From Halanaerobium saccharolyticum (GTDB lineage Bacteria > Bacillota > Halanaerobiia > Halanaerobiales > Halanaerobiaceae), in assembly GCF_004362045.1 (NCBI RefSeq), contig NZ_SNWX01000005.1, positions 62,001 to 126,000 of the forward strand: a stretch of DNA of 64,000 nucleotides, written 5' to 3'. Shown here piece by piece: positions 1-64,000 of this stretch. The notes below the pieces were generated by a model that saw nothing but the letters and a program-made list of their open reading frames with translations, searched no databases and was not told the origin of the DNA. Position numbers and translations under genes: made by a program. Numbering within the stretch: the first letter of the stretch is position 1; each line of letters starts with the position of its first letter.

Positions 1-2
1 TT

Positions 3-515
3 GTAAAGTTGAAAGAAGAAGGTTTAATTGATGTTTATCCTCAGAAAGGTACTTTTGTCTCATATATAGATTTAGACAAGGTACAGGAAGCCAAGTTTAT
101 GCGGGAAGCTCTAGAAATCAAAATAGTTGAACTTGCCTGTGATATTTTTCCGGAGGAAAAAATGTTTGATTTAGAGGCAAATTTGCAGATTCAAAAGGTA
201 AGTTTAAAACAAAATAATTATCAAAAACTTTTTGAATATGACAATGAGTTTCACGAAATGCTTTTTGCAAGCTGTAATATGGCTAATATTTGGACAGCAA
301 TTGAACAGTTAAGCACCCATCTAAATAGGATGAGAATGCTCAGTTTATCAGCTGACTTTAACCGGTCTGATGTAATTGGAGATCATATGAAAATTATTAA
401 TGCAATTGAAAGCAGGAATCCCAAAAAGGCCAAAAATACAATGAAATCTCATATTAGTCGAATTCAATTTGATCAGGAAAAATTGAAAAGAGATTATCCT
501 GATTATTTTGTTTAG
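3..515 (+). CDS. GntR-family (FadR/UxuR type) transcriptional regulator, 5' end cut by window
   Basis: Only the C-terminal about 170 residues are inside the window; the reading frame is open to the left edge. The first residues (KLKEEGLIDVYPQKGTFVS) are the last helix and wing of a GntR winged HTH. The rest is an all-helical FCD ligand-binding domain, which in this family binds small organic acids. Known relatives (UxuR, ExuR, FadR) repress uronate or fatty-acid genes and release DNA when the metabolite binds. It lies directly upstream of an importer, uxuA and alpha-glucuronidase, and a perfect palindrome follows 40 bp after its stop. I infer a glucuronate- or fructuronate-responsive repressor of that operon. 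Family call is firm; the ligand is inference. Confidence 0.85.
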   Translation, partial: VKLKEEGLIDVYPQKGTFVSYIDLDKVQEAKFMREALEIKIVELACDIFPEEKMFDLEANLQIQKVSLKQNNYQKLFEYDNEFHEMLFASCNMANIWTAIEQLSTHLNRMRMLSLSADFNRSDVIGDHMKIINAIESRNPKKAKNTMKSHISRIQFDQEKLKRDYPDYFV

Positions 516-548
516 AAGTAGATTTTAATTTTAAGACTGCTATTTTTA

Positions 549-575
549 TTGTTTATACTAACATGTTAGTATAAT
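549..575 (+). promoter_or_regulatory. Promoter with overlapping GntR-type operator palindrome
   Basis: Positions 554-573 (tatactaacatgttagtata) are a perfect 20-bp palindrome. Its right arm overlaps a consensus -10 box TATAAT (570-575), with a -35-like TTGTTT at 549-554 (spacing 15, slightly short). A repressor on this palindrome would block RNA polymerase. GntR/FCD regulators typically bind palindromes of this size, and a GntR gene ends at 515. A weaker alternative promoter is TTGTCT (641-646) with TATAAC (663-668). The remaining leader up to 821 shows no gene. Confidence 0.65.
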
Positions 576-821
576 TAGAATTACTAAAAACCGGGCATTA
601 ATAATTTTTTAGCTTTATAAAAAACCGGTTTCTATAAATTTTGTCTTATTTAATTATAACTTTATAACAGATAAAAACCCTAAACAGGAGGTGAAGAAAG
701 TTATAATTGTTCTTTGCAGCAAAATTAAATTTTAAAAAATATAAAATCTATAATAATAATCTATAAAGATATAAGTCTATAAAATATAGGTAATATATTA
801 ACACTATGAGGGAGGAAAAAA

Positions 822-2810
822 ATGTTTAAATCAAAAAAGGTTGTTTTTTCACTAGTAGTTATGATTATTGCCTTAATGACTGTCACAGTAGGTGCTGCTA
901 AAATACCTGACAGCTGGTCTGATCCACAGACAGCAGCTGAAGCAGGAATCACAGAATTTAACCAGTCTCCTATTCTGGATAAAAAAGTAGAGAGTGGTGA
1001 ACTTCCACCTGTAGAAGAAAGATTGCCAGTACCTGAAGATCTGCAGGTAATTGAACCGGTTGAAGAAGTAGGTCAGTATGGAGGGAAGGTTGTTTCTACA
1101 GCTATTGGACCAAGCACTGAATCAGATGGGACAGTTATGCGCCCCTGGATGTTTCAACTGGATAAATCAATGGCAAATGCTGTACCAGATATTGCAAAGA
1201 GTTTTGAGTTAACAAATGAAGCTAAAACTTTAACAATTCACCTTCGTGAAGGACTTAAATGGTCTGATGGCCATCCTTTTACTACAGAAGATATTATTTT
1301 CTGGTGGGAAGATGTTGCCATGCATGAAGAAGTTAATCACTGGACACAGTGGAATTGGAAAATGGATGGGGTTGCCCCAGAATTTACAGCTGTTGATGAT
1401 TATACTTTAAAAATTGAATTTCCTAGATCCAACCCAACAATTGTTGATACTACCTTAACCTGGTGGAGAAGTCAGCAGAGTTTCTTCTTTTCTCCAAAGC
1501 ACTATTTAAAGCAGTTCCATGCTGATTATAATCCTGAAGTAGAAGAAATAGCTGAAGAAAAAGGCTTTGGTAACTGGGTACAGTACTTTACCAATAAAAT
1601 GCAAGTTGGACCAGTCCAGACAAATACCGAATTACCGACAATGGGAGCCTGGGTTTTAGAAGATATCAATTCATCTAGAAAAACATTTGTTCGCAATCCA
1701 TATTATTACAAAGTTGATACAGAAGGAAATCAGCTACCATATGTTGATGAGTGGGAAATAACAATTAAATCTGATGCTGAGGTGGCTAAGGTTGATGCCC
1801 TTCAGGGTAATATTGACTTTGCTGCTCGTATTTTAACCCCAAGTGAGTTCCCAATGTACAAGCAGAATGAAGAGGTTGGTAACTATACTACTTATGCTTA
1901 TAATAACCCAGTTCAGGCTCAAATTGGTTTAACATTTAATGTTAACCATCCTGAAGAAGCTAAAAGAAAAGTGTATTCCAACAAAAAATTTAGACAGGCA
2001 ATGTCAGTTGCACTTAATAGAAATGAAATTAATGCATTTGCCTATCGTGGTTTAGCTGAACCTGCTCAGGCAACTGCCAAACCAGGTGCTCCCTACTTTA
2101 AAGAAGAATGGCTGGATTATTATGCTCAGTATGATACAGAACTGGCAAAAGAATTATTAAATGAAATTGGTTTGGATGAAAAAGATGGTGAAGGATTTAG
2201 AGTTTTACCAAATGGTGAAACATTAATTATAGACTTAGAAATTCCGGCTCCTGGTTCTGTTGGTGGTACAGCTCAGCTTGGTCAGGTAGCAGAATTAGTT
2301 AAGGCTTACTGGGAAGCTGTTGGAGTTAAAGTTAATCTAAAAACTTTATCACGTGAGCTATATCAGCAGCGCGCTGATGCAGGAGAGCATGATGTAGGTG
2401 TCTGGCCTGTAAATGTAACTCGTGATATTAATGCATTTGGCTTTGACTCTGACGGGACTCGATATGCTACTAAATGGGCTCAGTGGGATACCTGGAGAAT
2501 GTGGGATGAAACTGGACGCAAAGGTGAAGAACCACTAAAGGGTATAGAACCACCTGAACATGCTAAAGAACAGTTGAGAAGGATTCATGAATATTCATCT
2601 GCTCCAAGTCAGGAAGCAATGAATAAGATGCTGGGAGATATCTGGCAGTATTATATGGATCAGACTTATGTAATTGGTACTGTAGCTCGTCCAATGGCTC
2701 CTGCCATTGTAGCTGATACTCTGCACAATGTACCAGAAACTGCTCCTTATTCTAATGCAACAGGTGCATGGCAGATTACAAAACCAGAACAGTGGTTTAC
2801 AACTAAGTAA
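822..2810 (+). CDS. ABC transporter extracellular solute-binding protein, family 5 (oligosaccharide/oligopeptide type)
   Basis: This 662-residue protein begins with a signal peptide (charged MFKSKK, then a hydrophobic stretch to about residue 25). It shows the SBP_bac_5 layout: a motif region around residues 130-155 (LTIHLREGLKWSDGHPFTTED) and a variable ligand domain. Family members bind peptides, nickel or, in Thermotoga-type hemicellulose loci, beta-linked oligosaccharides. It opens a run of genes with two permeases, two ATPases, uxuA, GH67 and GH3, so its ligand is probably a xylo- or aldouronic oligosaccharide rather than a peptide. RBS ggagg lies just upstream of the ATG. No lipobox cysteine is seen at the end of the signal peptide, which fits a soluble periplasmic protein of a bacterium with an outer membrane. 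Family certain, ligand inferred from context. Confidence 0.88.
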   Translation: MFKSKKVVFSLVVMIIALMTVTVGAAKIPDSWSDPQTAAEAGITEFNQSPILDKKVESGELPPVEERLPVPEDLQVIEPVEEVGQYGGKVVSTAIGPSTESDGTVMRPWMFQLDKSMANAVPDIAKSFELTNEAKTLTIHLREGLKWSDGHPFTTEDIIFWWEDVAMHEEVNHWTQWNWKMDGVAPEFTAVDDYTLKIEFPRSNPTIVDTTLTWWRSQQSFFFSPKHYLKQFHADYNPEVEEIAEEKGFGNWVQYFTNKMQVGPVQTNTELPTMGAWVLEDINSSRKTFVRNPYYYKVDTEGNQLPYVDEWEITIKSDAEVAKVDALQGNIDFAARILTPSEFPMYKQNEEVGNYTTYAYNNPVQAQIGLTFNVNHPEEAKRKVYSNKKFRQAMSVALNRNEINAFAYRGLAEPAQATAKPGAPYFKEEWLDYYAQYDTELAKELLNEIGLDEKDGEGFRVLPNGETLIIDLEIPAPGSVGGTAQLGQVAELVKAYWEAVGVKVNLKTLSRELYQQRADAGEHDVGVWPVNVTRDINAFGFDSDGTRYATKWAQWDTWRMWDETGRKGEEPLKGIEPPEHAKEQLRRIHEYSSAPSQEAMNKMLGDIWQYYMDQTYVIGTVARPMAPAIVADTLHNVPETAPYSNATGAWQITKPEQWFTTK

Positions 2811-2820
2811 GTAATTTTAT

Positions 2821-2858
2821 AAAGCTGTACTGTGGTTTTAAAACTGCAGTACAGCTTT
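2821..2858 (+). other. Intercistronic hairpin between binding protein and permease genes
   Basis: AAAGCTGTACTG (2821-2832) pairs perfectly with CAGTACAGCTTT (2847-2858), and the loop contains a second small palindrome (gttttaaaac). No T-tract follows and the next gene starts 20 bp later. I read it as an mRNA-stabilising or partial-stop element that keeps binding-protein mRNA above permease mRNA, not as a full terminator. Confidence 0.6.
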
Positions 2859-2877
2859 AATTAAAGGAGGTCATCTG

Positions 2878-3861
2878 ATGTCTAAATTCATTATGCACAG
2901 ATTATTATTTATGGTTGTCACCCTTGTAATTATTTCAATATTATCATTTATTATTATTCAGCTTCCCCCAGGTGATTATTTAACATCTTATATTACTCAG
3001 TTAAGATCAATGGGTACAGATGTTTCGGATGAACAGATAGAATATTTACGGGAACAGTATGGTCTTGATGATCCGGTATATGTTCAATATTTTAAATGGA
3101 TCGGTAACTTTTTAACAGGAGATATGGGTTTTTCTTTTTCCTGGAATCGTCCCGTTAATGAACTTGTCTGGGAGAGACTGGGATTAACCCTGGTAATTTC
3201 AATATCTTCACTTTTATTTACCTGGATAGTTGCCTTCCCAATCGGAATTTATACTGCATTAAGACAGAATTCTCTCAGTGATTACTTTTTTACTTTTTTA
3301 AGTTTTATTGGTGTAGCTACACCAAACTTTTTATTGGCCCTTGTTTTAATGTATGTTAGTTTTAAATATTTCGGGATTAATGTTGGTGGATTATTTTCTC
3401 CAGAATATGCTGATGCAGCCTGGGGAATAGGTAAAATTACAGACCTACTGCAGCATTTATGGATTCCGGTAGTGGTTGTCGGAACGGCAGGAACAGCCGG
3501 TCTAGTAAGAATTATGAGAGCTAACCTTTTAGATGAGCTCGGAAAACCATATGTTATTACTGCTAAGTCCAAAGGAATCCCAAATTATAAGGTTATTTTA
3601 AAGTATCCTGTACGTATTGCTTTAAATCCATTTATTTCAACTTTAGGCTGGCAGCTACCAAAATTAATTTCAGGCTCAACAATTACTGCTGTTGTTTTAA
3701 GCCTACCAACTACAGGCCCCTTATTATTAGATGCGTTAAAAAGTCAGGATATGTATTTAGCCGGCAGTTTTATCATGCTCTTGAGTGTCTTAACAGTTAT
3801 TGGTACTTTTATTTCTGATATTTTATTAGCTCTGGTAGATCCCAGAATTAGATATGTTTAG
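2878..3861 (+). CDS. ABC transporter permease, OppB/DppB family
   Basis: This 327-residue integral membrane protein has an N-terminal TM segment (residues 8-28), a periplasmic domain of about 70 residues, then five further TM segments. It carries the binding-protein-dependent permease signature near residues 215-240 (MRANLLDELGKPYVITAKSKG), the EAA loop that contacts the ATPase. It pairs with the OppC-type permease 13 bp downstream to form the channel of the importer. RBS aaaggagg precedes the ATG. Membrane location: inner membrane. Confidence 0.9.
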   Translation: MSKFIMHRLLFMVVTLVIISILSFIIIQLPPGDYLTSYITQLRSMGTDVSDEQIEYLREQYGLDDPVYVQYFKWIGNFLTGDMGFSFSWNRPVNELVWERLGLTLVISISSLLFTWIVAFPIGIYTALRQNSLSDYFFTFLSFIGVATPNFLLALVLMYVSFKYFGINVGGLFSPEYADAAWGIGKITDLLQHLWIPVVVVGTAGTAGLVRIMRANLLDELGKPYVITAKSKGIPNYKVILKYPVRIALNPFISTLGWQLPKLISGSTITAVVLSLPTTGPLLLDALKSQDMYLAGSFIMLLSVLTVIGTFISDILLALVDPRIRYV

Positions 3862-3874
3862 GAGGTGTGAGTAA

Positions 3875-4999
3875 ATGGCAAAAGAAAATAATCAAAATGA
3901 AAATTACGAAAATGAAATTTATGCTGCTTCGCAAAAAGAATTAATCTGGATGCGCTTTAAAAAACATAAACTGGCAATGGCAGCAGGAATTGTACTTATT
4001 ATAATGTATGCACTGGCAATATTTGCACCTTTCTTTTCTGCTCAGGACCCACATCAGAGAAGAGTTTCCTATAAGGAAGCACCACCTCATCAGCTTCATT
4101 TTGAAGATGCAGATGGTAATTTTAGTTTAAGACCAATGATTTATCCCTACAGCAAAGAAGTTGATATGGAAACTTTTGAAGATATTTATACAGAAGATAC
4201 CTCAAAACCAACCCCGATAAAGTTTTTTGTAGAGGGCTTTGAGTACGAAGTTATGGGTCTTTTTGAAACTGATATTCATCTTTTTGGTACAGGTGATGAA
4301 AACAGACCGGTCTTTATTTTTGGGGCTGATTCATTAGGAAGAGATTTATTTGCCAGAATTATTTATGGGGCTCGGATTTCACTTTCTATAGGTCTAATTG
4401 GTGTTGCCGTAAGTCTCTTTTTAGGAATTTTAATTGGAGGAATCGGTGGCTATTTTGGTGGAAAAATTGATCTATTTATTCAGAGGATGATTGAGTTAGT
4501 AAGGTCTATTCCCCAGTTACCTCTCTGGATGGGTTTGAGTGCTGCTTTACCCTCAAGTTGGTCTGCAATTCAGGTCTATCTTGCGATTACAATAATTTTA
4601 TCTTTAATGAGCTGGACAAGTCTGGCCCGAGTAGTAAGAGGAAGATTTTTATCATTGAGAGAAGAAGAATTTGTAATAGCTGCCCGTTTGATGGGGAGAA
4701 ATCCTTTAGAAATTATTTTTATTCACATGCTTCCTTCTTTTTTAAGTCATATTATTGCTTCGTTAACTCTTGCTATTCCAGGAATGATTTTAGGAGAAAC
4801 AGCTTTAAGTTTCCTTGGTATTGGATTACAGGCTCCTGTTATTAGTTGGGGTGTTCTATTACAAAAAGCGCAGAATCTTTATACAATCGCAAATGCTCCC
4901 TGGTTAATGCTGCCCGGTTTATTTGTAATTATTACAGTTCTGGCATTTAACTTTTTAGGAGATGGTATCAGAGATGCAGCAGATCCATATTCTAAGTAA
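3875..4999 (+). CDS. ABC transporter permease, OppC/DppC family, with a long periplasmic insert
   Basis: A 374-residue partner of the preceding permease. TM1 is at about residues 34-55; the next TM segments begin only near residue 170. The roughly 110-residue region between them (DPHQRRVSYKEAPPHQLHFE onward) is much longer than in typical OppC proteins of about 300 residues. The EAA-type loop is at about residues 255-285. Such inserts occur in OppC-like permeases of sugar-linked Opp systems and may contact the binding protein; that role is inference. Start ATG with RBS aggaggtg; same operon as neighbours. Confidence 0.88.
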   Translation: MAKENNQNENYENEIYAASQKELIWMRFKKHKLAMAAGIVLIIMYALAIFAPFFSAQDPHQRRVSYKEAPPHQLHFEDADGNFSLRPMIYPYSKEVDMETFEDIYTEDTSKPTPIKFFVEGFEYEVMGLFETDIHLFGTGDENRPVFIFGADSLGRDLFARIIYGARISLSIGLIGVAVSLFLGILIGGIGGYFGGKIDLFIQRMIELVRSIPQLPLWMGLSAALPSSWSAIQVYLAITIILSLMSWTSLARVVRGRFLSLREEEFVIAARLMGRNPLEIIFIHMLPSFLSHIIASLTLAIPGMILGETALSFLGIGLQAPVISWGVLLQKAQNLYTIANAPWLMLPGLFVIITVLAFNFLGDGIRDAADPYSK

Positions 5000-5031
5000 G
5001 GAAATTTTTAGTGAAAGACAGGGTGAATATA

Positions 5032-6039
5032 ATGGCAAATAATAATATATTGGAAGTTGAAAATTTAAATGTTCATTTTCATACGGATGAAGGAATTGTT
5101 CGCGCCTTAAATGGGGTTGATTTTAAAGTTGAAAGAGGAGAAGCAGTTGGAATAGTTGGAGAATCAGGCTGTGGAAAATCAGTTACTTCAACTTCGGTGA
5201 TGCGTCTGCTGCCAGGTGTGGGAGAAATTGCAGCTGGAACAATTAAATATTATGATAAAAATAAGAAACAGCATGATATAATTAATTTAAAAGCAGATGG
5301 AGAGCATATGCGCTCAATTAGAGGACCAGAAATGTCAATGATTTTTCAGGAGCCGATGACGGCTTTTAGTCCAGTTCATACAATTGGTAATCAGATCATG
5401 GAAAAATTACTCTATCATGAAGATATAGATAAAGATGAGGCACGAAGAAAAGCCTTAGAGTTATTAAAAAAAGTTGGTATTTCCAAACCAGAGCAGAGAA
5501 TTGATGAATACCCATTTCAGTACAGTGGTGGAATGCGGCAGAGAGCAATGATTGCAATGGGTTTGGCCTGTGAGCCGCAGCTCTTAATTGCTGATGAACC
5601 AACAACTGCTTTAGATGTTACAATTCAGGCTCAGGTTCTAAAACTGATCAAAAAGATGCAGGCAGACTACAATCTTTCTTTAATTTTAATTACTCATGAT
5701 TTGGGAGTAATTGCCCACATGGTTGATTATGTTAATGTTATGTATTTGGGAAGAGTTGTAGAATCAGGTCCTGTAGAAGAAATATTTGATAATCCTGCTC
5801 ATCCCTATACTCAGGATTTATTAAAGTCTATTCCGAGGATGACTGGAAATGAAGGAAAACTTGCTTCTATTGAAGGGGCAGTTCCCGATGCTTATTCTCT
5901 ACCAAAAGGATGTCCTTTTCATACCCGCTGTCGGAAAAAAATTGGAGAGGTTTGTGAAAGAGCTTATCCAGAGAGACAGGAAATATCAGCAGATCATTAT
6001 GTAAATTGTTATCTGCATCAGGATTTAGGTGATAAATAA
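5032..6039 (+). CDS. ABC transporter ATP-binding protein, OppD/DppD family
   Basis: Cytoplasmic ATPase of the importer, 335 residues from the ATG at 5032. Walker A GESGCGKS, signature YSGGMRQR and Walker [13 protein letters not shown] are intact. The C-terminal extension with cysteines ([16 protein letters not shown]...VNCY) is the Opp/Dpp C-terminal domain, which in some members binds an Fe-S cluster. An in-frame GTG at 5011 with its own aagga is an alternative start; I prefer ATG 5032 because the homologous domain starts there and cagggtg precedes it. The stop overlaps the next gene by one base. Confidence 0.9.
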
Positions 6040-7061
6040 TGGCAAAATTAGCTGAAAATGAAATCTTAAAAGTTGATGGATTAAAAAAATATTTTCCAAT
6101 TACTAAAGGATTCTTTAATAAACATGTTGGAGATGTAAAAGCTGTAAATGATATTAGCTTTACTTTAAATAAAGGTGAAACAATGGGTCTGGTTGGAGAA
6201 TCAGGCTGTGGAAAAACAACCGCCTCCCGCTCAATTTTGAGAGCTATTGATCCCACTGAAGGTGAAGTTCTTTTTAGAAGGAAAAATGGAAATGTTGTTG
6301 ATTTGGCAGAGCTTGATTATAAGAAGTTGAAAGATGTTAGAAGTGAGATTCAGATGATTTTTCAGGATCCATTTTCCTCTTTAAATCCCAGGATGTCTGT
6401 ACTTGATATAATTGCAGAACCGCTGGTTGTTCAGGGCTGGTCCAAACAAAAATATAAAGAACGAGTAGAAGAATTACTTGATCTGGTAGGACTTGATAAA
6501 AAATATATGACTCGTTATCCACATGCTTTTAGCGGTGGTCAAAGACAGAGAATTGGTATTGCCAGAGCCCTGGCTTTAGAACCGGAACTGGTTGTTGCTG
6601 ATGAACCGGTATCTGCCCTTGATGTTTCAGTTCAGGCTCAGATTTTAAATCTATTAGATGATTTAAAAGAAAGAATGGATTTAACTTTATTAATGGTCGC
6701 ACATGATCTCAGTGTAATCCGCTATGTCTGTGATAAAGTTGCAGTAATGTATTTAGGAAAACTTGTTGAGGTTGCAGAAACAGAAGAACTTTATACTAAC
6801 CCCAAACATCCCTATACAGCTTCACTATTGACTGCTGTTCCGGAAGCAGATCCTCATATGGAATGGCTGGGTGAAAATCTAAAAGGAGAAGTTCCCGATC
6901 CTTCAGCTGAGATAAAAGGCTGTAATTTTGCTTCTCGCTGTCCTTATGCTAAAGATATCTGTGAAAACAAGGAACCTGAGTTAGTAGATATAGGTGGTGG
7001 CCACTGGGTTTCCTGTCATCGTAAGGATGAAATTGAATTGATGGGTGTTAAATTAAAATAG
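6039..7061 (+). CDS. ABC transporter ATP-binding protein, OppF/DppF family
   Basis: Second ATPase of the importer (340 residues); it forms a heterodimer with the OppD-like protein. Walker A GESGCGKT, signature FSGGQRQR, Walker [13 protein letters not shown] and the switch His in VAHDLSV are all present. The Cys-containing C-terminal domain ([22 protein letters not shown]) is complete. It is translationally coupled to the previous gene (TAATG-type one-base overlap). In family literature the OppDF-type pair powers uptake of oligomers; here the surrounding glycosidases point to sugar uptake. Confidence 0.9.
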
Positions 7062-7093
7062 AGAATGAATGGTTAAGGGAATAGGTGATTTAA

Positions 7094-8161
<1,068 letters not shown>

Positions 8162-8202
8162 ATTTTATACTTTAACTTTTTAATTTTGAATGGAGGCCAA
8201 AA

Positions 8203-10296
8203 ATGTCTGAAATGAAAGTTGTTAATAAAAATTCTAAGGCCTATCAGGCCTGGCTCAGCTATAAAAAACTGAGTGATAGTTACTTAAAAGAATATAAAGA
8301 ATTACTGAGTAATATCTCTGTTTATGGAAAGACCAATTTAAATGCTTCAATCAAAGAAGAAATAGAAAGAGCAATGCCAGAGCTTTTAGCATCAGATTTT
8401 GATTTGAATTTTAATCAGCAGTTTCAGAATAATATTTTAATAGCTGCCGAAAAAGAACTTAAAGAAATTGCAGCTGATAATGAATCAATAGCTCTTCTGT
8501 TAAGGGAAATCAATTTTTCTGAACTAAATAATGAGGGCTATTTAATTAAATATTTTAAAGAGGAAGATCTACTCCTGCTTACTGCAAAAAGTGATCAGGG
8601 ACTTTTATACGGTACTTTTGCACTCTTAAGAGAGATTCAGCAGGAAAATAACTTAGAGCAGCTTGATCTTCTATCTAACCCTAAAAATAATCTAAGAATG
8701 TTAAATCACTGGGATAATTTAGACGGCAGCATTGAGCGCGGTTATGCAGGCAAATCAATTTTTTATACGGATAATCATCTGGTAAACGATTTAAATAGAA
8801 TTAAAGACTATGCCCGGTTGCTCGCTTCAATTGGAATAAACGCCCTTTCAATTAATAATGTTAATGTTTCTTATGAGGAAACTCGCCTGATAGATGACAA
8901 AATAGATATGGTAATTACTATTGCTGATATTTTAAGAGACTACGGTATCACTACCTATCTAAGTGCCAACTATGCTTCTCCAATGCAGCTGAGCAGCATT
9001 GATACTGCTGACCCACTTGATGAGAAGGTTAGGCTCTGGTGGAAGGAAAAGGCTGCAGAAATATATGAGCAGATTCCTGATTTTGGTGGTTTTGTAGTTA
9101 AGGCAGATTCTGAAGGTAGACCTGGTCCCTTTACTTATGGCCGCAGCCATGCTGATGGAGCTAATATGCTGGCAGAAGCACTCGAGCCTTACGGAGGATT
9201 ACTTATCTGGCGCTGCTTTGTCTACAACTGTCAGCAGGACTGGCGGGACAAAGAAACAGACCGGGCCCGGGCAGCTTATGATAATTTTAAAGATTTAGAT
9301 GGTGAATTTAAAGAAAATGTGCTTTTACAGATTAAAAATGGACCGATGGACTTTCAGGTGAGAGAACCTGTAACCCCACTATTTGGGGCAATGCCGAAGA
9401 CCAATCAGGTGCTTGAACTGCAGGTGACTCAAGAATATACAGGTCAGCAGAAAGACCTCTGTTATTTAATTCCGCAGTGGAAGAAGGTTACTGATTTTGA
9501 TACTTATGCTGAGGGAGAAAATACACCGGTTAAAAGAATTGTTGATGGTTCATTATATGATCAAACTAATACTGGTTTTGCAGCTGTGGTTAATGTGGGA
9601 AATGACCAGAACTGGACCGGTCATCATCTGGCACAGTCCAATTTATATGGCTATGGTCGTCTGGCCTGGGATCCCGATTTATCGGCAGTTGAAATCACAG
9701 AAGAGTGGATTAAAATTACCTTCGGTCTGGATCAGGAAGTAATGGAGAGTCTGCTCAGAATGTTATTATACTCCTTGACAATCTACGAAGATTATACATC
9801 TCCCCTTGGGATTGGCTGGATGGTAAATCCCGGCCACCACTATGGAGTAAATGTTAATGGTTATGAATATTCCCGCTGGGGAACCTATCACAGAGCTGAC
9901 CATGAAGGGATAGGTGTTGACCGCAGTGTGGCAACTGGAACCGGCTATGCAGGGCAGTATTTTGAAGAAAATGCGGAAAAATATGAGACAATAGAAAACT
10001 GTCCGAATGAACTACTGCTGTTCTTCCACCATGTGCCTTATACCCATGAGCTGGATTCCGGGAAAACTGTAATTCAGCATATTTATGACAGCCACTTTAG
10101 AGGTGTAGCAGCAGTTAAAGAACTGCAGGGCCACTGGGAAAAAATTAAAGAGAAGGTTGATCCAGAGATTTATCAAAATGTAGAAACAAGGCTTAAAATG
10201 CAGCTTGATAATGCAGTTGAATGGCGAGATCAGGTAAATACTTATTTCCACAGGATTTCCGGGATTGATGATCAGTATGACCGCAAAATATATTAA
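8203..10296 (+). CDS. aguA: GH67 alpha-glucuronidase
   Basis: A 697-residue cytoplasmic enzyme that removes 4-O-methylglucuronic acid from the non-reducing end of short xylo-oligosaccharides. GH67 features are clear: [20 protein letters not shown] (residues 300-319) and [13 protein letters not shown]. By spacing with the Geobacillus enzyme (E285, D364, E392), the catalytic residues here are E304, D383 and E411, with exactly the same intervals of 79 and 28. No signal peptide, so the aldouronate is imported whole before cleavage. It lies 41 bp after uxuA and 15 bp before the GH3 gene, in one operon. The call is secure. Confidence 0.96.
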
Positions 10297-10311
10297 TATT
10301 GGAGGATAATT

Positions 10312-12495
10312 ATGACTGAAGAAATGAAATATAAAGATTCTTCTGTTCCCTTAGAAGAAAGAGTAGAGGATTTAGTCTCAAGAATGACTTTAGAAGAAAA
10401 AATGTCACAGATGATTTACGATGCAGCGGCTGTTGAAAGACTGGATATTAAAAAATATAACTGGTGGAATGAATGCCTGCACGGAGTAGCCAGAGCAGGA
10501 ACAGCAACTGTTTTTCCCCAGGCAATAGGAATGGCAGCTTCTTTTAACGAAGAATTACTGCATGATGTTGCTGCTGCTATTGCTGATGAAGCCAGAGCAA
10601 AATACAATCAGGCTCAGAAAAAGAGCGACTACGGAATTTATAAGGGGTTAACCTTCTGGACTCCCAATATCAATATTTTTAGAGATCCACGCTGGGGCAG
10701 AGGTCAGGAAACTTATGGAGAAGATCCTTATTTAACCGGACGTCTGGGTGTTGCTTTTATTAAAGGTCTGCAGGGAGATCACCCTAAATACTTAAAGGCA
10801 GCTGCCTGTGCCAAACACTTTGCAGTCCACAGCGGTCCTGAAAGTGAGCGTCATCATTTTGATGCGGTAGTTAACAAAAAAGATCTGCGCGAAACATATC
10901 TACCTGCTTTTAGGGATGCTGTTAAAGAAGGAAAAGTTGAAGCAGTAATGGGCGCCTATAACAGAGTTAATGGTGAGCCAGCCTGTGCCAGTGAAGAATT
11001 AATGGAAAATATCCTGCGCGGAGAATGGAACTTTGACGGTCACTATGTGTCTGATTGTGGTGCAATAGAGGATATTTACCTAAGACATAAAGTCCAGGAC
11101 AGCCCTGAAGAAGCTGCAGCAGCGGCAGTTAATAAAGGCTGTGACTTAAACTGCGGCAGAGTTTATGAGAGTATGAAAATTGCAGTAGAAAAGGGACTTT
11201 TGACTGAGGAAACCATTGATAAGTCAGTTAAGCGGCTGTTGAAGACCAGATTTAAACTAGGAATGTTTGATCCCGAAGAAGAGGTTCCTTTTAATGAAAT
11301 CTCCTTTGAAGTTAATGACAGTAAAGAAAATAGAGAGCTGGCCCGGGAGACCGCGAGGCAGTCAATTATAATGCTTAAAAATCAGGATGATATTCTTCCC
11401 TTAAATAAAGAAGAACTTGATTCTGTAGCAGTTATTGGTCCTAATGCTGACAGCCAGCCAGTACTGATTGGAAACTACAGCGGTAAAGCTTCTAAATATG
11501 TCACATTAGTTGATGGAATTCACAATGCTCTTAATGATCAGACCCGTGTTTACTATGCAGAAGGCTGTGATTTAAGAACAACTGAGCCTTCTTACTGGGG
11601 AAATCAGCCTGATGCAGGTTTTGCAGAGGCAGTTTCCACTGCGGAAAAATCTGACGTAGTAATTATCTGTCTGGGTATTTCTCCCGAATTGGAAGGGGAA
11701 GAAGGTGCAGTTGCCAATTCAGATGGTGGTGGTGATAAAATTGATATTGCTCTTCCTGGTATGCAGGAAGAACTGCTGGCAGCGGTTGCTGAAACAGGTA
11801 AACCAATAATTGCAGTAATTACTAATGGCAGCCCGGTTGAATTAAATTTTGTTGACCAAAAAGCAGAAGTGGTCTTAGAAGCCTGGTACCCAGGTGAGGA
11901 AGGTGGCAATGCTGTCGCCGATATTATATTTGGCGGCTACAATCCATCTGCTAAATTACCGGTTACTTTTGTTAGGTCGATGGATCAGCTGCCTGATTTT
12001 AGAGATTATTCGATGCAGAATAGGACTTATAGATTTATGGAATCAGATCCATTATATCCTTTTGGTTTTGGTTTAAGTTATACTAGTTTTGAATACAGTG
12101 ATCTTAAATTGTCTGCCGACTCTTTTTCTACAGATTCTGAGACAGAAATTAAGGTTGCTGTAAAAATTAAAAATAGCGGTCAATACCAGGGAACGGAAAT
12201 TATTCAATTATATCTTAAAGATTTAGAAGCATCAGTACCTGTAGCCAAATATAAACTTCGCGGTGTTAAAACAGTAGAATTAAACGCTGAAGAAGAAAAA
12301 GAAATAGAATTTATATTGACTCCAAGAGATTTTGCTCTAATCAATAAAGAAGGTAAAGCTGTTTTAGAACCAGGAGAGTTTGAGCTTTATCTTGGTGGCA
12401 GTCAGCCCGATAAATACAGTCAGGCTTTAACTGGTAATAATGTTTTAAAAACAGAGATAAAAGTTACCGGCAGCAATATAGAATTAGAATATTAA
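10312..12495 (+). CDS. GH3 beta-xylosidase / beta-glucosidase
   Basis: 727 residues without signal peptide: an N-terminal GH3 barrel, an alpha/beta sandwich and a C-terminal fibronectin-III-like domain (from about residue 620). YNWWNECLHGVARAG near residues 49-63 and YVSDCGAI place it with GH3 xylosidases/glucosidases. The nucleophile is Asp248 in VSDCG. It is probably an intracellular xylan 1,4-beta-xylosidase acting on xylo-oligosaccharides after GH67 has removed glucuronic acid; beta-glucosidase or arabinosidase activity cannot be excluded from sequence alone. Last gene of the importer operon, followed by a terminator-like hairpin. Confidence 0.88.
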   Translation: MTEEMKYKDSSVPLEERVEDLVSRMTLEEKMSQMIYDAAAVERLDIKKYNWWNECLHGVARAGTATVFPQAIGMAASFNEELLHDVAAAIADEARAKYNQAQKKSDYGIYKGLTFWTPNINIFRDPRWGRGQETYGEDPYLTGRLGVAFIKGLQGDHPKYLKAAACAKHFAVHSGPESERHHFDAVVNKKDLRETYLPAFRDAVKEGKVEAVMGAYNRVNGEPACASEELMENILRGEWNFDGHYVSDCGAIEDIYLRHKVQDSPEEAAAAAVNKGCDLNCGRVYESMKIAVEKGLLTEETIDKSVKRLLKTRFKLGMFDPEEEVPFNEISFEVNDSKENRELARETARQSIIMLKNQDDILPLNKEELDSVAVIGPNADSQPVLIGNYSGKASKYVTLVDGIHNALNDQTRVYYAEGCDLRTTEPSYWGNQPDAGFAEAVSTAEKSDVVIICLGISPELEGEEGAVANSDGGGDKIDIALPGMQEELLAAVAETGKPIIAVITNGSPVELNFVDQKAEVVLEAWYPGEEGGNAVADIIFGGYNPSAKLPVTFVRSMDQLPDFRDYSMQNRTYRFMESDPLYPFGFGLSYTSFEYSDLKLSADSFSTDSETEIKVAVKIKNSGQYQGTEIIQLYLKDLEASVPVAKYKLRGVKTVELNAEEEKEIEFILTPRDFALINKEGKAVLEPGEFELYLGGSQPDKYSQALTGNNVLKTEIKVTGSNIELEY

Positions 12496-12515
12496 AAAGG
12501 TATAATCAAATTATT

Positions 12516-12547
12516 TCCTGCTGGAATAAATTTCTGGCAGGATTTTT
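12516..12547 (+). terminator. Rho-independent terminator after the aldouronate operon
   Basis: TCCTGC (12516-12521) pairs with GCAGGA (12537-12542), with G-U pairs extending the stem inward, followed directly by TTTTT. It ends the 822-12495 gene run. Confidence 0.6.
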
Positions 12548-12556
12548 GCAACTTAA

Positions 12557-12575
12557 CACTAATATGTTATTAGTG
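12557..12575 (+). promoter_or_regulatory. Inverted repeat in front of galM, possible operator
   Basis: CACTAAT and ATTAGTG are perfect 7-bp arms around the 5-base centre atgtt. The core resembles the palindrome at 554-573 (ACTAA...TTAGT) but the arm spacing differs by three bases, so binding by the same repressor is only a possibility. Confidence 0.4.
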
Positions 12576-12623
12576 GGTAATTTGAAAATTAAATCTTTGA
12601 AAATATAATTGGAGGTAGATTAG

Positions 12624-13703
12624 ATGAGTAAAATTAAAAAAAGTAAAGAAGCATTTGGGAAATTGGATGATGGCAGAGAAGCAGATTTATATATACTTGA
12701 AAATGAAAATGGAATGAAGGTTGAAATAACGAATTATGGTGGTATAATTGTTCGACTTTTTGTACCAGATCGGGAAGGGGAAATAGAAGATATAGTCTTA
12801 GGCTATGATAATCTAGAGCAGTATTTTGATGATCCTAATTATTTTGGAGCTTTGATAGGACGCTATGGAAATCGAATAGCAGACGGCAAGTTTGAACTTG
12901 AAGGTAATACATATCAGCTTGAAATAAACGAAAAGCCGGCCGGTCATCCCTGCTGTCTTCATGGAGGAAATAAAGGTTTTAATTCTATGCTCTGGACTGC
13001 AGAAGAGATCACTTTAAATGATAATAAAGCTTTAAAGCTGACACATTTGAGTGAAGATGGTGAAGGTGGTTTTCCGGGCAATTTAAAAGCCGAAGTCTTT
13101 TATACTTTAACTGAGGATAATAAATTAAAAGTTGAATATCGGGCCGAAACTGATCAGCCGACAGTTATTAACTTAACTCAGCACAGCTATTTTAATTTAA
13201 AGGGTCATGGTAATGGAAGTATTGAAGATCATTTATTATATATTAACGCGGATCATTTTACCCCGGTTAATGAAGGAATGATTCCAACTGGTGAAATTAG
13301 AGAAGTAGCAGATACTCCCTTTGATTTTACTGCAATTGGAGAGCTGGGTAAAGACATAAATACAGATATTGAGCAGCTTGGCTTTACCGGTGGCTATGAC
13401 CATAATTGGGTTTTAAATAAAGAAGGAGAGGCATTAGAGCTGGCTGCAAGAGTTATAGAAACTCATAACGGCAGACAGATGGAGGTCTGGACAACAGAGC
13501 CAGGTGTTCAGTTTTACAGTGGTAATGGAATAGATACAAATGGGGCTGGAAAAGAAAATAAGAGTTATAAGAAAAGGGGAGGTCTCTGTTTGGAGACACA
13601 GCACTATCCTGATTCCCCCAACCATGATAACTTTCCTTCCACAGTCTTAAGACCTGGTGAAAAGTATAAAACTGTAACAGAATTTCACTTTGATTTAATT
13701 TAA
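12624..13703 (+). CDS. galM: Aldose 1-epimerase (mutarotase)
   Basis: 359 residues; interconverts alpha and beta anomers of free aldoses such as xylose, glucose or galactose in the cytoplasm. It has the GalM signatures: NRIADGKFELEG, HGGNKGFN (His from the substrate site), TQHSYFNL (catalytic His) and QFYSGN near residue 294, with a catalytic Glu in the C-terminal region. It follows the xylan oligosaccharide operon, whose glycosidases release anomerically pure sugars. Separate from that operon by a terminator and a possible operator; its own terminator follows at 13738. Confidence 0.93.
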   Translation: MSKIKKSKEAFGKLDDGREADLYILENENGMKVEITNYGGIIVRLFVPDREGEIEDIVLGYDNLEQYFDDPNYFGALIGRYGNRIADGKFELEGNTYQLEINEKPAGHPCCLHGGNKGFNSMLWTAEEITLNDNKALKLTHLSEDGEGGFPGNLKAEVFYTLTEDNKLKVEYRAETDQPTVINLTQHSYFNLKGHGNGSIEDHLLYINADHFTPVNEGMIPTGEIREVADTPFDFTAIGELGKDINTDIEQLGFTGGYDHNWVLNKEGEALELAARVIETHNGRQMEVWTTEPGVQFYSGNGIDTNGAGKENKSYKKRGGLCLETQHYPDSPNHDNFPSTVLRPGEKYKTVTEFHFDLI

Positions 13704-13737
13704 TGTCAGTAAAACTATCTAAAAAAATATTCATTAT

Positions 13738-13768
13738 AAATCCCTGCATGCCGGGGATTTTCTTTTTT
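13738..13768 (+). terminator. Rho-independent terminator after galM
   Basis: AAATCCC (13738-13744) pairs with GGGATTT (13754-13760), followed by ttctttttt. Confidence 0.75.
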
Positions 13769-13868
13769 GATAAAATATTATTAATATTATAAATTTTTGC
13801 AGGAAATTCTTAACTAATATTGAATATATACAATAGATTAAATAAAAAAATAAGGAGGTATTATATTT

Positions 13869-14414
13869 ATGAAAAAATTGATGGTAGTTTTAATTGTTAT
13901 GGCATTTATGCTGTTTAGTTTTAATGTCTTTGCTCAGGCTCAGAGCAGCTGGTCAGTGAAGCTTGGGATTGATTTTGCTTCTGAAATGGATGTTGACGAA
14001 GAATCATATGATACAGAAATGGGATATAGCGTAACTGGTGAATATATTATGCCTTATAGAAATGGATTTGACCTTGGTGCCGGAATAACTCTACAGATGG
14101 ATAGAGATTTTGAAGATTATGATGGTGACTTTGGTTTCACTCCTATTTATGGACTGGCAGAGTATACTATGGATGATGGCCCTCTTTATTTTATAGGCCA
14201 CCTGGGATTTGCTTCTTTTAGAGTTAATCATCCAGAGGTTGAGAACAGTAGTGGAGGGCTTTATTATGCCTTAGGTGCTGGTATGTATATAACAGATCAG
14301 TACACAGCAGATATTTTATACACTAATAACAGTGGAGAAATTGAATATACAGAAGGTGGAACTAGTGATGCAGATTATTCTAAATTTACAGTTTCAGTCG
14401 GTATGAGGTTCTAA
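13869..14414 (+). CDS. Outer-membrane beta-barrel protein (OmpW/OprF-barrel-like)
   Basis: A 181-residue protein with a clear signal peptide (MKKLMVVLIVMAFMLFSFNVFAQAQ). The mature part alternates polar and hydrophobic/aromatic residues in short strands (VTGEYIMPYRNG, LYFIGHLGFASF, YYALGAGMYI) and ends in FTVSVGMRF. A C-terminal Phe is the sorting signal recognised by the BAM machinery. The layout suggests about eight strands. This implies an outer membrane, which Halanaerobiales have. Function unknown; such small barrels act as narrow pores or structural proteins. It is monocistronic, with RBS aaggagg and a strong terminator behind it. Confidence 0.7.
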   Translation: MKKLMVVLIVMAFMLFSFNVFAQAQSSWSVKLGIDFASEMDVDEESYDTEMGYSVTGEYIMPYRNGFDLGAGITLQMDRDFEDYDGDFGFTPIYGLAEYTMDDGPLYFIGHLGFASFRVNHPEVENSSGGLYYALGAGMYITDQYTADILYTNNSGEIEYTEGGTSDADYSKFTVSVGMRF

Positions 14415-14453
14415 GACTAATAATAAAAATTAGTTAAATATATATGTATCAAA

Positions 14454-14481
14454 AAACTCCCTCTTAATTAAGAGGGAGTTT
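14454..14481. terminator. Bidirectional terminator between convergent genes
   Basis: AAACTCCCTCTT and AAGAGGGAGTTT flank a short AATT loop, with an A-run before and a T-run after. It serves the barrel protein gene on the plus strand and the small minus-strand gene at 14514-14669. Confidence 0.85.
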
Positions 14482-14513
14482 TAATTTGCTTTAGTTTAAT
14501 TTAAATAAAATTA

Positions 14514-14669
14514 TTAAAAAATTGTTTTGGTCAGCATAAAGCCGACATAGATTCCTACAATTCCCATTACACCTGATAGAGTTGGAGGAGCGGGAATAGG
14601 TAACTTTAGAAAAGAAAAAAGTCCTCCTACAATTAAACCTGAAATAGCAGCAAGAAAAGCTTGATTCAT
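14514..14669 (-). CDS. XapX-domain small membrane protein (51 residues)
   Basis: Read on the minus strand from ATG (complement of 14667-14669) to TAA. The sequence starts MNQAFLAAISGLIVGGLFSF and continues LKLPIPAPPTLSGVMGIVGI, then YVGFMLTKTIF. The central PIPAPPTL...GVMGIVGIYVG matches the XapX family (DUF1427), about 50-60 residues with two hydrophobic segments and a Pro-rich turn. Function is unknown; members are often near permeases. RBS aaaggag precedes the start. Monocistronic, and it shares a terminator with the plus-strand barrel gene. The reading frame is short, but family motif, RBS and terminator agree. Confidence 0.8.
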   Translation of the reverse strand: MNQAFLAAISGLIVGGLFSFLKLPIPAPPTLSGVMGIVGIYVGFMLTKTIF

Positions 14670-14824
14670 AGTTGATTCTCCTTTATATTTTTAAATTCAG
14701 CAATTACTTTGTTAGACGTCAGACAAATATCTCCATCATTTATTTTAATATATATTAGTTAGTTTGTCAAAATTATTTTTTGAAACTTCATCTATCGAAT
14801 CAAAGAAGCAAAAAGAAATTATAG

Positions 14825-14838
14825 TAAAAACGTTTTCC
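14825..14838 (+). promoter_or_regulatory. LacI-type operator upstream of the lacI-family gene
   Basis: taaaaacgttttcc contains the perfect palindrome AAAACGTTTT and one full TTTTCC half-site. It matches the 14-bp sites at 16100, 16242 and 29518 (GGAAA-N4-TTTCC type) except in the left outer bases. Its place just upstream of the regulator's promoter suggests autoregulation. Confidence 0.55.
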
Positions 14839-14846
14839 GTTATTTA

Positions 14847-14875
14847 TTGAAAGCAGAGCTAATCTATGTTAAAAT
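14847..14875 (+). promoter_or_regulatory. Promoter of the LacI-family regulator
   Basis: TTGAAA (14847-14852) and TAAAAT (14870-14875) are 17 bp apart, 38 bp before the ATG at 14914. The operator-like site lies nine bases upstream of the -35 box. No other gene is seen between 14670 and 14913. Confidence 0.55.
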
Positions 14876-14913
14876 TATTTTGATAAATGAGATATTTTTG
14901 GAAGGAGTTTATC

Positions 14914-15945
14914 ATGGCAAATAAAGAAATTACCATTAAAGATGTAGCAAAACTTGCTGAATGTTCACCTACAACAGTTTCCAGGGTTATAAATAATAGT
15001 GATCACCCTGTTAGTCAGGATACTGCTGAGAAGGTTCAGGCGGCAATTGAAAAATTAAATTTTTCACCAAATAGAATTGCTCAGGGTTTAAAGAGTGATA
15101 AGTCAAATATAATAGGTGTGATTGTTCATGATATCTGTGATTCATATTTTGCTCAGATGGTCAAAGGGATAGAGGAATTCATTTCCGGTCATGAATACAT
15201 TGTTAATATTTATAACACCAGCCGCAGTGTAGAAAAAGAACTGCACGCAGTTAATATGTTAAAGGCTAATCGAGCTGATGCCATTGTTTTTGCTGGTGGT
15301 GCACTGATGGACAAAGAATATGAGCAAAAAATGTATACTATAATTGAGCAGTTAAAAAGTCAAAACACAGTTCTGCTTGGAGTTACTCCTCATCCATTTG
15401 AAATAAAAAATATTAATTTAGGCAACCAAAAGGCTGCAGCCATGATAACAGAATATTTAATAGAGCAGGGGCATCAAAAAATAGCATTTGTAGATGGACC
15501 TCAAAATTTATATACAAGTTATTTAAGAAGAAAGGGATTAAAAGAATCTCTTAACAAATATAATTTGAATTTAAACGATGAGCTGATTTTTTCTGGAGAC
15601 TTTAGTTTTGAAGGAGGCAGAAAGGCAGCTTTGGAATTATTAAAGAAAATTGATGAGATAACAGCAGTTTTGGCTGCTAATGATGCTACAGCACTTGGCT
15701 TGATCTGGGAGCTCAACAATCAGGGGATCAAAGTACCTGAAGATATTTCTGTTGTTGGAATAGATGATTTACCAGAAGCAAAATATTCTTATCCACCACT
15801 GACAACAGTTTCTCTGCCGATTTATCAGTTGGGGACAAATATAGGTAAATATCTACTGAAAAGTTTAACCAATGATCAGAGTTCAGATTTAGAAAGTGTT
15901 GAGATGAAATTAATTAAAAGAAAATCTGTTAAAAAAATCATATAA
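14914..15945 (+). CDS. LacI-family transcriptional regulator
   Basis: 343 residues from the ATG at 14914, chosen because gaaggag stands seven bases before it and the family's HTH begins four residues in; an in-frame upstream start would add nine unrelated residues. The HTH (ITIKDVAKLAECSPTTVSRVINNS) is canonical, with the hinge helix ending NRIAQGLKS. A periplasmic-binding-protein-like sensor domain follows, with the dimer region VVGIDDLPEAKYSYPPLTTV. It sits upstream of an ABC sugar operon, and matching 14-bp palindromes are found at that operon, its own promoter and the gene at 29558. I infer that it is the local repressor of this regulon; the inducer is unknown. Confidence 0.93.
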   Translation: MANKEITIKDVAKLAECSPTTVSRVINNSDHPVSQDTAEKVQAAIEKLNFSPNRIAQGLKSDKSNIIGVIVHDICDSYFAQMVKGIEEFISGHEYIVNIYNTSRSVEKELHAVNMLKANRADAIVFAGGALMDKEYEQKMYTIIEQLKSQNTVLLGVTPHPFEIKNINLGNQKAAAMITEYLIEQGHQKIAFVDGPQNLYTSYLRRKGLKESLNKYNLNLNDELIFSGDFSFEGGRKAALELLKKIDEITAVLAANDATALGLIWELNNQGIKVPEDISVVGIDDLPEAKYSYPPLTTVSLPIYQLGTNIGKYLLKSLTNDQSSDLESVEMKLIKRKSVKKII

Positions 15946-16026
15946 GATTATTACTTATATTCCAGTCGTAACAGCAGATTTAGAAAGGACTGAAAAGAGA
16001 AAAAATAAAAAATATTTGAAAATTGT

Positions 16027-16055
16027 TTGACAATTAACAGACAATCATTTATAAT
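16027..16055 (+). promoter_or_regulatory. Consensus sigma-A promoter of the sugar ABC operon
   Basis: TTGACA (16027-16032), 17 bp, TATAAT (16050-16055): a perfect match to both consensus boxes. Predicted transcription start is near 16062, leaving a leader of about 385 bases before the ATG at 16448. Confidence 0.8.
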
Positions 16056-16099
16056 ATGAACAGTGAGTAAATTTTTTTTGCTTTTTTTATTTGAATTAA

Positions 16100-16113
16100 G
16101 GAAACTGTTTTCC
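16100..16113 (+). promoter_or_regulatory. LacI-type operator 1 of the sugar ABC operon
   Basis: ggaaactgttttcc has symmetrical GGAAA/TTTCC arms around CTGT. It lies about 40 bases downstream of the predicted start of transcription, so a bound repressor could act as a roadblock or pair with the site at 16242. Confidence 0.7.
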
Positions 16114-16241
16114 AAAACTTAAATATTATTAATTATATGATAACTTTTATCTTAGGAGAATAAATTTGCTTGTCGAATTCTAATTAGAGATCTAATAAAG
16201 TTTCTATTTATCTAAAAATTTATAATATTTTTTTAATTAAT

Positions 16242-16255
16242 GGAAAACATTTTCC
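16242..16255 (+). promoter_or_regulatory. LacI-type operator 2 of the sugar ABC operon
   Basis: ggaaaacattttcc has six-base arms GGAAAA/TTTTCC. It is 142 bp from the 16100 site, a distance that would allow repression by looping if the regulator tetramerises. Confidence 0.7.
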
Positions 16256-16447
16256 TAAATAAGATTTACAGATAATATATTGGGATAAGGATATAAGACT
16301 GTATTTATTTTAAACCATCTAAAAAAGGGGGGCAGTGATTTTCTCTAATCTTTCAACCGAGAAAGATCATAAGTTTATAAGAATTTTAATTTATCACTCA
16401 GAAAACGAACATATGAAGAATCAATTAAATTCCAAGGAGGAAATTAA

Positions 16448-17800
16448 ATGTTTAATAAAAAAAGTTTATTTTCAGTAATAATGATAATTGTATTAACTAT
16501 TAGTTTTAGTTCTGTAGCCCTTGCTGAAATTGAAGTAATTGAAAATCCAAGTTGGCCAGAGGAACAATTAGGTGCAAAACCTGATTTTAGCAATTATAAG
16601 GGGGAAAAAATTGAATTAACTTTATGGCATTTTTCACAAGGACAAATAAAATATTTAAAACCATTTGCAAGAGAATTTGAGAAACTTTATCCAGAAATTG
16701 ATCTTACTATAAACTTACAGCAGATGCCTTCTGATCAAATGTGGAATTCACTTGCAACTTCACTAATGGCGGGTCAAGGAGCTCCTGATATAACAGCTAT
16801 GGAAATTGGACAAACCTCAAGGTTTTTCGTTGAACCTTTTGTTGACCAGTTTAAAGAAATAGAATTAAGTAATTATTTAAAAACTGATTTAATTAAGCAG
16901 GAACCATACACTGCTAATGGTAAATTATTAGCAGTTGAAAGTGCTGGTCCACACCCGGTATTTATGTTTTATCGGAAAGATTTATTTAAAGAAGCAGGAA
17001 TTGAGATGCCAATTGAAACCTGGGATGAATTTATTGATGCAGGGCTCAAAATGAAAAAAGAAATTGGGGTTCCAATTACTTTATTTCCATTAAAAAATAT
17101 AACTTGGGGTAGTTGGATGCCATTATCTTTAATTGTACAAAATAGTAATCCTATTTATAACGAAAATAATGAGTTAATAATAAATAATGAAAAAGGTCAA
17201 GAAGTATTTAAAATGATTAAGGATATGGTTTATAAATATGAAATTGCTGTTGATGCTGAACCAGACAATCCATTAACTCAACAACGTTTAGTCGGTTCAC
17301 ACCAAGATCAAATTGCCTCAATGGTTGCGCCTTTATGGTTCCCGGGTTCAAGACTTTTTAATAAAATTGATGATCCTATATTTGGTTTAGCACCGTTACC
17401 TAAATTCGATAATAGTTCTAATCAGACATCAACTTGGGGTGGTACAGGGCTTTCTATTGTTGAGTCCCAAACTGAATATCCAGATATTGCAGAAGCTTAT
17501 ATTAAATTTGTGCTATCTTCTAAAAATCAAATCAGAAAATTTGAAACTACAAATTATCTTCCAGTTGTCAAAAGTGCTTTACATTCAAATGCAGTAATTA
17601 ACTATACACTTCCCGATGTATATGGGGAACAAAAGGTTGGAGAATTATATGCAGAATATACTTCTGAACTCCCTGCACTTAATATCGGACCTGGTTTTGC
17701 AAGTGTTGATGCCGAAATTAGGAATAGAATGAATGAATTAGCTGAGATGGATGTTAAGGAATGGTTAGATAAAATTGTTGAATTTCAGAATGAACTTTAG
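16448..17800 (+). CDS. Extracellular sugar-binding protein of ABC importer, family 1
   Basis: 450 residues with a signal peptide (MFNKKSLFSVIMIIVLTISFSSVALA). It is an SBP_bac_1 (MalE/UgpB-like) protein: IELTLWHFSQGQIKYLKPFAREFEKLYPEI near residue 55 is the family's first lobe, and GVPITLFPLKN and STWGGTGLSIV are typical lobe contacts. Ligand unknown. Partners are the two permeases directly downstream; no ATPase gene is present, as is usual for this class, where one shared MsmX-like ATPase serves many importers. The gene begins a visibly AT-richer operon than its surroundings. Confidence 0.92.
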   Translation: MFNKKSLFSVIMIIVLTISFSSVALAEIEVIENPSWPEEQLGAKPDFSNYKGEKIELTLWHFSQGQIKYLKPFAREFEKLYPEIDLTINLQQMPSDQMWNSLATSLMAGQGAPDITAMEIGQTSRFFVEPFVDQFKEIELSNYLKTDLIKQEPYTANGKLLAVESAGPHPVFMFYRKDLFKEAGIEMPIETWDEFIDAGLKMKKEIGVPITLFPLKNITWGSWMPLSLIVQNSNPIYNENNELIINNEKGQEVFKMIKDMVYKYEIAVDAEPDNPLTQQRLVGSHQDQIASMVAPLWFPGSRLFNKIDDPIFGLAPLPKFDNSSNQTSTWGGTGLSIVESQTEYPDIAEAYIKFVLSSKNQIRKFETTNYLPVVKSALHSNAVINYTLPDVYGEQKVGELYAEYTSELPALNIGPGFASVDAEIRNRMNELAEMDVKEWLDKIVEFQNEL

Positions 17801-17813
17801 TTAAAGCTTGGAT

Positions 17814-17839
17814 GCTGCACAGATTGAAATCTGTGCAGC
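17814..17839 (+). other. Perfect intercistronic hairpin between binding protein and permease genes
   Basis: GCTGCACAGATT and AATCTGTGCAGC are 12-base perfect arms with only two bases between them. No T-tract follows, and the permease RBS (ggaggt) is 12 bases downstream. Likely role: 3' stabiliser of the binding-protein message and partial stop. Confidence 0.7.
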
Positions 17840-17861
17840 TAAAATAAATGGAGGTTTCAAA

Positions 17862-18722
17862 ATGAATAAAAAATATGTACCACTAATGTTTTTAACACCA
17901 TTTTTAATTTTTTATATAATTTTTTTATTAATACCAATTTTTTATGCATTTTTTTTAAGTGTTCACAATTGGCAGGGAATTGGCCCCTTCAATTTTGTTG
18001 CTTTTGAAAATTTTATAAATATTTTCAAAGATGAAGTAGCAACAACTGCTTTGATAAATACTTTCATTATGGCTGGTGGAACTTTAGCTTTAAGCCTTCC
18101 CATATCACTTTTGTTAGCTTTATTAATAAATAGTGAGTTATTACCTTTCAAAGGGTTTTTTAGAGTTGTATATTTTATGCCAAGAGTAATTGCTTTATCT
18201 GTTAGTGGAGTTATATTTTTAATTTTACTTCATACAGATTATGGGGTTTTTAATTATATTTTAAGAAATTTAGGTTTAATTTCAGAAAACATTCCCTGGT
18301 GGCAAAGTTCTTTTTATGGTAAGTTGGGAATAATTTTAATAAGGTCATGGATTTCTATTCCATTTATGATGATCTATTTTTTAACTGGTCTACAAAATAT
18401 ACCAGTTGAATTATATGAAGCTGCAAATATTGATGGTGCAAACCTAATGCAAAAATTCACTTTTATAACTGTTCCAATGTTAAAACCTATTGCATTATTT
18501 ATTTTTATAACCAGCACAGTTTTTTCTTTTCAAATATTTACTATTCCATATATGATTACAAATGGAGGACCAAGCAATGGAACTCTTACTATAATTCAGT
18601 ATATGTTTAGTCGCGGTTTAAATAATTTTGAATTTGGTATGGCATCAGCAGTAAGTGTGGTATTATTTGTATTTTTAGCTGTATTATCATATATTCAAAT
18701 AAAAATTGGTTCAAATAATTAG
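17862..18722 (+). CDS. Sugar ABC transporter permease (MalF/UgpA type)
   Basis: 286 residues with six TM segments; the first is at about residues 6-28. The EAA loop is at about residues 188-207 (ELYEAANIDGANLMQKFTFI), the docking site for the shared ATPase. I place the start at ATG 17862 behind aatggaggt; the open frame extends upstream through the hairpin but without a start in a sensible context. It forms the membrane channel with the next gene, 18 bp downstream. Confidence 0.92.
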   Translation: MNKKYVPLMFLTPFLIFYIIFLLIPIFYAFFLSVHNWQGIGPFNFVAFENFINIFKDEVATTALINTFIMAGGTLALSLPISLLLALLINSELLPFKGFFRVVYFMPRVIALSVSGVIFLILLHTDYGVFNYILRNLGLISENIPWWQSSFYGKLGIILIRSWISIPFMMIYFLTGLQNIPVELYEAANIDGANLMQKFTFITVPMLKPIALFIFITSTVFSFQIFTIPYMITNGGPSNGTLTIIQYMFSRGLNNFEFGMASAVSVVLFVFLAVLSYIQIKIGSNN

Positions 18723-18739
18723 AGATGAGGTGATAAAAA

Positions 18740-19564
18740 ATGAACAAAAAAATTAATAAATTAATATTTTTTATAATTGCAATTTTAGTAGCTATAATTA
18801 TTATTTTTCCCTTATACTGGCTATTTATTGGCTCGATACAAAAATCAGGTGATATATTTGCATATCCCCCCAATTTTATACCCGAAAAAGTTAATATAGA
18901 TAATTTTTTGAATTTGTTTGAAAGAGATATTCCTTTTTATACTTATTTTTTTAATAGTGCTTATACAGTTTTTTTCCATGTGTTAGGGGTGTTAGTTTTT
19001 AGTTCAATGGCAGGTTTTGCTTTAGCTAAGTATAATTTTAGAGGAAAAAAAATAATTTTTTCTATTATTATTGCAGGGATGTTAATCCCTTTTCAAGCTT
19101 TAATTATACCACTTTTCTTAGTATCACAAAAGCTTGGTATATTTGATAATAGAATAGCTTTATTTTTGCCATTTTTTGCTCAACCATTTGCTGTGTTTTT
19201 AATGAGACAATATATGTTAGAAATTCCAGATTCTCTTATGGAAGCAGCAAGAATAGATGGTGCTTCTGAACTAAGAATTTTTTGGCAGATTGTTACTCCG
19301 ATTATAAAACCTGCCTTTGCTGCAGTTGCAATAGTTGATTTTGTTGCAGCCTGGAATGCTTTCGTATGGCCTTTAACTATTTTAAGAACACAATCTAAAT
19401 TCACTTTGCCAATATGGTTGAATGCTTTGATTAAAGATCCTTATGTAGTAGATTATGGGTTGATGTTTGCGGCTGCTTTAATAACTGTTTTACCTATATT
19501 AATTGCATTTCTATTTTTACAAAAGCAATTTATTTCGGGTTTGGCTGCTGGAGCAGAAGACTAA
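18740..19564 (+). CDS. Sugar ABC transporter permease (MalG/UgpE type)
   Basis: 274 residues with six TM segments. The EAA loop is DSLMEAARIDGASELRIFWQIVTP near residues 160-183, and the C-terminus (FISGLAAGAED) is the typical MalG-family ending. It pairs with the upstream permease. Base composition is very AT-rich: I count 11 G/C in the 60 bases 18901-18960. No lesions. Confidence 0.92.
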   Translation: MNKKINKLIFFIIAILVAIIIIFPLYWLFIGSIQKSGDIFAYPPNFIPEKVNIDNFLNLFERDIPFYTYFFNSAYTVFFHVLGVLVFSSMAGFALAKYNFRGKKIIFSIIIAGMLIPFQALIIPLFLVSQKLGIFDNRIALFLPFFAQPFAVFLMRQYMLEIPDSLMEAARIDGASELRIFWQIVTPIIKPAFAAVAIVDFVAAWNAFVWPLTILRTQSKFTLPIWLNALIKDPYVVDYGLMFAAALITVLPILIAFLFLQKQFISGLAAGAED

Positions 19565-19604
19565 ATATCAAAGTTATTTATTAAAGAATTATAAGGAGTT
19601 TATT

Positions 19605-20432
19605 ATGAAACTATCATTTAGTACTTTGTCATGTCCCGACTGGAATATAGACAAGATAATCAATTTTGCATTAAAAAACAACTTTGATGGGGTTGAATTA
19701 AGAGGGAAAGAACCACATATTAGTGTAAATTATAATAAACAAAAACGAAAAGAAATTAAAAATAAGTTTAAAGAAAATAATTTAGAAATACCCTGTATTA
19801 CCGCTTATACAAGATTTGGTTATCAGGATTATAGTTTACGTCAGCAAAATATTAAGGAATTAAAAAAGATGATTGACCTGGCTTCTGATATTGGAGCTAA
19901 ATATATCAGGACATTTGGTCCAGATCCTGATAATTCTTTTAATTTGGAAAAAATAATAGAGTGGATTAGGGAATCTTTTATAGAAATCGATGATTATGCA
20001 TCAAAAAAGGGAGTTGTAGTTTTGTTGGAAAGTCATGATGAACTCTGTAAAGGTAAAGATCTAATTAAAATCTTTGATAATTCAGATCTGAAAAGCTGTG
20101 GAATTTTGTGGGATGTTGCTCATTCAATTAGAGCAGGTGAAGGAATAGAAAAAACTATAAAATATCTTAAGAATTATATTTATCATATTCACTTAAAGGA
20201 TTGGATTAGTATTCCCAGCAAGAAGGAAGATTATTTTGTTTTATTAGGAGCAGGAGAGTTAAATTTATTAAAACTTTTATCAGAACTAAATAATATAAAT
20301 TATAATGGTTATTTATCTTTAGAATGGGAAAAAAAATGGCATCCTGAGATTGAGGAATCAGAAATCGCTATAGAGCAATATTCTAAAAAAATGAGAAATT
20401 ATTATTTAAATAATAATTTAAATAAATTGTAA
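19605..20432 (+). CDS. Sugar phosphate isomerase/epimerase-like TIM-barrel protein (IolE/IolI/xylose-isomerase superfamily)
   Basis: 275 residues from ATG 19605, behind ataaggag. It belongs to the AP-endonuclease-2-like TIM-barrel family: LSFSTLSCPDWNIDKIINFA at the start, NFDGVELRG, a metal-site Glu in VVLLESHDE, an Asp/His pair in ILWDVAHS, HIHLKDW near residue 197 and a final Glu in LSLEWEKKWHPEI. In this superfamily these residues bind a divalent metal and catalyse keto-enol chemistry on sugars or keto-inositols. Its place between a sugar importer and a Gfo/Idh dehydrogenase suggests it acts on the imported sugar or its oxidised form. Exact substrate unknown. Confidence 0.85.
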   Translation: MKLSFSTLSCPDWNIDKIINFALKNNFDGVELRGKEPHISVNYNKQKRKEIKNKFKENNLEIPCITAYTRFGYQDYSLRQQNIKELKKMIDLASDIGAKYIRTFGPDPDNSFNLEKIIEWIRESFIEIDDYASKKGVVVLLESHDELCKGKDLIKIFDNSDLKSCGILWDVAHSIRAGEGIEKTIKYLKNYIYHIHLKDWISIPSKKEDYFVLLGAGELNLLKLLSELNNINYNGYLSLEWEKKWHPEIEESEIAIEQYSKKMRNYYLNNNLNKL

Positions 20433-20453
20433 TAAAATATTGGAGGTTTAAAT

Positions 20454-21680
20454 ATGAGAAAAGTTGGTTTGGCTGTAGTTGGGGTAAATAATTTTGCAGA
20501 ATTTTATTTAGATAAAATAGCAGAACTAGAGTCTGAAGAACAAATTAAACTTACAGCTGTTGTAATACATGATCAGGTAAATAATGCTGATAAAGTTAGA
20601 GAGTTAAGACATAAAGGTATTGCAGTATATAGTTCATATGAAAGTTTGCTTAAAGATGCTAAATCATGTGTAGATATAATTGGTTTACCTGTCTCAATCC
20701 CAACTCATGCAGAAATGGCAATTAAAGGAATGAATGCAGGTTATAATATACTTTTAGAAAAGCCACCTGCACCAACAGTACAGGAAATAGATGCAATAAT
20801 TAAAACTGAGAAAGAAACAGGTAGATTTTGTTCAATAGGTTTTCAATTTATCCATTCTCATACAATTAGAAAGATCAAGCAGTTTATTTTAGAGGGTAAA
20901 TTAGGTGAGATTAAAGAAATTGCTGCTAAAGGTTTTTGGCCCCGATTTAAATCGTATTATGATCGTAATGATTGGGCCGGAAAAAGTATAGCAATGGGAC
21001 AACTTGTTTTAGATGGTCCAATGCATAATGCCTTTGCTCATTATTTAAATAATATGATTTTTATTGCTAGCTCTGAGATGAATAAATCTGCCTCTTTAAA
21101 AAGAATTAGGGCAGAATTATATAGAGCCCATTCTTACATAGAAGCTGATGATACATCATGTATGGAAATAGAAACAGTTAATGGAGTTAGTATATATTTT
21201 TACGTTACACATGCACCGGAAGAATTAAGACATCCTTATATGGAGATAATAGGAGAAAAAGGAAGAATAAAATGGAATATGGAAAATGAAAAAACAGTTA
21301 TTGAATTAAAAAATAACGAAGTAATTCAATTTGATAACAATAATATAGACCCCTATAAAGAAGAATTTAGAGTAGTTGCCAGGAAACAACTTGGAGAAAT
21401 AAAAAATTTATACTGTACACCAGAAAACACAAGAAATTTTGTGGTAGCAATTAATGGTGCTTATGATTCGGCTCAAAAGATTAAAGCTGTTCCTCAGGAT
21501 TTAATAGAAGAGTTCACCAATGATGATGGTGAATATCAGACTGTATTACCTGGTATTGATAAATTAATTGACCGTGCTTTTGCAGAAAGAAAATTATTAT
21601 CTGACTTAGAAATTGACTGGGCAGTTAAAACAAAATGGGTTAATGTAGAGAACTATCCTGGTTTTAATCCGTTTAATTAG
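20454..21680 (+). CDS. Gfo/Idh/MocA-family NAD(P)-dependent oxidoreductase
   Basis: 408 residues. The N-terminal Rossmann fold opens with KVGLAVVGVNNFAEFYLDKIAE, the family's EKP motif is present (LLEKPPAPTVQEI, near residue 103), and the C-terminal domain carries a His in DGPMHNAFAHYLNNM. The family oxidises or reduces hydroxyl groups of sugars, inositols and sugar acids. The glycine motif is loose (GVNNFA rather than GxGxxG), which is tolerated in this family. It lies 21 bp after the isomerase-like gene and 16 bp before the flavoprotein, so the three probably act in sequence. Substrate not predictable. Confidence 0.88.
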   Translation: MRKVGLAVVGVNNFAEFYLDKIAELESEEQIKLTAVVIHDQVNNADKVRELRHKGIAVYSSYESLLKDAKSCVDIIGLPVSIPTHAEMAIKGMNAGYNILLEKPPAPTVQEIDAIIKTEKETGRFCSIGFQFIHSHTIRKIKQFILEGKLGEIKEIAAKGFWPRFKSYYDRNDWAGKSIAMGQLVLDGPMHNAFAHYLNNMIFIASSEMNKSASLKRIRAELYRAHSYIEADDTSCMEIETVNGVSIYFYVTHAPEELRHPYMEIIGEKGRIKWNMENEKTVIELKNNEVIQFDNNNIDPYKEEFRVVARKQLGEIKNLYCTPENTRNFVVAINGAYDSAQKIKAVPQDLIEEFTNDDGEYQTVLPGIDKLIDRAFAERKLLSDLEIDWAVKTKWVNVENYPGFNPFN

Positions 21681-21696
21681 GAAGGGATTTGATTAA

Positions 21697-22986
21697 ATGT
21701 ATAATAAAAAATTTAATTATAGTTCTCTAAAAGAGCTGCGGGCGGATTTGTCTGAGCTTGATTTTGAACTGCCCTTAACAGAGAACGTAGAGATATTAAA
21801 AAAAGAAATAAAATTAGACGATTTGGATATTCCAAATCGAATTGCTATTCATCCGATGGAAGGGGCAGATGCTAATTTAGATGGAACACCTTCTGATTTG
21901 ACCAGAAGAAGGTATAAGCGCTTTGCTAATGGTGGTGCTGGTTTGATCTGGTTGGAGGCAATTGCTGTAAACGATTCTGGTAGAGCAAATAATAGTCAGC
22001 TTTACTTAAATAAAGATAATTTGTCTCCTTTTAAGCGTTTAGTTGATCTTATAAATAGTGAATCAAAAGTTGATCCTTATCTGGTGGCTCAACTAACTCA
22101 TTCAGGTCGATTTGGAAAAAATAAAATCATAGCTTTTAGAGATAAATACATTGATTCTATTTCAATAGAAGAAAATGATTTTCATATAATAACTGATTCT
22201 GAGCTTGATCAGCTGCAGCTTGATTATTTACAGGCAGCAAAATTAGCGGTTGAAGCCGGTTTTGATGCTGTAGATATTAAAAGCTGTCATCGATACTTAT
22301 TATCTTCTTTGCTTGCAGCGTATGATCGGGAAGGTAAATATGGTGGAAGCTATGAAAACAGAACACGTTTTCTTAAAGAAACAATACAAAAAATTAGAGA
22401 TAATGTTGATATTGATATCACAGTACGATTAAATATTTATGATGCCATTCCAGGGGGATGGTCAACAGATCAGAATGGTGAGCCTGATTTAAAAGAAACA
22501 GCTAAATTAATTAAAGAATTAGAGAAAATTGGAGTTCAAATAATTAATATTACTGCAAGCACCCCCTATTTAAAACCACATATTAATCGCCCCTATGACA
22601 ATGGCGAATATATTCCTTCAGAACACCCCCTAATTGGAGTGAAAAGGTTACTTGAATTAACTAAATTTACTAAAGAACAATTAACTAAAACATTAGTTGT
22701 TGGTACTGGTTTCAGTTGGCTCAGGCAATTTGGAGGTAATACTGCTGCAGGAATGATTGAAGATGGCTGGACAGATCTGGCTGGTTTTGGTCGTCAGGCA
22801 TTTGCTTATCCTAATTTTGCCAATGATATTTTTGAAAACGGGGAAATGGATAAAACTAAAGTCTGTATCAGCTGCAGTAAATGTGCAGAATTAAAGGCTA
22901 ATAAAATGAAAGCAGGCTGTGTAGTCAGAGATTCAGAAATTTATCTTCCTATTTATAAACAATTAAAAACTCAAAAAACTTCTTGA
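21697..22986 (+). CDS. NADH:flavin oxidoreductase / Old Yellow Enzyme family protein with Fe-S motif
   Basis: 429 residues. An FMN TIM barrel starts near residue 45 (IPNRIAIHPMEGADANLDGTP) with VAQLTHSGRFG and FDAVDIKSCHRYLLSSLLA in the expected places. After the barrel comes C390-x2-C393-x2-C396-x11-C408, a 4Fe-4S motif as in 2,4-dienoyl-CoA reductases. The protein ends 21 residues later, so the NAD(P)/FAD domain of the full-length enzymes (about 640-670 residues) is absent. It must take electrons from another protein. Last gene of the LacI-linked operon; substrate unknown, possibly an unsaturated or keto sugar derivative. Confidence 0.85.
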   Translation: MYNKKFNYSSLKELRADLSELDFELPLTENVEILKKEIKLDDLDIPNRIAIHPMEGADANLDGTPSDLTRRRYKRFANGGAGLIWLEAIAVNDSGRANNSQLYLNKDNLSPFKRLVDLINSESKVDPYLVAQLTHSGRFGKNKIIAFRDKYIDSISIEENDFHIITDSELDQLQLDYLQAAKLAVEAGFDAVDIKSCHRYLLSSLLAAYDREGKYGGSYENRTRFLKETIQKIRDNVDIDITVRLNIYDAIPGGWSTDQNGEPDLKETAKLIKELEKIGVQIINITASTPYLKPHINRPYDNGEYIPSEHPLIGVKRLLELTKFTKEQLTKTLVVGTGFSWLRQFGGNTAAGMIEDGWTDLAGFGRQAFAYPNFANDIFENGEMDKTKVCISCSKCAELKANKMKAGCVVRDSEIYLPIYKQLKTQKTS

Positions 22987-23003
22987 ATAAAAAAATTAAG
23001 CTG

Positions 23004-23038
23004 ATAGAAATAGCCACAATCTTTGTGGCTATTTCTAT
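23004..23038 (+). terminator. Terminator of the LacI-linked operon
   Basis: A 15-bp perfect stem, 23004-23018 with 23024-23038 (core GCCAC/GTGGC), 5-base loop, AT-rich tail. The rest of 22987-23207 holds no gene. Confidence 0.75.
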
Positions 23039-23207
23039 TATATATTAAGGATTACTATGATTATTAGTTGTATCTGTTTAAATAATATCACTAATTATTG
23101 AATAAAATGACAAGTTAATTTATTGTTATTGAAGTATATTTTTAGTATGATAAGTTAAAAGGTCAAATAAAATTTTTGTTTTTTTATGAATTTAAAGGGG
23201 GCAAATA

Positions 23208-24746
23208 ATGTCTAAAAATAATTTACCAGGCATAGATCGAAAATATTTAGAGTCAGAACTGCTGGGTACAGAATTAGCTGATTTTCCAGCTGAAATTCTT
23301 GATTATCCAGAAAAAGTAGTGCAGATTGGTGAAGGGAATTTTCTAAGAGCTTTTGTTGACTGGATGTTTCATACCATGAATAAAAAGGGGATTTTTAAAG
23401 GAAGAGCGGTTGTGGTTCAGCCAATTAGAGAGGGAAGAATTTCTAATTTAAATGATCAGGACGGCTTATATACATTATACTTAAGAGGGATTGAAAATGG
23501 AGAAGAAGTAAATAAAAAAGAAATAATGACAGCTATTTCACGCGGTCTTGAATCATATGCTCAGTGGGAAGAGTATCTAAAGTTGGCAGAAAATCCTGAA
23601 ATAGAATTTGTAGTTTCCAATACTACAGAAGCAGGTATTGCCTATAATGAAGATGATAAATTAACTGATACACCTCCAGAATCTTATCCTGGTAAACTGA
23701 CTGCCTATCTTTACCGCCGCTATCAGACCTTTAATGGTGCTCAAGATAAAGGGATGGTAATTATTCCGGTTGAATTAATTGACCGTAATGGAGATAATTT
23801 AAAAAGAATTATCTTAAAGTTAGCTGAGAACTGGAAATTAGAAGCCGGATTTTCCGAGTGGATTGAAGAATCAAATCATTTCCTCAATACACTTGTTGAT
23901 CGGATTGTAACCGGTTATCCTTTCAATGAAATAGATGATCTGGAAGCAGAATTAGGTTATCATGATCAGAACCTGGACACCGGCGAAATTTTCCACCTCT
24001 GGGTGATTGAAGGTGATGAAAAGTTAAAAGAAAAACTACCCTTCCATAAAGCTGGTTTAAATGTTAAGTGGGTTGATGATTTAACTCCTTACCGGACAAC
24101 CAAAGTTAGAATTTTAAATGGTGCTCATACTTCAACAGTGCCTGTGTCCTATCTAGCAGGAATTGATCTGGTTAGAGATGCAGTTAATGATGAGTTAGTC
24201 GGTGAATTTATCAGGCAGGCAGTTTTCGAAGATATTATTCCTACACTGGATGCAGATGAAGATGAATTAGAAGATTTTGCATCTAAGATATTTGAACGAT
24301 TTAAAAATCCATATATTGATCATAAATGGCTTGATATTTCCTTGAATTCAACTTCTAAATTCAAAACTCGAGTTCTGCCATCACTGGTCCAGCATATTGA
24401 AAAGCTGGATAAAGTTCCAGAGCGTTTAAGTTTTGCTTTAGCTTCCCTGATTCATTTCTATCATGGCACAGAGTTAGAAGAAGGTAAACTTGCAGCTTTC
24501 CGTAATGGAGAAAAATATTTAATCAGGGATGATCAAGAGGCACTGGAATATTTTGTGGATCTCTGGTCTAAATATGAAGCTGAAGAAATTACTCTGGCTG
24601 AATTAGGAGAAGATGTACTGGCAAATGAAGATTTCTGGGCCAGAAATTTAAATGAACTTCCAGGATTAACTGATTCCTTAACTAATAATTTAAAAATGAT
24701 TAAAAAAGAAGGAATGAAGACAAGTTTAGAGAAATTAATTAAATAG
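23208..24746 (+). CDS. uxaB: Tagaturonate reductase (altronate oxidoreductase), mannitol dehydrogenase family
   Basis: 512 residues. The enzyme reduces tagaturonate to altronate with NADH in the galacturonate branch. It is a long-chain polyol dehydrogenase: VVQIGEGNFLRAFVDWMFHTMN (NAD-binding, about residues 38-59), VVSNTTEAGI, and the catalytic stretch KVRILNGAHTSTVP with Lys and His. This pattern is closer to UxaB than to UxuB or mannitol dehydrogenase, but some such enzymes accept fructuronate as well. Being the only such reductase in the window, it may serve both branches or depend on UxaE downstream. RBS aaggggg, start ATG. Confidence 0.88.
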   Translation: MSKNNLPGIDRKYLESELLGTELADFPAEILDYPEKVVQIGEGNFLRAFVDWMFHTMNKKGIFKGRAVVVQPIREGRISNLNDQDGLYTLYLRGIENGEEVNKKEIMTAISRGLESYAQWEEYLKLAENPEIEFVVSNTTEAGIAYNEDDKLTDTPPESYPGKLTAYLYRRYQTFNGAQDKGMVIIPVELIDRNGDNLKRIILKLAENWKLEAGFSEWIEESNHFLNTLVDRIVTGYPFNEIDDLEAELGYHDQNLDTGEIFHLWVIEGDEKLKEKLPFHKAGLNVKWVDDLTPYRTTKVRILNGAHTSTVPVSYLAGIDLVRDAVNDELVGEFIRQAVFEDIIPTLDADEDELEDFASKIFERFKNPYIDHKWLDISLNSTSKFKTRVLPSLVQHIEKLDKVPERLSFALASLIHFYHGTELEEGKLAAFRNGEKYLIRDDQEALEYFVDLWSKYEAEEITLAELGEDVLANEDFWARNLNELPGLTDSLTNNLKMIKKEGMKTSLEKLIK

Positions 24747-24759
24747 ATAAAGTTACTAA

Positions 24760-24784
24760 TATCCTCACTTTTATAGTGAGGATA
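24760..24784 (+). other. Intercistronic hairpin between uxaB and uxaE
   Basis: TATCCTCACT (24760-24769) pairs with AGTGAGGATA (24775-24784). No T-tract follows, so read-through into uxaE is likely; partial stop or RNA stability role. Confidence 0.5.
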
Positions 24785-24826
24785 ATCTGGCTGAATATTG
24801 TTTCTCAATCTTAAGGAGGTAATATT

Positions 24827-26350
24827 ATGTCCTGGAAAGATTTTGCGGAAGAACTTGTTGGAACTTCAAAAGAGGCTGTTAAAAAGGTAGCTGAATATGC
24901 AGAAGATTATCGAATTTACCCTCGTTCTATAATTAAAGAAGGAAAGTCATTTTATTTTCTGGCTAAAATTGATCAGAAAAAGAAACTGGTGATTTTAAAC
25001 AAAAGTAAAAATTTCGAACTGTTTCAGGGTAAAACCGAGGAACTGGCAGGTTTTAAATCAAAAGTTGCTCCTTTAAGCCACTATAATGCAGATCTATTGC
25101 GAGAAGTTTTTCCTTTTACTGCTCCTCAAGCTTTAGGAAATCAGACACCCAGTATTGGGCTTGGAGATCGACTGGGTATTGCAACTCCCGGGCACATTGA
25201 AGCTGTTAAGGATAGTGCTGCCCTACCTGTCTTTGCCCAGCAGTCAGTAAGAGAACTCAATTTGACTGGTCGGACATTTAAATCGGTGCTTGATGATGTC
25301 ACTTGGGCTGTTTTTCAGGAAGGATATCAGGATGGGTTTGCTGCTGATGCTGATCATTTAAAAGAAAAACCTGATATTCAAGAAGCGCTGGATCTTGGTT
25401 ATAGTATGCTTACTTTAGATTGCACAGAATATATCAATGATAATCTTGATCAGATGTCTGAAGCTGAAATAGAAGAGGCCTATCAGGAAGTACCTGATTA
25501 TCTAAGAGATGGTCTGGAAGATCAGTATTTAGATAAAACTTTTGTACTCAATTCCGGTTATCAGCTTGAATATAATCAGGATAATTTCAAAAAAATAGTA
25601 TTGATTTATTATAAGATGCTCGATTTTGCTAAGGAGATTCAGCACCTGATCAAAAAATCAGATAAAGATGTAGACTTTGAAATTTCAATTGATGAGACTT
25701 CAACTCCTACTACACCAGAAGCCCATTTCTTTGTAGCCAATGAATTAAAAAGAAATAATATTGATGTTAATTCTCTGGCTCCACGTTTTGTGGGGGAATT
25801 CCAGAAGGGTATTGATTATATGGGTGATCTGGAGCAGTTTGAAAAAGAATTTAAAATTCATGCCGATATTGCAGAACGTTTTGGCTATAAATTAAGTATC
25901 CATTCTGGTAGTGATAAATTTAGTGTTTTCCCAATTATTGGCCGTCATACTCAGGGGAGAGTCCATGTTAAAACTGCCGGTACTAATTGGCTGGAGGCAA
26001 TTAGAGTAGTTGCTGAAAACGACCCTTCATTATATCGGGATATTCATGCTTATGCTTTAGAAAAATTTGAAGCAGCTAAAGAATTCTATCATGTGACTAC
26101 TGATCTTTCACAACTACCGGAGCTGGCACAGCTTAGTGACCAGGAACTGGGAGAGTTATTAGAAATTGATGAAGTAAGACAGCTGCTGCATATTACCTAT
26201 GGTTTTATACTTCAGGATAAAAAAGATGGACGTTATCTTTTTAGAGATAAATTATATAAATTCTGGGATGAACATGATAAGGAATACCGCCGAGCTTTAG
26301 AAAGACATATCGGCAAACATCTGAGCAAACTCGGTTTTTACAAAAAATAA
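24827..26350 (+). CDS. uxaE: Tagaturonate/fructuronate epimerase
   Basis: 507 residues, matching the UxaE family first assigned in Thermotoga. It interconverts D-tagaturonate and D-fructuronate, so galacturonate and glucuronate can share one downstream branch. Recognisable blocks: RLGIATPGHIEAVK, FAADADHLKEKPDI (metal site), FEISIDETSTPTTPEAHFF and FGYKLSIHSGSDKFSVFPIIGRHTQG with the conserved His residues. The enzyme is metal-dependent. Being between uxaB and uxaC supports the call. RBS aaggaggt. I see no lesion. Confidence 0.87.
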   Translation: MSWKDFAEELVGTSKEAVKKVAEYAEDYRIYPRSIIKEGKSFYFLAKIDQKKKLVILNKSKNFELFQGKTEELAGFKSKVAPLSHYNADLLREVFPFTAPQALGNQTPSIGLGDRLGIATPGHIEAVKDSAALPVFAQQSVRELNLTGRTFKSVLDDVTWAVFQEGYQDGFAADADHLKEKPDIQEALDLGYSMLTLDCTEYINDNLDQMSEAEIEEAYQEVPDYLRDGLEDQYLDKTFVLNSGYQLEYNQDNFKKIVLIYYKMLDFAKEIQHLIKKSDKDVDFEISIDETSTPTTPEAHFFVANELKRNNIDVNSLAPRFVGEFQKGIDYMGDLEQFEKEFKIHADIAERFGYKLSIHSGSDKFSVFPIIGRHTQGRVHVKTAGTNWLEAIRVVAENDPSLYRDIHAYALEKFEAAKEFYHVTTDLSQLPELAQLSDQELGELLEIDEVRQLLHITYGFILQDKKDGRYLFRDKLYKFWDEHDKEYRRALERHIGKHLSKLGFYKK

Positions 26351-26403
26351 TTTATTTTATGATTAGTTATGGATTTTAATTAAAATAGATGATATTATGA
26401 TTA

Positions 26404-26417
26404 TGAAAACATTTTCA
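26404..26417 (+). promoter_or_regulatory. Palindrome in front of uxaC, LacI- or CcpA-like site
   Basis: tgaaaacattttca has perfect arms TGAAAA/TTTTCA. It differs from the LacI-type sites (GGAAA...TTTCC) only in the outermost two base pairs, and from a CcpA cre site in the centre (CA instead of CG). It lies 30 bases before the uxaC start. Confidence 0.45.
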
Positions 26418-26447
26418 AAAGTTAAATATCACATTAGGAGGAATAAA

Positions 26448-27821
26448 ATGTCTTTTTTAGATAAAAATTATTTACTTGAAGGTGAAACAGCAAAAAAATT
26501 ATACAAAGAAATTGAAAATTTACCGATTTTAGATGCACACAACCACGGAGATGTGCCAGAAATTTTAGCCAATGAAGGCTGGAATGATATCTGGGAGGTT
26601 GAAGCTGAAACTGACCACTATGTCTGGGAGATGATGCGTAAAAGAGGTGTTCCGGAAGAAAAAATTACCGGTGATGCTTCCAATAAAGAAAAATGGATGG
26701 CTTTAGCAAAAATCTTTCCAGAAATTGCAGGAAATCCAACTTATGAGTGGGTTCATCTTGATTTAAAACGACGGTTTGGAATTGAAGAGCCTATTTCTGA
26801 GCATACAGCAGAGATGATTTGGGAAAAAACTAAGAATATGCTGGCTAAAGAAGAAATGAGCCCCCAGAATTTATTAAAAGAAATGAATGTTGAGATTATG
26901 TGTACTACAGATGAGCCATATTCTCGCCTGGAAAATCATAAAAAAGCAAAAGAAGAGGTAGAAGGAGTAAAGATTCTTCCTACCTGGCGTCCTGATAAAA
27001 TAATGAATATTGAACACCAAAACTGGTCTGAATATGTTGAAAAATTAGGAGATGCTTATGAACAGGATGTTAACGATTTAGATGGTCTTTTAACTGCTCT
27101 TAAAAAGTCTCACGATTATTTTGATGAAATGGGCTGTGTAGCCAGTGACCACGGGATTGTGGAGCCGATTTCTTATAAAGTTGAGAAATCAAAGGCTGCT
27201 GAGATTTATAAAAAAGCAGTTAATGGTGAAGAATTAACTGAAGCGGAAATTAGAGATTTTAAAGCCTTTACTTTAGTTGAATTCGCTAAATTAAATAAGG
27301 AAAGCGGCTGGGTAACCCAGCTGCATATTGGAGCTGTTAGAGACTATCGAGACAGCCTTTATGAAAATTTAGGCCCTGATACAGGTGGGGATATTTCTAA
27401 TAGTGATATTGAGCTGGCTGAGAATTTAAAGTATTTTGTTAATAAATTTGATTCTGAGTTAGACATTGTACTTTATACAATGGAGCCAACTCACTGGTTT
27501 ACAGCTTCTACAATTTCCAGAGCTTTTCCAAATGTTTCATTAGGAGCTCCCTGGTGGTTAACTGATAGTCCCTTTGGGATGGAAAGACAGCTGCAGCAGG
27601 TTACAACTGTAGATTTATTTTATAATCTTGCAGGGATGGTAACAGACTCCAGAAAATTAATGTCTTATTCTTCTCGTTCAGAAATGTTTAGAAGAACCTT
27701 AGCCAATGTTGTCGGCCGTCAGGTTGATCGTGGTAGAATGCCTTACAGTGTAGCTTCAGATCTGGTTGCACATGTAAGTTACTATGGACCAAAGAAACTT
27801 TTTTTTAAAAACGTAAAATAA
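26448..27821 (+). CDS. uxaC: Glucuronate/galacturonate isomerase
   Basis: 457 residues from ATG 26448, chosen because aggagg precedes it by five bases; the open frame runs 17 codons further upstream across the palindrome at 26404. UxaC converts D-glucuronate to D-fructuronate and D-galacturonate to D-tagaturonate. It is an amidohydrolase-fold enzyme: LPILDAHNHGDVPEI carries the HxH metal motif (HNH), and WVTQLHIGAVRD and LGAPWWLTDSPFGME are UxaC blocks. It receives glucuronate from GH67 and GH2 beta-glucuronidase in this window. Length is normal for the family. Confidence 0.95.
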   Translation: MSFLDKNYLLEGETAKKLYKEIENLPILDAHNHGDVPEILANEGWNDIWEVEAETDHYVWEMMRKRGVPEEKITGDASNKEKWMALAKIFPEIAGNPTYEWVHLDLKRRFGIEEPISEHTAEMIWEKTKNMLAKEEMSPQNLLKEMNVEIMCTTDEPYSRLENHKKAKEEVEGVKILPTWRPDKIMNIEHQNWSEYVEKLGDAYEQDVNDLDGLLTALKKSHDYFDEMGCVASDHGIVEPISYKVEKSKAAEIYKKAVNGEELTEAEIRDFKAFTLVEFAKLNKESGWVTQLHIGAVRDYRDSLYENLGPDTGGDISNSDIELAENLKYFVNKFDSELDIVLYTMEPTHWFTASTISRAFPNVSLGAPWWLTDSPFGMERQLQQVTTVDLFYNLAGMVTDSRKLMSYSSRSEMFRRTLANVVGRQVDRGRMPYSVASDLVAHVSYYGPKKLFFKNVK

Positions 27822-27847
27822 GCTGAGAAATAATAAAATATAAATTC

Positions 27848-27881
27848 AAATAGCCTGGGATTTATTATTCCAGGTTATTTT
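27848..27881 (+). terminator. Weak terminator-like hairpin between uxaC and uxaA
   Basis: AAATAGCCTGG (27848-27858) pairs with CCAGGTTATTT (27870-27880) with one G-U pair, then tg. The T-run is short, so termination is probably partial. Confidence 0.5.
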
Positions 27882-27899
27882 GTAATCGAGGAGGTTCTT

Positions 27900-29405
27900 A
27901 TGGGAGCCAGAGTTTTGTTAATTAATGATAATGATAATATTGTGATTGCAGTTGAAGAAATAGATGCTGGAGAAGTAATTGAAGTCAGAGGAGAAAAAAT
28001 AAAGATTTTAAGTGATATCCCTGTGGGACATAAGGTAGCTTTAAAAGATTTTAAAGCAGGTGATAAGGTAATCCGTTATGGTTTTCCAATCGGTAAAGCA
28101 ACTGAAGAAATAACAAAAGGAGAATGGATCCATACCCATAATTTAAAAACTGCTCTAGAAGGAAAACTGGATTATGATTATCAGCCTGATCTACCTGAGG
28201 AAGAAAAACCAGATAAGATGCCTACTTTTATGGGATACAGACGTGAAAACGGTAAAGTTGGGATTCGAAATGATATCTGGATTATCAACACAGTCGGCTG
28301 TATCAATAAAGTAGTGGAAAAAATAGCTTTAAAAGCTGAGATGAAATACGAAGAATTAATAGAAAATGAAGTTATTGACAGTATTCATGCGTTTCCTCAT
28401 CCCTATGGTTGTTCTCAGCTTGGTGATGATTTAGAGATGACTCAGAAAGCTCTGGCGGGTCTGGTTAATCATCCCAATGCAGCAGCTGTAATGGTTGTTG
28501 GTCTGGGTTGTGAAAACAATTTAATTGAGGATTTCAAAAAATATATCGGCGATTATAATTCAGAGAGAGTTAAGTTTATCAATCTGCAGGATGTACAGGA
28601 TGATCAAAAAGCAGCAGAGTCAATTTTAGATAATCTGGTAAATTACGCTAAAGATTTTAAGCAGGAAGAAGTTCCAGTTTCAGAATTAAAGATTGGTTTA
28701 AAATGTGGAGGCTCAGATGGTTTTTCTGGAGTAACAGCTAATCCTTTACTGGGCAGAATTTCTGATAAACTTACCAGTTATGGTGGAACAAGTATTTTAA
28801 CTGAAGTTCCAGAGATGTTTGGTGCCGAAACTATTTTAATGAATAGAGCCAGAGATGAAGAAACTTTTGAAAAAGTAGTTGAGCTAGTCAATGGATTTAA
28901 AGATTATTTCCTCTCTCATGATCAGGAAATTTACGAAAATCCATCACCGGGAAATAAAGAGGGTGGAATTACTACCTTAGAAGAGAAATCTCTAGGCTGT
29001 ACCCAAAAAGGTGGAACGGGAATTGTTAAAGATGTATTTTTTTATGGTGACCAGGTTACAGGTAGTGGCTTAAACTTACTGGAGAGTCCGGGAAATGATT
29101 TAGTAGCGACAACTGCTCTCTCATTATCTAGAGCCCATATGGTGCTGTTTACTACCGGTAGAGGAACACCCTTTGGTGGTCCGGTGCCAACAGTTAAGGT
29201 TTCAACTAATAATCGTTTGTATAATCAGAAGCGCAACTGGATTGATTTTAATGCAGGCGAACTGCTTGAAGGTCGAAAAATGGACTCTCTGGCAGAAGAA
29301 TTTTTTGAATATCTGCTTGACCTTGCTTCTAAGAAAACTAAAACCAAAAATGAAATTAATGATTATCGAGAAATAGCAATCTTTAAAGATGGAGTTACTT
29401 TATAA
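27900..29405 (+). CDS. uxaA: Altronate dehydratase
   Basis: 501 residues, single-chain form joining an N-terminal SAF domain (about residues 1-90) to the C-terminal catalytic UxaA domain. It dehydrates D-altronate to 2-keto-3-deoxygluconate. Typical blocks are YRRENGKVGIRNDIWII, FPHPYGCSQLGDD, GLGCENN, LKCGGSDGFSGVTANPLLG and the C-terminal TTGRGTPFGGPVPTVKVSTN. The cysteines in HPYGC, GLGCENN and LKCGGSDG are the usual metal or Fe-S ligands. RBS gaggaggt. Completes the galacturonate branch with UxaC and UxaB. Confidence 0.94.
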   Translation: MGARVLLINDNDNIVIAVEEIDAGEVIEVRGEKIKILSDIPVGHKVALKDFKAGDKVIRYGFPIGKATEEITKGEWIHTHNLKTALEGKLDYDYQPDLPEEEKPDKMPTFMGYRRENGKVGIRNDIWIINTVGCINKVVEKIALKAEMKYEELIENEVIDSIHAFPHPYGCSQLGDDLEMTQKALAGLVNHPNAAAVMVVGLGCENNLIEDFKKYIGDYNSERVKFINLQDVQDDQKAAESILDNLVNYAKDFKQEEVPVSELKIGLKCGGSDGFSGVTANPLLGRISDKLTSYGGTSILTEVPEMFGAETILMNRARDEETFEKVVELVNGFKDYFLSHDQEIYENPSPGNKEGGITTLEEKSLGCTQKGGTGIVKDVFFYGDQVTGSGLNLLESPGNDLVATTALSLSRAHMVLFTTGRGTPFGGPVPTVKVSTNNRLYNQKRNWIDFNAGELLEGRKMDSLAEEFFEYLLDLASKKTKTKNEINDYREIAIFKDGVTL

Positions 29406-29517
29406 TTATTTTTAATATCCAGGTTTTAAATTCAAGCTTCTCTGTGCAAAAATTAAATATAATTTAAGCTGGAGAAGCTTTAACTATGTTTTTCTTAATA
29501 TTCACATTTGAGTTATC

Positions 29518-29531
29518 GGAAATTGTTTTCC
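29518..29531 (+). promoter_or_regulatory. LacI-type operator in front of the second Gfo/Idh gene
   Basis: ggaaattgttttcc has GGAAA/TTTCC arms, the same 14-bp form as the sites at 16100 and 16242. It lies 26 bases before the GTG start at 29558 and links this gene to the regulon of the LacI gene at 14914. Confidence 0.65.
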
Positions 29532-29557
29532 ACAAAATAATAAAAGAGGTGTTAGCT

Positions 29558-30544
29558 GTGAAAATAGTGTTAATTGGATCAACCGGTCATACTAATTATG
29601 TTGTTAATGGACTTAAGGATAATTATGAAGATCAGATTGTAGGAATTGCTCCTGGATCAGAAGGAGAAAATGTAGATTCCTTATATCAAAAGTTAGCAAA
29701 AGACTATGAAATAGAAAAATATAATGATTATAAAGAAATGCTGGATGATCTGAAACCAGATGTGGCTGCTGTTGCCTGTCATTTTGGGGATCATGCAGAT
29801 GCAGCAGTTGAAGTATTAAATAGAAATATTGATTTATTTGTAGAAAAACCAATTGCCACCACTCTTGCCAAACTGGATGATGTTAAATCTGCTTACGAAA
29901 AAAGTGAGTCTAAACTTGTTTCTATGTTTGGAATTCGCTATAAGCCCTGGTTTTTAACTGTCTATAAATATATAAAAGAAGGAGCAATTGGAGAGGTAAG
30001 ATTAATGAATGCTCAAAAATCATACCGCTTAGGTCAGCGGGCTGAATTTTATAAAAAACGAGAAACATATGGTGGAACTATTCCCTGGGTTGGAAGTCAT
30101 GCTATTGACTGGATGCAGTGGTTGAGCGGTAAAGATTTCAAATCGGTGTATGCCTCTCATTCAACTAAAGCCAACCAGAATCACGGGGAACTCGAGGTTT
30201 CTGCTCTCTGTCATTTTAATTTTGAAGATGAGATTTTTGGTTCAGTAAATATCGATTATCTCAGACCTCAGAATGCTACCAGTCATGATGATGATCGGAT
30301 TAGAATAGCTGGTGATAAGGGAGTTATTGAGGTCTTAAAAGAAAAAGTTTATTTAATTAATGATCAGATTGAAGGGAGCAGAGAACTTCCTTTAGTCGCA
30401 AATAAAGAAATATTTGCTGACTTTTTAGATTGGGTTAAAGGTCAGGGAGAATGCTTAATTAGTGCGGAAGAATCTTTTAGAGTAACTGAGGCTGCTCTGC
30501 AGGCTAGAGAATCAGCAGATAAGAAACAGCTAATTCAATTTTAA
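29558..30544 (+). CDS. Gfo/Idh/MocA-family oxidoreductase
   Basis: 328 residues starting at GTG 29558; aaagaggt ends seven bases before it, and the Rossmann strand (VKIVLIGSTGHTN) starts there. The longer open frame from 29486 would run through the operator. EKPIATTLAKL near residue 104 is the family's EKP motif, and GGTIPWVGSHAIDWMQWLSG carries the C-terminal catalytic His/Asp. These enzymes oxidise or reduce sugar hydroxyls with NAD(P). The LacI-type site in front suggests co-regulation with the 16448-22986 operon, although it stands among uronate genes. Substrate unknown. Confidence 0.87.
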   Translation: MKIVLIGSTGHTNYVVNGLKDNYEDQIVGIAPGSEGENVDSLYQKLAKDYEIEKYNDYKEMLDDLKPDVAAVACHFGDHADAAVEVLNRNIDLFVEKPIATTLAKLDDVKSAYEKSESKLVSMFGIRYKPWFLTVYKYIKEGAIGEVRLMNAQKSYRLGQRAEFYKKRETYGGTIPWVGSHAIDWMQWLSGKDFKSVYASHSTKANQNHGELEVSALCHFNFEDEIFGSVNIDYLRPQNATSHDDDRIRIAGDKGVIEVLKEKVYLINDQIEGSRELPLVANKEIFADFLDWVKGQGECLISAEESFRVTEAALQARESADKKQLIQF

Positions 30545-30625
30545 AAAGGGATTATAAAATCTATTCGAGTTTGAATTTATCTTAAGCATCTTTAAAAGAT
30601 TATTAATTGTATATTGGAGGTAACA

Positions 30626-32779
30626 ATGCTAAAAAATAATTTTGAAATAGAAGTGAGAAGACCTGAGTTTCCAGATAGAGAATTTGATATTAAAGAGTTT
30701 GGTGGAGTACCAGATGGTAAGTTTGATAATACTGAAGTTTTTGCTGAGGCGATAGCTAGCTGTTATCAAGCGGGTGGAGGGACAATTGTTGTTCCTGCAG
30801 GAGACTGGTTTACAGGACCAATTCATTTTAAGAGTAATGTTCACTTAAAACTGGAAGCAGACTCAGCATGACGCCGCTAAAGAGTTATATGATGCTGAAT
30901 ATAATGGAATTTCAGTTGAAGATAGAATTTTTGGTAGAGAAGAAGGATTAAGGTCTCAGTTTATTCAGCCAATTAATTCTAAAAATATTTTGATTGAAGG
31001 GATTACAATTGTTGATGGACCAATGTGGACCATTCATCCGGTTTACTGTGAAAATACAATAATTAGAAATTTGAAAATTATTACAGATGGACCAAATACA
31101 GATGGCATAAATCCGGATTCCTGTAAAAATATGCTGATTGAAGACTGTGATTTTGAAACCGGTGATGATTGTATAGCCATCAAATCTGGAATTAATGAAG
31201 ATGGCAGGAGAGTTAATAAGCCGACTGAAAACTTATTGATTCGCAACTGTAAGGCTAAAGAAGGACATGGTGGAGTTGTAATCGGCAGTGAAATGTCTGG
31301 TGGAGTTAAAAATGTACATGTTCATGACTGCGTCTTTAATGGTGGAGAACGGGGAGTTCGTTTAAAATCAATGCGCGGCCGGGGCGGCTGTGTAGAAAAT
31401 CTTCTTTTTGAAAATATTGAAATTAACAATTTACGTGACCAGGGAATAATTTTAAATATGTATTATGATGCGACAACAGTTGAACCCCGCAGTGAAATGC
31501 CGCCTTTATTCAGAAATATAACAGTCCGTAATATTAAGGGTAAAAATATTAAGCAGCCGGTTGTACTGAGAGGGCTGCCGGAAAAGAAAATGAAGGATAT
31601 TACTCTTGAAAATATCGAGCTAAGTGGTGAGGATGGTCTAAGTGCCAGTGATTTAGATGGACTGCACTTAAAAAATATTAAGCTTAAGCTGAAAGCGGAA
31701 GCTCAGTTTAAATTTAAAAATATTGACAATTTAAATATTGAAAACAGCAGCTGTCAGGAAAACAAGCCTGAACTGCAGTTTCAGGCTGAAAGCCGGGAAG
31801 AATGGTGTCTGTGGCGGCAAAAACTTAAGGCACAAATAGCTGAGTTAATTGGTGGGATTCCTCAGTCTTCCCGGGTTACTGAACTAAAAATCCTGGAGAA
31901 AAGTGAATTTAAAACTTACAGTCGAATCAGAATTGCCTATCAGGTTGAAGGCTACCTTAAAATTCCTGCCTATATGTTAATTCCCGATCAAAATGCAGAG
32001 AAATATCCGGCGATTGTTTTAGCACACGGCCATGGAAATGGAAATCGAGAAACACTGGGTTTAAATGGAACCGAAGAAAAGTTAAAGGAAGCGACCTGTC
32101 ACAATAATCTGGCTCTGGATTTTGTAGAGGCAGGTTATATTGTTCTTGTTCCGGAGCTAATTGGTTTTGGTGAGCGCAGATTGAAGGAGGATTATCAAAA
32201 AGATCCAGATTTAAAAGAAAATCCAACAGCCAATTCCTGTTATCGGATCAGCAGCAGCTTCTGTTATATGGTCAGAGTATTCTCAGACTCAGACTCTGGG
32301 ATATTATTTCTGCTGTTAAAATTTTGGCAGCAAGAAGTGATGTAATGACAGAACAAATTAGCTGTCTTGGATTTTCGGGAGGGGCACCGGCTGCAATTTT
32401 AGCTGCTTTATTTGAAGATAATATAAAAGCAGCCGTGATTAGCGGTTATACTTCTTATTATCAGGACAGTATCATGGCCCGGCGTCACTGTCTGGACAAT
32501 TATTTGCCTGGTGTATTAAATATTGCGGAATTACCGACAATTATTTCTGCCATTGCTCCCAAACCACTTTTAATCCAGGCTGCAGAAAAAGATCACCTAT
32601 TTCCAGTTGATTCTGCCAGAAGAGCATATCAAGAAATAGAAAAGGTCTATCGTTTTTTAAATAAAAAAAATAAAATAGCACTGGAAATCATTAAAAATGC
32701 AGAGCATTCAGTTTCGGCTGCAGCTGCTATAGAGTTTTTAAATAATCAAAAAAATAAAGATTATGGTCTAATATTATAA
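30626..32779 (+). pseudogene. Broken GH28 polygalacturonase fused to alpha/beta-hydrolase (esterase)
   Basis: An ATG behind ggagg (30616-30620) opens a GH28 N-terminus ending at a TGA (30869-30871) right after HLKLEADSA. The GH28 sequence resumes in another frame (QHDAAKELYD from about 30864) and keeps all later catalytic motifs: NTDGIN, TGDDC, GHGG and GVRLKS. The beta-helix part normally between these pieces is missing, so an internal deletion with frame change is the likely cause. The same frame runs on without a stop into an esterase-like alpha/beta-hydrolase (IAYQVEGYLKIPAYMLIPD, AHGHGNG). That part is broken by a -1 shift near 32257-32261 and continues in another frame with the nucleophile elbow GFSGGAP and the final His in NAEHS. 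Two lesions make it a pseudogene for pectin backbone and ester cleavage. Confidence 0.82.
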
Positions 32780-32824
32780 GGTCTAGTATTATTATAAATA
32801 AGAATAATCCAATAGGAGAATTTG

Positions 32825-34186
32825 ATGCAGAAGAATATAAAAAATAAAATTGAAGCAATAAAATATCAGCACTTACTTAAATTTTTTCTACCCCTTGCTG
32901 TAATGCCGCTTATTATTGGAATCTCACACAATGCGATTAATGCCAGTCTGGCCAGACTTCCGTTTCCGGAGATTACTCTGGCTGTTTATGCAGTAGCTAA
33001 AAGCATAACCAATATTATTAAATCTCCAATACATATGTCAAGACAGACTGTGACTTCACTGGTCGATGATCACAGCAGCTTTAAATTTGTCAGCCGCTTT
33101 ATTTTTGGCCTTGGAGTCCTATATTTTTTGATGATTGCCTCTCTTGGATATACACCTCTAGGTGAATTTGTATTTAAAAAGATTATTGGTTTAAAAAATC
33201 CACAGGAAATTAAATTTGCCTATCAGGCTCTGAGTATTATGGCTTTTATCCCCCTGGTGGAATCAATAAGAAATATTATGCAGGGTCTGGCAATTAGTCT
33301 CAAAAAAACAAACTTAATTACTCCTGGAGTGGTAGTCAGAATTATCAGTATTTCTCTAATTTTGCTCTGGGTAACTTTAAATCAGGCTGTGGCTGGTGTA
33401 ACTGCAGCCAGTGGGGTCTGGTTAATTGGAATTACAATTGAAATGTTTTTTATTACTTTTGCTTTACGTTATACTTTTGGCAGTTTTAGTGGAGTGATTG
33501 ATAGTCTGCCGGACAATGTAAGTAAAAAAGTTAACTTTAAAAGAATAATTAAATTTTTTATACCGATTGCAATAATGGCATTTCTGGCCCGTTTTGTTCA
33601 GCCGGTAGTTCAAAGTGGAATTGTGCGCACCAGTATTGGAACTCATGATCTGGCAGCTTATGGTGTCAGCTGGACTCTGGTAATGATTTTTGTTGGTCCC
33701 CTCGATCAGCTGCATCAGTGTTCACTTGTTTATGCTCGAGAATTAAATCAGAATAACTGGCAGAAAATATTGAAGTTTTCGCTGGCAGCAGGAACAATTG
33801 TCAGTTTAATTCTCGCCGTTCTGGCTTTTACAGAAGTTGGAGATTTTGTTTTGATCAGACTAATTTCAGTTTCTCCTGCAATTGCTGCAATAGTCAAAAA
33901 GGTGATTTTTGCTTTTATTTTATTTCCAATTATCAGAGCCTTCAGGGAGACCTTCTGGGGAGTAATGATGCAGCGGCAGACTACCAATATTATTGCAGCA
34001 GCTAAAATTGTGGGGCTCATTTTTGTAGTTTTAGTCTTTTTAATTTTAGCCTTAACAATGGAGCTTAATGCAGCAATAATTGCTGCTCTTGCTCTAACAG
34101 CTGGAGAAGCAGCTGATGCTCTGACAATTAGCTTTTTTATAATCAAAAACAAAGTTTTAGAAAAAATTTATGCAGATAATTATTAA
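32825..34186 (+). CDS. Multi-pass membrane protein of the MATE/MOP superfamily
   Basis: 453 residues with about 12 hydrophobic segments in two similar halves: the first begins LLKFFLPLAVMPLIIGISHNAINASLARLP, the second IIKFFIPIAIMAFLARFVQPVVQSGIVRTS. This repeat is the hallmark of the MOP exporter fold (MATE, MurJ, Wzx-type). I cannot name a substrate; it is not a close match to NorM or MurJ as I remember them. ATG 32825 is preferred over TTG 32822; aggag is six bases upstream. It follows the broken pectinase gene and precedes an FAD dehydrogenase, 51 bp away, which suggests a sugar-related role but proves nothing. Confidence 0.65.
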   Translation: MQKNIKNKIEAIKYQHLLKFFLPLAVMPLIIGISHNAINASLARLPFPEITLAVYAVAKSITNIIKSPIHMSRQTVTSLVDDHSSFKFVSRFIFGLGVLYFLMIASLGYTPLGEFVFKKIIGLKNPQEIKFAYQALSIMAFIPLVESIRNIMQGLAISLKKTNLITPGVVVRIISISLILLWVTLNQAVAGVTAASGVWLIGITIEMFFITFALRYTFGSFSGVIDSLPDNVSKKVNFKRIIKFFIPIAIMAFLARFVQPVVQSGIVRTSIGTHDLAAYGVSWTLVMIFVGPLDQLHQCSLVYARELNQNNWQKILKFSLAAGTIVSLILAVLAFTEVGDFVLIRLISVSPAIAAIVKKVIFAFILFPIIRAFRETFWGVMMQRQTTNIIAAAKIVGLIFVVLVFLILALTMELNAAIIAALALTAGEAADALTISFFIIKNKVLEKIYADNY

Positions 34187-34237
34187 GCAAATAGCTTAAA
34201 ATGATACCATAAATTTAATTTTTTTGAGGAGGAAACA

Positions 34238-36235
34238 ATGAAAAAAGATCAGCTTCAAATTGAAGGACAAAAGATAGATGTTTATTCTTTAAATACAGTT
34301 GTAGTTGGGTCTGGGGCTGCTGGTTTTAATGCAGCAGACAGACTTTATAATTTTGGACAAGAAGATATAGCAATTGTTACAGAAGGTATTAAGATGGGAA
34401 CTTCCCGCAATACGGGTTCAGATAAACAGACATATTATAAGTTAACTTTAGGTGGTAAGGATCAGGATTCAGTGTTTGACATGGCAGAAACCTTATTTTC
34501 CGGTGGTAGTATGGATGGAGATATTGCACTGGTAGAAGCGGCTTTATCCCCTCGTTCTTTTTATCATCTGGTTGATATTGGTGTACCTTTTCCTCATAAT
34601 CGTTTTGGCGAGTATGTGGGTTATAAAACTGATCATGATCCCCGAAAACGTGCAACATCAGCCGGACCTCTGACTTCTCGCTATATGACTGAAAAACTGG
34701 AAAAAGAGGTTAAAAATAAAGGTATTGAAATTTTTGATAACTATCAGGTAATAGCAGTTTTAACTGATCAAGATCAGGAAAATGCAGTTGGTCTTTTAAC
34801 TCTTAATAAAAAGCAGCTGGATAATGAAGGCAAACGCTACACCTTATTTAATGCCACAAATATTGTTTATGCCACCGGCGGCCCAGCAGGTTTATATGAC
34901 ACCTCTGTTTATCCAGGCAGCCAGACAGGAGCTTCTGGTCTTGCCTTTGAAGCAGGAGTTAAGGGAAAAAATTTAACTGAGTGGCAGTACGGAATTGCCT
35001 CAATTAAATTTCGCTGGAATCTATCAGGAACCTACCAGCAGGTTTTACCTACCTACATTTCTACCGACCAGGATGGAAATGATAAAAAAGAATTTTTAAA
35101 AGAATATTTTGCTGAGCCCGGAAAAATGCTGGATGCAGTTTTTCTTAAAGGCTATCAGTGGCCCTTTGATCCCCGAAAAGTTAAAGATTTTGGATCTTCT
35201 TTAATTGATATTTTGGTTTACAATGAAACTGTAATTAAAGGCAGAAGAGTCTGGCTGGACTACCGCCATAATCCTCAATTTGCATCAGATAATGGTAAAT
35301 TAGATTTTTCTCTTTTGGGAGAAGAAGCCGCAGAGTATCTTAAAAATTCTGATGCTTTATTTGGGACTCCAATTGAGAGATTAAAAAAGATGAATCAGCC
35401 GGCAGTCGACTTATATGTTGATAATGGTATCGACCTGGAAAATGAAATGCTGGAAATTGCAGTCTGTGCTCAGCACAACAATGGCGGTTTAGAAGGTAAT
35501 ATCTGGTGGGAAAGCAATCTGGCTCATTTCTTCCCGGTAGGAGAAGTGAATGGAAGTCATGGTGTTTATCGACCAGGTGGAACTGCCCTAAATTCTGGCC
35601 AGGTGGGAAGTACCAGAGCTGCACAGTTTATAACTGCCCGCTATCAGGAAGAAGCACCTGCTGTAGAAAAATTTAAAGCTGAAGCTGAGTTGCAGATTAA
35701 AAAGAAACTTCAGCTCGGTGGAAAATTTCTGCAGTCACTTGCAAAAGAAAGTGATTCTAATGTAATAGATATCAGAAAAAAATTGGGAGAGAGAATGAGC
35801 AGAGCTGGTGCTCATATCCGAAATTTAAGTTCTATAGAAGCTGCTTTAAAAGAGGCTGAAACTGAATTGAAAAAACTGGGAGAAATTAGCAGTTTAAGTT
35901 CCAGCAGAGATTTAAGTCTGGCTTTTCAAAACTATGATCTGCTTTTAGCTCAGTACGTTTATCTAACAGCCTTTAAAGATTATATTGAACTTGGAGGCAG
36001 AAGTCGTGGCTCCTATCTTGTTCAGGATGAAGAGGGAGAACTCCCGTTAGAAAGTTTAGACGATAACTTTAGATTTAGTTTAGAGGATGGTAATTTAAGC
36101 AAAAAAATACAGCGCATTAAATATAAAGGAGAACATTTTGAATTTGGCTGGCAGGATGTAAAGCCAATTCCTGAGGACAATAACTGGTTTGAGAATGTCT
36201 GGAATAAATACCTAAATGATCAAGTAATAAAATAA
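34238..36235 (+). CDS. FAD-dependent oxidoreductase, fumarate reductase/succinate dehydrogenase flavoprotein fold
   Basis: 665 residues without signal peptide. The dinucleotide-binding motif is VVVGSGAAGFNAADRL (about residues 21-36). Other FAD_binding_2 blocks are NIVYATGGPAGLYDTSVYPGSQTGASGLAFEAG and FFPVGEVNGSHGVYRPGGTALNSGQVGSTRAA, the latter closing the FAD site. The substrate cap domain is unlike succinate dehydrogenase. There is no Fe-S or cytochrome partner gene beside it. Members of this group occur in plant-polysaccharide loci of anaerobes; the reaction is not established to my knowledge. The stop codon abuts the MITE-like element at 36236. Confidence 0.75.
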   Translation: MKKDQLQIEGQKIDVYSLNTVVVGSGAAGFNAADRLYNFGQEDIAIVTEGIKMGTSRNTGSDKQTYYKLTLGGKDQDSVFDMAETLFSGGSMDGDIALVEAALSPRSFYHLVDIGVPFPHNRFGEYVGYKTDHDPRKRATSAGPLTSRYMTEKLEKEVKNKGIEIFDNYQVIAVLTDQDQENAVGLLTLNKKQLDNEGKRYTLFNATNIVYATGGPAGLYDTSVYPGSQTGASGLAFEAGVKGKNLTEWQYGIASIKFRWNLSGTYQQVLPTYISTDQDGNDKKEFLKEYFAEPGKMLDAVFLKGYQWPFDPRKVKDFGSSLIDILVYNETVIKGRRVWLDYRHNPQFASDNGKLDFSLLGEEAAEYLKNSDALFGTPIERLKKMNQPAVDLYVDNGIDLENEMLEIAVCAQHNNGGLEGNIWWESNLAHFFPVGEVNGSHGVYRPGGTALNSGQVGSTRAAQFITARYQEEAPAVEKFKAEAELQIKKKLQLGGKFLQSLAKESDSNVIDIRKKLGERMSRAGAHIRNLSSIEAALKEAETELKKLGEISSLSSSRDLSLAFQNYDLLLAQYVYLTAFKDYIELGGRSRGSYLVQDEEGELPLESLDDNFRFSLEDGNLSKKIQRIKYKGEHFEFGWQDVKPIPEDNNWFENVWNKYLNDQVIK

Positions 36236-36367
36236 GGTTCTTCTCCAAAACAGTTGGTCAATCACCTGGAAACGCCTGTTTGATTTTTAGTTTATAATAC
36301 TCTGGATCATGATAGCCATAGGCTCTTCTTTTTAGTTATTTTTCACCAACGGAAACGGAGAAGAACC
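36236..36367. mobile_element. MITE-like element or IS end-remnant (132 bp)
   Basis: GGTTCTTCTCC (36236-36246) recurs as its exact reverse complement at 36357-36367. At the same offset of 17 bases from each end, GTTGGT (36253-36258) pairs with ACCAAC (36345-36350). Terminal repeats of about 23 bases with 18 matches and no reading frame inside fit a non-autonomous element. The end sequence recalls ISL3-family termini, but that is from memory. I see no target-site duplication. It begins at the base after the stop codon of the FAD gene and lies nine bases from the 3' end of the GH94 gene. Confidence 0.6.
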
Positions 36368-36375
36368 ATTTAATT

Positions 36376-38808
36376 TTATCCCATTATAACTTTCACTTTA
36401 GCTTTATTCTGATCGAAATCTCTTAAGGTTTGATCTTCTATTTGCTCACCATCAACAAATATTTCTTTGACTCCTTTGCTAACATGCTCGGGGTTTTTAA
36501 CTTCAATCTCAAATTCACAGCCTCTGAATTTTCTTAGCACCTTAAAACCATCCCATTCTTCGGGAATACAGGGATCAATTTTTAAACCTTCAAATTCAGG
36601 TCTAATTCCGAGTATCCACTGGGTTATAGCAACAAAGTTCCAGGCAGCTGTACCGGTTAACCAGGAATTTTTAGCTTCACCAAAACTGGCCGCATCCTGA
36701 CCTGCAATCATTTGAGAATAAACATAAGGTTCAGTGCGGTGCAGCTCACTTATTTTTTCACGATAAGCAGGTGCAATTTTACTGTAATACTCAAAAGCCC
36801 GGTCTCCATTACCAACAATTGTTTCGGCAATCATAACCCATGGATTATTGTGACAGAAGATAGCACCATTCTCTTTATAGCCGGGAGGATAGGAACTAAC
36901 TTCACCCAGATTTATCTGATATTCTTTAATTGTAGGGTCTAAAATCATTAATCCATGTTCAGAATTCAATCTTTTGTTAACTGAGTTTAAAGTTTTTTCG
37001 GCAAATCCATCTTCAAGCCCAATACCACCCATAATACAGAATCCCTGGGGTTCAATAAAGATTTCTGCATATTCATTACCTTTTGCTCCAACTTTATCTC
37101 CATAATAATCGTAAGCTCTTAAAAACCAGGCATCATCACGACCAGCTTGATTAACGGCTTCTTTCATTTTTTCTAACTCTGATTCTGCTTTTTTAGCTAA
37201 TTCGTTTTTACCTGCTTTTTTAGCTAGCTGTACAAAATCAGGACCGGCAGTTAAAAACATACCTGCAATCATTACTGATTCAGCCGGACTATCATCTTTA
37301 TTACTTACTGTCTGGAATGATTCTCCGGGCTTTTCCGAAAAGGCACTTAAATTTAGACAGTCATTCCAGTCGGCATGACCGATTAGAGGTAGATCATGGG
37401 GACCTAAATTATTAACCACATGCATAAATGAGGACTCCAGATGGTCAAAAATTGTGGCTTTTTTACCACTGTTAAATGGAACTTCTTCTTCCAATATCGA
37501 ATAATCTCCGGTTTCTTTAATATATGCAGCAACGGCAAAAATTAACCAGAGGGGATCATCATTAAAACCGCTGCCTATTTTGTCATTTCCTTTTTTGGTT
37601 AACGGTTGATACTGATGAAAAGCACTGCCGTCTTCAAATTGAGTTACAGCCAGATCTTTGATTCTCTGTTTAACTCGCCCCGGTATTAAATGAGCTGAAC
37701 CCAGGAGGTCCTGATTGGAGTCTCTAAATCCTATACCCCGGCTGATACCTGATTCAAAATAAGAGGCAGAACGGGCTAAGTTATAGGTAACCATATTCTG
37801 ATACTGATTCCAGGTATTAACCATTCTTTCTAATCTGGAGTCCGGATGTTCAAGTGAAAAAGAAGAGAGCAGTTTATCCCAGTGTTGTTTTAATTGAACA
37901 AAAGCCTGATCAACTTTTTCAGAAGTATTATATTTTTTCATTAATTTTTTTGCTTTTTCTTTATTGATGATCCCTTTACTTTTGTCTTCCCATTTTTCCT
38001 CATCTTTATTTTCTATATAACCCAGTTGAAAAATAAATTCTTTTTCTTCTCCTGCTTCCAGTTCGATTTCTAAAGAGTGAGAAGCGATTGGAGACCAGCC
38101 GTGGGCAATAGAATTACTTGATTCTCCAGCCTCTAAAACCTGTGGTTCAGCAAAACTGTTATATAAACCTAAAAAACTTTCCCGGTCTGTATCAAAACCA
38201 CTAATTTTTTGATTAACTGTAAAGAAAGTGTAGTGATTTCTTCTTTCTCTATATTCTGTTTTATGATAGATTGTTGAGCCTTCTACTTCAACTTCTCCTG
38301 TATTAAAATTACGCTGGAAATTTGTCATGTCATCCTCGGCATCATAGAGGCAGAACTCTAAAAATGAAAAGAGTTTAAGCTTTCTTTTCTTTTGATTTAG
38401 GTTTTTAATTTTAATCTGATGCAGTTCAGTGTTATCTCCCTGAGGCACAAAAAATTTCATTTCAGTTTTTAAATCATTCTTTTCAGATTTAATAACAGTA
38501 TATCCCATTCCATGTCTGCATTCATAACTATCCAGTTCAGATTTTTGGGGAGCCCAGCCGGGTGAGAAATAGTTATCGTTTTCATAGATATAATAATAGC
38601 GGCCTCCAGCATCTGTAGGTACATTATTATAGCGGTAGCGAGTTAGACGGCGTTTGCTGGCATCTTTATAAAAACTGTAACCTCCAGCAGTATTAGAAAT
38701 TAAGCCAAAAAATTCTTCAGATCCCAGGTAGTTAATCCAGGGATAGGGAGTGTCAGGTCTTTCAATTACATATTCCTTGTTTTTGTCATCAAAATGTCCA
38801 AATTTCAA
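36376..38808 (-). CDS. cbp: GH94 cellobiose phosphorylase
   Basis: 810 residues, near the usual 811 for this enzyme, which splits cellobiose with phosphate into glucose-1-phosphate and glucose in the cytoplasm. The N-terminus ([36 protein letters not shown]) is typical of cellobiose phosphorylase. The catalytic Asp is D483 in [19 protein letters not shown] and RGIGFRD (about residues 357-367) line the active site. The start is TTG (complement of 38806-38808) with aggag eight bases before it; an overlapping ATG is in another frame. Only large gene on the minus strand in this part, facing away from the 39113 gene. Confidence 0.93.
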
Positions 38809-39112
38809 TTTTCATTCTCCTTTCAAAAAAATACTATTAATAGTTGAGTTTTAAAAATTGCTTATAAAATTATAAATTGTTTTGCCAGAAAAATAAATCA
38901 GTTATTCGAAATCGTTTTAGCTATTATATATAGTTCCTCATAGAAGTTAAAATTCCTGCCTGATTGGAAGAAAATCTTGATAATTAACTTATATTCCTAA
39001 AATTATAGATAAATTTTATGTATTAGCTTGCAAATTACTATTGATATAATATAATTTTAATATACTGATATTAGATTTGACGTAACGTTTGTGAGAGAGG
39101 GAGGGATAATTT
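38809..39112. promoter_or_regulatory. Divergent intergenic region between GH94 and epimerase-like genes
   Basis: No gene is seen. It must contain promoters in both directions. A cre-like sequence, cgaaatcgttttag at 38907-38920, is an imperfect match to LacI/CcpA-type sites and could mediate catabolite control of the phosphorylase gene. The plus-strand RBS is gagggagg before 39113. Confidence 0.4.
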
Positions 39113-39985
39113 ATGATTTCTAAGCTTGAAAATGAAGAAATTGAAATTGAAGTAGATACTCAGGGAGCACAGCTGCAGAAATTAATTTTAAAAAAAGATG
39201 ATAAAAATTATCTATGGCACGGTGATTCTAAATTCTGGGGTAGAAGAGCACCTGTTTTATTTCCGATTGTTGGTCGTTTAAAAAATGATGAATATCAATA
39301 CAACGGACAGAAATATAAAATGACTCAGCATGGTTTTGCCAGAGATAATGAGTTTGAATTAGTAGACCAGGGAAAAAATTATTTAACTTATACTTTAGAA
39401 GAAAATAAAGAAACATTAGAAAAATATCCATTTCAATTTAGACTGGAGATTAAATATACTATTCAAGCAAATTCTCTTCTAATTACTTATCAAGTTATTA
39501 ATCAGGATCAAAAAGATATGTTTTTTTCTATAGGAGCCCATCCCGCTTTTTACTGGCCGCTGGAAGACGACGAAAAAAAGGAAGATTATTATTTAGAATT
39601 TGAAAAAGAAGAAAATGTTAATAAATATTTACTGGAGTCCGGGCTGTTAAATCACGAGAAGGAAAAAATACTTAGTGATTCTAACATTTTAGAACTGCAG
39701 CCGGATATTTTTAAAGATGATGCTCTGGTATTTAAGGATCTAAAATCAGAAAAAGTAACTTTAAAAAGCCGCAACTCAAAGCGGGAAGTTCAGGTTGAAT
39801 TTAATAAATTTCCCTATTTAGGAATCTGGTCTCAATCGGCTGAGGCTCCTTTTATCTGTATTGAACCCTGGCAGGGAATTGCAGATTCTGTTGATAGCAG
39901 CGGTAAAATAGAAGAAAAAGAAGGAATAATTAAGTTAAATCCTGATAACATGCACAGCTGCAGCTATAGTATATCAATTAAGTAA
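39113..39985 (+). CDS. Aldose 1-epimerase-like protein (LacX/YeaD group)
   Basis: 290 residues of the galactose-mutarotase superfamily, distinct from GalM at 12624. Blocks: GAQLQKLILKKDDKNYLWHGDSKFWGRRAPVLFPIVGRL near the N-terminus, MTQHGFARD with the catalytic His, SIGAHPAFYWPL with the second His, and CIEPWQGIADS with the catalytic Glu. LacX-type proteins of this length occur beside sugar genes in Firmicutes; substrate anomers are not defined. It is divergent from the GH94 gene, so it may act on the glucose or glucose-1-phosphate it yields. Monocistronic. Confidence 0.85.
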   Translation: MISKLENEEIEIEVDTQGAQLQKLILKKDDKNYLWHGDSKFWGRRAPVLFPIVGRLKNDEYQYNGQKYKMTQHGFARDNEFELVDQGKNYLTYTLEENKETLEKYPFQFRLEIKYTIQANSLLITYQVINQDQKDMFFSIGAHPAFYWPLEDDEKKEDYYLEFEKEENVNKYLLESGLLNHEKEKILSDSNILELQPDIFKDDALVFKDLKSEKVTLKSRNSKREVQVEFNKFPYLGIWSQSAEAPFICIEPWQGIADSVDSSGKIEEKEGIIKLNPDNMHSCSYSISIK

Positions 39986-39987
39986 AT

Positions 39988-39998
39988 GGTACCAGGTA
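39988..39998. repeat. GGTACC-type short repeat
   Basis: ggtaccaggta, the same unit as at 51615-51626 and related to the hairpin at 52816-52854. It lies directly after the stop codon of the 39113 gene. Confidence 0.45.
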
Positions 39999-40109
39999 AA
40001 AATTATATTAATTCTGAGCCATTTTTTCTAAAATTAGAGGGAATGCTTCTTTTATCCTTAATATATATAAGTAGTAATAATTATGAAGATACTAATTTAG
40101 AGGTGAAAT

Positions 40110-41285
40110 ATGTTTAATATAACTAAGATGTTAACAGAATTTAATACTTATGGAGATCAGCTGCGTTATGATAAAGACTGCAGCAAGTCTCCAATTGGTA
40201 CCCGGCCTGGTCTGGGGCCTGTTGCTGCCTGGAATATTAATTCTCAGTGTAATTTAAACTGCAAACACTGCTATTCAAATTCTACTGCAGCTAAAAAAGA
40301 CGAAACTTTAAATACTAAAGAGGCCTTTGCTTTAATTGATCAGCTGGCTGATTTTAAAGTTCCGGTCTTATTATTATCAGGTGGAGAACCGCTTTTGCGT
40401 CCTGATTTATTTAAATTGATTAAGAAGGCAAAAAGCAGAAATTTACGAGTTGTGATTTCTACAAATGGAACTCTGCTGACAGAAAAAATGGTTCAGGAAT
40501 TCAAATCACTCGGAGTCAGCTATATCGGGATCAGCCTTGATGGCCTGGAAGCAGTTAATGATCAATTCCGCGGTAAAAAAGGAGCTTTCAATGCTGCTTT
40601 AGAGGGTATCCAAAACTGTCAGAAATATGGGCAGAAAGTAGGACTTCGTTTTACCATAAATCAGGAAAATTATCAGCAAATTGATGAGCTTTTTCAGCTG
40701 ATTGAAGCAGAAAAAATTCCACGCATTTGTTTTTATCATCTGGTTTACTCAGGTCGAGGAGAAAATATTAAAGAAGCTGAATTAAGTGATCAGGATAAAA
40801 AGATGACAGTTGATAAAATTATTAACTGGGCTCAGTATTTTATTGACCAGGGAGAGCCCAGAGAAATATTAACAGTTGATAATCATGCTGATGGAGCCTA
40901 TCTATATTTAAAAACAGAGGAAAATGATCCGGAGCAGGCTGAATATATCTACAGCCAGCTTTTAAAAAGTGGAGGTAACCGCAGCGGCAGTGCTATTGCC
41001 AATATTGATCATAAAGGGGATGTTTTTGTAGACCAATTCAGCCGTTTTAGAACACTTGGTAATATTAGAGAGAATAGTTTTTCTGAAATCTGGAAGGATC
41101 AGCAGAATGAATTTTTAAATAAGATGAGAAATAGAAAAAAATATCTTAAGGGGCGCTGTGCGGACTGCAGATTTTTAGAAATCTGCAATGGTAATCTGAG
41201 AGCTCGTGCTTATGCAGCGGGAGATTTATGGGGAGCAGACCCCGGCTGTTATTTAAACGAGCAGGAAACTGGAGGTAATTTATAG
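40110..41285 (+). CDS. ahbC: Radical SAM enzyme AhbC-like, 12,18-didecarboxysiroheme deacetylase
   Basis: 391 residues. The radical SAM cluster motif is C47-NLN-C51-KH-C54 and the SAM-binding GGE is in LLLSGGEPLLRPD. A C-terminal SPASM/twitch-type Cys cluster (GRCADCRFLEICNGN...DPGC) is present. AhbC converts 12,18-didecarboxysiroheme to Fe-coproporphyrin III in the siroheme-dependent heme pathway of sulfate reducers, archaea and some anaerobes. The N-terminal GTRPGLGPVAAWNINSQ is typical of this group. The pairing with AhbD (stop directly followed by its ATG) and siroheme decarboxylase genes downstream settles the call. Heme d1 synthesis NirJ is the nearest alternative. Confidence 0.9.
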   Translation: MFNITKMLTEFNTYGDQLRYDKDCSKSPIGTRPGLGPVAAWNINSQCNLNCKHCYSNSTAAKKDETLNTKEAFALIDQLADFKVPVLLLSGGEPLLRPDLFKLIKKAKSRNLRVVISTNGTLLTEKMVQEFKSLGVSYIGISLDGLEAVNDQFRGKKGAFNAALEGIQNCQKYGQKVGLRFTINQENYQQIDELFQLIEAEKIPRICFYHLVYSGRGENIKEAELSDQDKKMTVDKIINWAQYFIDQGEPREILTVDNHADGAYLYLKTEENDPEQAEYIYSQLLKSGGNRSGSAIANIDHKGDVFVDQFSRFRTLGNIRENSFSEIWKDQQNEFLNKMRNRKKYLKGRCADCRFLEICNGNLRARAYAAGDLWGADPGCYLNEQETGGNL

Positions 41286-42278
41286 ATGAATATCATATCC
41301 TGGAATTCTACAAATCAATGTCATTTAAGCTGTCCCCACTGCTATCGTGATGCAGGGAGTGATATGGGGGAAGAATTAAATACTGCTGAAGCCAAAAGAA
41401 TGCTGGATCAGATAAAAGCTGCCAATTTTCACTTAATGGTTTTTTCTGGTGGTGAACCACTCTTGAGGAATGATATTTTTGAGTTAATGGCCTATGCCTC
41501 AGAGATTGGACTGAGGCCGGTGCTGGGAACAGGTGGAGGTTTGATTGATGCTGAGACTGCTCATAAATTAAAAGAGGCCGGTGTTCTGGCAGCCGGTATA
41601 AGTTTAGATAGTGTCGATGCTGCAAAACATAATCAATTCCGGGGAGAAGAAGGGCTTTTTGCACGGGTGGAAAACGCATTTGGAGAACTTAAAAAAGTAG
41701 GTATTCCTTTTCAGACTCACATGACTGTTATGGATTGGAATCTGGGTGAGTTAGAATCTGTAATAGATTATTCAGCTCAAATTGGAGCCAAAGCAGCTCA
41801 TATTTTCTTTATGGTCCCCACAGGAAGAGCAGCTTATATAGAAGAGAGTGCGATTTCGAAAAAAGAATATCAGCTGGCTATAGAGAGAATTATGAGAAAA
41901 TCGGAAGAGGTAGAGATTGAAGTTAAGCCTGTCTGTGCTCCGCAATTTATTGCCACAGCTGACCAGCTTGATATTAACTCCCGTTTTAGAAACGGCTGTC
42001 TGGCAGGAGTAAGCTACTGTATTGTCAATCCTGTTGGAGATGTTCAGTCCTGTGCCTATCTTGATCTTAAAGTTGGAAATGTTAAAGAAGAAAGCTTTAA
42101 ATCTATCTGGGAAAATAATGAAATTTTAAATGAAATGAGAACTCTAGACTGGGAAGGAAAATGCGGCAGCTGCAGATATGGCAGCAGCTGTAGAGGATGT
42201 AGAGCCAGAGCTTATTATTACAGCGGTGACTACATGAAAGCAGATCCCTTCTGCTCAATAGAAAACACTGGTCTGTAG
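41286..42278 (+). CDS. ahbD: Radical SAM enzyme AhbD-like, heme synthase
   Basis: 330 residues. Radical SAM motif C12-HLS-C16-PH-C19, GGE in MVFSGGEPLLRND, and a C-terminal cluster (GKCGSCRYGSSCRGCRARAYYYSGDYMKADPFC). AhbD decarboxylates two propionates of Fe-coproporphyrin III to vinyl groups, giving heme b without oxygen. Its ATG directly follows the TAG of ahbC, so the two are translationally coupled; ggaggt lies just before the stop. The substitution of NirJ for AhbD is unlikely because no cytochrome cd1 genes are near. Confidence 0.88.
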   Translation: MNIISWNSTNQCHLSCPHCYRDAGSDMGEELNTAEAKRMLDQIKAANFHLMVFSGGEPLLRNDIFELMAYASEIGLRPVLGTGGGLIDAETAHKLKEAGVLAAGISLDSVDAAKHNQFRGEEGLFARVENAFGELKKVGIPFQTHMTVMDWNLGELESVIDYSAQIGAKAAHIFFMVPTGRAAYIEESAISKKEYQLAIERIMRKSEEVEIEVKPVCAPQFIATADQLDINSRFRNGCLAGVSYCIVNPVGDVQSCAYLDLKVGNVKEESFKSIWENNEILNEMRTLDWEGKCGSCRYGSSCRGCRARAYYYSGDYMKADPFCSIENTGL

Positions 42279-42295
42279 TTCTGTGATACATATCA

Positions 42296-42364
42296 TATAA
42301 ACTCCTTTTTAAAGATGCTATAATTACTTGAGAAGAATAATCAAGTATATTAATAAATCAAGTA
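42296..42364 (+). promoter_or_regulatory. Extended -10 promoter with inverted repeats in front of the unknown ahb-linked gene
   Basis: TGCTATAAT (42316-42324) is an extended -10; the -35 (TATAAA, 42296-42301) is weak. Just downstream, TACTTGA (42325-42331) and TCAAGTA (42341-42347) form an inverted repeat, with a further TCAAGTA copy at 42358-42364. Such a site over the transcription start suggests a repressor; which one is unknown. Confidence 0.5.
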
Positions 42365-42384
42365 ATAAAAAAGGAGTTTTGATA

Positions 42385-43038
42385 ATGAGTGCATTTTTAG
42401 GTCCAGTCCACATGTGGTTATATAATCAGATTCAGATAGTAGAAAAAAGAGAAGCGAAAATTGTTGAGCAGTTTGCTGACAAGTATTCCCCAGAAGAGGT
42501 TAATAATCTAATTTCTTCCTACCGCGATCAGTATGGAGAATTGAAGGAAGATAAGCCGCTGGCAGAATTAATTGCTGGCAGTAACATCCATCCCTGGTTA
42601 GAAACTGCAATTAGTAATGCTCAGAGCAGAGAAGCAGCTGCTGCAGCAGCTTTAATTGATAAATATGATGATCAAGATTTACTTTTAAATATTTATGCTG
42701 AACAGGCAGAAGAACTTGCAGAAAAGGCTAAAATACGAGATAATGTAGATGAGTTTAATTTAGATGATGCTTTTGAAATTATAAATGAGCATTTTGTAGA
42801 AAGAATGCCCTGTGATCGCTTATCAGGAGCTGTTAAAGAAGATAAAAAGATAATCTGGAAACATCAGAGTCGGCTGCATCAGGAATTCTGGCAGCAGACC
42901 GATGTTGAGCCGGGGATAATGCACCAGCTTTATTCGAAATGGCTGGAAGTATTTATTGAAAATCTAAACCCATCTCTTGCTCACAAAAGAGAGATAGAAA
43001 ATGATTATTATAATGATATCTTCTCTAATAAAGCATAA
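42385..43038 (+). CDS. Conserved-looking unknown protein inside the ahb cluster
   Basis: 217 residues from ATG 42385 (aaggag six bases upstream; the frame is open 19 codons further). No signal peptide or TM segment, mostly helical, Glu/Ala rich. It starts MSAFLGPVHMWLYNQIQIVE and has seven His and one Cys (MPCDR, C143; also WKHQSRLHQEF and GIMHQLYSKWLE). I recall similar clostridial proteins with FLGP-H-W and MPCDR motifs but no assigned function. The place between ahbCD and ahbAB suggests a part in heme or siroheme handling, with C143 and His residues as possible ligands; that is inference. Own promoter and terminator. Confidence 0.6.
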   Translation: MSAFLGPVHMWLYNQIQIVEKREAKIVEQFADKYSPEEVNNLISSYRDQYGELKEDKPLAELIAGSNIHPWLETAISNAQSREAAAAAALIDKYDDQDLLLNIYAEQAEELAEKAKIRDNVDEFNLDDAFEIINEHFVERMPCDRLSGAVKEDKKIIWKHQSRLHQEFWQQTDVEPGIMHQLYSKWLEVFIENLNPSLAHKREIENDYYNDIFSNKA

Positions 43039-43076
43039 ATTATAAATTAGTTTAAAATACTTTAATTGATAATTAT

Positions 43077-43118
43077 TAAGCTCAGTTTAGAAAATCATAA
43101 GCTGAGCTTATTTTATTT
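43077..43118 (+). terminator. Terminator-like hairpin before ahbA
   Basis: TAAGCTCAG (43077-43085) pairs with CTGAGCTTA (43102-43110), followed by ttttattt. It separates the unknown gene from the decarboxylase genes, or attenuates them. Confidence 0.6.
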
Positions 43119-43131
43119 AGGAGCTGTTTTT

Positions 43132-43605
43132 ATGGAAAAAATTGATAAGAAAATTCTAGATAGACTGCAGATGGGTTTAGAATTAGAAGCTTCACCTTTT
43201 CAAAAAATGGCAGCAGAACTGGGAATAGAAGCAGAGAAACTGCTGCAGCGGATTAAAAAACTTAAAAAAGAAGGTTATATTCGTCGACTGGGAGGAGTTT
43301 TTAGATCTTCAAGATTGGGTTATAAAAGTACTCTTATAGCCTTAGAAGTGGAGGAAGAAAACTTTTATCAGGTAGCTGAAATTATCAATCAGCACTCAGG
43401 TGTAACTCATAATTACCGCAGAGATCATCAATTAAATCTCTGGTTTACCCTCTCAACTGCCAGTGAGCTTGAGCGAGAGAATTTTCTGGCACAAATTAAA
43501 GCTTTACCAGGAGTAAAAGAACTTTATCAACTGCCAAAAGAAAAATTTTTTAAGTTAAATGTATTTTTTAAAATGGAAGAGGAAGCCGGTGATGACCATC
43601 AATAA
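43132..43605 (+). CDS. ahbA: Siroheme decarboxylase subunit (AhbA-like), AsnC/Lrp fold
   Basis: 157 residues from ATG 43132, with aggag eight bases before it. A winged-helix Lrp/AsnC-like N-terminus (KIDKKILDRLQMGLELEASPFQKMAAELGI) is followed by a RAM-like domain with HSGVTHNYRRDHQLNLWFTL. AhbA/AhbB form a heterodimer that removes two acetate carboxylates of siroheme to give 12,18-didecarboxysiroheme; the HNYRR stretch is the catalytic/binding His-Arg region. These proteins are often mis-annotated as Lrp regulators. The overlap with the next gene and the ahbCD genes nearby support the enzyme call. A versus B is assigned by order only. Confidence 0.85.
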   Translation: MEKIDKKILDRLQMGLELEASPFQKMAAELGIEAEKLLQRIKKLKKEGYIRRLGGVFRSSRLGYKSTLIALEVEEENFYQVAEIINQHSGVTHNYRRDHQLNLWFTLSTASELERENFLAQIKALPGVKELYQLPKEKFFKLNVFFKMEEEAGDDHQ

Positions 43606-44113
43606 TATTTCCGATAAAGAATTTGGGGAAATTGTAGATCAGCTTGATAAAAGGATCATTAAGGCTTTAGAAACTGAGATACCTTTGATCTTAAATCCCT
43701 ATCAGAAAATAGCTGAGGATTTAAATATTGATCGAGCTGAACTGTTAACAAGACTGCAGAAACTTAAAGAAAGAAAAATTTTAAAAAGGATTTCTGCTAT
43801 TTTACACCACAGGGATTCAGGTTATCAGGCAAATGGAATGTTTGTCTGTCATTTTAGTAAACAGAAAATTGAAGAAGTGGGAAAAGAAATTTCGGAGCTG
43901 GAAACAGTAAGCCATTGTTATCAGCGCAGGACTTATCAAAATTGGCCCTATAATTTTTATGCGATGATGCACGGTAAAAATAAAGATGAACTGGAAACAA
44001 AGATTGAACAGCTGGTCGAAAAATATGAGATTGAAGATTATCAAGTTTTATATTCAACAGAAGAGTTAAAGAAAACCAGTATGAAGTATTTCGGTTCTAA
44101 TTTTGACAATTAA
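43592..44113 (+). CDS. ahbB: Siroheme decarboxylase subunit (AhbB-like)
   Basis: 173 residues from ATG 43592, which overlaps the end of the preceding gene by 14 bases, with ggaag upstream. The open frame reaches further back to 43559 inside ahbA, but that would be an unusually deep overlap. Same Lrp-like fold: DQLDKRIIKALETEIPLILNPYQKIAEDLNI and then ISAILHHRDSGYQANGMFVCHF and HCYQRRTYQNWPYNFYAMMHG, which parallels HNYRRDHQLNLWFTL of its partner. The partner subunits act together on siroheme. No DNA-binding role needs to be assumed. Confidence 0.85.
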   Translation: MTINNISDKEFGEIVDQLDKRIIKALETEIPLILNPYQKIAEDLNIDRAELLTRLQKLKERKILKRISAILHHRDSGYQANGMFVCHFSKQKIEEVGKEISELETVSHCYQRRTYQNWPYNFYAMMHGKNKDELETKIEQLVEKYEIEDYQVLYSTEELKKTSMKYFGSNFDN

Positions 44114-44170
44114 AATTAAGATTGATATTATATAGGTACTCTAAGGAAAAACTTTTAAAGGAGAAGTGAT

Positions 44171-44497
44171 ATTATCAAGAAAAAATTAGCAGTTTTAAAA
44201 GATCTTCTCTCAATGTTTATTACTCAGCACAGAAATCAACTGTCATATATTATTGGTTTTCTTTCGGCCCTGGCTTTTACTCTGATATATACAAATTTTG
44301 GAATAGAATTAGGAATTGCTGCTTTATTAGCTGGAATTTTAATATTTGAGATTTTCGATCATTTTTTTGGAGGCAGCCCGGATATTATAGTTATGGGTGT
44401 TGATAGTGAAGAAGATATGATGGAAACACTAAAAAAGACGATGTCAGAGGCAATTAAAGAGAAAAACAAGGAAAACTCAAATCAAAAAAATGATTAA
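44171..44497 (+). CDS. Small membrane protein of unknown function, probable ATT start
   Basis: About 108 residues. An ATG exists at 44213, but no RBS stands before it. A strong aaaggag (44157-44163) points instead to ATT at 44171, giving IIKKKLAVLKDLLSMFITQH at the N-terminus. Two hydrophobic segments follow (YIIGFLSALAFTLIYTNFG and GIAALLAGILIFEIFDHFFGG), then an acidic/lysine-rich tail. ATT initiation is rare (infC is the known case), so the start is tentative; ATG 44213 would give 94 residues. Function unknown; ends in a terminator. Confidence 0.6.
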   Translation: MIKKKLAVLKDLLSMFITQHRNQLSYIIGFLSALAFTLIYTNFGIELGIAALLAGILIFEIFDHFFGGSPDIIVMGVDSEEDMMETLKKTMSEAIKEKNKENSNQKND

Positions 44498-44504
44498 GTT
44501 TATT

Positions 44505-44528
44505 AAACAGCCCCTGCGGCTGTTTTTT
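44505..44528 (+). terminator. Rho-independent terminator
   Basis: AAACAGCC, loop cctgc, GGCTGTTT and a T-run. Confidence 0.85.
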
Positions 44529-44613
44529 ATATATAAAAAATATAATATTTTAAATTAAATTGGAGTTTAGCCCTTATTTACTTGTAGAAAGTTTTAGTAA
44601 TCTAACCTGTCAA

Positions 44614-44642
44614 TGGATATAAGTAATTATTTCTGTTATAAT
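44614..44642 (+). promoter_or_regulatory. Extended -10 promoter of the c-di-GMP gene
   Basis: TGTTATAAT (44634-44642) carries the extended -10 TGn motif; the -35 TGGATA (44614-44619) matches four of six at spacing 17. Confidence 0.55.
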
Positions 44643-44706
44643 TAAATCAGTTAATTCGTATAAAAATTCTCAAATAAACGAATGGATATATAAATAGGAG
44701 ATAATA

Positions 44707-46830
44707 ATGAAAATACTAAAAGATTTAACTATCCAAAACAAAATATTACTTGGTATTGGGCTTAGCTTTATTTTAGCTATGATTTTTTTGCTGGCAATTA
44801 TTGTTTTTCAGTTTGGAGATCTTGCGGCTGAAAATCAGAAGCTAATTGAAAAAGAATTATTAGAAAAAGTATATGATAAATATGAGACTCTTGTTAAAAG
44901 CAGAGCAGAAATTTTATCTGAGTTTTATCATTTAAGACTTGAAGAAAAAAGTGATAGCGGTGAGGAAGTAACGGAATCAGAGATGAGAACATTGCTGGCA
45001 GAACTAAATGATGATATATATATTGAAGATGTTTATTTTTATATCTATGATTTAGAGGGTAATACTGTTTCTTTACCACCAACACAGGCTCTAGAAGGGA
45101 AAAATAGGTTTAATTTAGAAATCAATGGTGTTTCGATAATAAAAAATATGATTAGTATTATTCAAAAAGATGGGGGTGGTCGACTGAGCTATCTTTATCA
45201 TAATCCCCGTAATGGTATGCTGGAAACTAAATATAGTTATGTCCAGAAAATTGAAGGTACTGATATGTTTGTAGGTTCTGGCGGTTATCAGAGCAGCTAT
45301 TACAGCACTGTAGATAGGCTTCTGGCTAAAATTAATGATATTAGAGATGAGACTATATATCTTCTTTTAATTACCTTTGCTATTATTATTTTAATTATAT
45401 TTTTAATCATATTTGATATCTCAAAATACATAAATTCAAATTTAAAACAGATTGTTTCAGCATTTAAAAGAGTTGAAAAAGGACAGCTTAATTTTCAACT
45501 TAATATTAATAGTAAAGATGAATTTGGCAGTCTCTCAGCCGGCTTTAATCAAATGCTAAAAAGGATTAAAAAACTAACCTATAATGATCCACTGACTGGA
45601 CTCCCTAATTTAAATTTCCTGGAAAATAATCTTTCTGAAAGTTTAAAGGAAAATATAGAAAACGATAAACAAATTTATTTATTTACCCTGATTACAGACA
45701 ACATGACTTTAATTAACAGTAATTATGGTTATCAGAAAGGCAATGAAATCCTGCGGGAACTTTATCAGCGGCTGGGCAAAAATTTATCTGAAGAAATGAC
45801 AATTGCCCGTAAAAGTGAAGAGTTTGTGTTTTACTTTGCCTCTGAAAAAGACAGAGAAGAAATTAAAAAATATGCTGGTGAAATTTTGAATAATCTCTCT
45901 GAACCTTACGAAGTTAATAATAATCTAATTTATTTAAAATTGAAACTCGGAATTGCCGTCAATGAAGACCGGGAAAGATGTTCAGAATTAATCAGAAAAT
46001 CTAGGCTGGCTCTGCATTTTGTTGATGATAAAAATAATATTAAGTTTTTTGATCAAGAAATGATGGGACAACTTTCGGGTAGGTTAAATTTAGAAAGTCA
46101 GTTAAGAAAGGCTTTAGTAAAGGAAGAGTTTGAACTTCACTATCAGCCCCAACTTGAAACTAAGACAAATAAAGTTATAGGAGTAGAAGCCTTAATTCGC
46201 TGGCAGCATCCAGAAAAAGGGAGAATATCTCCGGCAGAATTTATACCACTGGCTGAGGAAAGTGGAATGATTTTAAGACTGGGAGACTGGGTCTTAAATG
46301 AAGCACTACGTCAGCTCAAAATCTGGCATAAAAAAGGCTATGATAATTTAATCACTGCTGTTAATATTGCACCTCAGCAGTTTCAGGAGGATGATTTTGT
46401 CTCGAAAATTGATAAATTACTCAAAAAACATCAGCTTGATTCAGAGTATTTGGAGCTTGAGATAACTGAGAGAACAGTAATTAAAGATATAGAATATACT
46501 ATAGAAATTTTAAACAGTCTTAAGAAGTTAGGTGTCAGGATTTCTATTGATGATTTTGGTACGGGATATTCCTCTCTAGAATATTTAAATCGTTTTGCTC
46601 TGGATAAATTAAAAATTGATAAATCTTTTGTTCATAACCGCAGCAATTTAAATATAGTAAAGACAATAATTATGATGGGCAGAAATTTAGATCTGGAGGT
46701 AGTAGCCGAAGGTGTAGAGACTAAAGCAGAATTAGAATTTTTAATCAAAAATAGCTGTAATTATTATCAGGGGTATTATTTTTCCAGAGCCAAAAAAAGT
46801 GTTGATGTTGAAAAATATTTTAGTAAATAA
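44707..46830 (+). CDS. Membrane c-di-GMP phosphodiesterase: sCache sensor, HAMP, degenerate GGDEF, EAL
   Basis: 707 residues. TM1 at about 14-35; an extracytoplasmic single-Cache sensor (about 40-210, with VYFYIYDLEGNTVSLPP and VGSGGYQSSYY); TM2 at about 217-236; HAMP at about 237-290; a GGDEF domain in which the signature is K-S-E-E-F (369-373), so cyclase activity is unlikely; then an EAL domain with E494-A-L, DDFGTGYSSL (615-624) and VAEGVE (666-671) intact. Predicted role: hydrolysis of cyclic di-GMP in response to an external small molecule. The dead GGDEF may bind GTP as an allosteric input. Monocistronic. Confidence 0.9.
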   Translation: MKILKDLTIQNKILLGIGLSFILAMIFLLAIIVFQFGDLAAENQKLIEKELLEKVYDKYETLVKSRAEILSEFYHLRLEEKSDSGEEVTESEMRTLLAELNDDIYIEDVYFYIYDLEGNTVSLPPTQALEGKNRFNLEINGVSIIKNMISIIQKDGGGRLSYLYHNPRNGMLETKYSYVQKIEGTDMFVGSGGYQSSYYSTVDRLLAKINDIRDETIYLLLITFAIIILIIFLIIFDISKYINSNLKQIVSAFKRVEKGQLNFQLNINSKDEFGSLSAGFNQMLKRIKKLTYNDPLTGLPNLNFLENNLSESLKENIENDKQIYLFTLITDNMTLINSNYGYQKGNEILRELYQRLGKNLSEEMTIARKSEEFVFYFASEKDREEIKKYAGEILNNLSEPYEVNNNLIYLKLKLGIAVNEDRERCSELIRKSRLALHFVDDKNNIKFFDQEMMGQLSGRLNLESQLRKALVKEEFELHYQPQLETKTNKVIGVEALIRWQHPEKGRISPAEFIPLAEESGMILRLGDWVLNEALRQLKIWHKKGYDNLITAVNIAPQQFQEDDFVSKIDKLLKKHQLDSEYLELEITERTVIKDIEYTIEILNSLKKLGVRISIDDFGTGYSSLEYLNRFALDKLKIDKSFVHNRSNLNIVKTIIMMGRNLDLEVVAEGVETKAELEFLIKNSCNYYQGYYFSRAKKSVDVEKYFSK

Positions 46831-46868
46831 TATATCTTAAAGAGATTTATCTAACAAAGGAGTAGATT

Positions 46869-47312
46869 ATGGAATTAAATATAAGAAGCTTTTCCGAACT
46901 GAATAAACAGGAATTATATAAGATTATTGAGGCCAGAATTAATGTTTTTGTGGTGGAACAAAACTGTCCCTATCAGGAATGTGATAATAAGGACCAGGAT
47001 TCTTTTCACTTATTTTATCTGGATCAAAACAAGATTGCAGCTTATTTAAGAATCATTCCACCCGGAATATCATATCAGGAAGCTTCTATTGGCAGGGTGC
47101 TGGTTAAAAAAGAATACAGGCGAGAAGGTTTGGGTTTTAAAATGATGGAGGCTGCTGTTGATTTTATAAAAAATAATTTTGACTCAGAGGCAGTCAGGAT
47201 TTCTGCCCAGGAATATATACTTAACTTTTATCAGAAATTGGGATTTAAAGTAGTTTCAGATCGCTATTTAGAAGACGATATTCCTCACTATCAAATGATT
47301 TGTAAATTGTAA
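46869..47312 (+). CDS. GNAT acetyltransferase, ElaA family
   Basis: 147 residues. ElaA features: FSELNKQELYKIIEARINVFVVEQNCPYQECDNKDQDSFHLF at the N-terminus and the acetyl-CoA loop GRVLVKKEYRREGLGFKMME, with RREGLG the pyrophosphate-binding motif. ISAQEYILNFYQKLGFK is the C-terminal GNAT block. Substrate unknown. Start ATG, RBS aaaggag. Confidence 0.88.
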   Translation: MELNIRSFSELNKQELYKIIEARINVFVVEQNCPYQECDNKDQDSFHLFYLDQNKIAAYLRIIPPGISYQEASIGRVLVKKEYRREGLGFKMMEAAVDFIKNNFDSEAVRISAQEYILNFYQKLGFKVVSDRYLEDDIPHYQMICKL

Positions 47313-47373
47313 TCAGAAAATTTATCTGATAAAATTATATTAAATAGAATTTATAAGTGGAGGTGTTTTTAAT

Positions 47374-48156
47374 TTGATAAGTTTAGTAGATGCAGCAGTT
47401 CTGACAAAAGAATGGGCTTTAAATGTTGGGAAAATGCAGAAAGAAAAATTGAAAAAGGAAAGCTTTAAAATTGATACTAAAAGTACATTGACTGATCTTG
47501 TAACTGAAATTGATTTATTAAGTGAAGATATGATTAGAGCAAAAATAGAAAAGTATTATCCAGAACATAATATTATGGGAGAAGAATCTGATTACTCTGA
47601 TAAAAATAGTAAATATACCTGGGTTATTGATCCCCTGGATGGAACCAATAATTATGCCAGTTCATATCCAATTTATTGTGTTTCCATCGCCTTGAAATAT
47701 GAATCTGAAGTTGTAATGGGGGTTATTTATATCCCAGAATTAGATGAAATCTATTCCGCCATCAAGGGAAAAGGTGCCTATAAATCAGGAACAGTAATTA
47801 ATATATCTCAAAAAACGGCCTTGAATTCTGCCCTGGTTGCCACAGGTTTTCCCTATGATAAAAAAGATTCTAAAATTGATAATCTGGCTCCTTTTAATAA
47901 AATTTTAAAAGAGATAAGGGGTATCAGGCGCTCCGGCAGTGCTGCTTTTGATCTTGTAGCTGTGGCTGGAGGACGGATTGATGCTTTCTGGGAGTTTAAG
48001 CTTAAAGAATGGGATTATGCAGCAGGAGAATTACTGGTTAAGGAAGCAGGAGGAGAAGTTTATCAGACAGAGTTAGAGGATGAACCACTTTTTATAGCCG
48101 GCAGCAGAGAACTGGCTGCTGAGCTGAGAGAAATTATTGAAAGTATTTATTTATAA
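47374..48156 (+). CDS. Inositol monophosphatase family protein (SuhB-like)
   Basis: 260 residues from TTG 47374 behind gtggaggtg. Metal-binding motifs of the Li-sensitive phosphatase family: GEES (first Glu pair), WVIDPLDGTNNYASSYP (DPLDGT) and EWDYAAGELLVKEAGG (WDxAAG). It hydrolyses inositol-1-phosphate or related sugar phosphates; the true substrate in this organism (inositol-, fructose-bis- or other phosphate) is not deducible. Followed 26 bp later by an FAH-family gene. Confidence 0.9.
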   Translation: MISLVDAAVLTKEWALNVGKMQKEKLKKESFKIDTKSTLTDLVTEIDLLSEDMIRAKIEKYYPEHNIMGEESDYSDKNSKYTWVIDPLDGTNNYASSYPIYCVSIALKYESEVVMGVIYIPELDEIYSAIKGKGAYKSGTVINISQKTALNSALVATGFPYDKKDSKIDNLAPFNKILKEIRGIRRSGSAAFDLVAVAGGRIDAFWEFKLKEWDYAAGELLVKEAGGEVYQTELEDEPLFIAGSRELAAELREIIESIYL

Positions 48157-48182
48157 AAATATAATAAGCAGGTGAGCAGTAG

Positions 48183-48983
48183 ATGAAAATTATTAGATAT
48201 CAAATGAATAACGAGATTAAAAGAGGTATTTTAGAAGATGACAGGGTATTCGAATTGGTAGGAGATATTTTTTCTGATTTTTCCAGAGGTAAAAAGACAG
48301 CAGATCTGGAAGAGGTTAAACTTTTAGCACCGATTGTGCCGCCCAATATAATAGCTATCGGTTTAAATTACAGACAGCATGCAGTCGAAACCGGGGCAGA
48401 AATACCAGAGCGACCGGTGATTTTTTTGAAAGCTACCAGCAGTATAACGGATCCAAATTCAGAGATAACCTTACCAAAACTGGCTCCAGATGAGGTTGAT
48501 TACGAAGCAGAACTGGCCGTTATTATCGCTAAAGAAGCTAAAAATATTGAAACTGTAGAGGTTGATGAATATATTTTAGGCTATAGCTGTGCCAATGACG
48601 TCAGCGCCCGGGACTGTCAGAAAAAATTAGATGAACAGTGGGCCAGAGGAAAATCATTTGACACTTTTTGCCCGCTTGGACCGTGGATTGAAACTGAATT
48701 GGATGCTGGAGATTTAGAGATTAAATCTATTTTAAATGAAGAAATTATGCAGCAGTCCAGGACATCGGATATGATTTTTAAGATAGAGCAGCTGATTAGT
48801 TATTTATCTCATAATATGACTCTGCTGCCTGGAACAGTTATTTTGACAGGAACTCCAGAAGGAGTTGGATTTGCAAGAGAGGATCAAGTATTTTTAAAAG
48901 ATGGGGACCAAATTACTATCGAAATTGAAGGGATAGGGAGTCTAGTAAATACAGTTAAAAAAGAAATAAAAAATTCTAATTAA
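48183..48983 (+). CDS. Fumarylacetoacetate hydrolase (FAH) family protein
   Basis: 266 residues. FAH fold with IAIGLNYRQHAVETGAEIPERPVIFLK, metal ligands in DEVDYEAELAVII and the block YSCANDVSARDCQ, and GTVILTGTPEGVGF near the C-terminus. The family includes acylpyruvases, oxaloacetate decarboxylases and diketo-sugar-acid hydrolases (such as 2,4-diketo-3-deoxy-L-fuconate hydrolase). Given the sugar-acid setting, a keto-acid hydrolase or oxaloacetate tautomerase role is possible; not resolved. Confidence 0.87.
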   Translation: MKIIRYQMNNEIKRGILEDDRVFELVGDIFSDFSRGKKTADLEEVKLLAPIVPPNIIAIGLNYRQHAVETGAEIPERPVIFLKATSSITDPNSEITLPKLAPDEVDYEAELAVIIAKEAKNIETVEVDEYILGYSCANDVSARDCQKKLDEQWARGKSFDTFCPLGPWIETELDAGDLEIKSILNEEIMQQSRTSDMIFKIEQLISYLSHNMTLLPGTVILTGTPEGVGFAREDQVFLKDGDQITIEIEGIGSLVNTVKKEIKNSN

Positions 48984-49053
48984 GAGGGTTATTCAAAAAA
49001 TTTAAAAATCATTTTTTTATTAAATTTATATCAGCTCTTTAGGGAGGTTTATT

Positions 49054-49512
49054 ATGCAGTTTTTCAACCAGAAAACCTTTATTTTATTAATCCCTGTTCT
49101 CTTAGCTGTCCTGTATTTTATTATCAGCAGAACAATTTCTGCTGTTAAAAGAAAAAGGGCAGAAGAACTATTTGCAAATTACCACAAAGATAGAATAATT
49201 TACTTTAGCAAAGAGGTTAATTTTTTTGGTCAGAAATCAGAAGGTAGAACACAGCTGCGGGGTAATGGTTCCCTGTTATTGACTCCTGATGAACTTCATT
49301 TTTTAAAATGGGTCCCCAAAAAGAACATAGTTATTCCTTTAGATAATATTGAAAAAGTTGAGAGGGTTAATTCTTTTCTGGGGAAGAGTAAAAATAGAGA
49401 ACTATTAAAAGTTGAATTCAGCAATCAGCAGGGAGAAAAAGACTCAGCTGCCTGGCTTCTCGATAATATGCACGCCTGGGAACAGGTAATAAAAGATAAT
49501 TTGGAAGAATAA
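49054..49512 (+). CDS. Membrane-anchored protein with PH-like domain, unknown function
   Basis: 152 residues. One N-terminal TM segment (FILLIPVLLAVLYFIISRTISAV, about 9-31), then a cytoplasmic beta-rich domain (FGQKSEGRTQLRGNGSLLLTPDELHF, VIPLDNIEKVERVNSFLGKSK) resembling bacterial PH/GRAM-like domains, which end with a helix as here (NMHAWEQVIKDNLEE). No function is known to me. RBS agggagg; terminator at 49516. Confidence 0.6.
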   Translation: MQFFNQKTFILLIPVLLAVLYFIISRTISAVKRKRAEELFANYHKDRIIYFSKEVNFFGQKSEGRTQLRGNGSLLLTPDELHFLKWVPKKNIVIPLDNIEKVERVNSFLGKSKNRELLKVEFSNQQGEKDSAAWLLDNMHAWEQVIKDNLEE

Positions 49513-49515
49513 AAT

Positions 49516-49573
49516 AAAACCGCTCTTAAAGATTAGAGGCTGGATAAGGCCTGCAGATCCCGGGAGCGGTTTT
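49516..49573. terminator. Bidirectional terminator between convergent genes
   Basis: AAAACCGCTC (49516-49525) pairs with GAGCGGTTTT (49564-49573); the 38-base loop region contains aggcc-type secondary pairing. A-run and T-run flank it, suiting both the 49054 gene and the minus-strand chemoreceptor. Confidence 0.7.
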
Positions 49574-49623
49574 TATTTGTTTTACTTATCATATTTATTT
49601 TTATTTAATTCTATCATATTTTT

Positions 49624-51438
49624 TTAGACATTGTAACCTTTAAGGTTTTTGCGGAAGTTTTCTGTTAAGTCTTCCATCTGCTCAATGTAACCTGTCATTT
49701 CTTTAATCTTTTCAGAGTAATTATTAACACTGGCACTCATTTCTTCACTGGAAGCTGAATTTTCCTGAGCAATTGCGGCCAGATTATTGAAGTTTTCAAT
49801 GACTTCTCTAATTTTCTTGGTCTCAGTATTTAAGCTGCTGACGATATCTACAACCTGGTCAGTAGCAGATTCAATATCATTGGTGGCACTATTACTTGAT
49901 TCAGCAACTTCCTCTAGAGCCTGATTGCTTGCCTCAAGATTGGTAAACTGCTCACTAATACTGGAGCTAAGAGTTTCAACATGTTCGGTAAACTCTCCCA
50001 GATTTTTTCTGATTGTTTCTACTGCCTGCTGAGATTCTTCCGCCAGTTCTCTTACTTCTTCTGCAACTACTGTAAAACCACGACCATTATCAGAAGAGCG
50101 GGCTGCTTCAATTGAAGCATTGAGTGAAAGTAGATTAGTCTGACCTGCAATATCTTCAACTGTATCTACAATTTCCATGATGGTCTCTATTTTTTCCGAA
50201 AGCTGTTTTCCTAACTGATTGACATTGGCAAATGCTTCCCTAACTCCACTGATTCTCTGATTAACATCCACAACTGCCTGAGTAGATGAGCGAATATTTG
50301 AAACCGCATTTTCTAAGTTTTCACGACTGTCCTGTCCGGCTTCAACCAGTTTTTCAATTTCTTCTACATTCTGATTGACGATATAAGCTGATTCCTCAGT
50401 TTCCTGGGCCTGAGCCTGAGCTCCCTGAGCAACTTCATCTACAACGGTTGAAATACTGTCAGAAACTTCTCCCATATCCTCTGCCAGCTCAACAAAATCT
50501 TTAGTGAAGTTGTGCATATCATCAGTTCCACCTTTTAAGAAAAGGATGTCCTCTCTCAATTTGGCTTTTATCTGACGTAGTTTATTAAACAGTCTTTCAA
50601 AATCATCAGCAGTTTTAAGTCTATTTTCATCATCTAAATTAAGTGCTTCTATTTTACTTAACTCATTATCAATTGCCTTAACTGGAGACATTAAAAGTCT
50701 GCTGATTAAAGCTAATACAATACCCAGTCCGGCAGCTGCACCCAGATTAATTGTCCAACCGGCTGAAAACTGAGGTAGAGATGTTAAGGCAAAGCTTAAA
50801 ACAAAAGCAGTAAGCCCCATCTTAGCAGGAATACTTTTGAATATGCCCAGTCCTATAATTTTGGAGAATATGTATTTTTTTTCATTTCTAAACGATTTTT
50901 CAAAGCTAATATGAATGGTTAAGTAATCTCTACCATCATCTAATGTTCCTCTGTCAATTTCTTCAACTTCAATTGGAGTTTTAAAAAAAGAAGAACTACC
51001 CTCTAAAAGCCCTAAAAAGTAATCGTACATTCCTCTTTCAGACTTATAAGTCATTTCTATTTGATGATCATTTAATTCTTTGGCCCGCAGGCGTGGGGGA
51101 TTGGCTCCTGGAATCATTTCTGTTAACTGCAGATGTACTGTATCCATCAGCATTAAAAAGTTTTTTAAAGTACGATTGCTGAAATACGAGGGAAACCAGT
51201 TTGAAAAAGTTTCAATATTTTTCCTCCCCATATCATGCCAGATTTCTCCAGGTTTTTTACCTACCTCCTGGCCTACATATTTCATTAAATCCTTTGTTTT
51301 TTGATCTTCAATTGTTGTCATTGGTGTGATGATTAAATCTTCTTTAAATCCTGCCTTCTTTTTTGCACTGCTGACTACTTCTTCTCCATAAGTTTTGGTA
51401 AGAGTTTTTAGCCAGGTTGAAACGACTGTTCCCTTCAT
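49624..51438 (-). CDS. H-NOX domain methyl-accepting chemotaxis protein (heme O2 sensor)
   Basis: 604 residues. Residues 1-185 are an H-NOX heme domain that aligns without gaps to the Caldanaerobacter (Tt) H-NOX through about 150 residues. Proximal heme ligand His102 (DTVHLQL), Pro115, and the heme-propionate motif Tyr131-x-Ser133-x-Arg135 are present. The distal pocket has Trp9, Asn74 and Tyr140, the set that stabilises bound O2 in the Tt protein. Two TM segments (about 205-225 and 230-250) follow, then a cytoplasmic MCP signalling domain with the hairpin tip [21 protein letters not shown]. Predicted role: aerotaxis, probably avoidance of O2 in an anaerobe. Start ATG with tggaggg before it on the minus strand. 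Confidence 0.93.
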
Positions 51439-51597
51439 ATACTTCCCTCCAGTAATAATTTTAATTTCTAAGTTTCAATAAAAAATTTTATGTTTTTATT
51501 TAAAAACAGATTTCATATAAAAATAGCTCAATAAATTAAGCTATATTAATAATAATTCGTGGTTAAGTAATAAATACCTTCTTTAAAATGAAAAAAT
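51439..51597. other. Intergenic stretch between the chemoreceptor and the repeats/Pho box
   Basis: AT-rich sequence between two divergent transcription units. It must hold the minus-strand promoter of the chemoreceptor gene; I cannot pick a reliable -35/-10 pair. No reading frame of note. Confidence 0.35.
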
Positions 51598-51626
51598 GTT
51601 AGGTACCAACGTTAGGTACCAGGTAC
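51598..51626. repeat. Direct repeat with GGTACC units
   Basis: gttaggtacca occurs at 51598-51608 and again at 51611-51621, running into ggtaccaggtac (51615-51626). Related GGTACC sequence lies at 39988 and 52816-52854. Confidence 0.5.
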
Positions 51627-51649
51627 AGAAGAAATAATTCACAAAACAC

Positions 51650-51687
51650 TTAACGTTCTCTTAACAATTAGTTACAATTTTTTAACA
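51650..51687 (+). promoter_or_regulatory. Tandem Pho box (PhoP-binding site) of the phn importer
   Basis: TTAACG (51650), TTAACA (51661), TTACAA (51672) and TTAACA (51682) are spaced 11, 11 and 10 bp. PhoP of Gram-positive type binds TTAACA-like hexamers at 11-bp period. A -10-like TATATT is at 51722-51727, and the ATG at 51770. The site predicts induction under phosphate limitation. Confidence 0.75.
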
Positions 51688-51769
51688 ATTCAGAAATACT
51701 CTCGTAACTTTGATGTGTCATTATATTAATTGCAAGAGGAAAACAAAAATCACTTGGAGGTAATAATTA

Positions 51770-52726
51770 ATGAAAAAATATGGAGTAGTTGTGACAGTAC
51801 TAATTTTTTCAGTTTTTCTTTTCAGTGGATTTGTGATGGCAGCCGAAATGAACTTTGGTGACCTGGGAGAAGAATTTGTGGACTATGATGGTGATTTAGT
51901 TGCTGACCTACCTGCAGATGAATCAAAGTGGATTAATCCTGATACACTGATTTTTTCCTATACACCTGTCGAAGAGCCTTCAGTCTATAAGAAGGCCTGG
52001 TCAGACTTTTTAGATCATCTGGCTGAAGTGACTGGTAAAGAAGTTATGTTTTATGCAGTTGAAAACTATGCCGCTCAGTTGGAAGCTTTAAGAGCAGGAA
52101 GAATTCATATTGCGGGTATTAATACTGGTAGTGTTCCTTATGCAGTAAATACTGCAGGAGTTAAACCTTTTGCAATGATGGCAGCTGAAGACGGAAGTTT
52201 TGGTTATGAAATGGAAATTATAACTCAACAGGATAGCAAACTTGAAGGTTTAGAAGACTTAAAGGGTAAAACAGTTGCTTTTGTATCTCAAACATCTAAC
52301 TCTGGTTTCAAAGCTCCATCTGCAATTTTAAAATCCGAAATGGATTATGAAGCTGGTGAAGACTATCAGACAACATTTAGCGGCCGTCATGATAACTCGA
52401 TTATGGGTGTTTATAATGGTGACTACGAAGCTGCTGCTATTGCCAATTCTGTAATGCACAGAATGGCTGACAGTGGGGTAATTGATATGTCAAAGATTAA
52501 AACAATTTATAAGTCTCAAACTTTCCCGACAACTGCTTACTCTTATGTAAATAATCTGCATCCTGGACTGGCTCAGAAAATAAAAAAGGCTTTCTTTACT
52601 TTTGACTGGGCAGGAACAAGTTTAGCAGCAGAATTTGAAGATGATAAATTTATTCCAATTGATTATAAAACATACTGGGAAGTTATTAGGAAAATTGACA
52701 AAGCTAATGGAGTTGAATATAAGTAG
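51770..52726 (+). CDS. phnD: Phosphonate/phosphite-type ABC transporter substrate-binding protein
   Basis: 318 residues with a signal peptide (MKKYGVVVTVLIFSVFLFSGFVMAA). PhnD-family features: FSYTPVEEPSVYKKAWSDFLDHLAEVTGKEV, EALRAGRIHIAGINTGSVPYAV and the ligand-binding VSQTSNSGFKAPS (the oxyanion-holding Ser/Thr loop). It binds phosphonates, phosphite or a related phosphorus compound outside the inner membrane. There is no C-P lyase or phosphite dehydrogenase in the window, so the ligand stays open. Controlled by the Pho box upstream; separated from phnC by a terminator-like hairpin and a GGTACC hairpin. Confidence 0.88.
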   Translation: MKKYGVVVTVLIFSVFLFSGFVMAAEMNFGDLGEEFVDYDGDLVADLPADESKWINPDTLIFSYTPVEEPSVYKKAWSDFLDHLAEVTGKEVMFYAVENYAAQLEALRAGRIHIAGINTGSVPYAVNTAGVKPFAMMAAEDGSFGYEMEIITQQDSKLEGLEDLKGKTVAFVSQTSNSGFKAPSAILKSEMDYEAGEDYQTTFSGRHDNSIMGVYNGDYEAAAIANSVMHRMADSGVIDMSKIKTIYKSQTFPTTAYSYVNNLHPGLAQKIKKAFFTFDWAGTSLAAEFEDDKFIPIDYKTYWEVIRKIDKANGVEYK

Positions 52727-52779
52727 AAATTACTGACTTTAAATTGAAATAGATTGTCTTAATAATGCTGGGGTGGCAG

Positions 52780-52808
52780 AAGCGGTTAAAAGAGCCGCTT
52801 TTGCTTTT
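52780..52808 (+). terminator. Attenuator-type terminator between phnD and phnC
   Basis: AAGCGG (52780-52785) pairs with CCGCTT (52795-52800), followed by ttttgctttt. It would let phnD be made in excess of the membrane parts. Confidence 0.6.
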
Positions 52809-52815
52809 AAGAATA

Positions 52816-52854
52816 GTACCGGGTACCTGGAAAAAATATCCAGGTACCCGGTAC
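52816..52854. repeat. GGTACC hairpin upstream of phnC
   Basis: gtaccgggtacctgg (52816-52830) and ccaggtacccggtac (52840-52854) are perfect 15-base arms with a 9-base A-rich loop. It lies just upstream of the phnC RBS. Related to the GGTACC repeats at 39988 and 51598. Confidence 0.7.
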
Positions 52855-52876
52855 CTATATAGAGAGGTGAAGTTAA

Positions 52877-53725
52877 ATGCTTAAAATTAATAATTTGCAT
52901 AAAGAATACCCTGGGGGAGATTTAGCTCTTCAGGGAGTCAATATTGAATTAAAAAAAGGTGAAATTGCAGCAGTGATCGGTCCATCAGGAGCAGGAAAGT
53001 CTACTTTAATTCGCTGCATTAACCGTCTGGTTGAGTCAACAGCAGGAGAAATAATTTTACAAGATCAGAATATTAATAATCTTAATAAAAAAGAATTAAA
53101 AAATGCCAGAAGAAAAATGGGTATGATTTTTCAGGAATATGCCCTGGTTGAAAGATTAACTGTTATGGAAAATGTTCTCTCAGGTAGACTGGGATATTTA
53201 TCTTTCTGGAGAGCCTGGCTGCGCAAATTCCCCCAAAAAGACATTAATCAGGCTTATCAGATTTTGGATAGGCTGGGTTTAAAAGATCATGTTTATAAAC
53301 GATCAGACCATCTATCAGGGGGACAGAGACAGCGGGTTGGAATTGCAAGGGCCCTGATGCAGAATCCAGATCTACTTTTAGTTGATGAGCCAACAGCCAG
53401 CCTTGATCCCAAAACAGCTCGTCAGATTATGCGTTTAATTACGGAAATGGCCCGGGAAAGGGAACTTGCTGCTTTAATAAATATTCACGATGTACTTTTA
53501 GCAAGAGAGTACGTAAGTAGAATTATTGGAATGAGAAAAGGAAAGATTGTTTTTGACGGCAGTCCAGCAGATTTAAATAAAGATACTTTAACCACAATTT
53601 ATGGAGAAGAGGACTGGAATAACTTTAAGAATAAAGATCAAGAAAATTTAACATCTGAAGGAGGTAATGACCTTGCTGACAGAGAGCAGCGGAAATTACA
53701 GCTGGCAGCGTCCTCATCTAATTAA
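52877..53725 (+). CDS. phnC: Phosphonate ABC transporter ATP-binding protein
   Basis: 282 residues. Walker [10 protein letters not shown]-loop [17 protein letters not shown] (typical PhnC), signature [13 protein letters not shown], Walker [14 protein letters not shown], switch His in NIHDVLLA. The last about 30 residues, rich in Glu/Arg/Ser, extend beyond the usual 250 and overlap the start of the next gene. Cytoplasmic energiser of the importer with the PhnE pair. Confidence 0.92.
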
Positions 53726-54479
53726 GAATAAAAATAAACGAAAAATAATTTATTTACTTGTTCTAGCTTATTTAATTTTTACTTTTATTTCTCTAAGAGT
53801 TGATCCTCAGAGAATTTTACTTGGTTTAAGCAGGAGTCAAAAATATTTTGGAGATTTTTTAAGACCGGATTTTATCTCCCGCTGGGATTCGATTGTCGAT
53901 GGGATTTTAGAAAGTCTGACGATGACTTATGTGGCAACTGTATTTGGTATAATTATTTCCATCCCATTTGCTTTTGGAGCAGCAGAGAATATATCTCCAA
54001 AACCGATTTATTATTTTTCACGAGCAGTGATAGTCATCTCAAGGAGTTTTCAGGAAGTAGTTATTGCAATCTTTTTTGTGGTAGTTATTGGTTTTGGTCC
54101 AATGGCAGGAGTTTTAACCTTAACTTTCAGCAGTATCGGCTTTCTGGCAAAATTACTGGCAGAAGAAATTGAAGATATTGATTGGACTCAGGTGGAAGCT
54201 GTTAAAGCTACCGGGGCTTCCTGGCCGCAGTTGATGACTTATTCTATTTTACCTCAGATTTTACCCCGTTTTATTGGTCTGTCAGTTTATAGATTAGATA
54301 TTAATTTTAGAGCTTCTGCTGTAATTGGAGTAGTAGGTGCAGGAGGAATTGGTACAACTTTAAATGCAGCCTTTGACCGTTATGAATTTGACTCTGCTTC
54401 TGCCATATTAATTGTGATGATTGCGATTGTACTCCTGGGAGAATTGTTTTCTTCTTTTATTAGAACAAAGATAAAATAA
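53673..54479 (+). CDS. phnE: Phosphonate ABC transporter permease (first)
   Basis: 268 residues. I place the start at TTG 53673, since aaggaggt (53658-53665) is seven bases before it; the ATG at 53667 is only one base from that RBS. The gene overlaps phnC by 53 bp. PhnE-type features: [63 protein letters not shown] (EAA loop) and [15 protein letters not shown]. About six TM segments. Confidence 0.9.
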
Positions 54480-54507
54480 TGGTTATTAAATAGAAAGGAG
54501 TTTTATA

Positions 54508-55308
54508 ATGTCTAAAAAAGATTATGACTGGCAGTTAAAAGGCACACGCAGGATTTTAAAAGAAATTTTGTTCTGGACAGCCGGTATCTGGCTTTTTATT
54601 TACTGCTGGAATATTATCTCGGCTCGAACTATCTGGCCCTTTGTTTATGATGGGGCTGAACAGGGGTCAAAATTGCTAATGAGAATGTTTCCTCCAAATT
54701 GGCCTTATTTTATAGATCTTTTAAGACCAATCTGGGATACAATAACTATTGCCACCCTGGGAACACTGGCTGCTGTATTATTTTCACTATTTGTAGCTTT
54801 TTTGGCTGCAGAAAATACTTCACCCCACTCACTTTTAAGACAGCTGGCTCTTCTGATAATTGTAACTTCCCGCTCAGTAAGTTCTTTGATCTGGGCGATA
54901 ATATTGGTGATAATTCTGGGACCAGGAGTGCTGGCAGGAATAATTGCTATTTCTTTGAGATCGGTTGGATTTGTCTCAAAATTGCTTTATGAGAGTATAG
55001 AGGAAATTGATAAAAAACAGGTAGAAGCAGTTAAAGCTACTGGATCTTCTAAATTTTCAACTTTAATTTATTCGGTTGTACCTCAGGTTTTTCCTTCATT
55101 TGTAGGAACAGCGGTGTATAGATGGGATATTAATATTCGCGAATCAACAGTTGTTGGTTTAGTAGGGGCTGGTGGAATCGGATTACAGTTAAATGAAGCT
55201 ATTTTAGGGCTTAAATGGCCTGATGCAATTATAATTTTTATGATGATTTTATCATTAGTATTATTTTCTGAATTATTTTCAGCTAAAATTAGAAAAGTTC
55301 TTATTTAG
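54508..55308 (+). CDS. phnE: Phosphonate ABC transporter permease (second)
   Basis: 266 residues, paralogous to the preceding permease: [70 protein letters not shown] and VVGLVGAGGIGLQLNEA. Both are full length, so this is a true two-permease arrangement (PhnE1/PhnE2 heterodimer), not a split gene. RBS aaaggag, ATG. Confidence 0.9.
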   Translation: MSKKDYDWQLKGTRRILKEILFWTAGIWLFIYCWNIISARTIWPFVYDGAEQGSKLLMRMFPPNWPYFIDLLRPIWDTITIATLGTLAAVLFSLFVAFLAAENTSPHSLLRQLALLIIVTSRSVSSLIWAIILVIILGPGVLAGIIAISLRSVGFVSKLLYESIEEIDKKQVEAVKATGSSKFSTLIYSVVPQVFPSFVGTAVYRWDINIRESTVVGLVGAGGIGLQLNEAILGLKWPDAIIIFMMILSLVLFSELFSAKIRKVLI

Positions 55309-55320
55309 ATCCACCTACAC

Positions 55321-55361
55321 CTACCGTTTATGAAACCAAAATCTGGAAGCGTAAACGGTAG
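55321..55361. other. Inverted repeat after the phn operon
   Basis: ctaccgttta (55321-55330) and taaacggtag (55352-55361), 21 bases apart. The tail (ttacattgttttta) is a poor T-run, so this may be a terminator or a protein-binding site. Confidence 0.5.
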
Positions 55362-55373
55362 TTACATTGTTTT

Positions 55374-55423
55374 TATACATTTTTATCTTCAGATGGTATA
55401 ATGATATCGAGATTGATATCATT
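55374..55423 (+). promoter_or_regulatory. Promoter and palindrome in front of the AraC-GH39 gene
   Basis: TGGTATAAT (55394-55402) is an extended -10, with -35-like TATACA (55374-55379) at spacing 17. AATGATATC (55400-55408) and GATATCATT (55415-55423) form an inverted repeat with six bases between, over the expected start of transcription. Likely an operator, possibly for the product itself. Confidence 0.55.
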
Positions 55424-55450
55424 CAATAAAACATTTGAGGAGTTATAACT

Positions 55451-57931
55451 ATGATTTGTGAAAATGTAGATTTCAAATTTGGACTGCCACTAAATATTTC
55501 GTTGAATTCTCTAAATCAAAAAAAGAAATTTAATCGCAGTTTTAAGTTAATCTGGATTTTAGAAGGAAGAATAACTTATGAAAATAGTAATTTAAATACA
55601 GAATCAGCCAATGAAATTAGCTTAGAAGCAGGAGAAATGCAGATAATAAATAGTTATAATCCTTTTAGGCTCCTAAAGAAATCTGAGGATTGTAAGTTTC
55701 TTGTTTTTGATTTCAAGTATAATTATTTAAATAATTTTTCTTTTGATTTTGATAAGAAAATATATAACTTGAATACTGATTCTAATTTTAATGAATTTAA
55801 ATATTTGGCAGCCATAGTGGCTAAAGTTTATTTTAGATTGGACTATCAGCTGGCAGAAAAAATAAAAACCAGGCTAGACAAATTACTGATAGAATTAAAT
55901 AAGAATTACTGTGTTTATAATCAGCGCCAGGATGATTTTTATAATAAACAGAAAGGCAATATAGTGATTAAAGTAATTGAAAAACTGGAAACACAATTTG
56001 CAGAAAATTTAACCTTAAAAGAAATAGCAGAGGAGTTTCATTATAATAGTTCTTATTTATCAGAGAAGTTTAAGAGTTTAACAGGAGTTAATTTTAAAAG
56101 TTACCTGGATCGGCTGCGGCTGGAGAAAATTTTGGCTGAGCTTTTGTATACAAATAAAAATATTAGTCAAATTGCACTGGAATCAGGTTTTAAAAATATA
56201 AAGAGTTTTTATCGGGTTTTTAATCAGCAGTTTAAGCAGAGTCCAGTTGAATTAAAGAATAATTACCCAGAACTAAAAAAGGAAAAGTTAATTAATGAAT
56301 TTGGTGATCTTAGTTATTTTACTGCTTATCTGGAAAATATAATTAATACTTATCAAAATCAGAAGAAGAAAAGGAAAAAAGAATTAAAAAGGGAAGTAAT
56401 TGTAGACTCAAAAGGTGAAAATAAATTACTTAAGCCGGTCTGGCAAAAATTGATTAATGCCGGAACTGCCCAGAGTATCTTAGATTCCAATCTTCGAAAA
56501 CAGATTAAAGAACTGCAGCAGGAAATAGGATTTGAGTATTTGCGTTTTGAAGGCATCTTTAATGATGACCTGGAAGTTTGTAAGGGTGATAGTCTAAAAA
56601 ATATTCATTATAACTGGAAACTGGTAGATAATATATTTGATTTTATCTTAGAAAATAATTTCAAACCTTTTATTACTTTAAGTTTTATGCCAGAATTGCT
56701 GGCCAGCAAGGATAAGACAATATTTTATTATCAGGCTAACTTTTCTCCTCCAGAAGATATTAATGCCTGGCTTGATTTGATTGATGCTTTTATCATTCAT
56801 TTAATTAACAGATATGGAATTGAAGAAATAAAAGAGTGGTATTTTCAGGTCTGGACAGAATTTCCACATCGGGGATTTCACTGGGCAGGAACAGAGGCGG
56901 AGTATTTTGAATTTTATGCTCAAACCGCCAGAAAGATTAAGGAGATTTCTAACTCACTTAAAGTTGGCCCGGCTTCTGAAACTTTTTTTGATGAAAATTT
57001 TATTTCTCAAAAATTCATGGAATACACTGAGCTGAACGATATTGCTGTAGATTTTTATAATATTAATCTTTATCATAACTCAGTCCCGATTATCGAAGAA
57101 GATGTAGATTTAAGTCATTTTTATAAGGAAAGTACCCTGGAAAATATTAAGTTCAAATTCAAAGAAAAGGATTATTCAATTAAGATATCTCAGAAAATAA
57201 ATAATTTACTGGAAGAATATTATCCGGAAGCAGAATTAATTGCAACTCGCTGGAATGTCAGCTGGAACGCAAAAGAGTTGATACATGATACTGCCTTTCT
57301 GGCTGATTTTATAATTGATAATGCTTTAAAACTTCAGGATTATTTAGATGGGTTGGGCTATTTAAACCTATCAGATTTGATATCAGAATGGCCGATTAAC
57401 GAATTACCTTTTTTCGGCGGCAGAGGTTTGATGAATACAGAAGGAATTAAAAAATCCGGTTATTATGCTTATCTTATACTTTCAGAGCTGGGAGATGAAA
57501 TTATTGATCAGGGAAAAAATCATATAATTACCTGTAAAGGAGACGATGTTCAAATTTTATTATATAATTATGCTTATTTAAACCAGAGTTATCGTAATGG
57601 CGATTACAGTATAATTGATGAATATAATAGATATCAGGTATTTAAGAATAAGGATCCCTTAAAATTTAAATTTGAATTGCTGGGACTTAAGGGAAAATAT
57701 AAGTTAAGCCACTATCTTTTAAATAGAGATTCTGGTTCAGCTTTTGATCAGTGGTTGGAAATGGGAGCACCGCCAGATCTAACAAATCATGAAATTAAAT
57801 ATTTGAAAAATAAATCCTTTCCTGATCTAAAAATTAAATTTTTAGATTTAGATGGAGAATATAATATAGAAGCAGAATTGGACAGTCATGAGATTGAATT
57901 TTATCTGCTAAGAAAACAATTCCAAATTTAA
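55451..57931 (+). CDS. AraC-family regulator fused to a GH39-like domain lacking the nucleophile
   Basis: 826 residues. A cupin-like N-terminus (about 1-150), an AraC double HTH (about 168-273, EIAEEFHYNSSYLSEKFKSLTGVNFKSYL and QIALESGFKNIKSFYRVFNQQFKQSPVE), a lysine-rich linker (about 300-315) and a C-terminal GH39 (beta-xylosidase-like) barrel from about 325. The acid/base Glu is at E470 (FQVWTEFPH, where GH39 enzymes have WNEPN). The nucleophile position, normally TEWN, reads TRWN (R600, codon CGC), so hydrolysis is not expected. I read the GH39 part as a sugar sensor. Next to a glucuronide symporter and beta-glucuronidase, it is the probable activator. Confidence 0.85.
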   Translation: MICENVDFKFGLPLNISLNSLNQKKKFNRSFKLIWILEGRITYENSNLNTESANEISLEAGEMQIINSYNPFRLLKKSEDCKFLVFDFKYNYLNNFSFDFDKKIYNLNTDSNFNEFKYLAAIVAKVYFRLDYQLAEKIKTRLDKLLIELNKNYCVYNQRQDDFYNKQKGNIVIKVIEKLETQFAENLTLKEIAEEFHYNSSYLSEKFKSLTGVNFKSYLDRLRLEKILAELLYTNKNISQIALESGFKNIKSFYRVFNQQFKQSPVELKNNYPELKKEKLINEFGDLSYFTAYLENIINTYQNQKKKRKKELKREVIVDSKGENKLLKPVWQKLINAGTAQSILDSNLRKQIKELQQEIGFEYLRFEGIFNDDLEVCKGDSLKNIHYNWKLVDNIFDFILENNFKPFITLSFMPELLASKDKTIFYYQANFSPPEDINAWLDLIDAFIIHLINRYGIEEIKEWYFQVWTEFPHRGFHWAGTEAEYFEFYAQTARKIKEISNSLKVGPASETFFDENFISQKFMEYTELNDIAVDFYNINLYHNSVPIIEEDVDLSHFYKESTLENIKFKFKEKDYSIKISQKINNLLEEYYPEAELIATRWNVSWNAKELIHDTAFLADFIIDNALKLQDYLDGLGYLNLSDLISEWPINELPFFGGRGLMNTEGIKKSGYYAYLILSELGDEIIDQGKNHIITCKGDDVQILLYNYAYLNQSYRNGDYSIIDEYNRYQVFKNKDPLKFKFELLGLKGKYKLSHYLLNRDSGSAFDQWLEMGAPPDLTNHEIKYLKNKSFPDLKIKFLDLDGEYNIEAELDSHEIEFYLLRKQFQI

Positions 57932-57966
57932 TTAAAAAATAAAATATTTTACTTTTTAATTTTCAT

Positions 57967-58016
57967 ACCCAAAGAAAAGGCACTATATTTTATCTTTTCT
58001 TTGGGTTTTATTTTTG
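57967..58016 (+). terminator. Rho-independent terminator after the AraC-GH39 gene
   Basis: acccaaagaaaag (57967-57979) pairs with cttttctttgggt (57994-58006); a run ttttattttt follows. Confidence 0.8.
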
Positions 58017-58100
58017 TTTCAGCAATTTCTTTAGATTTGACTGTGATTTTATTCTATAAATCCAAAGGAATCGAGACGAAATAAAATTCAAATTATTTTA

Positions 58101-58116
58101 TACTATTAATATAGTA
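58101..58116 (+). promoter_or_regulatory. Palindrome in front of the symporter gene, possible GntR operator
   Basis: TACTAT-TAAT-ATAGTA lies over a -10-like TATACT (58099-58104). Its TACTA-N6-TAGTA layout equals that of the perfect palindrome at 554-573. A further imperfect hairpin at 58172-58202 (TAGTTC/GAACTA) lies in the leader. The rest of 57932-58233 holds no gene. Confidence 0.5.
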
Positions 58117-58233
58117 ATAATTATAAGAGTTAGTTAAATCTAACATAAGTCCGATAAGAAATTTATTTTTGTAGTTCAGCTCAATCCGGAAGGGCCGAAC
58201 TAAATTCATTTTAAAAATTAGGAGGACTTATTA

Positions 58234-59712
58234 ATGTTAAACAAACCAGATCAAAAAGAGATTAAACAGAAAAGGAAGAAGCTCAAAGAAAAAGGGAAGT
58301 ATCACAACGCAGAAAAATGGCAGATTGCTTTTTTCGCTCTAAATAATACTGCAACCAACACAGCTTTTGTACTAATAATGTATTATGCATTTTTTACTCA
58401 GAATGTTCTTGGGCTTTCGGCAGCAATTGTTGGTGGAATAGCAACTGCGATGAGAATGTTTGATGGTTTTACCGATCCAGTTATTGGCTTTATACTTGAT
58501 AAGACTGATACTAAATTTGGTAAGTATCGTCCCTTTATGTTAGCTGGTAATATTATTTTAGTAGTTATGATTATAGCACTGTTTAATGTTCCACCGGAAT
58601 GGTCAGCACAGACTAAATACATTGTCACAGCTTTATTATATGGTTTGGCAATCATTGGTTATACTTTTCAGACTTCCTGTACTAAAGGGGCACAGGCTGC
58701 ACTGACAAATGACCCGGCTCAGAGACCACTATTTACTTTTTTCGATGCAATTTATAATACCCTACTTTTTGCAGGTGCTACCTGGTTTATCATGACTTAT
58801 ATGGCACCCAAATATGCTCAAAATGTTAATGATCCTGCTTTATGGTCCACAGTTTCAGTTATCTTTATGGCTGCTTCTTTTGTAATGACAGTTTTAGCAA
58901 TTATCGGTATCTGGTCTAAAGATAGAACAGAATATTTTGGCCTGGCAGAAAATGCGGTAGAAATTAAATTTAAAGATGCCTGGGAGGTTCTTAAAAATAA
59001 TAGACCCTTACAGATGTTAATTGTAGCAGCATCAACTGATAAGCTTGCTTTAACCGCCCGCCGAGCTGGATTTGTATATTTCTTCTCCAATATTTTATAT
59101 AATACCGCTCTGCAGGGAACTTTTTCAGTCTGGGTTATGGCTCCAGCTATTTTAGTAACTTATCTTGGAGTTAAATATGCAGAGAAAGTGGGACTTAAAA
59201 ATGCATTTGTCAAACTGACCTGGATGGGAACAGCTTTAATTGTAGTTTTACTGGTAATTACTCCAATGCTGGCAGAAGGTGAGTTAACAACAGGAGTTTT
59301 AATCTTATTAGTAGTTTTAGGAGCTCAGTATTCTGTAAGTCAGCTGGCTGGAAATATTGTTATTCCAATGATTGCAGACTGTACTGATTATGAATCCTGC
59401 CGTTCAGGTAGATTCATGTCCGGGTTTATCGGTACTATTTTCTCATTTGTTGATAAAATGATTTCATCTTTAGGAACTGTAATTATTGGTTTCAGTATAG
59501 CTTTAGCCGGCTATGGTGGTCAAAAAATTCCACCTAACTCTCCAGTTAGTCAGAGTCTGGAAATTGCAATTTTATTTATTGTTTTTGGTCTGCCTTTAAT
59601 TGGTCATGTGGCTTCCTTAATTGCTATGAAATTTTATCCACTTGATGCAGAAAAAATGGCAGAGATTCAGGATGAGATTGAGGAAAAAAAGTCGGTTAGT
59701 TCACCGGCCTAA
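58234..59712 (+). CDS. GPH-family glycoside/glucuronide:cation symporter (MFS)
   Basis: 492 residues with about 12 TM segments. The GPH signature is MFDGFTDPVIGFILDKTDTKFGKYRPFML (about residues 73-101), and SVSQLAGNIVIPMIADCTDYESCRSGRFMSG is the second-half counterpart. Relatives carry melibiose, xylosides or glucuronides (UidB, XynB/YnaJ) with Na+ or H+. With beta-glucuronidase 115 bp downstream, glucuronides are the likely cargo. Start ATG, RBS taggagg. Confidence 0.88.
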   Translation: MLNKPDQKEIKQKRKKLKEKGKYHNAEKWQIAFFALNNTATNTAFVLIMYYAFFTQNVLGLSAAIVGGIATAMRMFDGFTDPVIGFILDKTDTKFGKYRPFMLAGNIILVVMIIALFNVPPEWSAQTKYIVTALLYGLAIIGYTFQTSCTKGAQAALTNDPAQRPLFTFFDAIYNTLLFAGATWFIMTYMAPKYAQNVNDPALWSTVSVIFMAASFVMTVLAIIGIWSKDRTEYFGLAENAVEIKFKDAWEVLKNNRPLQMLIVAASTDKLALTARRAGFVYFFSNILYNTALQGTFSVWVMAPAILVTYLGVKYAEKVGLKNAFVKLTWMGTALIVVLLVITPMLAEGELTTGVLILLVVLGAQYSVSQLAGNIVIPMIADCTDYESCRSGRFMSGFIGTIFSFVDKMISSLGTVIIGFSIALAGYGGQKIPPNSPVSQSLEIAILFIVFGLPLIGHVASLIAMKFYPLDAEKMAEIQDEIEEKKSVSSPA

Positions 59713-59827
59713 AGTTAATAAATAGGGTAATAAGGAGATATTCAAATAGGGCTTCTCTAAAAGATTATTAGAGGAGCTCTGATAGTATAAACGATTTGAA
59801 ATTAAAAAATAAATGGAGTGATAATCA

Positions 59828-61639
59828 ATGGAATCACAATTTTTATATCCTGCAGAATCACCAACTCGTCAGGTTGTTGATTTATCAGGGATTTGGAAGT
59901 TTAAAGTCGATTTTGATGGAAAAGGTAGAGAAGAGGGCTGGCAGAATGGTTTAACTGATTTTAGTGAAGTTCCAGTGCCTTCAAGCTATAATGATTTATT
60001 TACAGATAAAGATATTAGAGAACATGTAGGTGATGTCTGGTATCAGACAGAATTTTATCTGGCAGAAGAATGGCAGCAGAAAAATGTTAATCTCCGCTTT
60101 GGCAGTGCAACCCACCGAGCTGAAGTCTGGCTGAATGGCGAAAAAATTGCTGAACACGAAGGAGGTTATATGCCTTTTGGAGCAGTCATCAATGAAGCTG
60201 CTGACTTTGGAGCTAAAAACACCCTGGTTGTAGTTGTCAATAATGAATTGGATTTAACAACCATTCCTACAGGTCAGGTAAAAGAATATGATGACGGCAA
60301 AAAAAGACTATTTCCTTACTTTGATTTCTTTAATTACGCTGGAATTCATTCTGCAGTTAAACTTCAAATTCTGCCAAAAGACTATATTTATGATATAACA
60401 ACAGTTACTGATTTTGAAGGTGAAACTGGTTTTGTAGAATATGAAATTGAAAGCAGTTCCCATTCTGAAATAAAAGTTGAATTAAAGGATCTTGACGGAA
60501 AAGTAGTTGCTCAAAATTCCGGTGCAGAGGGTAAACTGGAAGTTGAAAATGTAAAACTCTGGCAGCCTGGAGAAGGATATTTATATAATCTGGAAGTAAG
60601 CCTTTTAAGTGCAGGTGAGCTGGTTGATAATTATCCACTCCCAGTAGGAATTAGAAGAGTTGAGGTAAAAGGAAATCGCTTTTTAATCAATGATGAGCCT
60701 TTCTACTTTAAAGGTTTTGGTAAACATCAGGATAGTGAGATCAATGGCCGTGGCTTTGATCCATCAGTAATGATCAGAGATGCTGAGCTTTTAGACTGGA
60801 TTGGAGCTAATTCAGTTCGTACTTCTCACTACCCTTATGATGAAGAATTTTATCGGATGTGTGACCGCCGCGGAGTAGTAGTAATTGACGAGACTCCAGC
60901 TGTAGGACTTTTCGATATGAATATGAACTTCCTGGCAGCTGGAACCGGTGAAGAATCTGATTTCTTTGATAAAGAAATTGTCCACGAGCAGACTAAGGAA
61001 AACCACAAAAGAGAGATTAGGCGTTTAATGAAGCGAGATAAAAACCATGCTTCTGTTGTCATGTGGTGTCTGGCCAATGAACCGGACAGTGCTCAGGAGA
61101 GAGCCGAGGAGTATTTTGAAGAAATTTTCTCCTATGCCAGAGACCTTGATCCTCAGGCAAGACCACTTACCTTTACTAATTTAATGACAGCACAATACGG
61201 CAAATGTAATGCAGCTCAATTTGCAGATGTAATTTCCCTTAACCGCTATTATGGCTGGTACTTAATGGGAGGAGCAGAGTTAAGATATTCTCAGAAGAAT
61301 TTCGAAGAGGAACTTGCCGGCTGGGAAAAAGAAGGAAAGCCGATTGTGATGACCGAATATGGTGCAGATACTAAGGCAGGTATTCATAAACTACCTTCAG
61401 TCCAGTGGTCAGAAGAATATCAGAATGAATATTTAGAACTGCAGCATAAAGTATTTGATAACTGTGATTCTATAGTCGGAGAACAGATGTGGAACTTTGC
61501 CGATTTCCAGACTGTAGAGGGAATACTAAGAGTAAATGGTAACAAAAAGGGTGCCTTTACCAGAGACAGACAGCCCAAGATGGCAGCTCATCTTTTAAAG
61601 CAGAGATGGGAAAAACTACCGAATGATTATAAAGGCTAA
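59828..61639 (+). CDS. uidA: GH2 beta-glucuronidase
   Basis: 603 residues, matching E. coli UidA in length. Sugar-binding jelly-roll, immunoglobulin-like middle and TIM-barrel domains in order. Acid/base Glu418 (CLANEPDS), nucleophile Glu510 (VMTEYGADT) and the glucuronate-specific NxK motif N572/K574 (NGNKKGAFTRD) are all present, which separates it from beta-galactosidases. No signal peptide. It frees glucuronic acid for UxaC. It is followed by a HAD gene and a GH3 gene with short gaps. Confidence 0.95.
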   Translation: MESQFLYPAESPTRQVVDLSGIWKFKVDFDGKGREEGWQNGLTDFSEVPVPSSYNDLFTDKDIREHVGDVWYQTEFYLAEEWQQKNVNLRFGSATHRAEVWLNGEKIAEHEGGYMPFGAVINEAADFGAKNTLVVVVNNELDLTTIPTGQVKEYDDGKKRLFPYFDFFNYAGIHSAVKLQILPKDYIYDITTVTDFEGETGFVEYEIESSSHSEIKVELKDLDGKVVAQNSGAEGKLEVENVKLWQPGEGYLYNLEVSLLSAGELVDNYPLPVGIRRVEVKGNRFLINDEPFYFKGFGKHQDSEINGRGFDPSVMIRDAELLDWIGANSVRTSHYPYDEEFYRMCDRRGVVVIDETPAVGLFDMNMNFLAAGTGEESDFFDKEIVHEQTKENHKREIRRLMKRDKNHASVVMWCLANEPDSAQERAEEYFEEIFSYARDLDPQARPLTFTNLMTAQYGKCNAAQFADVISLNRYYGWYLMGGAELRYSQKNFEEELAGWEKEGKPIVMTEYGADTKAGIHKLPSVQWSEEYQNEYLELQHKVFDNCDSIVGEQMWNFADFQTVEGILRVNGNKKGAFTRDRQPKMAAHLLKQRWEKLPNDYKG

Positions 61640-61695
61640 GCTATAGTGAAAATATTCTTTTGAACCAGGTCCAAATAAATTGAGTGGGTGAAAAA

Positions 61696-62538
61696 ATGAC
61701 TACTATTGCTAATTTTGTTAAGGAAAAAGAATTTCTGATCTGCATTGACTCCGATGGTTCAGCAATTGATACCATGACTGAAAAACATAAAAAGGCATTT
61801 GGACCTCAGGCAGTTAATGTCTGGAAATTGGAAGAGATAAAAGCTGATTTTTTACAAAAGTGGGATAAGGTTAATCTTTATTCACACACCAGAGGAATAA
61901 ACCGCTTTCAGGGACTTATTAAAACTTTTAATGAGCTAAAAGCAGAAGGTTATGAACTGCCTGAAATTGATCAAATAGAGAAATGGACGGAAGAAAGCAG
62001 CGAATTATCCAATCCCGCCCTGAGCAGAGAAATTGAAAATAACGAAAATAACCAGCAGCTTAAATTAGCTCTCAATTGGAGCAGGCAGGTTAATCAGGAG
62101 ATTTCAAAACTGGAAAAAGATTCGACAAAAGTTTTTGCAGGAGTTAAAAAAATACTGGCTGAAATCTCAACTAAAGCAGATCTAGCAGTTGTTTCTTCTG
62201 CTAATCAGGAAGCACTTTTAGATGAATGGGAGAGTTATGATTTAAAACAATATGTTAAAGTGATTTTGGGCCAGGAAGCCGGAACTAAAGCAGATAATAT
62301 TAAGGATTTAAAGGCAAAGGGTTATGAAAACAATAAAATATTAATGATTGGTGATGCTCCTGGAGATTTACGAGCAGCTCAGAAAAATAATGTTTTATTT
62401 TATCCAATTATCCCCTGTGAGGAAGCTGAATCCTGGCTGAAATTTGCTAAAAAGGCAGCGGCAAAGTTTTTCAGTGGAGATTATCAGGGGAATTATGAAG
62501 AAAATCTGATTAAAAAATTTAATTTTATTTTAAAGTAA
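61696..62538 (+). CDS. HAD-superfamily hydrolase
   Basis: 280 residues from ATG 61696 (an in-frame GTG at 61684 is possible but gagtgggtg serves as RBS for the ATG). HAD motif I is ICIDSDGSAIDTM, motif II is AVVSSAN, and motif III/IV is ILMIGDAPGDLRAAQKN with a cap domain of about 120 residues between. Probably a sugar-phosphate phosphatase or phosphoglucomutase-like enzyme; the substrate cannot be named. Its place between beta-glucuronidase and the GH3 gene suggests a sugar phosphate from this pathway. Confidence 0.8.
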   Translation: MTTIANFVKEKEFLICIDSDGSAIDTMTEKHKKAFGPQAVNVWKLEEIKADFLQKWDKVNLYSHTRGINRFQGLIKTFNELKAEGYELPEIDQIEKWTEESSELSNPALSREIENNENNQQLKLALNWSRQVNQEISKLEKDSTKVFAGVKKILAEISTKADLAVVSSANQEALLDEWESYDLKQYVKVILGQEAGTKADNIKDLKAKGYENNKILMIGDAPGDLRAAQKNNVLFYPIIPCEEAESWLKFAKKAAAKFFSGDYQGNYEENLIKKFNFILK

Positions 62539-62553
62539 AAAACGGAGGTAATT

Positions 62554-64000
62554 ATGGTAGATTTAAAAGCAAAGCCTTTTTATTTAAATGATGAGGATAT
62601 TAACTGGGTTAAGGATACAATTTCAGAAATGTCACTGGAAGAAAAAATCGGCCAGCTCTTTATCACCAGAATTCACGGTGACTTAGCTGATCCGGAAAAT
62701 GCAGAAATTGTAAAAAAGTATCATGTTGGTGGAATCAGATATGCCAGCAAAAGTTCTAATGAAGTTTATAATTTTATAAAAGAGATGCAGGCAGCCAGTA
62801 AAATTCCACTGCTGGCAGCAGCTAACTGTGATAATGGTGGAGATGGTGCTTCTACAGACGGAACATTTATTGCCAGTGGTGCAATGACTGAGGCCTCAGA
62901 ATCAGAAGAGGTAGCCTATAATGCTGGTCTGGTCAGCGGTCGGGAGGAAGCAGCTCTGGGCGTTAACTGGAACTTTGATCCCTCAGTTGATATTTTATAT
63001 AACTGGCGGAATACAATAGTCAACACCAGGGCCTATGGAAATACACCGGAAAAGGTAATTAAATATACCTCAGCCTACCTTGAGGGATTAAAAGACAGTG
63101 AAGTTGCTGAGATCGCAACCTGTGTTAAGCATTTTCCCGGTGATGGAGTTGAAGAAAGAGATCAGCATTTAGTTTTAGGAATAAATGATTTTGAGCCTAA
63201 AAAGTGGGATCAGACTTTTGGTAAGGTATATAAACACCACATCGATAATGGTTTGATGAGTATTATGGCCGGCCATATTGCAATGCCGGAATATTCTAAA
63301 CAGCTGAACCCAGAATTAAGTGAGCAGGAGATAATGCCGGCAACCTTAGCACCTGAATTATTAAATAATCTGCTGCGAGATAAACTGGGCTTTAATGGTC
63401 TGGTAGTCACAGATGCCTCCCATATGTTGGGAATGACAGCTGCCATGCCGAGGAAAGATTATGTACCGGGGGCGATTGCTGCCGGCTGTGATATGTTTTT
63501 ATTTTTTAATGATAAGGAAGAAGATTTTCAGTTTATGCTGGAAGGATATAAAAATGGTGTAATTACAGATCAGCGCTTAAATGAAGCCCTTGAGAGAATT
63601 TTAGGTCTCAAGGCAGCTATCAAACTGCATCAGAAAGCGGAATTAGATGAATTAATGCCTTCAGAAGAAAAACTTGATTTAATCGGACAGGATGAGCACC
63701 ATGAGATGGCTGCAGATGCTGCAGATAAAGGAATTACTCTGGTCAAAGATAGTTTAGATCAGCTGCCGATAACCCCGGAAACTCATCCAAGAGTCAAATT
63801 ATATTATCTTTATGGAGAACTGGGAGGAATTTATAACAGTGACACTTCTTCCAGAGATAGAGTAATTGAAGAACTGGAAAAGGCAGGATTTGAGGTTGAT
63901 CTAAATGAAGGTGACGGCAGAGAAAAGGGTAAGATAATGGAATATCGAGATAAATATGATGCAGCCTTTGTCTTTGCTGATGTTAGAGGTTATGCTCAGC
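62554..64000 (+). CDS. GH3 glycosidase, NagZ-like branch, 3' end cut by window
   Basis: The frame is open to the last base (482 residues seen). ATG 62554 with acggaggt before it. GH3 barrel: EKIGQLFITR, KYHVGGIRYASK, and CVKHFPGDGVEERDQHLVL with K192-H193 and the D203-x-H205 pair. The D/H acid-base pair is the mark of the NagZ-like branch of beta-N-acetylhexosaminidases and related enzymes, unlike the GH3 enzyme at 10312. Nucleophile Asp287 in VVTDASHML. No signal peptide. Given its neighbours it may cut a glucuronide- or hexosamine-containing disaccharide; the phosphorylase activity reported for some NagZ-type enzymes is another option. C-terminal domain not seen. Confidence 0.85.
   Translation, partial: MVDLKAKPFYLNDEDINWVKDTISEMSLEEKIGQLFITRIHGDLADPENAEIVKKYHVGGIRYASKSSNEVYNFIKEMQAASKIPLLAAANCDNGGDGASTDGTFIASGAMTEASESEEVAYNAGLVSGREEAALGVNWNFDPSVDILYNWRNTIVNTRAYGNTPEKVIKYTSAYLEGLKDSEVAEIATCVKHFPGDGVEERDQHLVLGINDFEPKKWDQTFGKVYKHHIDNGLMSIMAGHIAMPEYSKQLNPELSEQEIMPATLAPELLNNLLRDKLGFNGLVVTDASHMLGMTAAMPRKDYVPGAIAAGCDMFLFFNDKEEDFQFMLEGYKNGVITDQRLNEALERILGLKAAIKLHQKAELDELMPSEEKLDLIGQDEHHEMAADAADKGITLVKDSLDQLPITPETHPRVKLYYLYGELGGIYNSDTSSRDRVIEELEKAGFEVDLNEGDGREKGKIMEYRDKYDAAFVFADVRGYAQ

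Follow-up and report, generated by a model that had tools for sequence, protein, structure and literature searches.

Of the described systems closest to the locus reported here, the E. coli ycjMNOPQRSTUV-ycjW cluster consists of a LacI regulator, a CUT1 importer, an AP2 barrel, a Gfo/Idh protein, a further dehydrogenase and a phosphorylase. Each of these has a counterpart in the module that we describe (the phosphorylase as GH112 in the related locus L035), but the ycj cluster is not known to contain an Old Yellow Enzyme (OYE) or an FAD_binding_2 protein or to be linked to uronate or KDG genes; our search of the open-licence literature returned only incidental papers on it. In the levoglucosan pathway (lgdA-B1-B2-C), C3 oxidation by a dehydrogenase is followed by elimination, hydration of the eliminated intermediate and reduction by a second dehydrogenase, with no flavoenzymes involved (PMC7676230). 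Ketone-to-enone and enone-reduction chemistry by OYE-type proteins is known from bile-acid dehydroxylation (PMC10382948). The bai 7-dehydroxylation is alike in outline to the scheme proposed below, an NAD alcohol dehydrogenase giving a ketone and BaiCD, BaiH (and BaiN) forming or reducing the enone (PMC10382948), but it acts on another class of substrate, and our OYE scores 97 bits against the BaiCD cut-off of 825 and has no NAD domain. The hexuronate pathway (UxaC/UxaE/UxaB/UxaA, with UxaR-type regulons) comprises the same downstream enzymes that lie directly behind our operon, but we found no OYE or FAD protein described in the papers on it (PMC3750489, PMC8579813); in Caldicellulosiruptor the galacturonate steps after UxaC are reported as missing (PMC8579813). 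No pathway combining an OYE or flavin oxidoreductase with Gfo/Idh proteins, glycosides, uronates or inositol was found in the open-licence literature, and no flavoenzyme appears in the paper on inositol in Anaerostipes. Nor does any catalogued pathway model fit the module, in agreement with the initial annotation, which knew of no catabolic pathway with this combination of enzymes. To our knowledge, C=C redox by OYE-type and fumarate-reductase-type flavoenzymes is not established in carbohydrate catabolism.

Halanaerobium is a salt-loving fermenting bacterium, and the locus lies in a 64,000-nucleotide stretch of the H. saccharolyticum contig NZ_SNWX01000005.1 (positions 62,001 to 126,000), referred to here as the window. 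All of the genes discussed are on the forward strand. The gene for a LacI-family regulator (14914..15945; the ORF opens at 14887, but the start at 14914 has the better ribosome-binding site) lies upstream of a perfect sigma-A-type promoter, TTGACA-N17-TATAAT (16027..16055, 12/12, forward strand), and of an operon that we count as six structural genes rather than the five first proposed. These encode a carbohydrate ABC substrate-binding protein (16448..17800; PF13416/PF01547, SBP_bac_1/8), permeases of the MalF/UgpA type (17862..18722) and the MalG/UgpE type (18740..19564; both PF00528, BPD_transp_1), an AP_endonuc_2/xylose-isomerase-like barrel (AP2; 19608..20432; PF01261), a Gfo/Idh/MocA dehydrogenase (GFOa; 20454..21680; PF01408, GFO_IDH_MocA) and an OYE-type FMN protein (21697..22986; PF00724, Oxidored_FMN). 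Profile matches bear out all of the families originally assigned (LacI, importer, AP2, Gfo/Idh and OYE); the importer operon contains no ATPase gene. The LacI recognition helix, TTVSRV(I/L)N, is kept in 9/9 orthologues. Behind the operon follow genes for tagaturonate reductase UxaB (23208..24746; NF002969, 688 bits, cut-off 359), tagaturonate epimerase UxaE (24827..26350; PF16257, 687 bits), uronate isomerase UxaC (26397..27821; NF002794, 536 bits, cut-off 387) and an altronate dehydratase-type UxaA (27900..29405; PF20629/PF04295/PF08666), the UxaB, UxaC and UxaE models all being matched. A second Gfo/Idh gene (GFO2; 29558..30544, GTG start; PDB entry 3ip3, E = 2e-109) comes next. A scan of genome contigs gave H. 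kushneri as its sole match, and a plasmid search returned one distant gut locus, which carries no annotation.

The OYE (106.6 bits against a PF00724 cut-off of 27) has a cysteine cluster, C390-x2-C393-x2-C396-x11-C408, placed after the barrel as in the 2,4-dienoyl-CoA reductase/BaiCD-type Fe-S OYEs. The four cysteines are invariant across 20 aligned rows, and the [4Fe-4S] motif is found in 34 of 36 cases. No C-terminal FAD/NAD(P) domain was found in the 429-residue chain, in which Oxidored_FMN is the sole domain; an Fe-S motif without an NAD(P) domain is thus what we find, as noted at the outset. Such a domain occurs in the same chain only in the fused relatives of L046, L081 and L085, where a GltD-like NAD(P)H dehydrogenase is joined to the OYE, and we therefore consider that the Fe-S cluster probably links the FMN to a partner. 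Aligned with 3krz, the IHAAHGY segment (the substrate-binding motif His-x2-His/Asn-x-Tyr of the classical OYE active site) corresponds to IKSCHRY, the first histidine being replaced by Lys195 with His198 and Tyr200 retained. The protein also lies below the equivalog cut-offs for BilR (103/750 bits) and the mycofactocin OYE (99.5/793 bits). AlphaFold predictions on two sequences had a mean pLDDT of 41.9 and were discarded as evidence.

The strongest functional partner was missing from the original list of genes. This is a FAD_binding_2/fumarate-reductase-like flavoprotein (FADox; 34238..36235; PF00890, 44.7 bits, cut-off 20.4) encoded 11 kb from the OYE in the window. By profile score it is a relative of the fumarate reductase/L-aspartate oxidase type but no member of a named family (TfrA 94/718 bits; nadB 69.5/452.75 bits). 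In a sample of 299 genomes, the same set being used for OYE, FADox, GFOa and GFO2, the OYE occurs in 19 and FADox in 29, with an overlap of 19; FADox is thus present in 19/19 OYE-bearing genomes compared with 10/280 others (p = 4e-23). When collapsed by genus the values are 13/13 and 7/201 (p = 3.5e-16). In the same sample GFOa is found with FADox in 18 of 19 cases and GFO2 in 11 of 11. Seven of the ten genomes with FADox but no OYE contain a DHODH/PreA-like FMN/[4Fe-4S] barrel, which adjoins FADox in six and belongs to PF01180 (216 bits against 335 for the PreA model); this protein was found in 0/19 OYE-bearing genomes, the two barrels never occurring together. The profile shows FADox to be the constant companion of the OYE across these genomes and its strongest candidate partner, and shows the OYE to be replaceable by a barrel of the PreA/DPD and DHODH type, which takes its place beside FADox in Caldicellulosiruptor-like genomes and comes from another Pfam family. 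The core of the module shown by these comparisons is the Gfo/Idh protein (20454), the OYE (21697) and FADox (34238), often joined by GFO2, a Zn-ADH or an SDR.

The initial annotation had placed the palindrome GGAAA-N4-TTTCC at the regulator, twice before the operon and at a second Gfo/Idh gene. Exact sites do lie before the operon (GGAAACTGTTTTCC, 16100..16113; GGAAAACATTTTCC, 16242..16255) and upstream of the second Gfo/Idh gene at 29558 (GGAAATTGTTTTCC, 29518..29531), but the site before lacI (TAAAAACGTTTTCC, 14825..14838) is degenerate, with two mismatches. Palindrome counts were rejected as evidence, as the window shows no excess of one-mismatch sites (four compared with 4.8 expected) and the genome holds 11 exact sites compared with ten for the reversed control, which is chance level. 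We instead used footprinting of homologous loci. LacI-linked loci contain 16 exact sites in 167 kb where 0.40 are expected from simulation, all of them preceding the importer, OYE, lacI or second Gfo/Idh, whereas other loci contain two in 456 kb (1.03 expected). The sites stand at the importer and/or the second Gfo/Idh in L031-L034 and L036 and at the OYE or lacI in L040 and L042-L045; in L042 and L045 exact sites lie upstream of lacI. Given this position and conservation, we accept the proposed link between the operon and the second Gfo/Idh: the conserved operators at the target promoters show a single LacI regulon that spans both, the binding itself being predicted. One further match (C4:781) was set aside as it falls within a transporter ORF. 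No operator within one mismatch was found near FADox by pattern search of the window, and FADox is not visibly in the LacI regulon.

Of the other explanations, the one that survives best is an ordinary 3-keto-glycoside route, in which Gfo/Idh oxidizes C3, AP2 epimerizes or eliminates, the second Gfo/Idh reduces and the OYE merely clears reactive 2-hydroxy-3-keto-glycal side products, as might be compared with levoglucosan use, E. coli ycjQRS and the Bacteroides glycoside 3-dehydrogenases. The combination of ABC importer, LacI, AP2 and Gfo/Idh does resemble the levoglucosan architecture (PMC7676230), levoglucosan and disaccharide 3-dehydrogenases are among the named families closest to GFOa, and L035 contains the GH112 phosphorylase. 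However, GFOa, which is a clear Gfo/Idh/MocA protein (61 bits, cut-off 24) with an invariant E102-K103-P104 (EKP lysine), falls far under the cut-offs of the glycoside/levoglucosan 3-dehydrogenase models (NF052479, 37.5/650; NF058563, 35.5/650; NF058561, 31.3/750 bits). The AP2 enzyme (PF01261, 131.5/31.1 bits), taken at first for a pathway member, is accessory and not core: its gene is missing from five sister operons (L031, L032, L033, L034 and L036) and has its sole orthologue in L035 (60%). D169, H195 and E239 are invariant in the AP2 proteins of OYE loci. Of the four families expected to co-occur, Gfo/Idh and OYE do so widely, but AP2 is not conserved. An enzyme that only scavenges side products would not be expected to track FADox in 19/19 genomes or to give way to a different FMN/Fe-S barrel, and we regard this route as rather unlikely.

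In a second explanation, unsaturated uronates released by polysaccharide lyases would be oxidized to a C3 ketone by Gfo/Idh, the C4=C5 enone reduced by the OYE and the product carried to KDG by other enzymes without KduI. KDG kinase/aldolase genes do lie next to the module. By profile search, GH88/GH105 are absent from 32/33 OYE-bearing genomes and PF04962 (KduI/IolB) from 11/17 OYE-bearing relatives, so that many of them have only an incomplete version of the textbook route. Against this explanation, the Halanaerobium genome itself has two PF04962 genes, and what the window contains is a GH28 hydrolase remnant rather than a lyase. We consider it improbable. Still less probable is cyclitol (inositol-like) catabolism, with Gfo/Idh and AP2 as IolG/IolE/IolO relatives and the OYE reducing a cyclohexenone intermediate. 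There is weak similarity to IolG and IolO, and the Zn-ADH partners resemble IolM, but the cut-offs are not approached (IolG, TIGR04380, 54.7/355 bits for 20454 and 77.8/355 for 29558; IolO, 67.1/300 bits), no iolB/C/D genes were recognized in the clusters and the neighbours are hexuronate and KDG genes. The claim of novelty had been made to depend on co-occurrence elsewhere and on the lack of a match to inositol or 3-keto-glycoside use, and our results on these points do not refute it. OYEs are often orphan reductases, but the chance insertion of an unrelated reductase, active in stress or on xenobiotics, into a sugar operon is hardly credible given the conserved Gfo/Idh-OYE adjacency, the operators and a phylogenetic profile that already contradicts it.

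In our view, held with middling confidence, the operon encodes an importer and part of a conserved oxidoreductive catabolic module that would drain into hexuronate/KDG metabolism, its putative substrate being associated with pectin and either a sugar, a glycoside or a sugar acid. We infer both the substrate and the order of reactions. The scheme first put forward would run from oxidation through a keto-enol shift to ene reduction, and it leaves FADox out. The imported compound would be oxidized by Gfo/Idh with NAD+ from hydroxyl to ketone, which would acidify the adjacent C-H and allow elimination of a hydroxyl or glycosyl group to an enone, with the AP2 metal enzyme taking part where present. 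The two flavoenzymes, whose family profiles both fall in C=C redox superfamilies, would then (de)hydrogenate C-C/C=C bonds, with the OYE FMN exchanging electrons through the [4Fe-4S] cluster with a separate partner, either an NAD(P)H dehydrogenase or FADox itself. The second Gfo/Idh would reduce the remaining ketone, and the product would enter UxaC-UxaE-UxaB-UxaA or KDG kinase/aldolase. The Halanaerobium operons continue into uxaB-uxaE-uxaC-uxaA, clusters frequently contain these genes or KDG kinase/aldolase, and KDG kinase and aldolase relatives adjoin OYE/FADox in L035, L039, L042 and L079; GFO2 orthologues sit in the OYE clusters of L039 and L042. Some OYE loci have no uronate genes close by (L072-L074 and L041, for example). 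More tentatively, this could be a bai-like reductive dehydroxylation or redox isomerization of sugars, widespread in anaerobic Bacillota-like bacteria, in which an NAD dehydrogenase would make a ketone and the FMN/[4Fe-4S] barrel, paired with FADox and perhaps joined to it in a single electron-exchanging complex, would rearrange the sugar's C-C/C=C bonds to reach KDG by a non-textbook route. Neighbouring glycosidases vary by lineage (GH112, GH51, GH106, GH31, GH38 and GH39), so the module may have several substrates across lineages.

Taken with the phylogenetic profile, the exchange of two different FMN/Fe-S barrels that exclude each other indicates a real pathway step, common to at least ten bacterial families, and points to a putative, undescribed route by which a sugar or sugar acid related to pectin would be broken down. 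The module provides a short list of candidate genes for pectin use in anaerobes and may be relevant to the galacturonate steps reported as unexplained in Caldicellulosiruptor (PMC8579813).

The strongest correlate of the OYE gene is FADox, a FAD_binding_2 gene (34238–36235) whose product is remotely fumarate-reductase-like and which the initial annotation had missed. In one set of 299 genomes, used alike for all four genes, OYE was carried by 19 genomes, FADox by 29, the operon's Gfo/Idh gene (GFOa) by 19 and the second Gfo/Idh gene (GFO2) by 11. FADox was present in all 19 OYE genomes compared with 10 of the 280 lacking OYE (Fisher, 4e-23) and, when collapsed by genus, in 13/13 OYE genera compared with 7/201 (3.5e-16). 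In the same sample it accompanies GFOa in 18 of 19 genomes and GFO2 in 11 of 11. OYE and FADox co-occur even on separate contigs (G101, G139, G173, G202, G060, G079, G120 and G152), so the association is not merely that of one travelling operon. A GH94-family disaccharide phosphorylase gene (36376–38808, minus strand) lies beside FADox on the opposite strand.

Relatives of the OYE with 45–79% identity were found in 16 of 40 relatives as well as in the genome itself, the closest named match being that of H. kushneri (79%), and a co-occurrence check found that the OYE/GFOa neighbourhood recurs in relatives. Five Halanaerobium loci share the order (lacI)-SBP-MalF-MalG-GFOa-OYE, and in four of these (L032, L033, L034 and L036) the contig runs on into uxaB-uxaE-uxaC-uxaA-GFO2. 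The AP_endonuc_2 protein (AP2) had been described as an isomerase belonging to the operon, but these five operons have no AP2 gene; their transporter is also not orthologous to that of the window, whose permeases they match at 33 and 31% identity. The window strain thus has a different import cassette, plus AP2, ahead of a conserved core. In other clusters the AP2 protein shares only 15–27% identity with that of the window, the exception being L035 (60%), which has the order SBP-MalF-MalG-GH112-GFOa-OYE-AP2-FADox-aldolase-kinase; what recurs is the AP2 superfamily rather than a single enzyme. Elsewhere the neighbours of OYE are FADox, SDR, Zn-ADH, URO-D-like and IlvD-like genes, along with Tct or TRAP transporters. 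The glycosidases vary among clusters (GH112, GH51, GH106, GH31, GH38 and GH39), which suggests a family of related substrates.

Several further arrangements were noted. A URO-D/MtaA-like gene recurs beside FADox/OYE in L075, L076, L077, L080, L087 and L116, with no obvious corrinoid partner. On another contig of the same genome (L091, 6124–10053, G000:C9), AP2-Gfo/Idh-Gfo/Idh-AP2 is found with a LacI gene and an importer; in L038 and L041, though not in L091 itself, OYE paralogues lie on either side of the orthologues of its first AP2-Gfo/Idh pair. Another uronate-type cluster lies just past the window on the same contig (G000:C5:132397–137982), where a KduI-family gene is accompanied by additional Gfo/Idh and AP2 genes.

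Seven of the ten FADox genomes lacking OYE have a DHODH/PreA-like FMN barrel, which at the same threshold is found in none of the 19 OYE genomes; four of these replacement genomes belong to one genus. Six of the seven barrels also have two [4Fe-4S] motifs within a single polypeptide (PF01180 + Fer4) and adjoin FADox (L105–L108, L110 and L111). We infer from family and motif that OYE and the PreA-like barrel have the same cofactors, FMN and [4Fe-4S], and the presence of two such different protein families in one slot argues well for a real redox step there. The cluster at L105 (6955–17087, G216), and likewise at L106–L108, comprises an importer, GFOa, Zn-ADH, FADox, the PreA-like protein, GFO2, GH106 and a GDSL esterase; its host is probably Caldicellulosiruptor.

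Judged from its sequence, the window OYE represents a distinct subfamily. Its best solved relative scores E=2e-23, and named models fall far under the cut-off. Of 36 sequences, 34 retain the Fe-S cysteines; HPMEG takes the place of the usual active-site cysteine segment and K-x-C-H-x-Y that of H-x2-H-x-Y, residue roles being assigned after YqjM-type OYEs. Three relatives of 878–903 residues are fusions with a GltD-like NAD(P)H dehydrogenase (L046, 1240–3915, domain visible in the translation; L081, 9469–12180, family scan; L085, 8738–11374, by length), which suggests that the window OYE exchanges electrons with a separate partner through its cluster. At L073 (1661–3064) a second OYE-like protein (38%), lacking the Fe-S motif, is encoded beside GFOa and two genes from the Fe-S type.

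The reading frames at 14914–22986 are as first described, and Pfam confirms their families as LacI, extracellular solute-binding protein, two permeases, AP_endonuc_2, Gfo/Idh and Oxidored_FMN. What had been called a five-gene operon has six genes behind the regulator, with no ATPase gene among these six structural genes. A perfect promoter (TTGACA-N17-TATAAT, 16027–16055) is followed by GGAAA-N4-TTTCC palindromes at 16100 and 16242. Both sites lie beyond the expected start, which is well suited to repression. These two copies are exact as proposed, but that before lacI is degenerate (two mismatches). By eye, strong inverted repeats resemble an mRNA-stabilizing hairpin (17815–17840, between the binding-protein and permease genes) and a terminator (23009–23037, just past OYE).

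The one-mismatch palindrome is not enriched within the window, and exact copies are at chance level genome-wide (11 sites versus 10 for a reversed control). Homologous loci decide the matter. The ten linked to the module and its LacI (167 kb) contain 16 exact sites versus 0.40 in simulations, compared with two versus 1.03 in the other loci (456 kb). All 16 precede the importer, GFO2 or OYE/lacI, and the LacI recognition helix is conserved; from these observations the proposed LacI regulon, including the remote site at 29518, holds. In L039 and L042, GFO2 and OYE also share one gene cluster. Downstream of the window GFO2, a GH28 gene starting at 30626 is broken by a stop near 30870; what is left of it runs into an abhydrolase fragment that is divided between two frames (30626–32779), the whole being a decayed pectinase/esterase pair.

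Alongside the regulon, the core set, the replacement of OYE and the tie to hexuronate/KDG genes, all of which are observed, a route may be proposed. The GFOa-type enzyme would form a ketone, elimination or isomerization would come next, the flavoenzymes OYE and FADox would carry out redox chemistry at a C=C bond, and the remaining ketone would finally be reduced; the product might then enter UxaC-UxaE-UxaB-UxaA or KDG kinase/aldolase. Among working systems the closest parallel is bile-acid dehydroxylation, in which an alcohol dehydrogenase and Fe-S flavoproteins oxidize and desaturate the substrate and, once it has been dehydrated, reduce it (PMC10382948). Among sugar pathways the closest is the levoglucosan route, in which elimination from a 3-ketosugar yields a product that is hydrated (PMC7676230). 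A rival of low probability is an unsaturated-uronate route; the absence of GH88/GH105 from 32 of 33 OYE genomes counts in its favour.

No paper describing an OYE or a FADox-type protein in sugar catabolism was found in the open-licence literature, and this restriction makes the absence weak evidence. The module falls under oxidoreductive sugar catabolism, and its parts all belong to known enzyme superfamilies. In Caldicellulosiruptor the galacturonate steps after UxaC are reported to be missing and two sugar clusters to be uncharacterized (PMC8579813). GFO2 (29558–30544) is very close to PDB entry 3ip3 (E=2e-109), annotated just as 'oxidoreductase, putative', and the setting of GFO2 suggests a candidate pathway for that structure. 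The L105-type host, if it is Caldicellulosiruptor, would be tractable for genetics.
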